Shown: in pieces, positions 1 through 41,860 of the stretch
Numbering within the stretch: the first letter of the stretch is position 1
Layout of the letters: every line of letters starts with the position of its first letter
Origin: Rhodobacterales bacterium
Lineage (GTDB): Bacteria > Pseudomonadota > Alphaproteobacteria > Rhodobacterales > Rhodobacteraceae
Direction of reading: 5' to 3'
Assembly (NCBI GenBank): GCA_017303485.1
Contig: JAFLCY010000002.1
Location: forward strand, 56,504 to 98,363
Length of the DNA stretch: 41,860 nucleotides
The notes under the pieces: generated by a model
Told to the model about the DNA's origin: nothing
Databases searched by the model: none
The model's input: the letters and a program-made list of their open reading frames with translations, nothing else
Program-made: the position numbers and the translations under genes

Positions 1-1
1 G

Positions 2-868
2 ATTACCTTCTACGATGACTTCCAGCCCCAGATTCTCGCATTGCAGGCCGGCGAGATCGACATCCTGCAGCAGGCTCCCGTCCTGCAAGCTCTCGGTCTG
101 CTGAACGATCCGAATGTGAATGTCATCAGCATCCCATCGTCCGGGCATCATCAGGTGCACATGCGCAACGACGTGGAGCCATTCAGGGACAAGCGGGTGC
201 GGCAAGCCATTGCGCTTTGTCTTGATCGAACCAAGATTATTCAGGGCCTTTTGAGAGGCAAGGCCCAGATCGGCAACGACAGTCCATTCATGTCGTTCTA
301 TCCTTCAACCGAAAAGAGCATTGCGCAGCGCCAGATGGATATTGCGCAGGCCAAGCAGTTGATGGACGCGGCGGGCATGTCGTCTGGATTCAAGACGACC
401 TTGACCACCGAGAAGTTCCTAGAGATCCCGGACTACGCAGTGCTTATCCAGAATGCAGTCAAGGAAATCGGCGGGGACATTACGCTTAGCGTGATGGACC
501 AGGGAGCCTATTATGGTGATGCGGTTCCTGGAAAATCGCCTTGGCTCGATTCCGATATGGGCATCACCGACTATGGCCATCGCGGCGTGCCAAACGTCTT
601 TCTCCAAGCCCCGCTGACCAGCACCGGCACCTGGAATTCGGCCCGCTTCGCCAACACGCAGTATGACACTCTGGTGCAAAGCTATATCGGCGCTCTGGAT
701 CTTGAGGCGCAACGTAGTGTCGCAGGCGAAATCCAGACGCTGCTATTGGATGAAACTCCGGTGATCTTCTCGTATTTTTACGATTACCTCACGTTTACAA
801 AACAGGGTGTGACCGGTGTCATGCCGACTGCAATGGGTCACCTGATGCTGGCGCAGGCGAGCCTTTGA
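2..868 (+). CDS. ABC transporter substrate-binding protein, family 5 (peptide type), C-terminal part, cut by window start (copy 1)
   Basis: The 288 visible residues form the C-terminal part of a periplasmic binding protein of the dipeptide/oligopeptide (SBP_bac_5) family, which delivers ligand to an inner-membrane importer. The family segment around KRVRQAIALCLDR is present and the reading frame is open to a natural TGA. It aligns almost gap-free with the second copy starting near 4191. Most nucleotide differences fall at third codon positions, so both copies were long held by purifying selection. Unlike the second copy, this one keeps an intact C-terminus ending LMLAQASL. Wobble positions are less GC-rich than in the second copy, suggesting a different recent history rather than a fresh duplication. 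The N-terminus and signal peptide lie outside the window. Confidence 0.9.
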   Translation: MTFYDDFQPQILALQAGEIDILQQAPVLQALGLLNDPNVNVISIPSSGHHQVHMRNDVEPFRDKRVRQAIALCLDRTKIIQGLLRGKAQIGNDSPFMSFYPSTEKSIAQRQMDIAQAKQLMDAAGMSSGFKTTLTTEKFLEIPDYAVLIQNAVKEIGGDITLSVMDQGAYYGDAVPGKSPWLDSDMGITDYGHRGVPNVFLQAPLTSTGTWNSARFANTQYDTLVQSYIGALDLEAQRSVAGEIQTLLLDETPVIFSYFYDYLTFTKQGVTGVMPTAMGHLMLAQASL

Positions 869-934
869 TCCAGACCAATTCGGGCCACACCTAGTTGTGG
901 CCCGAACTACAAACTTGCCAACAGGGGACAAGCG

Positions 935-1495
935 ATTTCCAGATACATCCTCAAGCGGACGCTACTGGCACTGCTGGCGCTGTGGCTCCTCGTCGTGTTG
1001 ATCTTTGCCGGCGGACATCTCTTGCCTGCCAATGTAGATCGAGCGATGCTTGGACCATTTGCAGATCAAATGGCTGTCGATGTGCATAATTGTGCGATAG
1101 GCACCGACCGGCCAATGTTGGTGCAGTATGCGGACTGGATCTCCGGTATCGCGACTGGAGATTTGGGTCAGTCATGTGCATATCGCTACCCGGTTGCACC
1201 GTTTCTGGGAACCGCACTTCTGAACTCGGCCAAGTTGGCGGCTGTCGCCTTCTGCTTGGTGGTACTGCTTGGCATATGCGGTGGCGTGATCGCTGTGCAT
1301 TGCCAGTGTCGCCCTTTACTGATTTCTTGGCCGCCGCCATGGGATGCCAGCCTTTATCGAATGGACGATACGATGGCGCAGGTCAAAGGCCCGACCGAAC
1401 GCATCGTTGCGATCTTCGAATTTTTCGATCGCCCCGGCGTTGTGATGGCCCCAAAGGAACAAGCCGGCCTCTACGGCCGCAGTGTCGCAGCATAG
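935..1495 (+). pseudogene. Chimeric remnant: peptide ABC permease N-terminus joined to 2OG-oxygenase C-terminus (copy 1)
   Basis: An open frame of 186 codons starts at an ATT preceded by AGGGGA six bases upstream. Roughly the first 125 residues match the N-terminus of the DppB-type permease at 5938 (ISRYILKR, first membrane segment, GTDRP, YADWISG). Near 1310 the sequence jumps to the oxygenase gene found intact at 10914. The two parents share a CGCCC at the join, suggesting microhomology-mediated deletion. A second internal deletion joins the segment around RMDD to VKGPTERI, leaving the oxygenase tail ending GLYGRSVAA. About 15 residues at the join are out of the oxygenase frame. The product lacks the permease core and the HxD iron motif, so it cannot work as either protein. 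Confidence 0.85.
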
Positions 1496-1836
1496 TCAAT
1501 CAATTCCGCAGATGCTTGGGAATCGCAACAAACACCAAGTCGGTCTGGCAGGCGGCCTTTCCATCAATTGAAGGGAAACCGCGATGACAAATATGACCCC
1601 TATGGTCTCCTTCCATTCCATAGAGAAAATCACACCAGAAAGAACCCGAGTCAAAAAAAATAGCTGAGGTGAATAATCGAGAGACACTGACGGGAGAACT
1701 TTGTCAAAACTCCAATCCAGATCTACCTCTGGATCAACTATACTCCACCGTTGACAGGAATGACACACTCCGTCAGCTTGCAGGTCTGGTTCAATGACTT
1801 GATCATAGCCAGAAGCCAGATTTTTAGTGAGGGAAA
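1496..1836. other. Gene-free stretch; decayed leader of the lost lyase copy
   Basis: The first 90 bases resemble the 11709-11806 spacer between the oxygenase and lyase genes: a GGCGGCCTTTCC block near 1551-1562, and a GAAGGG followed by ATGAC at 1584, matching the lyase start region at 11795-11806. After that ATG the frame encodes an unrelated 27-residue stretch and stops, so the lyase itself is gone from this copy. The remainder, up to the TenA gene, is AT-richer. I see no gene, no CTGAGA-type TPP riboswitch core and no clear terminator in it. Confidence 0.6.
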
Positions 1837-2526
1837 ATGCTCGATCATTATGGAAAAGCCTTCAGATTGTGGAGGGCAGCTGCTGGGGACCATTGGTCAG
1901 ATTTCGTGGAACATGAGTTCACGCGCGGCCTCGGCGACGGAACTTTGCGACATGAGGCATTTCTTGCATTCCTTCAGCAGGACTATCTGTATCTTATGGA
2001 ATATGGTAAAGGTTGGGCTCTTGCAGTAACTAAAGCCGCCACTCCGCGTGAGATGAGCACCTGCATCAAGTCGGCGCACGCCTTTTTGGCTGACGAGGCT
2101 GACCTGCATCTGCGGCTTTGTGAGGCTGCGGGACTCTCTCGTGAGTCGGTGATTGCGGGGCAGGAGGCTATTGAAACCATAGCATATACCAGGTTCGTAC
2201 TTTCATCTGGTCTGACGGGTGATTTCCTCGATCTGATGGCAGCACTTGCGCCCTGTGAGTTCGGCTACGGTCAGATCGGCGTCGCGCTGAAATCAGGCCA
2301 AACGAGCGACCGTTACGGCGAATGGATCGAGAGTTACGGGGGGCCAGAGTTTCAGGAGGGCTGCGTAACAATCGGGAAGCTGATCGACGATGCGCTTGTT
2401 GCGCGATTAGGACCAGACTTCGAGACTTCTCCACGCTGGAATGAGCTTGTGAAGAAGTTCGTGACTGCGACCCGGCTCGAGGCCGCGTTCTTTTCGCTTG
2501 GTCTGCGCAATGGTGCGCCGGCCTGA
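1837..2526 (+). CDS. tenA: TenA-family aminopyrimidine aminohydrolase / thiaminase II
   Basis: This 229-residue cytosolic protein has the usual TenA length. TenA enzymes hydrolyse thiamine or its breakdown product aminomethyl-pyrimidine to hydroxymethyl-pyrimidine for thiamine salvage. The all-helical family motifs are visible: QQDYLYLMEY (Asp49, Tyr52, Tyr56), Tyr117, APCEFGYGQIG with the nucleophile Cys140, the WIESYGG tyrosine Tyr167, and Glu215 in TRLEAAFF. The catalytic set of the cysteine-containing TenA class therefore looks complete. The start is ATG after a GTGAGGG ribosome-binding site. No thiamine biosynthesis gene or TPP riboswitch is visible nearby. It sits alone between the collapsed ABC copy and a transposase relic, so a specialised aminohydrolase role linked to the adjacent island is possible but unproven. 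Confidence 0.9.
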   Translation: MLDHYGKAFRLWRAAAGDHWSDFVEHEFTRGLGDGTLRHEAFLAFLQQDYLYLMEYGKGWALAVTKAATPREMSTCIKSAHAFLADEADLHLRLCEAAGLSRESVIAGQEAIETIAYTRFVLSSGLTGDFLDLMAALAPCEFGYGQIGVALKSGQTSDRYGEWIESYGGPEFQEGCVTIGKLIDDALVARLGPDFETSPRWNELVKKFVTATRLEAAFFSLGLRNGAPA

Positions 2527-2651
2527 CGCCTAGCCATGGCCATCAACTCGCAGCGGCCAGGTGCGTATGCTATGAGTACAACGGTTGCGAATCCGCCAGC
2601 ACAGGCCAGATGATTCGGGGCTACATGACGGGCGCACAATGTTGTTCTCGT

Positions 2652-2750
2652 TCAGAAGTTGGTTCTGTTCAGGGTTTGGTCTTTCATTGACCGGTTGAAA
2701 AGCTCCCGTGGCGTGAGCCCGTCAAGGCTCGTTTGCACTCCCTGCTCAAC
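2652..2750 (-). pseudogene. IS3-type transposase (OrfB) C-terminal tail, remnant
   Basis: The minus strand reads an open stretch of about 32 residues ending in TGA, with the tail TSLDGLTPRELFNRS followed by KDQTLNRTNF. This is the typical extreme C-terminus of IS3-family DDE transposases. Nothing of the catalytic core is left: the homology stops where recombinase-like sequence begins on the plus strand. It marks an old insertion between the TenA gene and the nucleoside hydrolase gene. Confidence 0.6.
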
Positions 2751-2950
2751 GGCGCGCAACCATTCGCGCTGCGTCGGCCCGGGGTCGAGACGAAGATCAT
2801 CGCGGGCGAGACCATCCCGGCCCCTGATCCGGTCCTGCAGCTCTCTCTCAAAGTGGCGTATGTTTGGGCGAGGGCGTTGCGCGATGGCTTCTCGTTGATT
2901 GACATCGTCCGCGAGACCGGGCGTTCAAAACCCTACACCCGTACCGGGGC
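2751..2950 (+). pseudogene. Large serine recombinase C-terminal fragment
   Basis: The plus strand encodes about 65 residues (FALRRPGVETKIIAGE, DPVLQ, IVRETGRSKPY) that correspond to the C-terminal domain of alphaproteobacterial serine recombinases. The same segment occurs in the larger relic near 14312-14480 (FTLRRRGVETKIIGGE, APVLQ, IARRIGHSKPYLRAQI), with clear nucleotide similarity and the same orientation. No catalytic resolvase domain is present. The homology ends a few bases before the stop codon of the nucleoside hydrolase gene, so this is a recombination boundary. Confidence 0.75.
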
Positions 2951-2956
2951 CACCGA

Positions 2957-3859
2957 TCACGGCAGTTCCGCCAGCCGGGAAAGCAGAAGGGAAACCAGGC
3001 GGTCCTGATCTACCCCTGTGATGACACGGCAATTGCCCTGCGGATCAGGCCTCGCCAGTGATCGCCCGAAATCCGGCCCGGCTTCGGTCACGACCCTGAC
3101 CTCGCTCTGCACGCCGGAAAACAGCGTCGGATCGATGAGCCACGCGATCACGCAAGGGTCGTGCAGGTGCCGGTCGCCCAGGGCATAGGCGCTCAACATG
3201 CGCGCAGCGAGGTCCGAGCAAGCGTTTCCGTTCTGCCGCAGGCCTGACAACAGGCTGTCCTCGATCCGGGTTTGATGGGTCACGTCCAGCCCGAACATGA
3301 CCAGCCGCGCGCCCGATTGCAGCACGATCTCGGCGGCATGCGGATCGACCATGAAGTTGAACTCGGCATGGTCGTTCATGTTTCCGGCGCAATAGGCAGC
3401 ACCTCCCATGAACGCGACCGAGTGCAGCTTCTGCCCGAGCAGGGGATCAAACAACAGGGCGACGGCGACATTTGTCATCGGCCCGATCGCGCACAGCACC
3501 ACGTCTCCGGGATGCTTTTCAACCTGCTCTAGGATGAAATCCACCGCAGTCGTCCCGGTTTCCGGGAAATGCCCCGGCACGGAGAGGCCGATATCCCCAA
3601 GCCCGTCCTTGCCATGCACCGTCGCCATCAGGTCGGCCTGTGCAAGGATCGGACGCGGGATGCCGCGCAGCACCGGAATGTCAAGACGCCCCGCCGCCGC
3701 ACAGATCCGTTGCGCGTTCAGATAGGTCTTTTCGACCGGGACATTGCCCTTGACGCAGGTCAGGCCGAGAACCTCGATATCCTCGCACGATGCCAGCGCC
3801 AGAAAGATGGCCAGGGCATCATCTATGCCGGGACCGCAATCGATGATGATCTTTTGCAT
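2957..3859 (-). CDS. Inosine-uridine preferring nucleoside hydrolase family protein, metal-site Asp replaced by Gly
   Basis: At 300 residues this is full length for the IunH/Rih family, which cleaves the N-glycosidic bond of ribonucleosides to base plus ribose using a bound calcium ion. Seen here are the N-terminal metal motif, the AEFNFMVDP segment with its family Asn, and the C-terminal HLHDP with the His/Asp pair. The N-terminal motif reads DCGPGIDDA where the family has DxDPGxDDA. The second aspartate, a calcium ligand and proposed general base, is Gly9 here (codon GGT, one base from GAT). Everything else looks intact, so the protein may be inactive or altered. The start is ATG after GGAGG. 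It is divergent from the ABC operon and probably shares its control region. Confidence 0.9.
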   Translation of the reverse strand: MQKIIIDCGPGIDDALAIFLALASCEDIEVLGLTCVKGNVPVEKTYLNAQRICAAAGRLDIPVLRGIPRPILAQADLMATVHGKDGLGDIGLSVPGHFPETGTTAVDFILEQVEKHPGDVVLCAIGPMTNVAVALLFDPLLGQKLHSVAFMGGAAYCAGNMNDHAEFNFMVDPHAAEIVLQSGARLVMFGLDVTHQTRIEDSLLSGLRQNGNACSDLAARMLSAYALGDRHLHDPCVIAWLIDPTLFSGVQSEVRVVTEAGPDFGRSLARPDPQGNCRVITGVDQDRLVSLLLSRLAELP

Positions 3860-4223
3860 GGGCTGTCCTCCCGGGCGGTTGGCCTGCTCGCCCTCGCGGA
3901 CGCCTCGGGGCCGCTGTAACGAAATTTCTGTCGAAAGAGGAAGAGCCGCGACGCCGGCTCAGGCTCACTTTTTCTAAGTCAGGTTAAGTTTTTGCCAACT
4001 TGCCGAAAGGGCCGTCTTTCGCAACCCTTCCTTACCCCACGCCAAGGACTTCGATGCGCCGAACATTCATCCCTCTCAAATCTCATCCAAGGTATCAGGC
4101 CTCTTGGCAGTGCCGAAATAGGGCGCGCCCCGATCGGGCGGAATAGCAAGACCGGCGCGTCCGGGACCGCAAGACCAGAAATCAAGCCAGATGGCACATC
4201 GCAGAACCGCAGGAGGGAATGAC
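3860..4223. promoter_or_regulatory. Divergent control region between nucleoside hydrolase and ABC importer genes
   Basis: About 330 bases lie between the divergent genes. It contains an inverted repeat AAGTT-TTTGCC-AACTT at 3986-4001, just after a TAAGT-N5-TAAGT direct repeat (3975-3989). A similarly spaced AAGTT-N6-AAGTT pair lies at 10823-10838 in front of the oxygenase gene. Since a LysR-type regulator is encoded in the cluster, these are candidate operators, but this is inference from spacing alone. A strong GGAGGG lies at 4212-4217, close to the start of the binding-protein gene. Confidence 0.4.
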
Positions 4224-5874
4224 ATAGCGATCAATTACAAGTTGCTCGACAGTTTCCGCCACGGCCGTTCCCAGCATGAAAACCACCTGATCGACGGTTT
4301 GGTGCGCGGCGCGATCAGCCGCCGCGACTTCCCGCGCTTTGGCACGGTGCTGGGACTTTCGGCGCCGGTTCTGGGCGGCATCGCTGGGGCTGCAGGCTAT
4401 GGCTTGTCGCCGACCTCGGCGCGGGCCAGCTCTCCGGGCGGGACCATCCGCTTTGGACTGATCGTCCCGGCGGGGGCGATCAATCCGGTGACCGTCGCCG
4501 ACGGAGGCGGTGTGACCGTGCTGTCGCAGTTCGGCGAGGCGTGTGTCCTTTCGGGGCCGGATCTGTCGGCGGCTCTGCTTCCGGCCGAAAGCTGGTCGCC
4601 AAATGCGGATGGCACAGTCTGGACCTTCAAGCTGCGCCAGAACGTCAAGTTCCATGACGGCAAGCCGATGACGGCCGACGACGTGGTGGCAACCTTCGAC
4701 CGTTTGGCGGATCCGGCAGTCGGCTCCAACGCGCTGTCGGGGAAGCTGTCGAAAGGCGGCACCCGCAAGGCTGATGATCACACCGTCGAGTTTCATCTGG
4801 ATGCCTCCAGCGGCAACTTCCCCTATGCCGTCTCAACCGACAACTACAATGCGGTGATCGTACCCGCCGAGATGCCGGAAGACTTTGAAGCGACGATGAT
4901 CGGCACCGGGCCCTTCAAGCTGGAGAAGTACACGCCGAAAGTCGGCGCCTCCTTCGTGCGCAATCCCGACTACTGGCGCACGCCGCCCCTGCCCGACCGG
5001 ATCGAGATCACGTTCTACGACGATTACCAGCCGCAGATTCTTGCGTTGCAGGCCGGAGAGATCGACATCGTCCAGCAAATCCCGGTCTTGCAGGCCGTCG
5101 GACTGCTCAGCAATCCCGGCGTCAACACCATCAGCACACAGTCTTCCGTGCATTGCCAGGTTCACATGCGCACCGACATGGAGCCCTTCAAGGACAAGCG
5201 GGTGCGGCAGGCCATCGCCCTCTGTCTGGACCGGCCCAAGCTGATCCCGGGGCTGCTGAAGGGCAAAGCCCAGATCGGCAATGACAGCCTCTTCATGCCG
5301 ATCTATCCGTCGACCGACACCAGCGTTGCGCAACGCCAGATCGACATTGCACAGGCCAAGCAGCTGATGGAAGCGGCGGGCATGGCCTCCGGCTTCAAGA
5401 CGACGCTGACCAACGAGAAATTCCTGGAAATCCAGGAATACGCGGTACTTATCCAGAACGCCGTCAAGGAGATCGGCGGTGACATCGCGCTGAACATCAT
5501 GGATCAGGGGGCCCGCTGCGGAGATGCGGTGCCCGGCAAGTCGCCGTGGCTCGACTCGGAAATGGGCATCACAGATTTCGGCCATCGCGGCGTGCCGAAC
5601 GTCTTCCTTCAGGCACCGCTGGCCAGCACCGGCACCTGGAATGCAGCACACTTTGCCAATCCGCAGTACGATACGCTGGTTCATGGCTACATCGCTGCGC
5701 TGGACCTGGAAACGCAGCGCACCACCGCCGGCGAGATCCAGACCCTGCTTCTGGACGAGACACCCGTGATCTTCTCATCTTTTCTACGACTTCCTGACCG
5801 TCACGAAACCGGGGGCTACCGGCCTGGTGCCGACGGCGATGGGTCGTCTGATGCTCGCCCAGGCAAGCCTGTAA
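4191..5874 (+). CDS. ABC transporter substrate-binding protein, family 5 (peptide type), frameshifted near its 3' end (copy 2)
   Basis: This periplasmic binding protein for a peptide-like ligand should be about 550 residues. An ATG exists at 4191, but the best ribosome-binding site (GGAGGG) is six bases before an in-frame ATA at 4224, giving a start like (M)AINYKLLD. A twin-arginine signal follows: SRRDFPRF, then a hydrophobic stretch ending in ARA, so Tat export is likely. Core segments such as DDVVATFDRLADP and KRVRQAIALCLDR are present. Around 5780-5783, in a run of four T, one extra base shifts the frame relative to copy 1. The original C-terminus (FYDFLTVTK through LMLAQASL, TAA at 5872) is then read out of frame and the shifted frame stays open to 6464. 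It may be a decaying gene or a sequence error. Confidence 0.85.
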
Positions 5875-5937
5875 CCCACCAGTTCTTCCGAGTCGCAGTC
5901 CCCTGCGGCCCGACCATCAGCCCGAGGGAGACACACG

Positions 5938-6891
5938 ATTTCCAGATACATCCTCAAACGCACACTCCTGGCTCTCTTGACCCTGTGGCTCTTGAGCGTG
6001 CTGATCTTTGCCGGAGGCCACCTTCTGCCGGGCAACGTCGGGCGCGCGATGCTGGGGCCCTTTGCCGATCAGGCCGCCGTCGATGTGCTCAATCACGAAA
6101 TGGGCACGGACCGGCCTTTGCTGGTGCAATATGCCGACTGGATCTCCGGGTTCCTGACCGGCGATCTCGGGATGTCCTATGCCTATCGCTCTCCGGTCGC
6201 GCCATTCCTGGGAACGGCGCTGTTGAACTCGGCCAAACTTGCGGCGGTCGCGTTCGTGCTGGTCGTGCCGCTGGGGATTTTCGGCGGTGTCATCGCGGCA
6301 CTCTACCGGGGTCGCCCGACGGACCGCATCCTGTCGGTGGTCGGGCTTTCGGCTACGGTAGTACCGGAGTTTGTCTCCGGCATCCTGCTGATCCTTATCT
6401 TCGGGGTCGGCCTGCGATGGTTCCCGATCTCGGCCAGCTGGCCAGACGGCGCGGGTCCGCTTGAGCAGCTTTACCACCTGATCCTGCCCGCCATCCCGCT
6501 TGTGCTGATCCTGTTCGGCTACATCGCCCGGATGGCCCGGGCCGGCATGATCGAGGCGCTGGATGCCGATTACACCCGCACGGCGGTGCTGAAGGGGCTG
6601 AGCTATCCCAAAGTGATCTGGCGCCATGTGCTGCGCAACGCCCTGTTGCCGACCATCAGCGTGATCGCGACCCAGACCGTCTACCTGATCGGCGGGCTCG
6701 TCGTGATTGAAATCCTGTTTCAGTACCAGGGCATCGGCAGCCTGATCTACACCGCCGCCAAGAAGAAGGACTTCCCCATGTTGCAGTCAAGCGTGATGGC
6801 CATCGGAGCGCTGTTTGCGCTGACCACCTTGCTGGCCGACCTGCTTTATGCCCGGCTCAATCCGCGCATCCGCTATGGGGGCCGAGAATGA
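5938..6891 (+). CDS. Peptide-type ABC transporter permease, DppB-like, candidate AUU start
   Basis: This is the inner-membrane permease of the binding-protein-dependent importer (BPD_transp_1 fold, about six membrane helices). Visible are the N-terminal helix (LLALLTLWLLSVLIFAGG), the long periplasmic loop, and the EAA-type ATPase-contact loop around EALDADYTRTAVLKGLSYPKV. The end is at the usual position. The family start (usually MxRYILKR) coincides with an ATT at 5938, seven bases after GAGGGAG. No ATG, GTG or TTG occurs in frame until TTG at 5977, which would remove part of the first helix. Copy 1 has the same ATT with its own Shine-Dalgarno sequence. The gene overlaps the second permease gene by four bases (ATGA). 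Confidence 0.9.
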   Translation: MSRYILKRTLLALLTLWLLSVLIFAGGHLLPGNVGRAMLGPFADQAAVDVLNHEMGTDRPLLVQYADWISGFLTGDLGMSYAYRSPVAPFLGTALLNSAKLAAVAFVLVVPLGIFGGVIAALYRGRPTDRILSVVGLSATVVPEFVSGILLILIFGVGLRWFPISASWPDGAGPLEQLYHLILPAIPLVLILFGYIARMARAGMIEALDADYTRTAVLKGLSYPKVIWRHVLRNALLPTISVIATQTVYLIGGLVVIEILFQYQGIGSLIYTAAKKKDFPMLQSSVMAIGALFALTTLLADLLYARLNPRIRYGGRE

Positions 6892-7769
6892 AGGCGGTGG
6901 CCGAGGCCCCGATGCTGCCCGAGCCGGAGCTGGTGGCAGAGCCGGGCTGGCGCGACGACCTGCGCCGGCTGTTCCGGTCGGCGTCCTTCGACATTGGCCT
7001 GATGATCGTGCTGTTCTGGGTCGGTTGTGCCCTGTTTGGCGCGCTCCTTGTGCCCTACGACCCATTCGCCGACGATCTGCTCAGCTCGCTGATGCCGCCC
7101 TCGGCAGAGCATTGGTTCGGCACCGATCAGCTAGGCCGCGACGTGTTCTCTCGCGTCATTGTCGGCGCCCGGGATATCCTGACGGTCGCCCCGCTGGCCA
7201 CCCTGATCAGCACCTTTCTGGGCACCGCGCTTGGCTTGACCATGGGCTATTTCGGCGGTCTCATTGATGAGGTTCTTGGTCGGATCGTGGATGCGGTACT
7301 TGCCCTGCCCACAGTGATCGTGGCGCTTCTGGCGCTGACGGCATTGGGCACCTCGACAATAACGGTCATGGTCGTGATCGCCTTAAGCTTTGCCCCGGTC
7401 ATCGCGCGCACGGTACGCAGCGCGGTTCTGGCCGAACGCGGGCTGGACTATGTCGCCGCCGCCGAACTGCGCCGCGAAAACAGCTTCTACATCCTCTTCG
7501 TCGAGATCCTGCCCAACGTGCTGCCCCCCATCCTGGTCGAAACCACGGTCCGCCTTGGCTATGCGATCTTCACCGTGGCTACGCTCAGCTTCATCGGCTT
7601 TGGCATCCAGCCGCCATCGCCGGACTGGGGGCTGTCGATCTCAAGCAACTACGGAATGATCGGGGGCGGCTTCTGGTGGACGGTGGTGTTCGACAGCGCG
7701 GCCATCGCTTCCCTGGTGATCGGGATCAACCTCGTCGCGGACGGGATCGAGAGTTTGCGCCATGACTGA
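6888..7769 (+). CDS. Peptide-type ABC transporter permease, DppC-like
   Basis: This 293-residue inner-membrane protein is the second permease subunit of the importer. The N-terminal cytoplasmic tail leads into a first helix (FDIGLMIVLFWVGCALFGALLV), then the DppC landmarks PYDPFA, EHWFGTDQLGRDVFSRV and the permease core with a GYFGGLIDE segment. The contact loop is around LDYVAAAELRRENSF. The C-terminal region SPDWGLSISSNYGMI is typical of the family. Its ATG overlaps the stop of the upstream permease and its stop overlaps the ATPase start, so the subunits are translationally coupled. No lesion is visible. Confidence 0.93.
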   Translation: MKAVAEAPMLPEPELVAEPGWRDDLRRLFRSASFDIGLMIVLFWVGCALFGALLVPYDPFADDLLSSLMPPSAEHWFGTDQLGRDVFSRVIVGARDILTVAPLATLISTFLGTALGLTMGYFGGLIDEVLGRIVDAVLALPTVIVALLALTALGTSTITVMVVIALSFAPVIARTVRSAVLAERGLDYVAAAELRRENSFYILFVEILPNVLPPILVETTVRLGYAIFTVATLSFIGFGIQPPSPDWGLSISSNYGMIGGGFWWTVVFDSAAIASLVIGINLVADGIESLRHD

Positions 7770-9759
7770 GGTCAAGCCTGCCTTGAAATTCGAAAGTCTC
7801 GGGGTCGAGTACCGCGTCAAGGGGAAGTCCCGGCAGGTTCTGGATGGCGTCTCCTTCGAGATCGGCCGGGGTGAAGCCTATGGACTGGTCGGCGAATCTG
7901 GCTGCGGAAAATCGACGGCGGCCTTTGCCGCCCTGCGCTACTTGCCGCGCAACGGTGGGGTGAACCGGGGCCGCATTATGGTCGATGGCCAGGATATCGG
8001 CAAACTGACCGGGCCGGACCTGCGCAAGTTGCGTCGGGTTTCCGTGGCCATGGTCTATCAGGATCCGGGCAAATCGCTGAACCCCTCGCTGACCATCGGA
8101 CGGCAGGTGCAGGAGGTTTTCGAACTGGCAGGCGTGCCGCGGGGTGAGTGGCGCTCCAAGGTAGAACAGATTCTCGCCAAGGTGCAGATCAGCGATCCGC
8201 GTCTTGTGATGGACCGCTATCCGCACCAGCTTTCAGGCGGCATGCAGCAGCGGGTTGCGATCGCGATGGCGATTGCCAGCAATCCGACGCTGCTGGTGCT
8301 GGACGAACCCACAACCGGATTGGACGCGACTGTCGAAGCCGAAGTGCTGGACCTGATCCAGCACCTGCGCCGCGAGCTGTCCACCGCGATCCTGTTCATC
8401 AGTCACAACCTCGCGGTCATCGCCCGCATGTGCGACCGGGTCGGCGTGCTTTACGCCGGGCGTCTGGTCGAGGAAGCGCGGACCGAGGAGATTTTCCGCA
8501 CCCCGCGCCATCCCTATACCGCCGGGCTGTTGTCCTGCCTGCCGCAGGCCGGGCGCAGCAAGGACAAGGCACCGCTCGCCACGATCCCCGGCTTTCTGCC
8601 GGTGCCGGGCGAAACCATCAAAGGCTGCGTTTTTGCCGCGCGTTGTGCGGTGGCCGAGGACCTCTGCCGCACCACCGAGCCGGAGTTTCGCAGCCGCGAC
8701 GGCCGGACCAGCAAGTGCCATTTCCCCGAGCGTGCCATGGCACTTCCCGCTGTGACGGACCACGCGGTCATGCCGCGCAGGCCGGAAGCAGCGGCACCGA
8801 TCCTGCAGATCGAGGGGCTGGAGAAGAGCTTCGGCACCGAAAGCCAGCGCCTGCGCGTCCTGCGCGACATCGGGATCGAACTCCGCAAGGGCGAGACTCT
8901 TGGCCTGGTCGGCGAATCCGGCAGCGGCAAGACAACGCTTGCCCGCTGCATCCTGGGCCTCCTGCAACCGGACACCGGCAGCAGCCTGCGCTTTGCCGGG
9001 AATGCGCTGGCCGGGCTCACCGCGAGACGAACCCGCGAACAGGTGAAATCCATCCAGATCGTGTTCCAGAACCCGGATTCCGCGCTGAACCGGTCACATT
9101 CCGTGCGGCGGATGCTGGAGCGGACCATCTCCCTCCTGGTCGGGCTGAAGGGCACCGCGCGCGAGGCCCGCGTGCAGGAACTGGCGCAGGGCGTGCGTCT
9201 GACCGGTCGCCACCTGTCCTCGATGCCGCGCCAGCTGTCCGGCGGACTGAAGCAGCGCGTGGCGATTGCCCGGGCCTTCGCCAGCGATCCACAGGTGCTG
9301 ATCTGCGACGAGCCCACCTCGGCGCTGGACGTGTCGGTGCAAGCCGCGACGCTGAACCTTCTGGCCGAGTTGCAGGCGAAAACCGAGGTCAGCTACATCC
9401 TGATTTCGCATGATCTGGGTGTCGTGCGGTATCTGTCAGACCGAATTGCCGTCATGTACCTGGGCCAGATTCTGGAAGTCGGACCGGCCGAAGCGGTGTT
9501 CTCCGGCCCGCATCACCCCTACACTTCCGCACTGATGTCATCTGTTCCCTCGATCGACGAGGGCGCAAAGGAGCGGGTCAAGCTTGTGGGGGCACTGCCG
9601 ACCGTGGCCCGTCGCCCGTCAGGCTGCGTTTTCAGTACAAGATGCCCGCAACGGATCCCCGGCCTGTGCGACACCAAGGCTCCGCCCAGGATCCAGTTGG
9701 AGGTGGGGCACGCCATCGATTGCCACCTTGCCCCCGACGCGTTGCCGAGCCGGACATGA
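7762..9759 (+). CDS. Fused double-ATPase subunit of the peptide-type ABC importer (DppD-DppF fusion)
   Basis: At 665 residues this cytoplasmic protein contains two complete nucleotide-binding domains in one chain, as in many dipeptide/glutathione importers of proteobacteria. Domain one has Walker A GESGCGKST near residue 44, the signature LSGGMQQRVAIAMA near 157 and Walker B VLDEPTTGLD. Domain two has Walker A GESGSGKTT near 384, the signature LSGGLKQRVAIARA near 491 and Walker B CDEPTSALD. Each is followed by the Cys-containing oligopeptide C-terminal motif (GCVFAARC and GCVFSTRC). It overlaps the permease stop by eight bases and closes the transport operon. All catalytic motifs look intact, so the importer could function if supplied with a good binding protein. 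Confidence 0.95.
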   Translation: MTEVKPALKFESLGVEYRVKGKSRQVLDGVSFEIGRGEAYGLVGESGCGKSTAAFAALRYLPRNGGVNRGRIMVDGQDIGKLTGPDLRKLRRVSVAMVYQDPGKSLNPSLTIGRQVQEVFELAGVPRGEWRSKVEQILAKVQISDPRLVMDRYPHQLSGGMQQRVAIAMAIASNPTLLVLDEPTTGLDATVEAEVLDLIQHLRRELSTAILFISHNLAVIARMCDRVGVLYAGRLVEEARTEEIFRTPRHPYTAGLLSCLPQAGRSKDKAPLATIPGFLPVPGETIKGCVFAARCAVAEDLCRTTEPEFRSRDGRTSKCHFPERAMALPAVTDHAVMPRRPEAAAPILQIEGLEKSFGTESQRLRVLRDIGIELRKGETLGLVGESGSGKTTLARCILGLLQPDTGSSLRFAGNALAGLTARRTREQVKSIQIVFQNPDSALNRSHSVRRMLERTISLLVGLKGTAREARVQELAQGVRLTGRHLSSMPRQLSGGLKQRVAIARAFASDPQVLICDEPTSALDVSVQAATLNLLAELQAKTEVSYILISHDLGVVRYLSDRIAVMYLGQILEVGPAEAVFSGPHHPYTSALMSSVPSIDEGAKERVKLVGALPTVARRPSGCVFSTRCPQRIPGLCDTKAPPRIQLEVGHAIDCHLAPDALPSRT

Positions 9760-9842
9760 CGGGCAGTCGGGGCTCCGCAGCGGTATTCCGCGGTGACTCC
9801 AATACTGCTAGGACGAGGAAGACGAACAAAGGCGCAGCGCCC

Positions 9843-10763
9843 ATGCCCCTGACCCTGCCACCGCTCAATGCCCTGCGCGCCTTCGAGGCGGCAGCACGGA
9901 CAGGAAGTTATGTTGCGGCGGCGGAAGAGCTGGGCGTCTCTGCCGCCGCAATCAGCCAGCAGATCCGCAAGCTGGAGGATTATCTGGGCAAGCAGATGTT
10001 CACGCGGATGAACAACCGTGTGGTCCTGACCGATGCCGGCAATGCGATCCGCGAAGGCACCGCTGCTGCGTTGCAGATGATCTCGGACTCGACCGAGCAG
10101 CTGGTCTCGGACCGCTCGAGGTCGCGGCTTATGATCAGCACCATCGACTCGGTGGCCGAAAAGTGGCTGGTCACCCGGCTGGCCAGCTATTGCCGGGAGC
10201 ATCCCGAGTTCCGCTTTGAACTGCGGGTAGAGCCTGATCCCGCCGATTTCGCACGGCACAACATCGACCTCAGGATCGGCTACGGTCCCAGCCAGTATCC
10301 CGAACACAGCATCGTGTTGATTGAGCAGGATGTGGTCCTGCCCCTGTGCAGCCCTGCCTATCTGGAACGCAATCCGGCGGCGGCGAAAGATGGTATGGCG
10401 GCAGTGCCGGAAGATGATCTCCTGCACACCAGCTGGGGCGAAAGCTTCGGATCGCACCCGACATGGCATAGCTGGTTCGTCAAGGCGAAACTGAAGCCGC
10501 CCTTGGTTACCAGGGGGTTTCAGGTCGGCAGGTCCAGCCTGGCGCTGGATCTGGCACTTGGGGGTCTGGGTGTCGCGCTCGGGCAAAGGATGATGGCCAA
10601 GGACGATATCTCGGCGGGCAGACTGGTGGCCTTGTCCGACATCAGTATCGCACTGGGCTATCCCTATTGCCTGGCCTATCCGCGGGCGAAAGGCCGAAAA
10701 CGGCACCTTGTGGCGCTTGCAACCTGGCTGACGGACCCCGCTGCGACCGGTGACGGAAGCTAG
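9843..10763 (+). CDS. LysR-family transcriptional regulator, GcvA-like
   Basis: This 306-residue protein has an N-terminal winged helix-turn-helix (LNALRAFEAAARTGSYVAAA through SQQIRKLEDYLGKQMFTR) typical of the GcvA/AmpR branch of LysR regulators. A C-terminal effector-binding domain of periplasmic-binding type follows. LysR proteins usually act as tetramers that respond to a small-molecule co-inducer, often a substrate of the pathway they control. The gene lies between the importer and the enzyme genes, all on the plus strand, which makes it the likely regulator of the cluster. Candidate sites with AAGTT half-sites stand upstream of both the importer and the oxygenase. The start is the ATG 83 bases after the ATPase stop; the longer frame upstream of it overlaps the ATPase gene. 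Confidence 0.92.
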   Translation: MPLTLPPLNALRAFEAAARTGSYVAAAEELGVSAAAISQQIRKLEDYLGKQMFTRMNNRVVLTDAGNAIREGTAAALQMISDSTEQLVSDRSRSRLMISTIDSVAEKWLVTRLASYCREHPEFRFELRVEPDPADFARHNIDLRIGYGPSQYPEHSIVLIEQDVVLPLCSPAYLERNPAAAKDGMAAVPEDDLLHTSWGESFGSHPTWHSWFVKAKLKPPLVTRGFQVGRSSLALDLALGGLGVALGQRMMAKDDISAGRLVALSDISIALGYPYCLAYPRAKGRKRHLVALATWLTDPAATGDGS

Positions 10764-10822
10764 CTGCCCTCCTAGTCTTGCAGGGAATTCGGCAACCGCT
10801 TTCCGGCACCGGCAGTTTGGCT

Positions 10823-10838
10823 AAGTTATTCTAAAGTT
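10823..10838. promoter_or_regulatory. Candidate LysR operator: AAGTT-N6-AAGTT upstream of the oxygenase gene
   Basis: Two AAGTT half-sites with a six-base spacer sit about 75 bases before the oxygenase start, in an AT-rich patch that includes TTGGCTAAG and CGCTAAC on either side. The AAGTT-N6-AACTT at 3986-4001 has the same spacing. The assignment rests only on shared half-sites and on the regulator gene next door. Confidence 0.3.
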
Positions 10839-10913
10839 CGCTAACAATTCAGTCGGTTGCGCGCAACCGCAGGGCGCGGGACAGATGGGGCATCACATGA
10901 TGGAGGATGCCCG

Positions 10914-11708
10914 ATGAAACACCTTCTTGACCTTGACACCTATCCGCTCGACCGCCCGGAAAGCCCGGAATACGCGGCACTCGTTGCCTCCTGCAAAGCC
11001 AGGCTTGCCGCCGACGGCATGTTCGACTTGCCGGGCTTCGTGCGGGCCGAGGTGACCAGGGCCGCTGCCGAGGCCGTCAAACCAGCCATGGCGACCGCAG
11101 CGTTCCGCCATGCCCGCCAGCACAACATCTACTTCCGCGATACGGTCGAGGGCTTGACCGATGATCACCCGGCCATGGCCAAGGTTGAAACGGTCAACCA
11201 CACACTATGCGCCGACCAGCTGGGCGGCAATCCGGTGATCGATATCTACGAGTGGCCGCCCTTTGCCGATTTTCTGGCCGCCACCATGGGCAAGCCCGTC
11301 CTCTACCGGATGGACGATCCGATGGCGCGTGTGAACGTGCAGGCCAGCCGCGCTGGCGAGGCGCTGAACTGGCACTTCGATCGGTCTGAGTTCACCACCA
11401 CGATCCTGCTGCAAGCGCCAGAGGAAGGGGGAGAGCTGGAGTTCCGCTCCAACCTGCGCAGCGCTGATGAGCCCAATTTCAATGGTGTCGCGGCCGTCCT
11501 GCGCGGAGAAGATCCCGACGTGCAGAAGGTCAGGCTCGTGCCGGGCGCGCTGAATGTTTTCCGCGGCGTCAATACCTTGCACCGCGTCGTTCAGGTCAAG
11601 GGACCGACAGAGCGGATTGTCGCAATCTTCGCTTTCTTTGACCGCCCAGGTGTTATCATGTCCGCGAAAGAACAGGTCGGCTTCTACGGACGCTCTGTAG
11701 CAGCATGA
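10914..11708 (+). CDS. Fe(II)/2-oxoglutarate-dependent oxygenase, HalD/BesD/ArpA-like, with hydroxylase-type HxD motif
   Basis: This is a 264-residue cytosolic protein of the cupin-fold oxygenase group that includes the amino-acid halogenases BesD/HalD. The iron triad can be read as His154-Phe-Asp156 in LNWHFDRSEF and the distal His223 in NTLHRVVQV, with Arg234 (PTERI) placed to bind 2-oxoglutarate. Family halogenases replace the triad aspartate with glycine to make room for chloride. Here the aspartate is kept, so hydroxylation or desaturation is the better prediction, probably on an amino acid or a derivative. The start is ATG after a GGAGG ribosome-binding site. It is followed by a hairpin terminator and then the lyase-like gene. 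A truncated copy of both oxygenase ends lies at about 1310-1495. Confidence 0.85.
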   Translation: MKHLLDLDTYPLDRPESPEYAALVASCKARLAADGMFDLPGFVRAEVTRAAAEAVKPAMATAAFRHARQHNIYFRDTVEGLTDDHPAMAKVETVNHTLCADQLGGNPVIDIYEWPPFADFLAATMGKPVLYRMDDPMARVNVQASRAGEALNWHFDRSEFTTTILLQAPEEGGELEFRSNLRSADEPNFNGVAAVLRGEDPDVQKVRLVPGALNVFRGVNTLHRVVQVKGPTERIVAIFAFFDRPGVIMSAKEQVGFYGRSVAA

Positions 11709-11754
11709 TCTCCGGCTCCGTCGCGGATGCGAACAGAGCACCACACATCATCGC

Positions 11755-11780
11755 AGGCCGTCTCATCGAGGCGGCCTTTT
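11755..11780 (+). terminator. Rho-independent terminator/attenuator between oxygenase and lyase-like genes
   Basis: A 10-base-pair stem (11755-11764 with 11768-11777, one G-T wobble, otherwise fully paired) has a three-base loop and runs into TTTT. It lies 47 bases after the oxygenase stop and just before the probable lyase start. It argues that the lyase does not begin at the ATG overlapping the oxygenase stop, and that expression of the two enzymes is separable. Confidence 0.7.
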
Positions 11781-11803
11781 CCGATACCATGAATGAAGGC
11801 CCG

Positions 11804-13282
11804 ATGACCACTACCGCCAAAACAGACAACCCGCAGCCTCTCGTCCTTGATGGCACAGGTCTGACCTGTGCAACACTGGTCGAGGCCGCATCGCTGCTTC
11901 GTCCGGTGGTCCTTGCCGAAGGGGCCGATCTGCGGATCCGCAAGGGTCGCGAAGTGGTGGAGGAGATCGTCAACAGCGGCGTCAAGGGCTATGGGATCAC
12001 CACGGGCGTTGGCTCGCAGAAGGAATTCGCGGTGCCGCCTGCAGGTATGCGGGACTACAACCGGCGCCTGGCCCGCGCGCATTCGTCCCACATGGGCGGC
12101 GCGGTCCTGCCGGAGCAGCGGGTCCGGGCGGCGCTGATCATTCTGGCCAATGAGTTCTCGCTGGGGCTGTCGGGCGTCTCGGCGCCCCTGGTGCAGTTGA
12201 TTGTCAGGCAGATCAACAAGGCCGAGATGCCGCAGGTGTCGTCCTATGGCACGGTCGGGGCGGCGGACCTGATCCCGATGGCCCAGATTGCCGACTGGTT
12301 GCAAAGCCAACCCGAGGCGCTGGCCAGCGGCATTCCGGGGCCCAAGGAAACCCTGTCGCTGATCAACACCAACGCGGTGACGCTGGCAACCGGAGCAGAG
12401 GCCCTGATCGAGGCGCAGGCCGTGCTGCGGTTGGCCAACCTGTCCTTGGCGCTGTCGCTGGAGGCGTTTCGCGGCAACCTCAACGCGATCAGCACCCAGG
12501 TCAATCAGGCGCACCGGCGCAGCGGTCAGGCCGTGGTCAGCGCCGAGATCCGGGACCTGCTGAAAAACAGCCAGCTTTGGCAGGAAGGTGCTGCCCGCCG
12601 CATTCAGGATCCGCTCAGCTTCCGCTGCGGCTCACAGATCCACGGCGCACTGCAGGAACAACTGGTGCGTGCCATTGCGGTCTGGGACGAGGAACTGAAC
12701 TCGGTCACCGACAATCCGATCGTGGACCGCGACGACCGCTCGGTGCGCTCGCATGGCAACATGGATTCGACGCGGATGACGCTGGCCATCGACGGGCTGC
12801 GTCAGGCCTTTGCCAAAGTGGCCGATATTGCCGGCGAACGGCTGCACAAACAGCAATGGACCGAGTTCTCGGGCCTGCCGACCGGTTTTTCCGATGCGAA
12901 CAGCCCGCTTGGCGGCGTGCAATTCCTGAACCTCGGCCACCTGGCGGCGTCGTTGATCACCTCGATCAAGATCTGGGCCGCGCCGTCCTTGCTGCTGTCG
13001 GTCGGCCAGATCGCTGACGGCGTGGAGGACACCGCCAGCCATGCCCTGCACTCGGTCGCCGATTTCGCCCGCATGCTGGAAGCGTTGCGCCTAATCTTCA
13101 CCATCGAGATCATCGTCTCGACCTGGGCCATTCAGAAAAGGCAGTTGCCCACGGATAGTCTTGGCGAGGGCGTCAGGACCTATGTCGCGACGATCACACC
13201 GGAACTGCCGATTGGTCGCGAAGGGCTGGAGGTCTTTTCCATTGAGCCCATCGCCGGACTGCTTCGTAGGATGAACGGCTAA
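11804..13282 (+). CDS. Histidine/aromatic ammonia-lyase-like protein lacking the MIO-forming Ala-Ser-Gly triad
   Basis: This 492-residue protein is collinear with bacterial histidine ammonia-lyase. The N-terminal YGITTGVGS holds the family loop tyrosine (Tyr63), and LINTNA, VTDNP and QDPLSFRCGSQ align with HAL segments. Two active-site features are missing. The cofactor motif GxVGASGDL is GTVGAADL (150-156), one residue shorter and without the serine that cyclises to MIO. The catalytic tyrosine of the QDPYSxR segment is Leu271. Arg274 and a glutamate near 408 remain. Classic MIO-dependent deamination is therefore unlikely, and an isomerase, another lyase chemistry or a binding role is possible. 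I chose ATG 11804 (GAAGG before it, after the terminator); in-frame ATGs at 11789 and 11705 also exist. Confidence 0.85.
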   Translation: MTTTAKTDNPQPLVLDGTGLTCATLVEAASLLRPVVLAEGADLRIRKGREVVEEIVNSGVKGYGITTGVGSQKEFAVPPAGMRDYNRRLARAHSSHMGGAVLPEQRVRAALIILANEFSLGLSGVSAPLVQLIVRQINKAEMPQVSSYGTVGAADLIPMAQIADWLQSQPEALASGIPGPKETLSLINTNAVTLATGAEALIEAQAVLRLANLSLALSLEAFRGNLNAISTQVNQAHRRSGQAVVSAEIRDLLKNSQLWQEGAARRIQDPLSFRCGSQIHGALQEQLVRAIAVWDEELNSVTDNPIVDRDDRSVRSHGNMDSTRMTLAIDGLRQAFAKVADIAGERLHKQQWTEFSGLPTGFSDANSPLGGVQFLNLGHLAASLITSIKIWAAPSLLLSVGQIADGVEDTASHALHSVADFARMLEALRLIFTIEIIVSTWAIQKRQLPTDSLGEGVRTYVATITPELPIGREGLEVFSIEPIAGLLRRMNG

Positions 13283-13299
13283 GAAGTCCGTCGATGAGG

Positions 13300-13816
13300 A
13301 GAGGAGCAGCAAGCGGCGCTTCTCGATGATTTTGGCTTTGATCTCCTTTCGTGTTTTCAGGATGGCTTCGGTCCTGCCTAGTTAGACGTCAGCGGGCGCG
13401 AGGTTGCCCAGGCTCTCGTGGTAGCGGTGATGGGAGTAGTGGTCGATGAAGTCGCCGATCGCCTGTTCCAGCGCTCCGGGCAGGTAATTGTTCTCGAGCA
13501 AGATGCGGTTCTTGAGAGTCTGGTGCCAGCGTTCGATCTTGCCTTGTGTCTGTGGGTGCCGAGGAGCGCCGCGGACATGATCCATCACCTCGCCGGCAAG
13601 CTAGTCGGCCAACTCCCCGGAGATGTAGCTGCTGCCATTGTCGCTGAGCAGCCTAGGCCGGTGGATGACGGTGGCTCGGTCGCATCCCGAGGCGACCAGG
13701 GCATCTTCCAGTGTGGCGGTCACGTCCGACGCCTTCATGGCGGCGCAGAGCCGCCACGCGATGACGTAGCGGTTGTAATCATCGAGGATGGTGAGAGGTA
13801 GAAGCAGCCCCAGGGT
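13300..13816 (-). pseudogene. IS3-family transposase OrfB, truncated, with nonsense mutations
   Basis: The minus strand encodes the C-terminal DDE domain of an IS3-family OrfB: TILDDYNRYVIAW with a catalytic Asp pair, LLSDNGSSYIS, then HVRGAPRHPQTQGKIERWHQ with the last Glu, and the tail GRTEAILKTRKEIKAKIIEK. It is dead. A TAG interrupts the frame near 13601 (LAD*LAGEVMDH), a TAA near 13383 (ADV*LGRTE), and a frame change lies near 13797 at YLS/TILDD. The OrfA part and the N-terminus of OrfB are missing; the sequence breaks into recombinase DNA at about 13817. The element lies just after the lyase-like gene and may have ended the cluster there. Confidence 0.85.
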
Positions 13817-13817
13817 G

Positions 13818-14641
13818 CAGGCGAAGCTCATCGCAGCCGCAGCACGACTGCGCGGCCGCAACGAGACGCCAACAGACTCCAGCATCCTCACCGGCAAGCT
13901 CCGTGATGAGACCGGCGATCCTCTGACCCCCACCCACACCCTTCGCCATGGTCGGCGGTTTCGGTACTATGTCTCGAACCGCCTGATCGCTGGTGGTATC
14001 GATCCAACGGGGTGGAGACTGCCGGGCCCGGCGCTCGAAGCAATTCTTCGACAGATCGTCATCGGGCATCTGCGCAAACACGCTTCTTCGTACTCGATCC
14101 TAGCAGAGCCAGACGCCAGCGGGGCTGCAGACCTGCTCCGGCGTGCCAATGCAATGGCCGATCGGATTGACGCTGAGCCAGGCCTGGTGGGTGCCTTCAT
14201 CGCCTCCGGGACCATTGGGCAAAATCGATTGGAGCTGCACCTCGACCCCCGTGCCATCGCTCATGAGCTGTCGGTGCCCGAGGGCGGACTTGCTGTTGGA
14301 TTTCTGAACCCTTCACACTCCGTCGGCGCGGCGTCGAGACAAAGATCATCGGCGGAGAAATGGTTCCTGCACCCGCCCCGGTTCTGCAGCGCACACTGGC
14401 CGAAGCGCACCAATGGGCGCGAGACCTGAAGGACGGCGTTCAGTTGATCGAGATTGCGCGACGCATCGGACATTCCAAACCCTACCTCCGGGCGCAGATC
14501 GGTCTGGCCTTCCTCGCCCCCGATCTCCAGGCTGCAATCGTCGACGGCCGCCAGCCCGCATCTCTTTCGGTCGCCCAACTCATCCGCGACGACCTGCTGA
14601 TGGATTGGACCGCACAGCGTCGGATCTTTGGGGCCATTTGA
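13818..14641 (+). pseudogene. Large serine recombinase, C-terminal half, frameshifted remnant
   Basis: Starting at VQAKLIAAAARLRGRN, the plus strand shows the distal part of a large serine recombinase: GDPLTPTHTLRHGRRFRYYVS, GWRLPGPALE, a helical stretch, then FTLRRRGVETKIIGG, SKPYLRAQIGLAFLAPDLQ and a final DWTAQRRIFGAI ending in TGA. The catalytic N-terminal resolvase domain is absent, replaced by the IS3 relic. A frame change near 14308-14311 separates the two halves. A shorter fragment of the same domain, in the same orientation, lies at 2751-2950. Degenerate TTCCCTGTT-like repeats follow the stop. Confidence 0.82.
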
Positions 14642-15180
14642 CACGCTGGCGGCGGGCGATCCCTCCCTTTTTGACACTCACATCAGCCGGGACCCAGAAG
14701 TTCGGTGTCCCGTGTTTTTCCGAGATTCCTCCCTGTTCTGGGGACTTTCTTTCCCAGTTACGGCAAACGGAGCTTCCTGTTCCGGGCGAGCAAGGAATTC
14801 TCGCGTAACCCACCGAAATCACGTGGCTATTCAGGCTCCAAAACCGCCCGAAATGCACCAAGATTCCGATCTTCCCTGTCAATTCCCTGTTCCTGGCACC
14901 TCACCAAACGGAACGAGGTGGTCCGACCGCAGAGACTGAGGGCGAAAATGCAGGAAAATGGGCGCCATGACCGGGTCTCTGTTGCGCGGGAGCCCCGATA
15001 ACCCCAGGAAACAGGGCGGAATTCCACAGAGAGACGGAAATCAAATGATATCAATAGCTTGGATGGCGGCGACGAAGGCTGCCGTACTTTTAGTGCAATA
15101 TATTGATAAGACTTACTTATACATGTAACCAAGCATGTTGCTACCACATTTCATACCTCATCTCTCAAGGAAAGAGACGA
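14642..15180. repeat. Gene-free stretch with degenerate TTCCCTGTT-type repeats
   Basis: No convincing gene is seen. The stretch holds several imperfect copies of TTCCCTGTT or its complement: near 14728 (CTCCCTGTTC), 14779 (CTTCCTGTTC), 14873 (CTTCCCTGTC), 14882 (ATTCCCTGTTC) and 15009 (AACAGGG). It then continues with GATATCAATA at 15047 and TGGCGG at 15064, both matched at 22705-22730. A similar repeat-rich block precedes the serine recombinase at 23110. These may be recombinase-related sites. Confidence 0.45.
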
Positions 15181-15322
15181 ATGATTGCGCTCCACGAAAG
15201 GATTGGAGCGTCGGAAACGGCAGGGTGCTGTGAGCGATTAGTTTGGGCAACCGTCAGTTTCGGCCCAAAGCTGCCACCCAGGAACATTCTGCTAGATGAC
15301 TGTTCTGGCGCTACTCCCAGCT
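15181..15322. other. Spacer downstream of the sulfide operon, with a hairpin
   Basis: A hairpin with perfectly paired arms TTTGGGC (15242-15248) and GCCCAAA (15263-15269) lies about 55 bases beyond the stop of the minus-strand SqrR-like gene. It may mark the transcript end, though no long T-run follows. No gene is supported here. Confidence 0.35.
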
Positions 15323-15640
15323 TCAGTGTCTCTTGCAAAACGAGTCGCGCACGGCGGTGACGACGGTCGCCACCTCTTTCTGTGCCAGATGGTAGAAAAC
15401 GCTTTTGCCCTCGCGTCTGGGCTGCACTACGCCCTCGGACCGGAGCCGCATCAACTGCTGCGAGACTGTGACCGGACTGGTTCCAAGTGCCTCGGCCAAT
15501 TGCGTGACGTTCAGGTCGCCTTCGACAAGCAGGCACAGGATTTGCAGTCGCCCTTCGTGCGATAGCAACTTGAGAAGCGCCACCGCTTTGGAGGCCTGCT
15601 CGGACGTGCCTCCAAAGCCTTCCAGAATTTCAGTCATCAT
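15323..15640 (-). CDS. ArsR-family sulfide/persulfide-responsive repressor, SqrR/BigR-like
   Basis: This is a 105-residue winged-helix repressor. Its recognition region LAEALGTSPVTVSQQLMRLRSEG is typical ArsR. It carries two cysteines, Cys36 in LQILCLL and Cys102 in the C-terminal helix SFCKRH. They are 66 residues apart, the same spacing as the persulfide-sensing cysteines of SqrR (Cys41 and Cys107). Such proteins leave DNA when the two thiols form a polysulfide bridge, switching on sulfide-oxidising genes. The gene is last in a tight minus-strand operon with the sulfide:quinone reductase, four bases after the DUF2892 gene, consistent with feedback control of the operon. Two adjacent ATG codons follow GAGGA; either may start translation. 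Confidence 0.9.
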   Translation of the reverse strand: MMTEILEGFGGTSEQASKAVALLKLLSHEGRLQILCLLVEGDLNVTQLAEALGTSPVTVSQQLMRLRSEGVVQPRREGKSVFYHLAQKEVATVVTAVRDSFCKRH

Positions 15641-15644
15641 TTCC

Positions 15645-15848
15645 TCACTCGAAAGCGCAACCCTTCTTGACGCCCAGCGCCCGGAACACCATCGCTGCCG
15701 GACAGAATCCGGTAAAGGACGATTGCAACAGGTTCAAACCTATGAAGACGGTGAACCAGACGAACAGAGGCGATACATAGGCCGTCAGCACGACGCTGAG
15801 AAGGACCATCACCCCGGCAAAACGCAGAACAGCAGTATCGATGGACAT
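15645..15848 (-). CDS. DUF2892 (YgaP-like) small inner-membrane protein
   Basis: This 67-residue protein has two hydrophobic segments (LRFAGVMVLLSVVLTAYV and FVWFTVFIGLNLLQSSF) followed by GFCPAAMVFRALGVKKGC. It matches the DUF2892 family, the membrane portion of YgaP-type proteins that often accompanies rhodanese and sulfide-handling genes. The two cysteines in the C-terminal part are typical. It lies four bases after the sulfide:quinone reductase gene and four before the regulator gene, so it belongs to the same transcript. The molecular role is not established. Confidence 0.88.
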   Translation of the reverse strand: MSIDTAVLRFAGVMVLLSVVLTAYVSPLFVWFTVFIGLNLLQSSFTGFCPAAMVFRALGVKKGCAFE

Positions 15849-15852
15849 TTCG

Positions 15853-17136
15853 TTACCCTTTCGTGGTCTGTTTCAGCTTGTTGATCCCCAGCACCTTCAG
15901 CGCGAGGCTTTCGTAGAACGGCTCAGAGGTCCCTTTCCGCAGCTTGCGGATGAAGTATTTCTCGAACCCTGCCTTGGCCAAATGCACCCATTTGCCCGAA
16001 GACGACCAGTTGACGTTGCGCGGCGGGATCTGCGGCTGGGCCACAAAGGCGATGCCCCCGTCGCCGAAATCCGCCAGGCAGACCGCGTTCCAGGTGCCGA
16101 CGCTGTCGGGCTCCTTCCCGCGCACGATGTTGCCGATGTTGTGCGCCGTCGCGGTGACCATCGATTCAATCATGAACCCGGTCTTCGGCACGCCACAGGG
16201 CACGGGCGTCGGCCCCATCGGCGGGATCGCCACGCAGACACCCACCGCGAAGACGTTCTTGTACTTCGGGTTCTGCTGGTGCTTGTCGACGATGGTGAAG
16301 CCGCGCGGATTGCTCAGACCCTCGATCCCGGCCACCGGCTTGATCCCCCGGAACGCCGGCAGCATCATCGAGAACGCAAACGGCAGGTCCTTTTCGGCTT
16401 TCACCACTCCATCCTCGCCGACTTCCTCGACGAACATGTGGCCCTCCTCTACCCGCTTGATCCGGGTATTGGTCATCCACTTGATGTGTTTCTCGCGCAT
16501 CTGGCTTTCCAGAAGCCCCTTGGTGTCGCCCACCCCGTCCAGCCCCAGATGGCCCACGTAGGGTTCCGGCGTGACAAAGGTCATCGGCACGCGGTCGCGC
16601 ACCTTTGCCCGGCGCAGGGCCGTCTCAAGGATGAACAGGAACTCATAGGCCGGACCGAAGCAGCTGGCACCTTGCGCCGCGCCGATCACCACCGGGCCGG
16701 GGTTCGCCACCAGCTTCTCGAAAACCGACTTCGCCGCCTCGGCATGGTCGATGTGGCAGATTGACTGGGTGAACCCCTGCGGCCCGAGGCCTGGCACCTC
16801 GTCGAACGCCAGCTCCGGCCCGGTGGCGATCACCAAGTAGTCATAGCTGACCGACTTCCCGTCGACCAATTGGATGCGGTTCTCCTCTGGCACCAGCTTC
16901 TCGGCGGCCACCGGGATGAAATCGATCCCCTTCTTCTGCATGGTGGGCGCAAGGTCCACCGTGATGTCCTCGCGCTCGCGCCAGCCCACCGCGATCCAGG
17001 GGTTCGAGGGCACGAAGTGATACATCGGGTCCTTCGTCACCACCGTGACCTTGTCCTCGGGACGCAACTGGTCCTTCACCTCGTAAGCCATGATGGCGCC
17101 GCCAAGTCCGGCCCCCAGTACGACAACATGTGCCAT
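15853..17136 (-). CDS. sqr: Sulfide:quinone oxidoreductase (FAD-dependent)
   Basis: This 427-residue flavoprotein oxidises sulfide at the membrane surface and passes electrons to quinone, releasing polysulfide or persulfide. The N-terminal VVVLGAGLGGAIMAYE is the FAD dinucleotide-binding motif, and VIATGPELAFDEVPG and NVFAVGVCVA are the further flavin-contact segments. Cysteines stand at 127 (SICHID), 159 (GASCFGP) and 353 (AVCLADFG), the positions described as essential in Rhodobacter SQR; Cys314 in PVPCGVPKTG is extra. The start is ATG after GAGGAG. It follows the RND pump gene in the same operon and sits with a persulfide-sensing regulator, which supports the assignment. Confidence 0.93.
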   Translation of the reverse strand: MAHVVVLGAGLGGAIMAYEVKDQLRPEDKVTVVTKDPMYHFVPSNPWIAVGWREREDITVDLAPTMQKKGIDFIPVAAEKLVPEENRIQLVDGKSVSYDYLVIATGPELAFDEVPGLGPQGFTQSICHIDHAEAAKSVFEKLVANPGPVVIGAAQGASCFGPAYEFLFILETALRRAKVRDRVPMTFVTPEPYVGHLGLDGVGDTKGLLESQMREKHIKWMTNTRIKRVEEGHMFVEEVGEDGVVKAEKDLPFAFSMMLPAFRGIKPVAGIEGLSNPRGFTIVDKHQQNPKYKNVFAVGVCVAIPPMGPTPVPCGVPKTGFMIESMVTATAHNIGNIVRGKEPDSVGTWNAVCLADFGDGGIAFVAQPQIPPRNVNWSSSGKWVHLAKAGFEKYFIRKLRKGTSEPFYESLALKVLGINKLKQTTKG

Positions 17137-17154
17137 TTCAGTCTCCTCTTCTGA

Positions 17155-20100
17155 TCAGGCAGGGACTTCCGCCGCCGTGCGGAACACGCGGTAGATCGCC
17201 GGGATGACAAGGACGGTCAGCAGGGTGGATGACAGCAGACCGAACAGCAGCGAAATCGCGAGACCCTGAAAGATCGGGTCCGCCAGGATCACCACCGCGC
17301 CGATCATGGCGGCGATGGCGGTCAGGAGGATCGGCTTGAACCGGATCGCACCCGCTTCGATCAGGAGGTCCACCGTGACTCCGCCGCCGTGGCGGATGAA
17401 GTCCACGAGCAGGATCGAGTTCCGCACAATGATCCCGGCCAGGGCAATGAAACCGATCATTGACGTGGCCGAAAACGGTGCACCGAAGAGCCAATGGCCG
17501 AACATGATCCCCAGGAAGGTCAGCGGAATCGGCGTCAGGATCACCAGCGGCAGCTTGAACGACCCGAACTGCGCCACGACCAGGATGTAGATCCCCAGTA
17601 GCGCCACCCCGAACGCCGCCCCCATGTCGCGAAAGGTGACGAAGGTTACTTCCCACTCGCCGTCCCAGAGAAGCGTGACCTTCCCCTCATCCTCCGGCTG
17701 GCCGTGCAGCGCGATTTCGGGCTTCGTTCCCTCGATCCAGTCCATCTGTTCGATCTGGTCGGCGACAGCCAGCATCCCGTAGAGCGGCGCCTCGAAGTCA
17801 CCCGCCAGTTCCGCCGTCACCATCTCGGCATCGCGTCCGTTGTGGCGGAAGATCGGGAAGCTGGCGGCTTCTTCGCTGACCGTGACCACGTCGCCAAGCT
17901 CCACGACGCCTCGCGCTCCGGGAAGGGCGTTTGCGGGAATGGGGGTTGTCAGGAAGCGTTCGTCAAGCACCCGGTCCGACTTGTCGCGGCCCACCACGAG
18001 CGGGATCGGCAGGCGGCCTTCGCCCCGGTGCGAATAGCCGACGGTCTGGCCGCCGTTCAGGAGGGCAAGGGTGTCGAAGACGTCCTGCTCCTGCACCGAA
18101 TAGAAGTCAAGGTCGTCCGAGGAAATCCTCGCCCGCAACCGCCGTGCCTGGGTGCCGAAACTGTCGTCCACGTCGACGATGAACGGCACCGCCTCGAAGG
18201 CCTTGCGGATCATCGCCGCTGCCTCGCGCCGGGTTTCGGCATCCGGCCCGTAGACCTCGGCCAGAAGGGTCGAGATCACCGGCGGCCCCGGGGGCGGTTC
18301 CACCACCTTCAGGCTCGTCCCCGCTGGCACCGCCAAAGCCTTCAGCCGCTCCCGCAGGTCCAGCGCGATGTCATGGCTCGCCCGGTCGCGGTCCGCCTTG
18401 CCGGTCAGGTTGATCGCCACTTCCCCCAACTGAGGCTCTGCCCGCAGGTAATAGTGGCGCACCAGACCGTTGAAGTTGAACGGCGCGGGCGTCCCCGCAT
18501 AGGTCTGGGCGCTCGTCACCTCCGGCAGCCCCATCACCACATCCGCCACATCCCGCGCCACCCGGTCTGTCGCCTCGACCGAGGAGCCTTCGGGCAGGTC
18601 GATCACCACCGACAGCTCCGACTTGTTGTCGAAGGGCAAGAGCTTCACCGTCACGTCGCGGGTATACAGCAGCCCCAATGAGCCGAACGACAGCGCCGCC
18701 GTCACCAGCAGAAACCCCAGCGCCCGCCGCTTCGTCACCAGCACTGGCCGCGCCACCGCCGTATAGGCATTCGCCAGGACCCCACCATGATGCCCGCCGT
18801 GAACGTCCTCCCCGGCATGAGCCTCCATCCCGGCCCGCCCGGCGATCTTGACCATCAGCCAGGGGGTGATGATCACCGCCACGAAGAAGGAAAAGATCAT
18901 CGCCGCCGAAGCATTCGCGGGAATGGGAGACATATACGGCCCCATCAGCCCGCTCACGAACAGCATGGGCAGAAGTGCCACGACCACCGTCAGCGTCGCC
19001 ACAATCGTCGGGTTGCCGACCTCGGCCACCGCCTCGATGGCCGCCTGCAACCTCGGTTTCTGCCGGTCCAGGCCCCAGTGCCGGTCGATATTCTCGATCA
19101 CTACGATGGCGTCGTCCACGAGGATGCCGATGGAGAAGATCAGCGCGAACAGCGACACCCGGTTCAGCGTGAACCCCATCACCCAGGCCGCGAAGAGAGT
19201 CAGCAGGATCGTCACCGGAATGACGATCGCCACCACCCCCGCCTCGCGCCAGCCGATCGCCAGCCAGACCAGCACGATGATCGACACCGTGGCGAGGCCA
19301 AGATGGAACAGCAGCTCGTTCGCCTTCTCGTTCGCCGTCTCGCCATAGTCCCGCGTCACCGTGACCGTCACCCCGGCCGGGATCAGCTTCGGTTCCAACG
19401 CATGAACCCGGTGCAGCACCGCCTCGGCCACCACTACCGCATTCGCCCCGGCCCGCTTGGCGATCGCCAGCGTCACCGCCGGACCCGAAACCCCATCCTT
19501 GGCCTGATGCGAAACGATGACGTCCCGGGTGTTCTCGACATACTGTACCGTCGCCACGTCCGCGACATAGACCGGCCGCCCATCGCGCGTGGTCAGCAGA
19601 AGGTTTGCCACCTCAGCAGGCGCCACCAGCGTCTCCCCCGCCACCAGGTCCACCATCTGGCCCTGATCCCGGAGCTTGCCGGTGTTCAGCACCCGGTTCG
19701 CCTGCGCCACCTTTCCCGCCAGCTGCTGCAAGGTCACTCCGTACAGCGCCAGCCGGTCCGGGTCCGGCTCGATCCGGATCGCGTCCTGTGCGTCGCCGAC
19801 CAGATAGGTCAGCCCGACATCGTCGGTCTTCGCCACCTCGGTCTGCAGGGTGCGCGCAATCCGGGTCAGGTCGTTCGCACTCACCCCCTCGCCCGACAAG
19901 GTCAGCGTCAGGATCGCCACATCGTCGATCCCCCGACCCACGATCAACGGCTCCGGGATCCCCACCGGAATCCGGTCGATGTTCGCCCGCACCTTGTCAT
20001 GCACACGCAGGATCGCATCCTCGGCCTTGGTCCCGACCTTGAACCGCGCTGTCACCATCGCCGCATCGTCGCGGGTCGAGGAATAGACATGCTCGACGTC

Positions 20101-20355
20101 ATTGATCCCCTTGACGATGATCTCCAGCGGCTCGGTCACCAGCTTCACTGCATCCTCGGCCTTCAGCCCCGGCGCCTGGACATGGATATCCACCAGCGGA
20201 ACGGAGATCTGCGGCTCCTCCTCCCGCGGCAGCGAGATAAGTGCCACCACCCCCGCCGCCAAAGCGGCCAGGATGAACAAGGGCGTCAGAGCCGAATTGA
20301 TGAAGGCCTTCGTCAGCCCTCCGGCAATCCCCAACGGGTGCTTCAGGTCACTCAT
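17155..20355 (-). CDS. RND-family efflux transporter permease
   Basis: This 1066-residue protein is a proton-driven resistance-nodulation-division pump with the usual twelve-helix plan: one N-terminal helix (FILAALAAGVVALISLP), a large periplasmic domain, a helix block with the proton-relay pair in GILVDDAIVVIENI, a second periplasmic domain and a final helix block (GIIVRNSILLVDFIRHGG). Length and motifs fit the acriflavin-resistance branch. It starts at ATG 20355 (or GTG 20358) and overlaps the adaptor gene stop. No outer-membrane channel gene is in the operon, so a housekeeping TolC-type protein probably completes the pump. Its place before the sulfide reductase suggests export of a sulfur compound or of a toxicant linked to sulfide stress, but the substrate is unknown. 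Confidence 0.93.
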   Translation of the reverse strand: MSDLKHPLGIAGGLTKAFINSALTPLFILAALAAGVVALISLPREEEPQISVPLVDIHVQAPGLKAEDAVKLVTEPLEIIVKGINDVEHVYSSTRDDAAMVTARFKVGTKAEDAILRVHDKVRANIDRIPVGIPEPLIVGRGIDDVAILTLTLSGEGVSANDLTRIARTLQTEVAKTDDVGLTYLVGDAQDAIRIEPDPDRLALYGVTLQQLAGKVAQANRVLNTGKLRDQGQMVDLVAGETLVAPAEVANLLLTTRDGRPVYVADVATVQYVENTRDVIVSHQAKDGVSGPAVTLAIAKRAGANAVVVAEAVLHRVHALEPKLIPAGVTVTVTRDYGETANEKANELLFHLGLATVSIIVLVWLAIGWREAGVVAIVIPVTILLTLFAAWVMGFTLNRVSLFALIFSIGILVDDAIVVIENIDRHWGLDRQKPRLQAAIEAVAEVGNPTIVATLTVVVALLPMLFVSGLMGPYMSPIPANASAAMIFSFFVAVIITPWLMVKIAGRAGMEAHAGEDVHGGHHGGVLANAYTAVARPVLVTKRRALGFLLVTAALSFGSLGLLYTRDVTVKLLPFDNKSELSVVIDLPEGSSVEATDRVARDVADVVMGLPEVTSAQTYAGTPAPFNFNGLVRHYYLRAEPQLGEVAINLTGKADRDRASHDIALDLRERLKALAVPAGTSLKVVEPPPGPPVISTLLAEVYGPDAETRREAAAMIRKAFEAVPFIVDVDDSFGTQARRLRARISSDDLDFYSVQEQDVFDTLALLNGGQTVGYSHRGEGRLPIPLVVGRDKSDRVLDERFLTTPIPANALPGARGVVELGDVVTVSEEAASFPIFRHNGRDAEMVTAELAGDFEAPLYGMLAVADQIEQMDWIEGTKPEIALHGQPEDEGKVTLLWDGEWEVTFVTFRDMGAAFGVALLGIYILVVAQFGSFKLPLVILTPIPLTFLGIMFGHWLFGAPFSATSMIGFIALAGIIVRNSILLVDFIRHGGGVTVDLLIEAGAIRFKPILLTAIAAMIGAVVILADPIFQGLAISLLFGLLSSTLLTVLVIPAIYRVFRTAAEVPA

Positions 20356-21373
20356 CACCCACCTCGGCGACCGGAACCACGATGTCTCCAGCCACCAGCC
20401 CGCTGATCACCTCGACCATCTCGACCCCAGCCACATCCTGCACCTGACCCGGCACGATCGACCGCAGCACCGCACCCGCGGCCCCCTGAACCCACACAAA
20501 GTCCAAGCCAGACCGAGTCACCACATCGGCGTTCGGCACCATGAGCGCCGCCCGCTTTCCCACTGGCAGCCTCACCAGCATCCGCACGCCGACGAAGCTG
20601 TCGGGAAGATCGTCAATCTCGACATCTGCTACTACCCGGCCGCCCTCGATCAGCGGATAGATCCGGGCCAAGGTTCCCTCCCGGTCTTTTCCGCCTTCTG
20701 TGACCACAATCCGGTCCCCAGCCCTTAGCGCTGTCGCATGGCGTTCGGGTACGGCGATCCGAAGGAAGGTACCGCCGCCACCGACCACCGCCACCGCCTC
20801 ACCCGGCATCACCACCGCGCCCTTGGCCATCGGCACATCCAGCACACGGCCGCCGACGGGGGCCAGGACGGCCCCCTCTTTGGCCTGCTGCAAAATCACG
20901 TCCGCCTGCGCCTCCAGGGACGCGGCCTGGCCCTTCAGCACATCCACCTGCGTCCGCAGGGCGTCTACCCGCTGCCCTGTGGTGACGCCGCTCTTCAAGA
21001 GATCCTCGCCGCGCTGCAGATCGGTCACGGCATTGGCCAGTTGCGCCGCGAGCGCGTCCCGTTGAGCAGCCAAGGCGGCCAGCTGGAAATCCAGCTTGTC
21101 ATCCATGATCCGGGCCAGCTCTTGCCCAGCGGCGACGACGTCGCCTTCGGCTACCGACAATGCGACCAACGTGCCGCCGATCCGTGCGCGCGCCGGGATC
21201 CGGTCCTTCGCCTCAACTGTGCCGTAGATTGCTTTCCACTCGGTCACCGGTACTGCAGCGACCGCCACCGGTTCCGTCCGCGTCGGACCGGCCGTGATGC
21301 CCAACAACAGGAAGGTCAGGAGGGCGGGGAAAAGGCGGCGCATGAGACTCGGTTTCCAGTTGAGGCTGTCCAC
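20348..21373 (-). CDS. RND efflux periplasmic adaptor (membrane-fusion protein, HlyD type)
   Basis: This 341-residue protein links the inner-membrane pump to an outer-membrane channel. It has an N-terminal hydrophobic export segment (LFPALLTFLLLGITAG), a lipoyl/barrel-sandwich half (IGGTLVALSVAEGDVVAAGQ), a coiled-coil hairpin rich in Ala, Gln and Leu, the second lipoyl half (GAVLAPVGGRVLDVPMAKG) and a beta-barrel domain (FVGVRMLVRLPVG). An alternative ATG ten codons downstream (21343) would give a more typical signal peptide. It is the first gene of the minus-strand operon and its stop overlaps the pump start, so subunit synthesis is coupled. Confidence 0.92.
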   Translation of the reverse strand: MDSLNWKPSLMRRLFPALLTFLLLGITAGPTRTEPVAVAAVPVTEWKAIYGTVEAKDRIPARARIGGTLVALSVAEGDVVAAGQELARIMDDKLDFQLAALAAQRDALAAQLANAVTDLQRGEDLLKSGVTTGQRVDALRTQVDVLKGQAASLEAQADVILQQAKEGAVLAPVGGRVLDVPMAKGAVVMPGEAVAVVGGGGTFLRIAVPERHATALRAGDRIVVTEGGKDREGTLARIYPLIEGGRVVADVEIDDLPDSFVGVRMLVRLPVGKRAALMVPNADVVTRSGLDFVWVQGAAGAVLRSIVPGQVQDVAGVEMVEVISGLVAGDIVVPVAEVGDE

Positions 21374-21430
21374 CTAGTGTAATGCATAGCTTTGAACTTC
21401 GCTAGCTATAAATCTATGCACATGTAAGAT
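21374..21430 (-). promoter_or_regulatory. Promoter/operator region of the sulfide-efflux operon
   Basis: Upstream of the adaptor gene an AT-rich patch carries a perfect inverted repeat, TGCATAG at 21383-21389 and CTATGCA at 21414-21420, with a GCTAGC palindrome at 21401-21406 between the arms. TATAGC and TATAAAT-like sequences overlap it. A repressor of the ArsR/SqrR type encoded at the operon end would be expected to bind here. No experimental consensus was matched, so the assignment is inferential. Confidence 0.4.
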
Positions 21431-21539
21431 ACTAGACGGAGCACTTTGAACAGGGCATTCTGGCGGTCTTCCCGAGCATGCGTTGACCATCCAGGAAGGC
21501 AACGACGCATCAAGCGATGCACGATGGGATAGCGCACGC

Positions 21540-21685
21540 CTCTCGACCGATACCGGTCGTTAGTATCGATCCCCGCGAAGATCGGCTGCTCGCCACAGAC
21601 GCTGAACGACTGGGTCAAGAAGGTCGAAGTTGACAGCGGGCGGCGCGCTGGCGTTCCCACCGAGATGGCCGAGAAGATGAAGGCG
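21540..21685 (+). pseudogene. IS3-type OrfA fragment joined in frame to an Rhs tip
   Basis: The plus strand reads [19 protein letters not shown], then [21 protein letters not shown], the helix-turn-helix region of IS3-family OrfA proteins. It ends where OrfA would normally continue with its leucine zipper, and passes in frame into Rhs core sequence at about 21686. The beginning of OrfA is eroded. The join looks like an insertion or deletion scar rather than a designed fusion. Confidence 0.65.
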
Positions 21686-22309
21686 GTTGGCGTCATCTCC
21701 TTCGTCCGCGCCGACCACATCGGCCGCCCGGTCTTTGCGACGAACTCCACCGGCGTGAAAGTCTGGACCGCCACCTACACCCCCTTCGGCGGCGTCCACA
21801 CCTCCACCGGAGCGCTCCCCACCGCGAGGTTCCCCGGCCAGTGGTCCCAAAGCGAATCCGGCCTCCACCAGAACTGGATGCGCGACTACGATCCGACGAC
21901 GGGGAGGTACCTCCAGGCCGACCCGCTGGGGCTTGTGGACGGGGCGAGTGTCTATGGTTATGTCGGGCAGAATCCCGGGAGGTGGATTGATCCGAATGGT
22001 CTGCAATGTTTCGCTTCCACCGGTAAGGATGGGAACACATACATTTCCTGTACTGGGCCTCAGACATTTTGCCCCAGCGGGGACTGCGGATGGAGAGACC
22101 CAACCGAAAACAATCGTGAGTACGATCAGTGCATGGGCTCGTGCGAACTTTCATACAACGATATCACGGGAGGCACCGGCGGCTTAATTTGTGGGGCTGT
22201 AGTGGCAGTTGGAGAGTACTGCAGCGGCCCATTCGTAGCAGCGGTCGGAGGGGGTATCTGCTACTCTATGCATGCCGACGTACTGTGCAGGAAGAAATGT
22301 GGATACTAA
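21665..22309 (+). CDS. Orphan Rhs-repeat tip with Cys-rich variable C-terminal (candidate toxin) domain
   Basis: The first residues from the ATG belong to the IS3 OrfA scar. From residue ~10 the sequence is Rhs core: [45 protein letters not shown], then [20 protein letters not shown] with the conserved DPLGL and the [10 protein letters not shown] boundary. After this boundary comes an unrelated tail of about 98 residues with eleven cysteines, including [16 protein letters not shown] and CRKKCGY. In Rhs proteins the part after this boundary is the variable toxin carried inside the Rhs shell. Here the shell is missing, so this is an orphan tip. The many Cys suggest a disulfide-stabilised or metal-binding fold. 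I do not recognise the toxin family. Confidence 0.75.
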
Positions 22310-22330
22310 ACTGGGAGGAGAAATGAAATC

Positions 22331-22516
22331 ATGAGAAAGGCTTTCTTTGCGGTGAGGTTCGTCCTGGCGTGCTTTGGTATCTACTACCTCCTGAATTTCA
22401 TTCTGGGGTTCGTTAATGAAATTCTCCCATTACCTTACTGGTTGCCACCAGTAATATTTATCCCTCTGGTATCTCTATACCATGCACTGGAGAGGAGGTT
22501 TCAGCGCAGCGCGTAG
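22331..22516 (+). CDS. Small membrane protein, candidate immunity partner of the Rhs tip
   Basis: This 61-residue protein has two hydrophobic helices (FFAVRFVLACFGIYYLLNFIL and LPPVIFIPLVSLYHAL) and basic ends. It lies 21 bases after the Rhs-tip stop and is preceded by a strong GGGAGGAG ribosome-binding site at 22313-22320. An out-of-frame ATG closer to that site gives only three codons. Position directly after an Rhs variable tip is where immunity genes are normally found. A membrane-located immunity protein would suit a toxin acting on or through the inner membrane. The function is inferred from context only. Confidence 0.6.
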   Translation: MRKAFFAVRFVLACFGIYYLLNFILGFVNEILPLPYWLPPVIFIPLVSLYHALERRFQRSA

Positions 22517-23030
22517 TTAACGAATTGCAATTTGAGTGCCTCCATGCGTCGACCTCGAATCACTCGCAATCGGATCGACGGCTAGGCGAGACGCGGCCCG
22601 GAAATGCGGGTTCGAACAGCCAGCGGAGACGTCTCCGAAAAATCAAAACCGACTTAACCCCCGGAAACACCGGATTCTTTCCCGGTGAAACCGAAAAACC
22701 ATGCGATATCAATAAGTTGTGGCGGAGGAGCCAGTCTGGAGCTATCCCGTCTCTGCAAAATTCCCTGCAAACAGGGAAAAGAACAGCGAATTTCCGTAGT
22801 TCTCGGACGTCTAACGCCGTTTCCAGTGTGAATCTCCGGGCAGATTCAACGCCTTACTCGAAGTTTCCCTACTGACCGGAACAGGGAACATTTTCGAACC
22901 GAACAAGGTAGTTTTCCGTTCCAGCAGGGAACTTAGTCTCGGTGGCGTGATCCTGCCGATGCAGACCTTCGGTGACATTTGAGCGGCCCGGCAGGCGGCG
23001 GAATCTGCTATCGTCACCGGGACTCATAGC
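22517..23030. repeat. Gene-free repeat block upstream of the serine recombinase
   Basis: No gene is supported. Near 22762-22780 lies TTCCCTGCAAACAGGGAA, an inverted repeat with TTCCCTG arms. Further partial copies (TTTCCCTA, AACAGGGAAC, AGCAGGGAAC) follow to about 22932. GATATCAATA at 22705 followed by TGGCGGAGGAG at 22720 recalls the reverse complement of a tRNA 3' end; a GGGTTCGAAC, like a T-loop, sits at about 22608. Together these suggest old recombination sites or attachment-site debris in front of the recombinase. Confidence 0.45.
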
Positions 23031-23109
23031 ATGGCGAACGATGCTATCCGGGCCTCTGTGGCGCCGGCGTTGGATGATTTTGTGCTGGCGTATCTGGAGG
23101 CCGAACCCG

Positions 23110-24675
23110 GTGGAGGAAGCCGAGGTCTCAGACAGAGCAGGCGAAGGCCCGTCGCTTGTCCGGGCGGCCGAGTACGTGCGCATGTCCACCGATCATCAGC
23201 GCTACTCGACTGAAAATCAGGCGGCGGCGATTCAGGCCTATGCTGCACGGCGCGGCATGGAGATCGTCCGCACTTACGCCGATGAAGGAAAGAGCGGGCT
23301 GCGGATCGAAGGCCGGGACGCCCTGAAACAGCTGATTGAAACGGTCACGTCTGGACGGCCAGATTTCGATGTCATTCTTGTCTACGACATCAGCCGATGG
23401 GGCCGCTTCCAGGACGCAGACGAAAGCGCTTACTACGAGTACATCTGCCGGCGCGCCGGGATCGACGTCCACTATTGCGCCGAACAGTTTGAAAACGACG
23501 GCAGCCCCATGGCCACGATGTTCAAGGGGTTCAAGCGCGCCATGGCTGGCGAATACAGCCGAGAGCTGTCCAGCAAGGTCTTCGCCGGGCAATGCCGCCT
23601 GATCGAGAAGGGCTTTCGCCAGGGCGGCCCAGCCGGGTTTGGTTTGCGGCGCCTGCTCATCGATCAGCACGGAGTTCCTAAGGCAACGCTAACCCAAGGT
23701 GAACACAAGAGCCTGCAAACCGATCGCGTCGTACTTGTACCGGGTCCCGAGGAAGAAGTTGCCATCGTTCGCGAGGTCTACCGCGCCTTTGTTTCAGACG
23801 GACGAAACGAAGCGCAAATCGCCGATTGCCTGAATGAACGGGGTATCCCGACGGATCGCGGCCGGCCCTGGACGAGAGGTGCCGTCCATCAGTTGCTGAT
23901 CAACGAAAAGTACATCGGAACCAATGTTTGGAATCGGGTTTCCTTCAAGCTCAAGAAGAAGCGCATACGCAACGACCCCGACACCTGGATCCGAGCGCCG
24001 AACAGCTTTCCGGCAATCGTCGATCTGACGCTCTATGAAGCCGCGAACAAGATCATCGCAGAGCGCTCGGCCCACATGTCCGACGCCGAGATGCTCGCTG
24101 CATTGCAAGCGCTGCTGGAACATCAGGGTGCGTTGTCGGGTCTTATTATCGACGAGGCCGACGAAACCCCATCGAGCAGCGCTTACAGCCATCGGTTCGG
24201 CAGCCTGCTCCGGGCCTATCGTCTCGTCGGTTTCCGGCCGCGGCGCGACTATCGTTACATCGAGATCAACCGCGAACTCCGTGGGCTCCATCCCGAAGTC
24301 GTCGATGGAGTGCTGAGTGGGATCTCCGCTGCGGGCGGTGCCGCCACACGAGATGCGACGACCGATCTCGTGACCGTCAATGGCGAGTTTACCCTGTCCC
24401 TCGTCATTGTCCGCTGCACCCGCACTCCGGCCGGATCGCTGCGCTGGCGTGTGCGGTTCGATACGGGGCTCGTACCGGACATCTCCGTTGTCATCCGGAT
24501 GGACGAACTCAACCGGAAGCCTTTCGACTACTTCCTCTTCCCCCTCCTTGACGTTGGCACCGGCAAGCTCCGCTTGGCCGAAGAAAATGGGCTTGCCCTC
24601 GACAGCTACCGTTTTGACAGCCTCGACCCGCTCTATGCACTTACCGAACGCGCATCTCTCAGGGAGGTAGCATGA
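23110..24675 (+). CDS. Large serine recombinase (resolvase plus recombinase domains)
   Basis: At 521 residues from the proposed start, this protein has the N-terminal resolvase domain with the catalytic serine in AAEYVRMSTDHQ. It continues with YADEGKSGLRIEGRDALKQL, the DVILVYDISRWGR strand, and a recombinase domain around LNERGIPTDRGRPWTRGAVH and LINEKYIGTNVWNRV. Such enzymes integrate or excise mobile DNA. I chose GTG 23110 because GGAGG lies nine bases before it; an ATG at 23179 would lose the catalytic strand, and the longer frame back to 22972 has no better start. It overlaps the next gene by four bases. A separate frame from ATG 23031 (MANDAIRASVAPALDDF) overlaps the start and might encode a short leader. 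Confidence 0.92.
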   Translation: MEEAEVSDRAGEGPSLVRAAEYVRMSTDHQRYSTENQAAAIQAYAARRGMEIVRTYADEGKSGLRIEGRDALKQLIETVTSGRPDFDVILVYDISRWGRFQDADESAYYEYICRRAGIDVHYCAEQFENDGSPMATMFKGFKRAMAGEYSRELSSKVFAGQCRLIEKGFRQGGPAGFGLRRLLIDQHGVPKATLTQGEHKSLQTDRVVLVPGPEEEVAIVREVYRAFVSDGRNEAQIADCLNERGIPTDRGRPWTRGAVHQLLINEKYIGTNVWNRVSFKLKKKRIRNDPDTWIRAPNSFPAIVDLTLYEAANKIIAERSAHMSDAEMLAALQALLEHQGALSGLIIDEADETPSSSAYSHRFGSLLRAYRLVGFRPRRDYRYIEINRELRGLHPEVVDGVLSGISAAGGAATRDATTDLVTVNGEFTLSLVIVRCTRTPAGSLRWRVRFDTGLVPDISVVIRMDELNRKPFDYFLFPLLDVGTGKLRLAEENGLALDSYRFDSLDPLYALTERASLREVA

Positions 24676-25568
24676 CTAATCCACCCCGCCCCCAGCACCT
24701 TCAGATGATACGGATTGACCGGGTCGAGGTCCTGAACCCCCGTGCCCGCAACAAACGGCTGCACAAAGAAATCGTTGATAACATCGATGCTGTCGGGCTC
24801 AAGCGACCGGTGACTGTGCGCAGACACGCCGACGAGCCCGACCGCTACGACTTGATTTGCGGCGAAGGACGTCTGGAAGCCTTTAGACTGCTCGGTCAGG
24901 AAAAGATCCCGGCAGTGGTCGTTGAAGCGAAGGAAGCGGACTGCATGGTGATGAGCTTGGTGGAGAACATCGCACGCCGCCAGCATCGCCCGATCGACTT
25001 GATGCTCGAGATCGGCAACCTGCATCAGCGCGGCTACACCGACGTCGCCATTGCCGAGAAGATCGGTTGCACGCAGAGCTGGGTTAACATGATCGTCACG
25101 CTGCTAGAGCGCGGCGAGGAACGGCTAGTGGCCGCGGTCGAAACCGGCCTCATCCCTGTCAGCCTCGCTGTCGATATCGCCCGCGCGAAAGGCGACACCG
25201 TACAGGCGCTTCTGATGGACGCCTATGAGGCCGGCCAGATCAAGGGCAAGAAGCTTGGAAAGATCCGCCGCCTTCTGGACCAGCGGCTTTCACAGAAGAA
25301 GACGCTGCCGGACAGTGGCCTTGGCCGGAGGGGCGGCAGCCGCAAACTCACCCAAGCCGATCTGATGAAGCTCTACCAGCGTGAGGCCGACAAGCAACGC
25401 ATCCTGGTCCGGAAATCCGACGTGACCCAGGCTCGGCTGATCTTCATCGTCGAAGCACTGCGGGATCTGTTGTCGCAGGGGGAGTTCCCGGACCTTCTTC
25501 GCGATGAAGGCCTCATCGATATGCCCAGAGCTCTTGCAGACCGCCTGATGCCGGAGCCAGTCCGATGA
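24672..25568 (+). CDS. ParB/RepB-like protein, first of a coupled pair
   Basis: This 298-residue protein has a ParB N-terminal domain: a strand IDRVEVLNPRARNKRLHKEI, the nucleotide-box-like segment LICGEGRLEAFRLLGQ and the helix MSLVENIARRQHRPID. A helix-turn-helix follows (AIAEKIGCTQSWVNMIVTLL), then a basic linker and a RepB-type C-terminal domain. ParB proteins bind DNA and act as CTP-dependent clamps; those paired with a recombinase lack a ParA partner and have no established partition role. Translation is coupled to the recombinase upstream and the second ParB-like gene downstream by ATGA overlaps, pointing to a three-part machine rather than plasmid partition. Confidence 0.9.
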   Translation: MTNPPRPQHLQMIRIDRVEVLNPRARNKRLHKEIVDNIDAVGLKRPVTVRRHADEPDRYDLICGEGRLEAFRLLGQEKIPAVVVEAKEADCMVMSLVENIARRQHRPIDLMLEIGNLHQRGYTDVAIAEKIGCTQSWVNMIVTLLERGEERLVAAVETGLIPVSLAVDIARAKGDTVQALLMDAYEAGQIKGKKLGKIRRLLDQRLSQKKTLPDSGLGRRGGSRKLTQADLMKLYQREADKQRILVRKSDVTQARLIFIVEALRDLLSQGEFPDLLRDEGLIDMPRALADRLMPEPVR

Positions 25569-26488
25569 GCGCTGATCGCCGTGGAACGAATGCCGTAAAA
25601 CTTGCCTTCGAACCAGACACCGTCGACCTTGCAATCGAACAGCTTGTTCCGCTGAAGGTGCTGCGCCCGGGTGCCAAGGAGAGCAAGAAGTACGCGCAAA
25701 TCCGAGGCTCGGTTAAGGCGATCGGCTTGGTCGAGGCACCGGTCGTGGCACGCAACCCGGACGATGCTGCAAGGTTCTTCCTGCTCGATGGCCACATGCG
25801 GATTGAGGCCTTGAAGGACCTCGGCATCCAGCGTGTGGAATGTCTCGTGTCCACCGATGACGAAACCTACACCTACAACAAACGGGTCAACCGGCTGGCG
25901 GCGGTCCAGGAGCACAGCATGATCAAGCGTGCGATCGCACGCGGTGTGCCGGAAGCAGCGATTGCTGAGGCTCTGGGTCTCAACATAGAGACGATCTTTC
26001 GGAGAACGCGGCTCCTCAACGGGATCTGCCCCGAAGCTGTGGAGGTACTGAAGGACACCTCCGCACCAATGGCAGTGTTCGACATCTTGCGACGGATGGG
26101 GCCGATCCGGCAGGTGGAAGCCGCCGAACTCATGGTAGGTCAGCACAACTACTCGGTCCAATTTGCAAAAGCACTTCTGGCAGCCACGCCTGACACAGCA
26201 CTCGCTGTTCCGCGCCGAAAGCAACCGAAGAGAGATGGTCAAGTCTCCACTGAGCAGATGGCGAAGATGGAGCGCGAGCTGGCGAGCCTGCAGACCCAGG
26301 TGAAATCCTTCGAGGAAACCTACGGTGTCGATACGCTGCACCTGACGGTGGCGCGCGGCTACATCCGAAAGCTTCTCGGCAATCCGAAAGTGGTATCCTG
26401 GCTGGGGCGGCACCGCGGCGAATATCTCGGTGAATTCCGGTCGCTCACGGAATCCGAGGGTGAAGGCGCCGATCGAACGATCGGCTGA
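25565..26488 (+). CDS. ParB/RepB-like protein, second of a coupled pair
   Basis: This 307-residue protein is related in plan to its upstream neighbour but diverged. A ParB-like N-terminal domain (VPLKVLRPGAKESKKYAQI, FLLDGHMRIEALKDLGI) replaces the usual GERR box with DGHMR. A helix-turn-helix follows (AIAEALGLNIETIFRRTRLL). A C-terminal domain (MAKMERELASLQTQVKSFEE, then WLGRHRGEYLGEF) resembles plasmid-partitioning RepB C-termini and may form a coiled-coil dimer. The altered box suggests that nucleotide binding may differ from its partner. It is the last gene of the recombinase cassette. Confidence 0.88.
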   Translation: MSADRRGTNAVKLAFEPDTVDLAIEQLVPLKVLRPGAKESKKYAQIRGSVKAIGLVEAPVVARNPDDAARFFLLDGHMRIEALKDLGIQRVECLVSTDDETYTYNKRVNRLAAVQEHSMIKRAIARGVPEAAIAEALGLNIETIFRRTRLLNGICPEAVEVLKDTSAPMAVFDILRRMGPIRQVEAAELMVGQHNYSVQFAKALLAATPDTALAVPRRKQPKRDGQVSTEQMAKMERELASLQTQVKSFEETYGVDTLHLTVARGYIRKLLGNPKVVSWLGRHRGEYLGEFRSLTESEGEGADRTIG

Positions 26489-26800
26489 AGGCGATGGGGA
26501 CCCGGACCCGACAAGCGCGGGGACCACAGGAGACGCCGCACTGTGGGGCGGATCGAGTGTGGCGATGGGGAGGACGGCGAACCCGTCGGGGCCCATCGAG
26601 CCGACCCAGATGGTCGGCGACGTGCTAGCATGCCTGCCGGCGCGTGGTTGATAGACTTGGGAGGTCGAGAAGCGGGCGCGGCCTCCCACATCTTCCACGG
26701 CTATAGGCGCAATGCTTGCGGGCCGCTGATATCCAGCCAATTCAATCTGCGAGATCGTCTACTTGGGTCAGCATGCGCACACTGACTGATTTTTTCGCGG
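26489..26800. other. Convergent spacer between the recombinase cassette and McrC gene
   Basis: No gene is supported in these 312 bases. A weak hairpin (GGGAGG at 26659-26664 with CCTCCC at 26682-26687) lies between two converging transcripts and could help termination; there is no T-run after it. GC content is high and even. The longer minus-strand frame passing through is a shadow of the ParB-like gene. Confidence 0.4.
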
Positions 26801-28120
26801 TTAGGCAAGCAAGGCCTTCATTGCGTCAGCCTCGTCGACCAAGATCAGGCTCCGCAGTCGACCAAGCATGTCCTTACCGTTCGCCACATCAATGCTTGCC
26901 GTTTCGAGAATAGTGTCGTGGCCAGTGATACGGTTCCGAGCGAGAACGAGCTCTCGGCTACCCAGTCCCGAATGATGAGGATAGAGGAGCGTTAGACGTG
27001 GCGCGCCATATAGCTGAGCATAGGCCATCATCTGATAGACGTCGCCCTGTGAAACCCCTTGCTTCGGATCATCGATCCGGGAAGATATCCGCTTCCATTT
27101 GGTGTCGATCACATGGACCACGGCACCCCCACGTCGGATCAGAATATCTGGTTTAGTCTGGAAAAGACCGCGCTCCGTCCTTTCAGCCGACAAGCAGAAG
27201 AGACGCCCGCCCTGCAGAGAGACGGTCATGCCCGTCCCAGCCAACGCGCGCGAAATCAGGCGTCCAACATACTCCTCAAACAACGTGTTCATCTCGAAGA
27301 GCAGCGCGGTGCCACGGCCAAAACCGTCTGTTGTTGTCTGATACCGGCCCTCCAAGAAAAGCCGTGCCATACTGAGAAGCTCCTGCCAGCGGCGATTGGT
27401 TCTGTCGATTACCACGTCATCCCATCGCAATGCTGCGGGCTCGATGTCCGCGATGTCTGCGTAGACGAAAGCCAGTTCGCGAAGGCGCTGCTGATTTGCC
27501 GTACTCCGTGAGGTACGAGACAGAGACCTAACTGCAGCCTTCATGATCCGATTTAACGCCATGTCCTCCGAAAGGAGATTAAATCGGCATGCGAGGCGAG
27601 ACGCATTCACAGCATTGCGTGTAAATTGCCGAACGACGTCCAACGTGCCCCGCAGGGCGGGTAGATCGTCCTCGTGCTCGATGTAGCGGCGTGGCATTCC
27701 TTTCCGGACAGCTTCGGTAAGCTTGTCGCAAAAGATGCGGATCAAGATTTCGAGCAGGGTCTCCCGCTGCCAGGCCAGGTCAGTTACCGACCCGAGATCC
27801 AGTTTCAGATTCAGTGCAACGGCAAGCATGTGAATTAGTCGCTTTCGGATTGCCGCATTCTGGTTCTCGACTGAGTCGTCGGGCGCGACCTCGATCTTGG
27901 GTAAGATCTCCAGGCTACAATCCTCTGCGGCGAGTATACCGACGACCCCCCGCGCCCGCAGGGCATGCCGGCCATGCTCTAGCACGCCGTTCCCACCTCT
28001 TCCTGAAAACGGCGAGCGTTGCGCCAAGGCCGCTAGCCGATCCGCCAAATGTGCTGGGATCTGGTCCTTGCTATCTCCATAGGTGAGCTTGTCCCATTCA
28101 CGGACAGTGAACGGTTTCAT
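26801..28120 (-). CDS. mcrC: McrC, nuclease subunit of a McrBC-type modification-dependent restriction system
   Basis: This 439-residue protein has the McrC plan: an N-terminal region that contacts the McrB ring, a middle helical section (FCDKLTEAVRKGMPRRYIEHE), and a PD-(D/E)XK nuclease core. The core shows KPDILI (Asp325), HVIDTKWKR (Asp339 and Lys341) and a later QMMAYAQLY, the expected metal and helix residues. In McrBC, the McrB AAA+ ring recognises modified DNA and translocates while McrC cuts. Its ATG overlaps the McrB stop by four bases, giving coupled synthesis in proper ratio. It is the last gene of the three-gene operon. Confidence 0.92.
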   Translation of the reverse strand: MKPFTVREWDKLTYGDSKDQIPAHLADRLAALAQRSPFSGRGGNGVLEHGRHALRARGVVGILAAEDCSLEILPKIEVAPDDSVENQNAAIRKRLIHMLAVALNLKLDLGSVTDLAWQRETLLEILIRIFCDKLTEAVRKGMPRRYIEHEDDLPALRGTLDVVRQFTRNAVNASRLACRFNLLSEDMALNRIMKAAVRSLSRTSRSTANQQRLRELAFVYADIADIEPAALRWDDVVIDRTNRRWQELLSMARLFLEGRYQTTTDGFGRGTALLFEMNTLFEEYVGRLISRALAGTGMTVSLQGGRLFCLSAERTERGLFQTKPDILIRRGGAVVHVIDTKWKRISSRIDDPKQGVSQGDVYQMMAYAQLYGAPRLTLLYPHHSGLGSRELVLARNRITGHDTILETASIDVANGKDMLGRLRSLILVDEADAMKALLA

Positions 28121-31053
28121 GAGGCCTCGAACTCCGAGAAGTCAAACTCCGGCTTCACGCTCCAGCGCAGCTTGGCAACGTTCAGATCGTCCTCAGACAT
28201 ACCATTGGGCGGCGGCAGACTACTGGCTTCAAGGAAGTGTTTCCTGCTCGTTGCCGGCCCGTCGCCCAACACCGCGGCCACCTTGGACCAATCCTCATAG
28301 AAGTACTCTGCCAGAAGCGGGATGACCTTGTGGCGCATCACTTCCTCGACGTCTGACCGTCTACGGCATCCCGTGAAGTATGCATGCCCTATCTGATGCT
28401 CTCGGTCGAACAGATACTCGACACGTTCATTGATCGTGAAGAGAAGCTTCCTGAGATTGATGCCGCCAACATTCTCTGAAAGCACTTTCGGATCGGGCAT
28501 CAACTCTTGAAAACTGAAGCGACGGCGCAATGCAGTGTCGAGCAGAGCAATAGAGCGGTCCGCCGTGTTCATCGTTCCAATGATGTGCAGATTGGAAGGC
28601 ACACCGAACGGCTTCTTTGAGTACGGGAGCTGAACGCGCACCTCGTTCTGCGCCCCCAGGCGCTTGTCTTGTTCCAGCAGCGTAATCAACTCACCGAAGA
28701 CCTTGGAGATGTTGGCGCGGTTGATCTCGTCGATGATTAGAACGTATTGGTTGGAGGGTTTCTCAGAGCCTTTACTAGCCCTATTTTCATCACTCACGTT
28801 AATAGATGGCATCCCACCACCCCGTCTAGAGGTTTCACTTGCCTCTGCCTTGGGAACAAGCCACCCCTGCGCCGGATGACTTGCCCAGCTGGGCATATTG
28901 TGGTTTTCCCACCCCCCCATTGGTTCAATGGCCGCCATCTTCCCAGACTTCACTAGAGCGTCACGGTATTGGTTCAGCGCGAACCCTTGCGGATACCTCT
29001 CAGCCATCTGCTTAGCGACGTCTTGTGCAAGATGCCTAAACGTACTGGAGCGAACTGGCGGCAATTTTCCGACTGTGAAGAGTTCACCTTGTGGTTCCTC
29101 GTCCAAGTCCAACTTGTCCAGATCAACTAACGGCTCCAGATGGATGCCATCTTCAGCAAGAGATTGTGTATCGGAAGGACCGTAGCCATCGCCAAGGGGC
29201 TGTTCTGCACCCCGTTGCCCAGCAGGCGTCGTTGATCTTGTTTTGTTTTGGAACGCAATCTCTTCCAATGCATCCCAGTCGATTTTGTCAGGTGCCAACT
29301 GATACATCGGCTGAAAAGCACTAAAAGTTTGAGGGTAGAACGACGACCTATCTGCCCCTCTCTCGTCACCCCAAATCCAATCAACTTTTCGGGTATGCTG
29401 CCGATCACCTGCATGCGGATGAAATTCATAGTCACCAGCGATGCGTCCCAATGCGACAATACGATTTTTCCCTACGGTGAGGAGAACATAGCTGCCGACA
29501 TCGACTGCGCCTCTAAAATACCAAGTACCGCTTATGTCTGCCGACCGACCGTCAGTTCCTGGATTGCTCTCTAACCAGAGTTGCTTGATCGATTGGAAGT
29601 CCTCGAATTCTGGTGCTGACCAATCAGTGCCCGCGCCGAAACCCCATGATATTTGACGCTGATTCATTGCTGAAGCGAGTTGATCCCGCCAGTCTGAGCC
29701 GATGAGGCTGAGTTTGAAGAGACCTTGGCTCCGGTCCAGATGTTGAGCGTGATCATCATCTCCTTGGTCTAGACGTGCGCGTTCACTGATGCGTTTGAAA
29801 ATTCCGTCGTGAAGCTTTAAATCAAAGCCCCCTCCTGAGCGGACTTCTTCAGGCGTGTTCGTTTCAGCTTCTCCGGCACTGGGCCGAAGGCCTTCAACAA
29901 ACTCTTCGTAAGAAAAGGACTGATGGAAGGTCGTAAATTCGATCCTACCATCATTCACAAGTCGTCGATACTCAGTCATCAGAGCGTCTCGGTCGTTCTC
30001 AAATTCTGCGGTAACATTGTCCCCCAAACAGAGCCGCACCGCCTCCAAAGCCGTACGGTAGGTCTTACCCGTTCCCGGCGGGCCGTAGAGGATCAGGTTC
30101 GTAGCGGACGGCGACTTGATGGGGATTGCTTCTGTCACGGTAGTTGGCTCCGCTCTTGATCCAAGCTGGTAGGTAAATGTGGTCGAGCTACTGGGATTGG
30201 GTTCGGTGTACGTTGGGGCTGGGACTTTGGCCAAATGCTGGAACTTGTCTCCGCCGAGCACCTGGCAAATGTTCGGAAATGCGTCTCTGAGCCCCATGGC
30301 TTGAGCGAGATCGCTGGCGCGTATTGCCACATTGGATGCCCCGCGCTCGCGAGCCGGCTCGATGAAATAGTTCAACGCGCAGACGCGGATCCGATCCGCA
30401 TCGCGCAGAAGGTGCTCGGCTTTCTCGGGTGGAGTGGCCGGCTTGTCGTCCCGATCCACGACAATGAAGCCCGCATTGTGCATTCGTGCGGCCGCGTCGG
30501 CTTTCTGTCCCCAACCACCATTCAGATCGGTCTTTCTCAGAATGTAGCCAACGAGCGGCTTGGTTGGGTAGACACGGTTCTGACGCTCACGCGTCGAACG
30601 CACCCAATAGTCGCGAGGTTCTCCAAACGCGTTGAAAATGTCGCCATTTTCGCCACTGTCACGGTAGCTGTCGTAGGCATCCATGGCCGCTTCAATGGCC
30701 GCGCGCGAGAAGGAAACCTCTGCCTCGCCCGCGTTTCCTTCCGCAGGAATGCCTAGAGCGAGGGCGAGTTCTGGACCAAGTTCATAGCGCACCAGTTTCT
30801 GAGCGCCGTAACGAAGATAGTTCACTTGCCCACCGGACAGCGCCTTGCAGCGCGCCGCGAGGCCATCGATTAGCATGGCACGTGCGACTTCAAGCCACTC
30901 TTCAGTGTGAACAGCATCTGCCGCGAGGTTGCTCGCCCCCTTGGGCTTGATCTTGAAGACCGACCGACCGGTTCCACCGTCTCGGACCGGGCGATAAGCC
31001 GTGCCGTCAACATCATAGAAGACGAGGCGGCGGTCCTGTGTGAGTTGGCTCAT
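28117..31053 (-). CDS. mcrB: McrB-like AAA+ GTPase with EVE-like domain inserted in the motor
   Basis: This 978-residue protein is the motor and recognition subunit of the McrBC-type system. An unusual N-terminal region of about 300 residues precedes the AAA+ core. Walker A is NLILYGPPGTGKTYR near 324-330, followed by FTTFHQSFSYEEFVEGLRP. Walker B is VLIIDEINRANISKVFGEL near 771 and the sensor is IIGTMNTADRS. Between the Walker motifs lies an insert of about 145 residues (roughly 445-590). It contains WYFRGAVDVGSYVLLTVGKN, IVALGRIAGDYEF and HTRKVDW, which fits an EVE/PUA-like modified-base-binding fold. The start is ATG 31053, with GGAGTG before it and an ATGA overlap with the upstream gene. 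Confidence 0.9.
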   Translation of the reverse strand: MSQLTQDRRLVFYDVDGTAYRPVRDGGTGRSVFKIKPKGASNLAADAVHTEEWLEVARAMLIDGLAARCKALSGGQVNYLRYGAQKLVRYELGPELALALGIPAEGNAGEAEVSFSRAAIEAAMDAYDSYRDSGENGDIFNAFGEPRDYWVRSTRERQNRVYPTKPLVGYILRKTDLNGGWGQKADAAARMHNAGFIVVDRDDKPATPPEKAEHLLRDADRIRVCALNYFIEPARERGASNVAIRASDLAQAMGLRDAFPNICQVLGGDKFQHLAKVPAPTYTEPNPSSSTTFTYQLGSRAEPTTVTEAIPIKSPSATNLILYGPPGTGKTYRTALEAVRLCLGDNVTAEFENDRDALMTEYRRLVNDGRIEFTTFHQSFSYEEFVEGLRPSAGEAETNTPEEVRSGGGFDLKLHDGIFKRISERARLDQGDDDHAQHLDRSQGLFKLSLIGSDWRDQLASAMNQRQISWGFGAGTDWSAPEFEDFQSIKQLWLESNPGTDGRSADISGTWYFRGAVDVGSYVLLTVGKNRIVALGRIAGDYEFHPHAGDRQHTRKVDWIWGDERGADRSSFYPQTFSAFQPMYQLAPDKIDWDALEEIAFQNKTRSTTPAGQRGAEQPLGDGYGPSDTQSLAEDGIHLEPLVDLDKLDLDEEPQGELFTVGKLPPVRSSTFRHLAQDVAKQMAERYPQGFALNQYRDALVKSGKMAAIEPMGGWENHNMPSWASHPAQGWLVPKAEASETSRRGGGMPSINVSDENRASKGSEKPSNQYVLIIDEINRANISKVFGELITLLEQDKRLGAQNEVRVQLPYSKKPFGVPSNLHIIGTMNTADRSIALLDTALRRRFSFQELMPDPKVLSENVGGINLRKLLFTINERVEYLFDREHQIGHAYFTGCRRRSDVEEVMRHKVIPLLAEYFYEDWSKVAAVLGDGPATSRKHFLEASSLPPPNGMSEDDLNVAKLRWSVKPEFDFSEFEAS

Positions 31054-34000
31054 TCTACACTCCTCAGAGAACACAGCGTGTTCACCAGCCGCATTTGCTC
31101 GACCGTATCGCACTTAGCTTCGCGCAGACGTGGCGCTCCAAAAACCAGTGCCAAGCCCTTTGCCCGCGACACCGCCACATTGATGCGGTTGAGCGAGAAC
31201 AGGAAGTCCATGCCGCGTGAAGTTTCCTCGGCAGATGAGGCCGTCATCGACACGAGACAGACTGGTGCTTCCTGCCCTTGGAATTTGTCCACCGTGCCCA
31301 CCCGGATCGCCGCAGGCAAAGCCTCGCGGAGCGCGTTAACTTGAGCGTTGTAGGGCGCGACGACGATGATGTCGCTCTCAACCAAAGGCCTGGTTTCACC
31401 ATCGTTGTCGCTCCAATTCCCAGACAGAAGGCTCTCGCACGCCGCGCGAATGGCCTCGACCTCTTCCAATGCGACCTGCGCGTTACCTTCATGTGCCACC
31501 GGCACCCAATAGGCGCCGGCTTCCGGAAAATTCGTGCCGGTCACCGCCTGGCGGGCAGTATCGGGGTGACTATCGAGACGACCCTCGTAGACCTGATCCG
31601 AAATGAAGCGATTGACCTCCGGATGCATGCGCCGTGTGATGCCGAGGAAGATCCCGCGATCCGGCGGAATGGTGGCGTGATTACCCAACATCCACTCCAG
31701 GCAGGACAGGTTTGCAGGCGCCGGATGTGCGCCCTGGATCACCTGCGGCAACTGGCGAGGGTCGCCCACCAGCACGATGTTGCGCGCGGCCCGGCCCATG
31801 GCGGCCATGTTGGCCAGCCCCACCTGTCCGGCCTCGTCCACGAACAGCCAGTCGAAGGCTTGAACGTTCTCGTCGCGGGCGAAGAAGAAGGCCGTCCCGC
31901 CCACCACCTGACTACCTGACGCGGCTTCCGCGTTGTCATTGGTGCGCTGGATCGGGCAGTCCTGAGGATAGCCATCCTCATCTCCAGACACCTTGTGGAT
32001 GAGATCCAAGTCAATCGGAAGATCTTCGTCTTCCAGCGCCTTCAGACATCCCATCAAGACGTTGCGAATGGCTTCATGGGAATTGGAGGCCACGCCCACC
32101 CGTTTTCCTGCTCGGACAAGCGACAGAATTGCACGCGCTGTGACATGGGTCTTACCGGTCCCAGGAGGGCCCTGAATGGGCATCACCGTTTCATCCATTC
32201 GCCCGACTGCCGCGATTGTGTCTGCGACCACGTCAACCTCCGGCAGAATGGGGCCTGCGCCCGTCAGCCTCGGAGCCGACCGCGAGAGAAGATTATCGAC
32301 GGCGCGGTAGCTCCGAGGACCACATTGATCCTCGATCACGTCGCGCAGGGCGGACGCGATCACATCGGCATTGATTGGCTTGTCGGGATGAAGTGTCAGA
32401 CGGTCCGCCAAGAGATCCGCCCGTGCCGCACCAATCTTCAGTGTAATTGTTCGATCCGTCCGATCGAACGCCTCGATGCTCACCGATGTGAAGCCCTCGG
32501 GCGTCGGAATGCTGGCCTTCTTGCCGCCGCGCAATTTGCTTTCCTGCGCGGGAAAGCGGTAGCTTCGTTGCACTGAACGCTTGATCGGCTCAGCGGGTCC
32601 CGTCGCGACGAGGCCCCCCAGGGCGTCGAGATCATCGATCAAGTCCTCATCATCCTTGCCCAGACTGTCAAAGATCGCCCACCAGGCCGGTTTGGCCTCG
32701 CGTTTATGAAACATCCCAAGGTCGAACAGCATCGACTGCCTATCCTCTGGGAGGCGTGACGCGGCAAGCTTTGAGCGTAGGGCCTCGGCCTCGACATTCT
32801 CCTCGGTTTCCTTTTCATCAGCTGGCTCGATGAACTGCGGCCAAGGACCTTCGGGGCGGATTTCAACCAACCAGTCACGGAGGCGTTCCGTCGAGATACA
32901 GTCGATGCGATTGTAGTCCTCTATCTCGTCGAGGATCTGCTGCTCGCCAGTTTCTCGCCAATGCTCATAGGCCACAACTGAACCGCCCGCCGTCTTGACC
33001 TCGCCCTTGCGTTCGAGCCCATAGAAGGCTTCCAGAGACTTAATCGAATAGTTGGGCTCGGAGCAGATCAGTCCTCCGCGTACAACGGCATAGAGATCCA
33101 CAAAGCGTCGCTCCCGAAGCAGCCGATCGAGGAACGCCTCACCAATCCCGTATTTCGCGGTCAGACGACGCAGGGCTGTGATTTCGTAAGGAGCGTAGTG
33201 ATAGATCCGCGCCTGCGGGAACTTTGCGAGCCGGTCCCGGAAGAAGTCGAGCAGTTCCGACAGGGACCGCGCCTCTGCCTTGTGGTCATGCGCCCAAAAG
33301 GCACGAAAGCCTCCATCGAACCAGACGCCATGCAGATACTCGAGCCCGGCCTCGTAATGGGGATCGCCCTCGATGTCGTAAAAGAGGTCACCTGGCTGCG
33401 GCTCCGGCAGCAGATCAAATCCCTTCCCGAATTGGGGCGGACGCAGCTCAAAGTGGGGTGCCCCTACCTTCCGAGCATTCTGAAGGCGCGCCTGGGTGCG
33501 CAGTTTTTCCAGCGTCTCATTCGCCATGCCGCGAATTGGGCCTGTATGCGTCGCCAGCCCCGCCATCGTGGAGATCCCTGCGCCTTCCAGCTTCTTGACC
33601 TGCCCCTTGGCGATGTTCGCCACGTTGAAAAGACTGTCCTCGGCATCCCAGACACTGCTGCAGTGATCCGCCCACCGACAGAGAGCGCAATCGGAACAAG
33701 GTATAGGCCGCGTCGTCGCGGGTTCAGCCACAAAGGCCTCAAGTCTAGCGCGAGCGGCGCGCGCGTAATGGGCATAGTCCGCCAGCCGCAGGGTCGCCCT
33801 CTCGCCTGTCCCCAACTCGACATGGGCAAATTCGGGCGCCACGCCTTGTATCTCGGTCAGAAGGTCGGAGTAGAGCACCAGTTGCAGCACGTGCTTCGGG
33901 TGAGGCTGGCGCTTGAGCTTGGTATCGGCCACCTCATAGCTGAACGGACCCAGAGCCGAGGGGCGCTCGACCCGTTCCAGGAAGTCTGACCATCCGCCCC

Positions 34001-34319
34001 AGTTGCCCGCGAGAAACGCGCCCTGGAACACCACCTCGGCCCCTGTGGCAAGTGCGGCGCGGGTTTTTTCTGCGTTGGTAGGCAGATCACCCCGATCGAT
34101 CTCGATCACGTGCCGCCCGGATGCCTTCAGCTTCGCCAAATGCGCCGCCTCATGCGCATCTCCCTGCTTCTGCAGCAGGGCAGCATCTTCGGTGTCTTGA
34201 CCGGGTTCAGGCCCTTCGCCGCGCACGCGCAACAGATCAAGCTGGGTCGCGTGAGCGCAGCCCATGAACCGCATGAGGTCTGTCGCCGAGAAAAGGATAT
34301 TGCCGCCAACTTCCCGCAT
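31050..34319 (-). CDS. TM0106-family RecB-like nuclease fused to SF1 helicase
   Basis: This 1089-residue multidomain protein starts with a Cas4/RecB-like PD-(D/E)XK nuclease: Asp112, Glu129 and the ADTK ending at Lys134. The cysteines at 21 and 208-220 (CSDCALCRWADHC) could hold an iron-sulfur cluster. A middle RNase-H/DEDD-like domain shows FYDIEGDP near 315 and YNRIDC near 473. The C-terminal half is a UPF1-like superfamily 1 helicase: Walker A GPPGTGKT near 717, FVDEAGQVG, GDPRQLPQV, then VGTVDKFQGQE and NRINVAVSRAK. It is the first gene of the operon and overlaps McrB by ATGA, so it is co-produced with McrBC and may process its cleavage products. Confidence 0.9.
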   Translation of the reverse strand: MREVGGNILFSATDLMRFMGCAHATQLDLLRVRGEGPEPGQDTEDAALLQKQGDAHEAAHLAKLKASGRHVIEIDRGDLPTNAEKTRAALATGAEVVFQGAFLAGNWGGWSDFLERVERPSALGPFSYEVADTKLKRQPHPKHVLQLVLYSDLLTEIQGVAPEFAHVELGTGERATLRLADYAHYARAARARLEAFVAEPATTRPIPCSDCALCRWADHCSSVWDAEDSLFNVANIAKGQVKKLEGAGISTMAGLATHTGPIRGMANETLEKLRTQARLQNARKVGAPHFELRPPQFGKGFDLLPEPQPGDLFYDIEGDPHYEAGLEYLHGVWFDGGFRAFWAHDHKAEARSLSELLDFFRDRLAKFPQARIYHYAPYEITALRRLTAKYGIGEAFLDRLLRERRFVDLYAVVRGGLICSEPNYSIKSLEAFYGLERKGEVKTAGGSVVAYEHWRETGEQQILDEIEDYNRIDCISTERLRDWLVEIRPEGPWPQFIEPADEKETEENVEAEALRSKLAASRLPEDRQSMLFDLGMFHKREAKPAWWAIFDSLGKDDEDLIDDLDALGGLVATGPAEPIKRSVQRSYRFPAQESKLRGGKKASIPTPEGFTSVSIEAFDRTDRTITLKIGAARADLLADRLTLHPDKPINADVIASALRDVIEDQCGPRSYRAVDNLLSRSAPRLTGAGPILPEVDVVADTIAAVGRMDETVMPIQGPPGTGKTHVTARAILSLVRAGKRVGVASNSHEAIRNVLMGCLKALEDEDLPIDLDLIHKVSGDEDGYPQDCPIQRTNDNAEAASGSQVVGGTAFFFARDENVQAFDWLFVDEAGQVGLANMAAMGRAARNIVLVGDPRQLPQVIQGAHPAPANLSCLEWMLGNHATIPPDRGIFLGITRRMHPEVNRFISDQVYEGRLDSHPDTARQAVTGTNFPEAGAYWVPVAHEGNAQVALEEVEAIRAACESLLSGNWSDNDGETRPLVESDIIVVAPYNAQVNALREALPAAIRVGTVDKFQGQEAPVCLVSMTASSAEETSRGMDFLFSLNRINVAVSRAKGLALVFGAPRLREAKCDTVEQMRLVNTLCSLRSVE

Positions 34320-34495
34320 GGGTTCCTACAATTAAATATGAGCGCAACCCGAAGCGGAATCGTCCCCGAGTTGCAGCTTGCTCAATAACCCGAATGGGTG
34401 TCAACAACTGTCATGCACACCACTACGCTGCAACGGAATGCGACTAAGCATTACCCGGATTTCTTCGTGATGCTAGGTGCTTAGAGATCACGCCT
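34320..34495 (-). promoter_or_regulatory. Promoter region of the nuclease-helicase/McrBC operon
   Basis: This AT-richer spacer lies upstream of the minus-strand operon. It includes TACAATTAAATATG near 34327-34340, the most promoter-like patch, but no clear -35/-10 pair could be fixed. No coding frame is supported. Confidence 0.3.
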
Positions 34496-34759
34496 CTAAC
34501 TTGCACGTACGATCCGCAGGCTCTTCGGCGCGATCAGCGAAGGGGCCTTGCCTTTGGCGCCCATCCGAAGTGAGAACCCGCGCTCGATCATCGCCGCCAC
34601 CTCGTCCAGCGTCTTCACATAGGTCGCATGTTCGGCATGGTGCTTGTGCTTGCCATGCGCCGGGTCGGCAAGTTGATAGCCCCTGGTGGTAACGACCGGT
34701 TCCTCCAACACGCCGCTCCGGGAGGATATCCGTTCAATCCTGATGACACGTCCACTCAT
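34496..34759 (-). CDS. Small conserved-looking hypothetical protein (87 aa)
   Basis: This 87-residue soluble protein is rich in basic residues, with a His-rich centre (AHGKHKHHAEHATYVK) and a C-terminal part RGFSLRMGAKGKAPSLIAPK. It starts at ATG after AAGGAA and is divergent from the WYL regulator. I do not recognise a family with certainty. The internal order (beta-rich start ending in VVTTRGYQLAD, a helical centre, a basic end) looks like a real protein rather than a chance frame, since no larger gene covers this strand or the opposite one. It may be a minor member of the defence island. Confidence 0.55.
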   Translation of the reverse strand: MSGRVIRIERISSRSGVLEEPVVTTRGYQLADPAHGKHKHHAEHATYVKTLDEVAAMIERGFSLRMGAKGKAPSLIAPKSLRIVRAS

Positions 34760-34875
34760 GTTGCTGTTCCTTCTGCCAAGTTGGTGCGCCCCGCCAAACC
34801 CAAGGAACTCGTGCTGAAATCGCCTGCTACGGGAATCACTCGACAGGGCGCAGGATCCTTCCTAGCCTGCGAGGG

Positions 34876-34890
34876 TGTCAAACTCTGACA
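34876..34890. promoter_or_regulatory. Candidate operator of the WYL regulator: TGTCA-N5-TGACA
   Basis: A perfect inverted repeat, TGTCA-AACTC-TGACA, lies 18 bases before the WYL start codon, where a ribosome-binding site would otherwise be expected; none is obvious. Dimeric WYL repressors of defence islands bind inverted repeats just upstream of their own gene, so autoregulation is plausible. Confidence 0.45.
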
Positions 34891-34908
34891 GGCTCGCTCG
34901 GTGCGCTT

Positions 34909-35889
34909 ATGTCTTTCGCGAAAGCCCAGGATCTGATCCGTCTTGCCCAACTGGCAGCGGCGCGGCGGTATGGCATAAGCCTCGAAGACATTTGCGCCGA
35001 ATTCGACGTTTCACACCGAACAGCTCAGCGCATGACCGACGCTCTCGAAGAGACATTCGGCAACGTCATCGCGGAAGACGGCGAGGACAGAAAACGTCGC
35101 TGGCGCCTCTCCGATCCGCACCTCGATCGGCTTCAGCTGCGCCAAGAGACCGGAGTCGAGGCGCTTGAGATTGCGGCACGCGGAGCCGAGACCGATGGAC
35201 GTCTTCGGCACGCACAGGCTCTCACCGATCTTCGCGACGGGCTCCTCGCGCGGCTATCCTCACGCAGCGCAGCCCGCGTCGAAGCGGATGCCGAAGCGGT
35301 TCTAACGGCAATGGGCCAGGTGACACGTCCCGGCCCACGCGTCAGCGTTTCCCCTGACATCCTCGACGCGATCATCGAGGCGTTGCGCGGCCCTTTCCGG
35401 CTGCGCGTTCTCTACAATGCAGACGCGACGTCGCGCATCCTCGAACCTCATGGTGTGCTGCTGGGTCATCGAACCTACCTTGCTGCCCGAGATCCAGCCA
35501 AGGCCGATGAGGTGCGGAATTTCCGCATCGATCTCATCCGCGAGGCAACAGCGCTCGACGAGAGCTTTGCGCTGAAGGAAGGGTTCACCATTGCGGACTA
35601 TGCCGCGCAATCCTTCGGCGTCTGGCAAGATCCGGAACAATATGGAGAGGTCGTTTGGCGGTTTGCACCTGAAGCTGCCGACCGCGCAGCCGGGTTCAGG
35701 TTTCACCCGGATCAGATCCTCGAGCCGCAAAATGATGGTGGCCTGATCGTGCGCTTTCATGCAGCCGGATGGCTCGAAATGACTTGGCACCTCTACCAGT
35801 GGGGTGACAAGGTCGAGGTTGTTGCGCCAGAAGGTTTGCGCTCGATGGTGGATAGCTATCGCCGATCCGACTTCGGGGCGATGCCATGA
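34909..35889 (+). CDS. WYL-domain transcriptional regulator
   Basis: This 326-residue protein has an N-terminal winged helix (RRYGISLEDICAEFDVSHRTAQRMTDAL), a middle helical region, the WYL Sm-like domain (LRVLYNADATSRILEPHGVLLGHRTYLAARD) and a C-terminal WCX dimerisation domain. The family controls many phage-defence loci, probably sensing nucleic-acid fragments or nucleotides. The exact W-Y-L letters are altered (PHGVLLGHRTYL), as in many members. It starts the plus-strand block that continues with the small protein and the giant helicase, so it likely controls this block and perhaps the divergent 87-residue gene. Confidence 0.9.
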   Translation: MSFAKAQDLIRLAQLAAARRYGISLEDICAEFDVSHRTAQRMTDALEETFGNVIAEDGEDRKRRWRLSDPHLDRLQLRQETGVEALEIAARGAETDGRLRHAQALTDLRDGLLARLSSRSAARVEADAEAVLTAMGQVTRPGPRVSVSPDILDAIIEALRGPFRLRVLYNADATSRILEPHGVLLGHRTYLAARDPAKADEVRNFRIDLIREATALDESFALKEGFTIADYAAQSFGVWQDPEQYGEVVWRFAPEAADRAAGFRFHPDQILEPQNDGGLIVRFHAAGWLEMTWHLYQWGDKVEVVAPEGLRSMVDSYRRSDFGAMP

Positions 35890-35914
35890 AAGCGATTTTC
35901 AAAGGCGATACTTG

Positions 35915-36436
35915 ATGGGCGGCAGTTTGAAATACAGCTTGGTCAAAGAAAAACAGCGCGCCATTCGGGCCGGCTTCCCTGAAACGATGGGCTTACGCGT
36001 CCACCGCGCCATCAGTTGGATGTACAAGACCGCACCGCATGCCATCGCGTTCGACGACGTCCGATGGCTAGCACGAGCGAGCTGCTTCACTGACGAGGTG
36101 TCCGAGGATTTCCTGCTGTCCCGGATCGTCGAAATCTGTAGTTCCCGCGAGTCCGACATTCTAGCCAAAAATGATCAGGACTGGCGCACCGCCGTGGCGC
36201 CAGAAATTGGCCCCCACCCTGCACTTTCCGAAACGCAGGCCAAGGTGATCGCGCTCTACTATGGCATGAAGGGTGGAAAGACAGAGATAAAGGTTCGTCG
36301 GGGGTGGCTCAACTACTCGCTTCGGCAGCTTGGGCTGGATACCGATCCCGACGCCAGGAAGTCCCATGATCAGCAAATCGTGCTCTTGAACCGTGACACA
36401 ACCCTCGGCCGCCAGGGTCAGGCAAAGGAGCAGTAG
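35915..36436 (+). CDS. Unknown protein, 173 aa, possible chimera with HEPN-protein N-terminus
   Basis: The N-terminal ~33 residues (LKYSLVKEKQRAIRAGFPE, then TMGLRVHRAISW) resemble, from memory, the start of HEPN-domain proteins found in alphaproteobacterial defence islands. The expected HEPN continuation is absent: after residue ~34 comes an unrelated sequence (ASCFTDEVSEDFLLSRIVEI, ALYYGMKGGKTEIKVRRGWL) with no RxxxxH HEPN motif. It may be an in-frame deletion fusion or a distinct family. The start is ATG 35915 with a weak GGCGA before it; the longer frame upstream overlaps the WYL gene. The stop lies eight bases before the helicase start, so it is probably co-translated with the helicase. 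Confidence 0.6.
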   Translation: MGGSLKYSLVKEKQRAIRAGFPETMGLRVHRAISWMYKTAPHAIAFDDVRWLARASCFTDEVSEDFLLSRIVEICSSRESDILAKNDQDWRTAVAPEIGPHPALSETQAKVIALYYGMKGGKTEIKVRRGWLNYSLRQLGLDTDPDARKSHDQQIVLLNRDTTLGRQGQAKEQ

Positions 36437-36444
36437 GATTTTCC

Positions 36445-39400
36445 ATGAAAGCGTTTGAATTCGATCACAACCTCATCGACTCCTATGCGCGTTTTTCGCA
36501 GTCGTTCAGCATAATCCGGGCACAGGACATCGCCGCCGAGGTCACGCGTCAATATGATGACGGCCGCTTCTGGCCCGACGCCCTGCTTTCGCTGAACCCT
36601 AGGTTTCTGTCAGGCCCCACAGTGGATGATCTTGTTGCATCCGGGGATCTGGACACAGCCACGGCCCAGATTTTCAGGATCGGCGCCACGGCCATCCGGT
36701 TTCACCGGCACCAGGCTCAGTCCATTGCTAAGGCGCGGGCGGGTCAAAGCTTTGTTGTGACGACGGGCACCGGTTCAGGGAAATCCCTGTGCTTCTTTGT
36801 CCCTGTCGTCGATGCCATCGTTCGTTCGCGCAAGGCAGGGCAGCCGCGCAAGACGCGCGCCATCATCGTCTACCCGATGAACGCCTTGGCAAATAGCCAG
36901 ATCAAGGAAATCGAGAAGTTCATTTCTCAATCCGGGTTGCCAGACGAGCTGAAGCCGGTGGTTCGGCGCTACACGGGTCAGGAGAGCCAGGAAGAGCGCC
37001 AGCGGATCGCTGACAATCCGCCCGATGTTTTGCTCACGAACTTCATGATGGCCGAGCTGCTTCTGACACGACAGGATGCTCTTGATACCAAAGTCATCGA
37101 CAATGCCAGCGGGCTCGAGTTCATCGTACTCGACGAATTGCATACCTATCGCGGGCGTCAGGGCGCCGATGTGGCGATCCTCGTGCGCCGCCTTCGGAAC
37201 CGCTGCGCACCAGCCAAAGCGCCGATCTGCATCGGCACATCGGCCACCATGGCAAGTGAGGGATCAGAGGCCGGTCGTGCGAAAGCAGTGGCAGATGTCG
37301 CCTCGCGCCTGTTCGGGGCGTCGATCGGCCCTGATGCCGTTATCGACGAGTCCCTCCAGCGCGCGACGGATGACCGCCTAAAGCTGGAAGATGTTCGGCA
37401 GCAGCTCGCGACAGCCCTTGGCAGCGACCTGCCGGCAACACTGACGGATGAGGCGCTGCGGCGCCATCCCCTCGCTGTCTGGGCCGAGCTAGCGATCGGC
37501 CTTGATGACGGGCAGGAACTGAAGCGCAAGAAGCCTGTCCCCTTCGACGAAGCTGTTGAACAACTTTCGGAGGAAAGCGGTCTCGATAAAGAAACATGCC
37601 GGCGAGGTTTCGAGCAATTCCTGACCCGCGTCAGCCTGCCAGAAACCGCGCGCGGCGGCGAAGGGTCCGGCGCTTTCCTTGCATTCAAGCTGCATCGGTT
37701 CATTTCCGGTGCCGGTGAGATTTTCACGACGTTGACCCATCGCCCGAGGCGGGTTCTTTTCGAGGGCCAGCTGGAGGATCCCGATGCCCCGGGCCATCGC
37801 CTCTATCCGACGCGGTTCTGTCGTGAGTGCGGGCACGAAGTCCATGTCGTTACCAAATCCGAGGATGCCGACGGGCTTCGCTTTCTGCCCAGAAACATCG
37901 ACGATACTCCGATCCAGGACCCGGAAGGCGATGTTGCTGGATATCTGACTCCTGTTCGCGGAGATGACCAAGATTACGAATTCACCGGGGACGTCGAATC
38001 CTACCCGGAAGACTGGCGCGAAGAGCGCAACGGCGTCGAACGCCTGCGTGCCAACCGGAAGGGCCGGCTGCCTGAGCAGGTTACGGTGCGACCCGATGGA
38101 CGCTACAGTCCGGACGGAATCAGTTTCTGGTTCATCCCAGGCAAGTTCGGGTTCTGTCCCTGCTGCCTGGATCAACCCCATCCGAGCATGCGAGAGCGCA
38201 GCAAGCTTGCCGGACTTTCGGGTGAAGGCCGAAGCTCGGCAACTACCCACCTCGTGTCGACAGCCCTTGAGTGGATGAATGGCGATGCAAGCGGCGTCCC
38301 CGCCGAGAAGCGAAAGCTGCTCGGTTTCACCGACAACCGCCAGGACGCCGCCCTTCAGGCAGGACATTTCAACGACTACCTGTTTGTCAGCTTGCTGCGC
38401 GGCGCCATCCTGCGTGCTGTCATCGACGCAGGCTCGGACGGCATTGCAGAGGATGAGTTCGGCCTGCGAGTTGTGAAAGCACTCGGCTTCACAGCATCGA
38501 ACAAGGACGCCCGCATCCATTGGATGCTGGACCCCGAAGCTGGCGCAGTTGTGCGCGAAGACGCCCAGCGTTCACTGGCCAAGGTGCTTGCCCACCGCGT
38601 CTGGACGGACCTGCGACGGGGTTGGCGCTATACGAATCCCAGCCTGTCGGTCCTGAAGCTGGTCGACGTCGAGTTCATCGGCCTCGACGACATCGCACAG
38701 GATCGCGAGGCCCTGATGGCGGTGCATCCCGCACTCGGTGAACTCGACGCGCAAGCGTGCAAGAAGCTGCTCAAGGAAATCCTTGGCGCGTTGCTGGAAG
38801 GTCTGGCCGTCAGCACAGAGGCCCTTGATTTGACCGTTCTCGACACGGTCGGACAAAAGTCGCGGAACCTGTTGCGGGCACCTTGGGCCATCGACCAAAA
38901 GGAAACGCCCCGAAGCAGGTCTACACTGTTCTTGCAGGCGCCCGGAAAGGATCGCGTCGGGCTGCGTGAAGAGCAGACCATCATTCGCGCCGGCCACAAC
39001 TCCCGGATCGGACGGTCAATCAACCGCAGGAGCATGATCGGAACGAAGCTGAACAAGGACGAATACCTCGTCGTGATGACCGGCCTCCTTGAACTGATGG
39101 CACGCGAAGGTCTGGTTTCGCTTGTGGAAATCGAGGCTGATTTGCTTGGGTGGCGGTTGTCTCCCTCGGCTGTTCGCATTGTCCCTGGCGAGGCCGTCCG
39201 AACCGGACAGGCGCAGGGGAACCGCTATTTCCACGATCTCTACAGCGCCATTGCGACCGACCTTAAGCGGGGCCGCAGCACCTATTGGGGTCTGGAGGGA
39301 CGTGAACACACCGCTCAGGTTTCGCAAAGGCAGCGCGAGTGGCGGGAATGGCGGTTCCGCTTCGAGGATGACGACCGCGCGAAGCTCAAGGAGAACATTG

Positions 39401-41616
39401 CCGAAATCAAGGCGTCCGGAGAGTCCGATCAGTTCCTGCCTGCCCTCTTCTGTTCACCGACGATGGAACTCGGCGTCGATATTTCTGCGCTGAATGCCGT
39501 CTATCTGCGTAACGTCCCGCCGACGCCTGCCAACTATGCACAACGGGCAGGCCGGGCCGGTCGATCCGGGCAGGCAGCGGTCATCGTCACCTATTGCGCC
39601 GCGCAATCCCCTCACGATCAGTATTTCTTCGAGCGCCGGAACGACATGGTCGCCGGGGTTGTCCGGCCGCCTGCGCTCGACATCACTAATGAAGAACTGG
39701 TCCGATCGCACTTGCATGCCGTTTGGCTGGCCGAGGCCAAGCTGGCGCTCTCGCCGGATATCCCCGAAATCCTTGACCTGAAGGAGGCGAAATACCCGCT
39801 GAAGCAGGAAGTGATCGAGGTCATCAACCGGCCAAACCTTGTGACGGCTGCGCGCGCGCCGATGAAGCGGGTGCTGGATCAGATACTTGCCTCAATGGAC
39901 GGCAAGAAACCGGCCTGGATGGGCGACAAGGAGAATTTCATCCTCGAGGTCGCGATGTGCGCGCCGCAGGAATTCGACCGCGCATTTGATCGCTGGCGCG
40001 AACTCTACAATTCGGCGCGGACCCAGTTGATGGAGGCGAACAGCCGGTCCGAGATCACGGGCCTCTCCGGCGCAGACCGGCGCAAGATCAAGGCCGCCCA
40101 GATGCAGGCAAGCGACCAGATCGCCATTCTCGAACAGGGGAAGGCCACCAATGGATCCGATTTCTATTCCTACAGATACCTTGCGACCGAGGGCTTCTTG
40201 CCGGGCTACAACTTCCCGCGGCTGCCGCTCTATGCCTTTGTCCCGGGTGAGGGCAAAGCCGGTTCCTTTCTGCAACGCGCAAGGTTCCTCGCGATTTCCG
40301 AGTTCGGACCGCGCAGCCTGATCTACCACGAGGGCCGGGCCTACCGGGTGATGAAGGCCAAGCTGCCGCCCGAGGTCCGCACGGGGGATGGCTCGGAACT
40401 GGCAACCAAGGACATCTTCATCTGTTCCAACTGCGGCGCCTGCCACGAAGGTGAGGTCGAACGCTGTCACGCCTGCAACTCACCCATGGCGGGCGAAGTG
40501 CCGGTGCAGCGGACGCTCCGGATCGACAACGTCGAGGCCGCCCCGGCGGACCGGATCACCGCGAATGACGAGGAACGTGTTCGACAGGGCTTCGATATCC
40601 AGACCGTGTTCTCCTGGCCCCGAAAGGATGGGCGGCTCCAGGTCACTGAGGCTGATTTCCGTTGCGGCGATACATCGATCCTCGCCCTCCAGTATGCCAA
40701 CAGCGCCGAGATCAGCCGCATCAACAAGGGCCTGAAACGGCGCAAGAACCAGACGGTCTTCGGTTTCAACATCGATCCGCGCAGTGGCTACTGGGCAAAG
40801 TCGGAAGACGAGGAACCGGACGTCGATGTGCCGCCCGATGTCGTGCGACCGGTGTGCATCGTGCCGATCGTGCGCGATCGCAAGAACGCGCTGCTGCTCC
40901 GCTTCCTTGATCCGGATGCCTACGCCCCGGAAACCATCGCGACCGTCCAACATGCGCTGTTGCGCGGAATCGCGGTCACCTATCAACTTGAAGAGGGTGA
41001 GATCCTCGGCGAGCCATTGCCCGCGCGAGACAACCGGCGCTCGATCCTCGCTTATGAAGCGACCGAGGGCGGTGCCGGTGTCCTGAATCGCCTTGTCGAA
41101 GATCCACACGCCTTGGGCAAGGTCGCACGTGAAGCCCTTTCCCTGATGCATTTCGACAAGGTCGATGACGCCATCGCTGCGGGTGATGCGTCGCTCCTTG
41201 TGGACCGGGACAGCGATGCTTGTGTCCGGGGCTGCTATCGTTGCCTACTGTCCTATTTCAACCAGCCAGATCACGAGCTGATCGACCGCGCCAGCGCCGA
41301 GGCAAAGCAGATGCTGATCGATCTGGCTCGGGGTGAAATCGTACTGGCTGCCGGTTCGTCACGCCAGGCAGGTGTCGACGGATGGGATGCAGCCTTCAAG
41401 GATGCGGGCATCCCGGCCCCAGACGGCGCTTCAGTCAACTTTGCGGACCAGGAGATGCGTTTTGCCTGGCGCACCCATTTTGTTGCCGCCTGCACCAGTG
41501 CCCTATCGGCAGCTGTGCGCGAGATCGCTGACACTAAGGGCTGGACCCTTTTCGAATTGCCCGAGACTTGCGCGGACGGCGTGCCGGACGCGTTGATTTC
41601 GATGTTCAAGGATTGA
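36445..41616 (+). CDS. Giant DEAD/DEAH-box helicase with DUF1998 and Zn-binding motifs
   Basis: This 1723-residue superfamily 2 helicase shows HRHQAQSI (Q-motif region), Walker A TTGTGSGKS near 108, DELH at 230-233, CIGTSATMAS, and motif V/VI PTMELGVDIS and QRAGRAGRSGQ near 1033. Cys clusters lie between and after the motor lobes: CRECGHEV, CPCCLD, and CSNCGACHEG with CHAC near 1328. The C-terminal part carries the DUF1998 signature (AYEATEGGAGVLNRL near 1536, CVRGCYRCLLSYF near 1593). DUF1998 helicases include MrfA-type repair enzymes and the DrmA/DrmB-related helicases of DISARM defence. Length far beyond MrfA and the island context favour defence. The ribosome-binding site is weak (AGGA), suggesting coupling to the upstream gene. 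Confidence 0.9.
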   Translation: MKAFEFDHNLIDSYARFSQSFSIIRAQDIAAEVTRQYDDGRFWPDALLSLNPRFLSGPTVDDLVASGDLDTATAQIFRIGATAIRFHRHQAQSIAKARAGQSFVVTTGTGSGKSLCFFVPVVDAIVRSRKAGQPRKTRAIIVYPMNALANSQIKEIEKFISQSGLPDELKPVVRRYTGQESQEERQRIADNPPDVLLTNFMMAELLLTRQDALDTKVIDNASGLEFIVLDELHTYRGRQGADVAILVRRLRNRCAPAKAPICIGTSATMASEGSEAGRAKAVADVASRLFGASIGPDAVIDESLQRATDDRLKLEDVRQQLATALGSDLPATLTDEALRRHPLAVWAELAIGLDDGQELKRKKPVPFDEAVEQLSEESGLDKETCRRGFEQFLTRVSLPETARGGEGSGAFLAFKLHRFISGAGEIFTTLTHRPRRVLFEGQLEDPDAPGHRLYPTRFCRECGHEVHVVTKSEDADGLRFLPRNIDDTPIQDPEGDVAGYLTPVRGDDQDYEFTGDVESYPEDWREERNGVERLRANRKGRLPEQVTVRPDGRYSPDGISFWFIPGKFGFCPCCLDQPHPSMRERSKLAGLSGEGRSSATTHLVSTALEWMNGDASGVPAEKRKLLGFTDNRQDAALQAGHFNDYLFVSLLRGAILRAVIDAGSDGIAEDEFGLRVVKALGFTASNKDARIHWMLDPEAGAVVREDAQRSLAKVLAHRVWTDLRRGWRYTNPSLSVLKLVDVEFIGLDDIAQDREALMAVHPALGELDAQACKKLLKEILGALLEGLAVSTEALDLTVLDTVGQKSRNLLRAPWAIDQKETPRSRSTLFLQAPGKDRVGLREEQTIIRAGHNSRIGRSINRRSMIGTKLNKDEYLVVMTGLLELMAREGLVSLVEIEADLLGWRLSPSAVRIVPGEAVRTGQAQGNRYFHDLYSAIATDLKRGRSTYWGLEGREHTAQVSQRQREWREWRFRFEDDDRAKLKENIAEIKASGESDQFLPALFCSPTMELGVDISALNAVYLRNVPPTPANYAQRAGRAGRSGQAAVIVTYCAAQSPHDQYFFERRNDMVAGVVRPPALDITNEELVRSHLHAVWLAEAKLALSPDIPEILDLKEAKYPLKQEVIEVINRPNLVTAARAPMKRVLDQILASMDGKKPAWMGDKENFILEVAMCAPQEFDRAFDRWRELYNSARTQLMEANSRSEITGLSGADRRKIKAAQMQASDQIAILEQGKATNGSDFYSYRYLATEGFLPGYNFPRLPLYAFVPGEGKAGSFLQRARFLAISEFGPRSLIYHEGRAYRVMKAKLPPEVRTGDGSELATKDIFICSNCGACHEGEVERCHACNSPMAGEVPVQRTLRIDNVEAAPADRITANDEERVRQGFDIQTVFSWPRKDGRLQVTEADFRCGDTSILALQYANSAEISRINKGLKRRKNQTVFGFNIDPRSGYWAKSEDEEPDVDVPPDVVRPVCIVPIVRDRKNALLLRFLDPDAYAPETIATVQHALLRGIAVTYQLEEGEILGEPLPARDNRRSILAYEATEGGAGVLNRLVEDPHALGKVAREALSLMHFDKVDDAIAAGDASLLVDRDSDACVRGCYRCLLSYFNQPDHELIDRASAEAKQMLIDLARGEIVLAAGSSRQAGVDGWDAAFKDAGIPAPDGASVNFADQEMRFAWRTHFVAACTSALSAAVREIADTKGWTLFELPETCADGVPDALISMFKD

Positions 41617-41620
41617 TCTA

Positions 41621-41860
41621 ATGACCGTGAATTTTGCTCCGGGAGACTTGGTGCGTGCCCGAGGGCGGGAATGGGTGGCATTGCCGTCCCCGCGTGAGGG
41701 AATTCTGGCGCTACGCCCTCTTTCCGGCAGCGAGAACAACACTGTCATCCTCGACCCTTCGCTTGAAACCCAGCCGGTTGCCGCGGCACGTTTCGACTTG
41801 CCCGCCGACGCAGTGCCGACTGTCCAGACGAAGGCAGTGCTCCTGGCGGATGCGATGCGG
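41621..41860 (+). CDS. N-terminus of a further gene, probably an SNF2-type helicase, cut by window end
   Basis: Eighty codons are visible, starting at ATG four bases after the giant helicase stop. The sequence (APGDLVRARGREWVALPSP, then a short beta-rich stretch and RFDLPADAVPT) resembles the N-terminal beta domain that precedes SNF2-like helicases in defence islands. This is from memory of the family pattern. No helicase motif is inside the visible part. The tight spacing makes it the next gene of the same operon. Confidence 0.6.
   Translation, partial: MTVNFAPGDLVRARGREWVALPSPREGILALRPLSGSENNTVILDPSLETQPVAAARFDLPADAVPTVQTKAVLLADAMR

Follow-up and report, generated by a model that had tools for sequence, protein, structure and literature searches.

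A predicted MIO-free lyase of the histidine ammonia-lyase fold, encoded beside an Fe(II)/2-oxoglutarate oxygenase gene in Rhodobacterales

The window (i.e., the whole 41,860-nucleotide stretch of Rhodobacterales DNA analysed here) encodes a protein of the histidine ammonia-lyase (HAL) fold (hereafter, the lyase) that, judging from its sequence and that of its relatives, almost certainly lacks the MIO cofactor and is predicted, with nearly the same assurance, to be functional. An MIO-free enzyme of this fold is already known in kind, namely ergothionase, and the lyase represents a separate, unstudied branch. As the best explanation, to which we lean with modest confidence, the lyase would be a beta-eliminating enzyme that acts on a betaine amino acid and sets free a methylated amine. 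The coordinates of the lyase, its key residues, and its operon neighbours are given in Table 1.

Table 1. Coordinates of the lyase, its key positions, and neighbouring genes in the window
Feature	Coordinates	Strand	Remarks
Opp/Dpp-type ABC importer (SBP_bac_5, permeases, fused ATPases)	4191..9759	+	syntenic in Cypionkella L006
LysR/GcvA-like regulator	9642..10763	+	ORF; likely true start about 9843
Fe(II)/2-oxoglutarate oxygenase, HalD-like	10914..11708	+	52.8 bits; HFD (HxD) metal motif
HAL-fold lyase, MIO triad absent	11804..13282	+	492 aa open frame
Tyr63	11990..11992	+	equals HAL Tyr53 and ergothionase Tyr53; Tyr in 50/51 aligned rows, 1 gap
Former MIO loop GTVGAADL	12248..12271	+	residues 149–156; alignment
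Leu271	12614..12616	+	Tyr in 7 GASGDL rows; Leu in 42/44 others
His379	12938..12940	+	Lys in ergothionase and 25 further rows
Glu408	13025..13027	+	equals HAL Glu414 and ergothionase Glu411

As the preliminary description of this locus had stated, the lyase resembles HAL along its full length. In a profile search, the Pfam Lyase_aromatic model (PF00221) covers residues 20–462 at 297 bits (cut-off 27.3), and the NCBIfam hutH model scores the protein at 224.5 bits, which is weak against its cut-off of 539. The start codon is uncertain, with an alternative in-frame ATG at 11705 that overlaps the stop codon of the oxygenase gene. The aligned loop of a HutH from the same genome (L001) reads GSVGASGDL, and against it the lyase has lost one residue and has no Ser, just as had been described, so that the Ala-Ser-Gly triad of MIO ammonia-lyases is absent from its loop. 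The motif QDPLSFR stands at the site of QDPYxxR in HutH rows, which bears out the earlier reading that the tyrosine of MIO enzymes (HAL Tyr280) is here a leucine, Leu271. Also as described, Tyr63, Arg274 (HAL Arg283), and the late glutamate, Glu408, are kept in the alignment with HAL, where we take the HAL numbers Tyr53, Tyr280, Arg283, and Glu414 to correspond to the aligned positions. No Ala-Ser-Gly serves elsewhere as the cofactor site: the only such triplet of the lyase (residues 174–176) is ruled out as a displaced triad because it is unconserved, occurring there in 0 of the 13 clade relatives compared, and a triad moved upstream by four residues is likewise ruled out for the window lyase, which reads SYG at that point.

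Using a 51-row alignment, we found GASGDL in seven rows and its absence in 44, one of which is the ergothionase of Treponema. The loop is shortened by one residue in 41 of these 44 rows. In the other three (L075–L077, from a haloarchaeon and rhizobia; GSTD---DLG, GSAG---YLT), which branch near the GASGDL HALs, the deletion is larger; the gene of L075 adjoins glycine-betaine ABC transporter genes. Among the rows that lack GASGDL, Gln268, Asp269, Ser272, and Arg274 are retained in 44 of 44, and Tyr63 and Glu408 in 43 (one gap each); the two rows that do not have Leu at the Tyr280 position have Ile and Phe, and at the His379 position 26 rows have Lys and 12 have His. A phylogeny was built with IQ-TREE from columns other than the loop and Tyr280, after 11 genus HutH rows had been dropped (L002, L013–L022), L003–L005 and L011 left out, and near-duplicate or short rows merged or skipped. 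It resolved a window clade (14 rows; support 100/100), a separate ergothionase clade (six rows; 100/100), a third group (21 rows; 100/97), and the GASGDL HALs (seven rows; 95/90). Because this tree is unrooted and has no PAL or TAL rows, it is compatible with a single loss of MIO as well as with repeated losses.

Within the window clade, four relatives of 47–50% identity (L026, L027, L038, and L039) have the loop D(A/T)SGSxGAS-DL, in which an ASG or TSG is displaced upstream by four residues relative to the normal triad, and loci L130–L132 read the same, so that the shifted (A/T)SG is conserved across this sister branch. It may be fortuitous or may mark a shifted cofactor site; hence, as far as the sequences tell, MIO may form at the shifted position in the sister lyases, whereas for the window protein the sequence excludes MIO altogether. 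Three sister lyases (L048, L052, and L130; 46–48% identity) differ from the window lyase by this loop and by their place in hut operons, whereas L048 and L052 match it at Tyr63, His93, Leu271, Met320, His379, Lys389, Trp391, and Glu408.

The pairing with an Fe/2OG oxygenase gene that had been noticed in the window holds across the core relatives: the oxygenase gene lies just upstream of the lyase gene in seven of the eight core genomes that have at least 1.9 kb of upstream sequence, and its HxD motif is one that we take to mark the hydroxylase type. The two genes directly adjoin in the window, L006, and L046, and a gene of the M24 family lies between them in L009, L010, L044, and L064; in L007, 1.9 kb of sequence upstream of the lyase showed no oxygenase gene, and the upstream sequence of L008 ends at the contig end. 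A DddP-like M24 gene belongs to the run in L009, L010, L044, L064, and L046, its C-terminal part is present at the contig end in L008, and 56 residues alone are present in L007. This partner is absent from the window and L006 loci (the best M24 protein of the window genome, 42% identical, is encoded on another contig). The M24 partners of the relatives are about 40% identical to DddP-type proteins, and all five metal ligands of the M24 family are kept in the alignment, as are DddP Tyr366 and Asp377; they differ from the DMSP lyase DddP in scoring 388–403 bits against the NCBIfam DddP cut-off of 600, and in their betaine-like operon context. The oxygenase occurs far more often than the lyase, with matches in 71 of 248 family genomes (E <= 1e-20), and an M24 gene lies within about 1 kb of it in six of the 13 further oxygenase loci opened, some of which are cut by contig ends (L113, L114, L117, L118, L120, and L121). 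The structure model of the oxygenase has a pLDDT of 38. A second, independent lyase/M24 neighbourhood was seen at L055 (5400–9523), where a distant lyase of the third group lies beside a 48% identical DddP-like M24 gene.

The genomic context of these oxygenase and M24 genes points to betaine catabolism. MttB-family genes and the oxygenase gene are no more than about 3.5 kb apart in L121 and L122 (in the latter, the oxygenase relative is found among MttB and Rieske genes), and a Mesorhizobium locus (L108) has MttB, Ldh-family, oxygenase, and Rieske genes in a row. In Rhizobium (L109 and L110), an M24 relative (66% identity) occurs with Rieske and reductase genes, in a run that adjoins hydroxyproline epimerase/racemase and glycine-betaine/proline transporter genes. 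A sister lyase gene of 37% identity (L049) is directly preceded by an MttB-family gene, with a DMGDH-like gene also upstream, and is followed by a GbcA-like Rieske oxygenase gene.

Other relatives are linked to histidine degradation. The sister lyase genes of L048, L052, and L130 end hut operons, directly after a canonical urocanase gene, hutU; L130 is a 100% identical copy of L052 in a second genome, in which the hutU stop and the lyase start share a base. A member of the ergothionase clade (L069) is likewise placed at the end of a hut operon. The HutU proteins of L048, L052, and L069 score 944–969 bits with the hutU model and 664–691 bits with that of thiourocanate hydratase (cut-off 930), whereas urocanase-like genes about 1.5 kb upstream of two other lyases of the ergothionase clade, L068 and L074, pass the NCBIfam thiourocanate hydratase cut-off of 930 (1038 and 1041 bits), in keeping with the substrate expected for that branch. 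In L114, about 0.2 kb separates an oxygenase-M24 pair from a hut operon that converges on it. L048 and L052 yielded neither an oxygenase nor an M24 gene, and hut genes were found neither in the window and the core-locus flanks examined (some of them short) nor at L047, L053, L131, and L132 on other branches of the clade. The window genome has two canonical urocanase genes, located elsewhere than in the window, and two canonical HutH genes with GASGDL (on C2, and on C53 at a contig edge); given its 6.22% estimated contamination, the two hutH and two hutU copies may reflect a strain mixture.

Taken together, these neighbourhoods argue for the methylated-amine reading, the parts of which carry different weight. 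By analogy, elimination of the ergothionase type is likely, and a methylated amine is a rather probable leaving group, which, being already good (trimethylammonium or another methylated ammonium), would make an electrophilic cofactor unneeded. Tyr63 would remove the beta-proton and the amine would depart, with His379 in the role of the ergothionase Lys. The substrate might, less certainly, be an amino acid that is N-methylated and bears an imidazole-like ring; hercynine (histidine betaine), for example, would yield urocanate and trimethylamine. Such a histidine-type ring is a tentative proposal, being an extrapolation in view of the absence of hut genes from the window, the core flanks examined, L047, L053, L131, and L132, and our estimate of it was lowered by the shifted triad of the sister lyases. 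In this scheme, the betaine would also be the compound that the Fe/2OG oxygenase (and, in most relatives, the DddP-like M24 enzyme as well) prepares or breaks down further. Several observations count against this explanation. The hut-linked sisters, as well as L026 and L039, are imperfect proxies, since they have a shifted ASG or TSG at which MIO is possible; His stands in place of Lys, and Met320 and Trp391 differ from the ergothionase residues; and the M24 gene is missing in the window and L006, the lyase copy in G040 is split, and L007 shows no oxygenase gene within 1.9 kb upstream and only 56 residues of M24. The preliminary description had suggested a hydroxylated or desaturated amino-acid substrate, an idea that gained no direct support; relatives and neighbours point instead to N-methylated (betaine) amino acids.

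A related possibility, which we regard as improbable though better placed than the other alternatives, is that the MIO-free lyase expels a leaving group other than a methylated amine (sulfonium, hydroxyl, or other) that the oxygenase first installs or exposes. This would suit an operon partner that is an HxD-type Fe/2OG oxygenase and the likeness of the M24 proteins of relatives to the DMSP lyase DddP, an enzyme with a sulfonium substrate. In addition, an NtaA/DmoA-type monooxygenase gene is located some 5 kb downstream of a distant MIO-less relative in Paracoccus aminophilus (L070). However, several independent N-methyl neighbourhoods (MttB, Rieske, betaine transport) speak against it, and the sole characterised relative, to our knowledge, releases trimethylamine.

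Ergothionase is the known enzyme that the lyase most resembles in predicted structure. According to a passage of a 2026 paper (PMC13405746), this HAL-fold enzyme lacks MIO. The Treponema denticola enzyme (6s7j/6s7q) has in common with the lyase the triad-less HAL fold, the one-residue loop deletion, QDPLSFR, and the tyrosine and glutamate positions (Tyr53 and Glu411, equivalent to Tyr63 and Glu408), and thus the claim that the lyase is novel in kind does not stand, because ergothionase shows both the loop deletion and the leucine. An AlphaFold2 model of the lyase from an 11-row alignment has a pLDDT of 83.6 and a pTM of 0.87, with Glu408 poorly placed because residues 401–408 fall below a pLDDT of 50. 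Foldseek ranked ergothionase chains (6s7j) first to third (best E 4.6e-24; TM 0.87/0.86), followed by HAL (1gkj; E 7.0e-23; TM 0.86/0.83), a small margin that supports likeness of the predicted fold to ergothionase, not identity with it. HutH also shares the fold, full-length alignment, and the equivalents of Tyr53, Arg283, and Glu414, but the lyase is 27–30% identical to HutH-type relatives and lacks the Ala-Ser-Gly triad and Tyr280.

That the lyase is a true ergothioneine lyase that has drifted in sequence seems quite unlikely, even though fold, loop deletion, and QDPLSFR are all common to both. The two proteins are 24–25% identical, fall into separate clades with support of 100/100 each, and have different operon partners. 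Ergothionase Lys383 (chain count), Phe326, and Leu395 correspond to His379, Met320, and Trp391 of the lyase, and we take Lys383 to be catalytically important and the mechanistic roles of the ergothionase Tyr and Lys to be as assumed above. No thiourocanate hydratase or other urocanase-type gene was found in the window or the core flanks examined, and the hut-linked sisters are accompanied by canonical urocanase. The tree, the Lys-to-His change, and the lack of a urocanase-type neighbour thereby weaken ergothioneine as the obvious substrate, and the lyase probably works like ergothionase but is not one.

The lyase is a member of a real, conserved family that is under purifying selection. Close relatives (67–86% identity) occur in eight other genomes of the same order, namely Cypionkella psychrotolerans (L006), two Zongyanglinia (L009 and L010), a Roseobacter MAG (L008), MAG NORP86 (L007), G117, G507, and G040, and homologues sharing the shortened loop were recovered: GTVGAA-DL is found in eight of the nine core rows, including the window, and the ninth, G040, in which the gene is split into two pieces, reads GTLSAS-DL. 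Within the genus (32 genomes), the lyase is confined to the window's own genome; the other matches are 27–30% identical, and the 11 that were read (L012–L022) are HutH with GASGDL. Matches are rare across wider samples, which overlap and each include the window's genome and distant relatives: 13 of 394 genomes for the family (E <= 1e-40), six of 390 for the order and seven of 385 for the class (both E <= 1e-45), and six of 249 for the phylum (E <= 1e-38). No relative of the lyase was found in the viral collection. Pairwise dN/dS values were 0.10, 0.12, 0.14, and 0.09 for the lyase (four pairs; range 0.087–0.142; dS >1 in two), and 0.092 and 0.093 for the oxygenase (two pairs). With the loop common to eight of nine core rows and dN/dS of about 0.1, the lyase is neither an error nor a dead gene, and the view that it is a repurposed fold was upheld.

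A non-catalytic or scaffolding pseudoenzyme is very improbable: the loss of MIO and Tyr280 and the one disrupted copy among core genomes would agree with it, but Tyr63, Arg274, and Glu408 are retained, dN/dS is low, and active ergothionase has undergone identical losses. There is a negligible chance that the lyase is an ordinary MIO ammonia-lyase whose loop was altered by a sequencing or assembly error: although the draft genome has 257 contigs and 6.22% estimated contamination, the deletion is found in 14 of 14 clade rows from separate genomes.

Other features of the window and its genome were also recorded. At the left end of the window lies a second, broken copy of the importer binding-protein gene (1–1293; 76% nucleotide identity to 5006–6296), and next to it a stretch encoding 38 residues from the C-terminus of the oxygenase (1379–1492), and together these are a remnant of a partial cluster duplication. 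Downstream, a resolvase/recombinase gene and two RepB/ParB-like genes (22972–26488) have a homologous trio (58/44/43%) near a 50% identical lyase at L047 (3885–7050), hinting at mobile-element linkage. The region 26801–41616 is likely a defence island, with McrC-like, AAA McrB-like, RNase H/helicase fusion (MkoA-like), and WYL regulator genes, and a 1723-aa helicase that matches Druantia DruE models (270 bits). The window genome also has six MttB-family genes. On contig C200 of the same genome, a further PF00221 match (L004/L005) scored 94 and 59 bits, and a simple motif scan found in it neither a GxxGDL loop nor QDPxxxR.

These results suggest that HAL-fold enzymes that lack the usual MIO triad form several deep branches, and not ergothionase alone. 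Open-licence PMC literature gave no report that we recognised on the lyase subfamily or on a hercynine lyase, an absence that carries little weight. In its fullest form, the proposal is that the oxygenase, the DddP-like M24 enzyme, and the MIO-free lyase constitute an undescribed route of histidine-type betaine catabolism, and that the lyase and its hut-operon sisters are a new enzyme class that would use a Tyr/His pair in place of MIO (or, in the sisters, possibly a shifted-triad cofactor) to free a methylated amine from hercynine or a closely related derivative; we consider this complete version speculative and on balance doubtful. Some of the triad-less branches are annotated as histidine ammonia-lyase (e.g., L070 and L071), and, if our interpretation is correct, such 'hutH' annotations would be wrong, and a missing triad combined with QDPLSxR would provide a simple rule for spotting them. 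The lyases of L052 and L048 and the window protein are candidates for amine release from histidine betaine, and may represent a bacterial source of trimethylamine.
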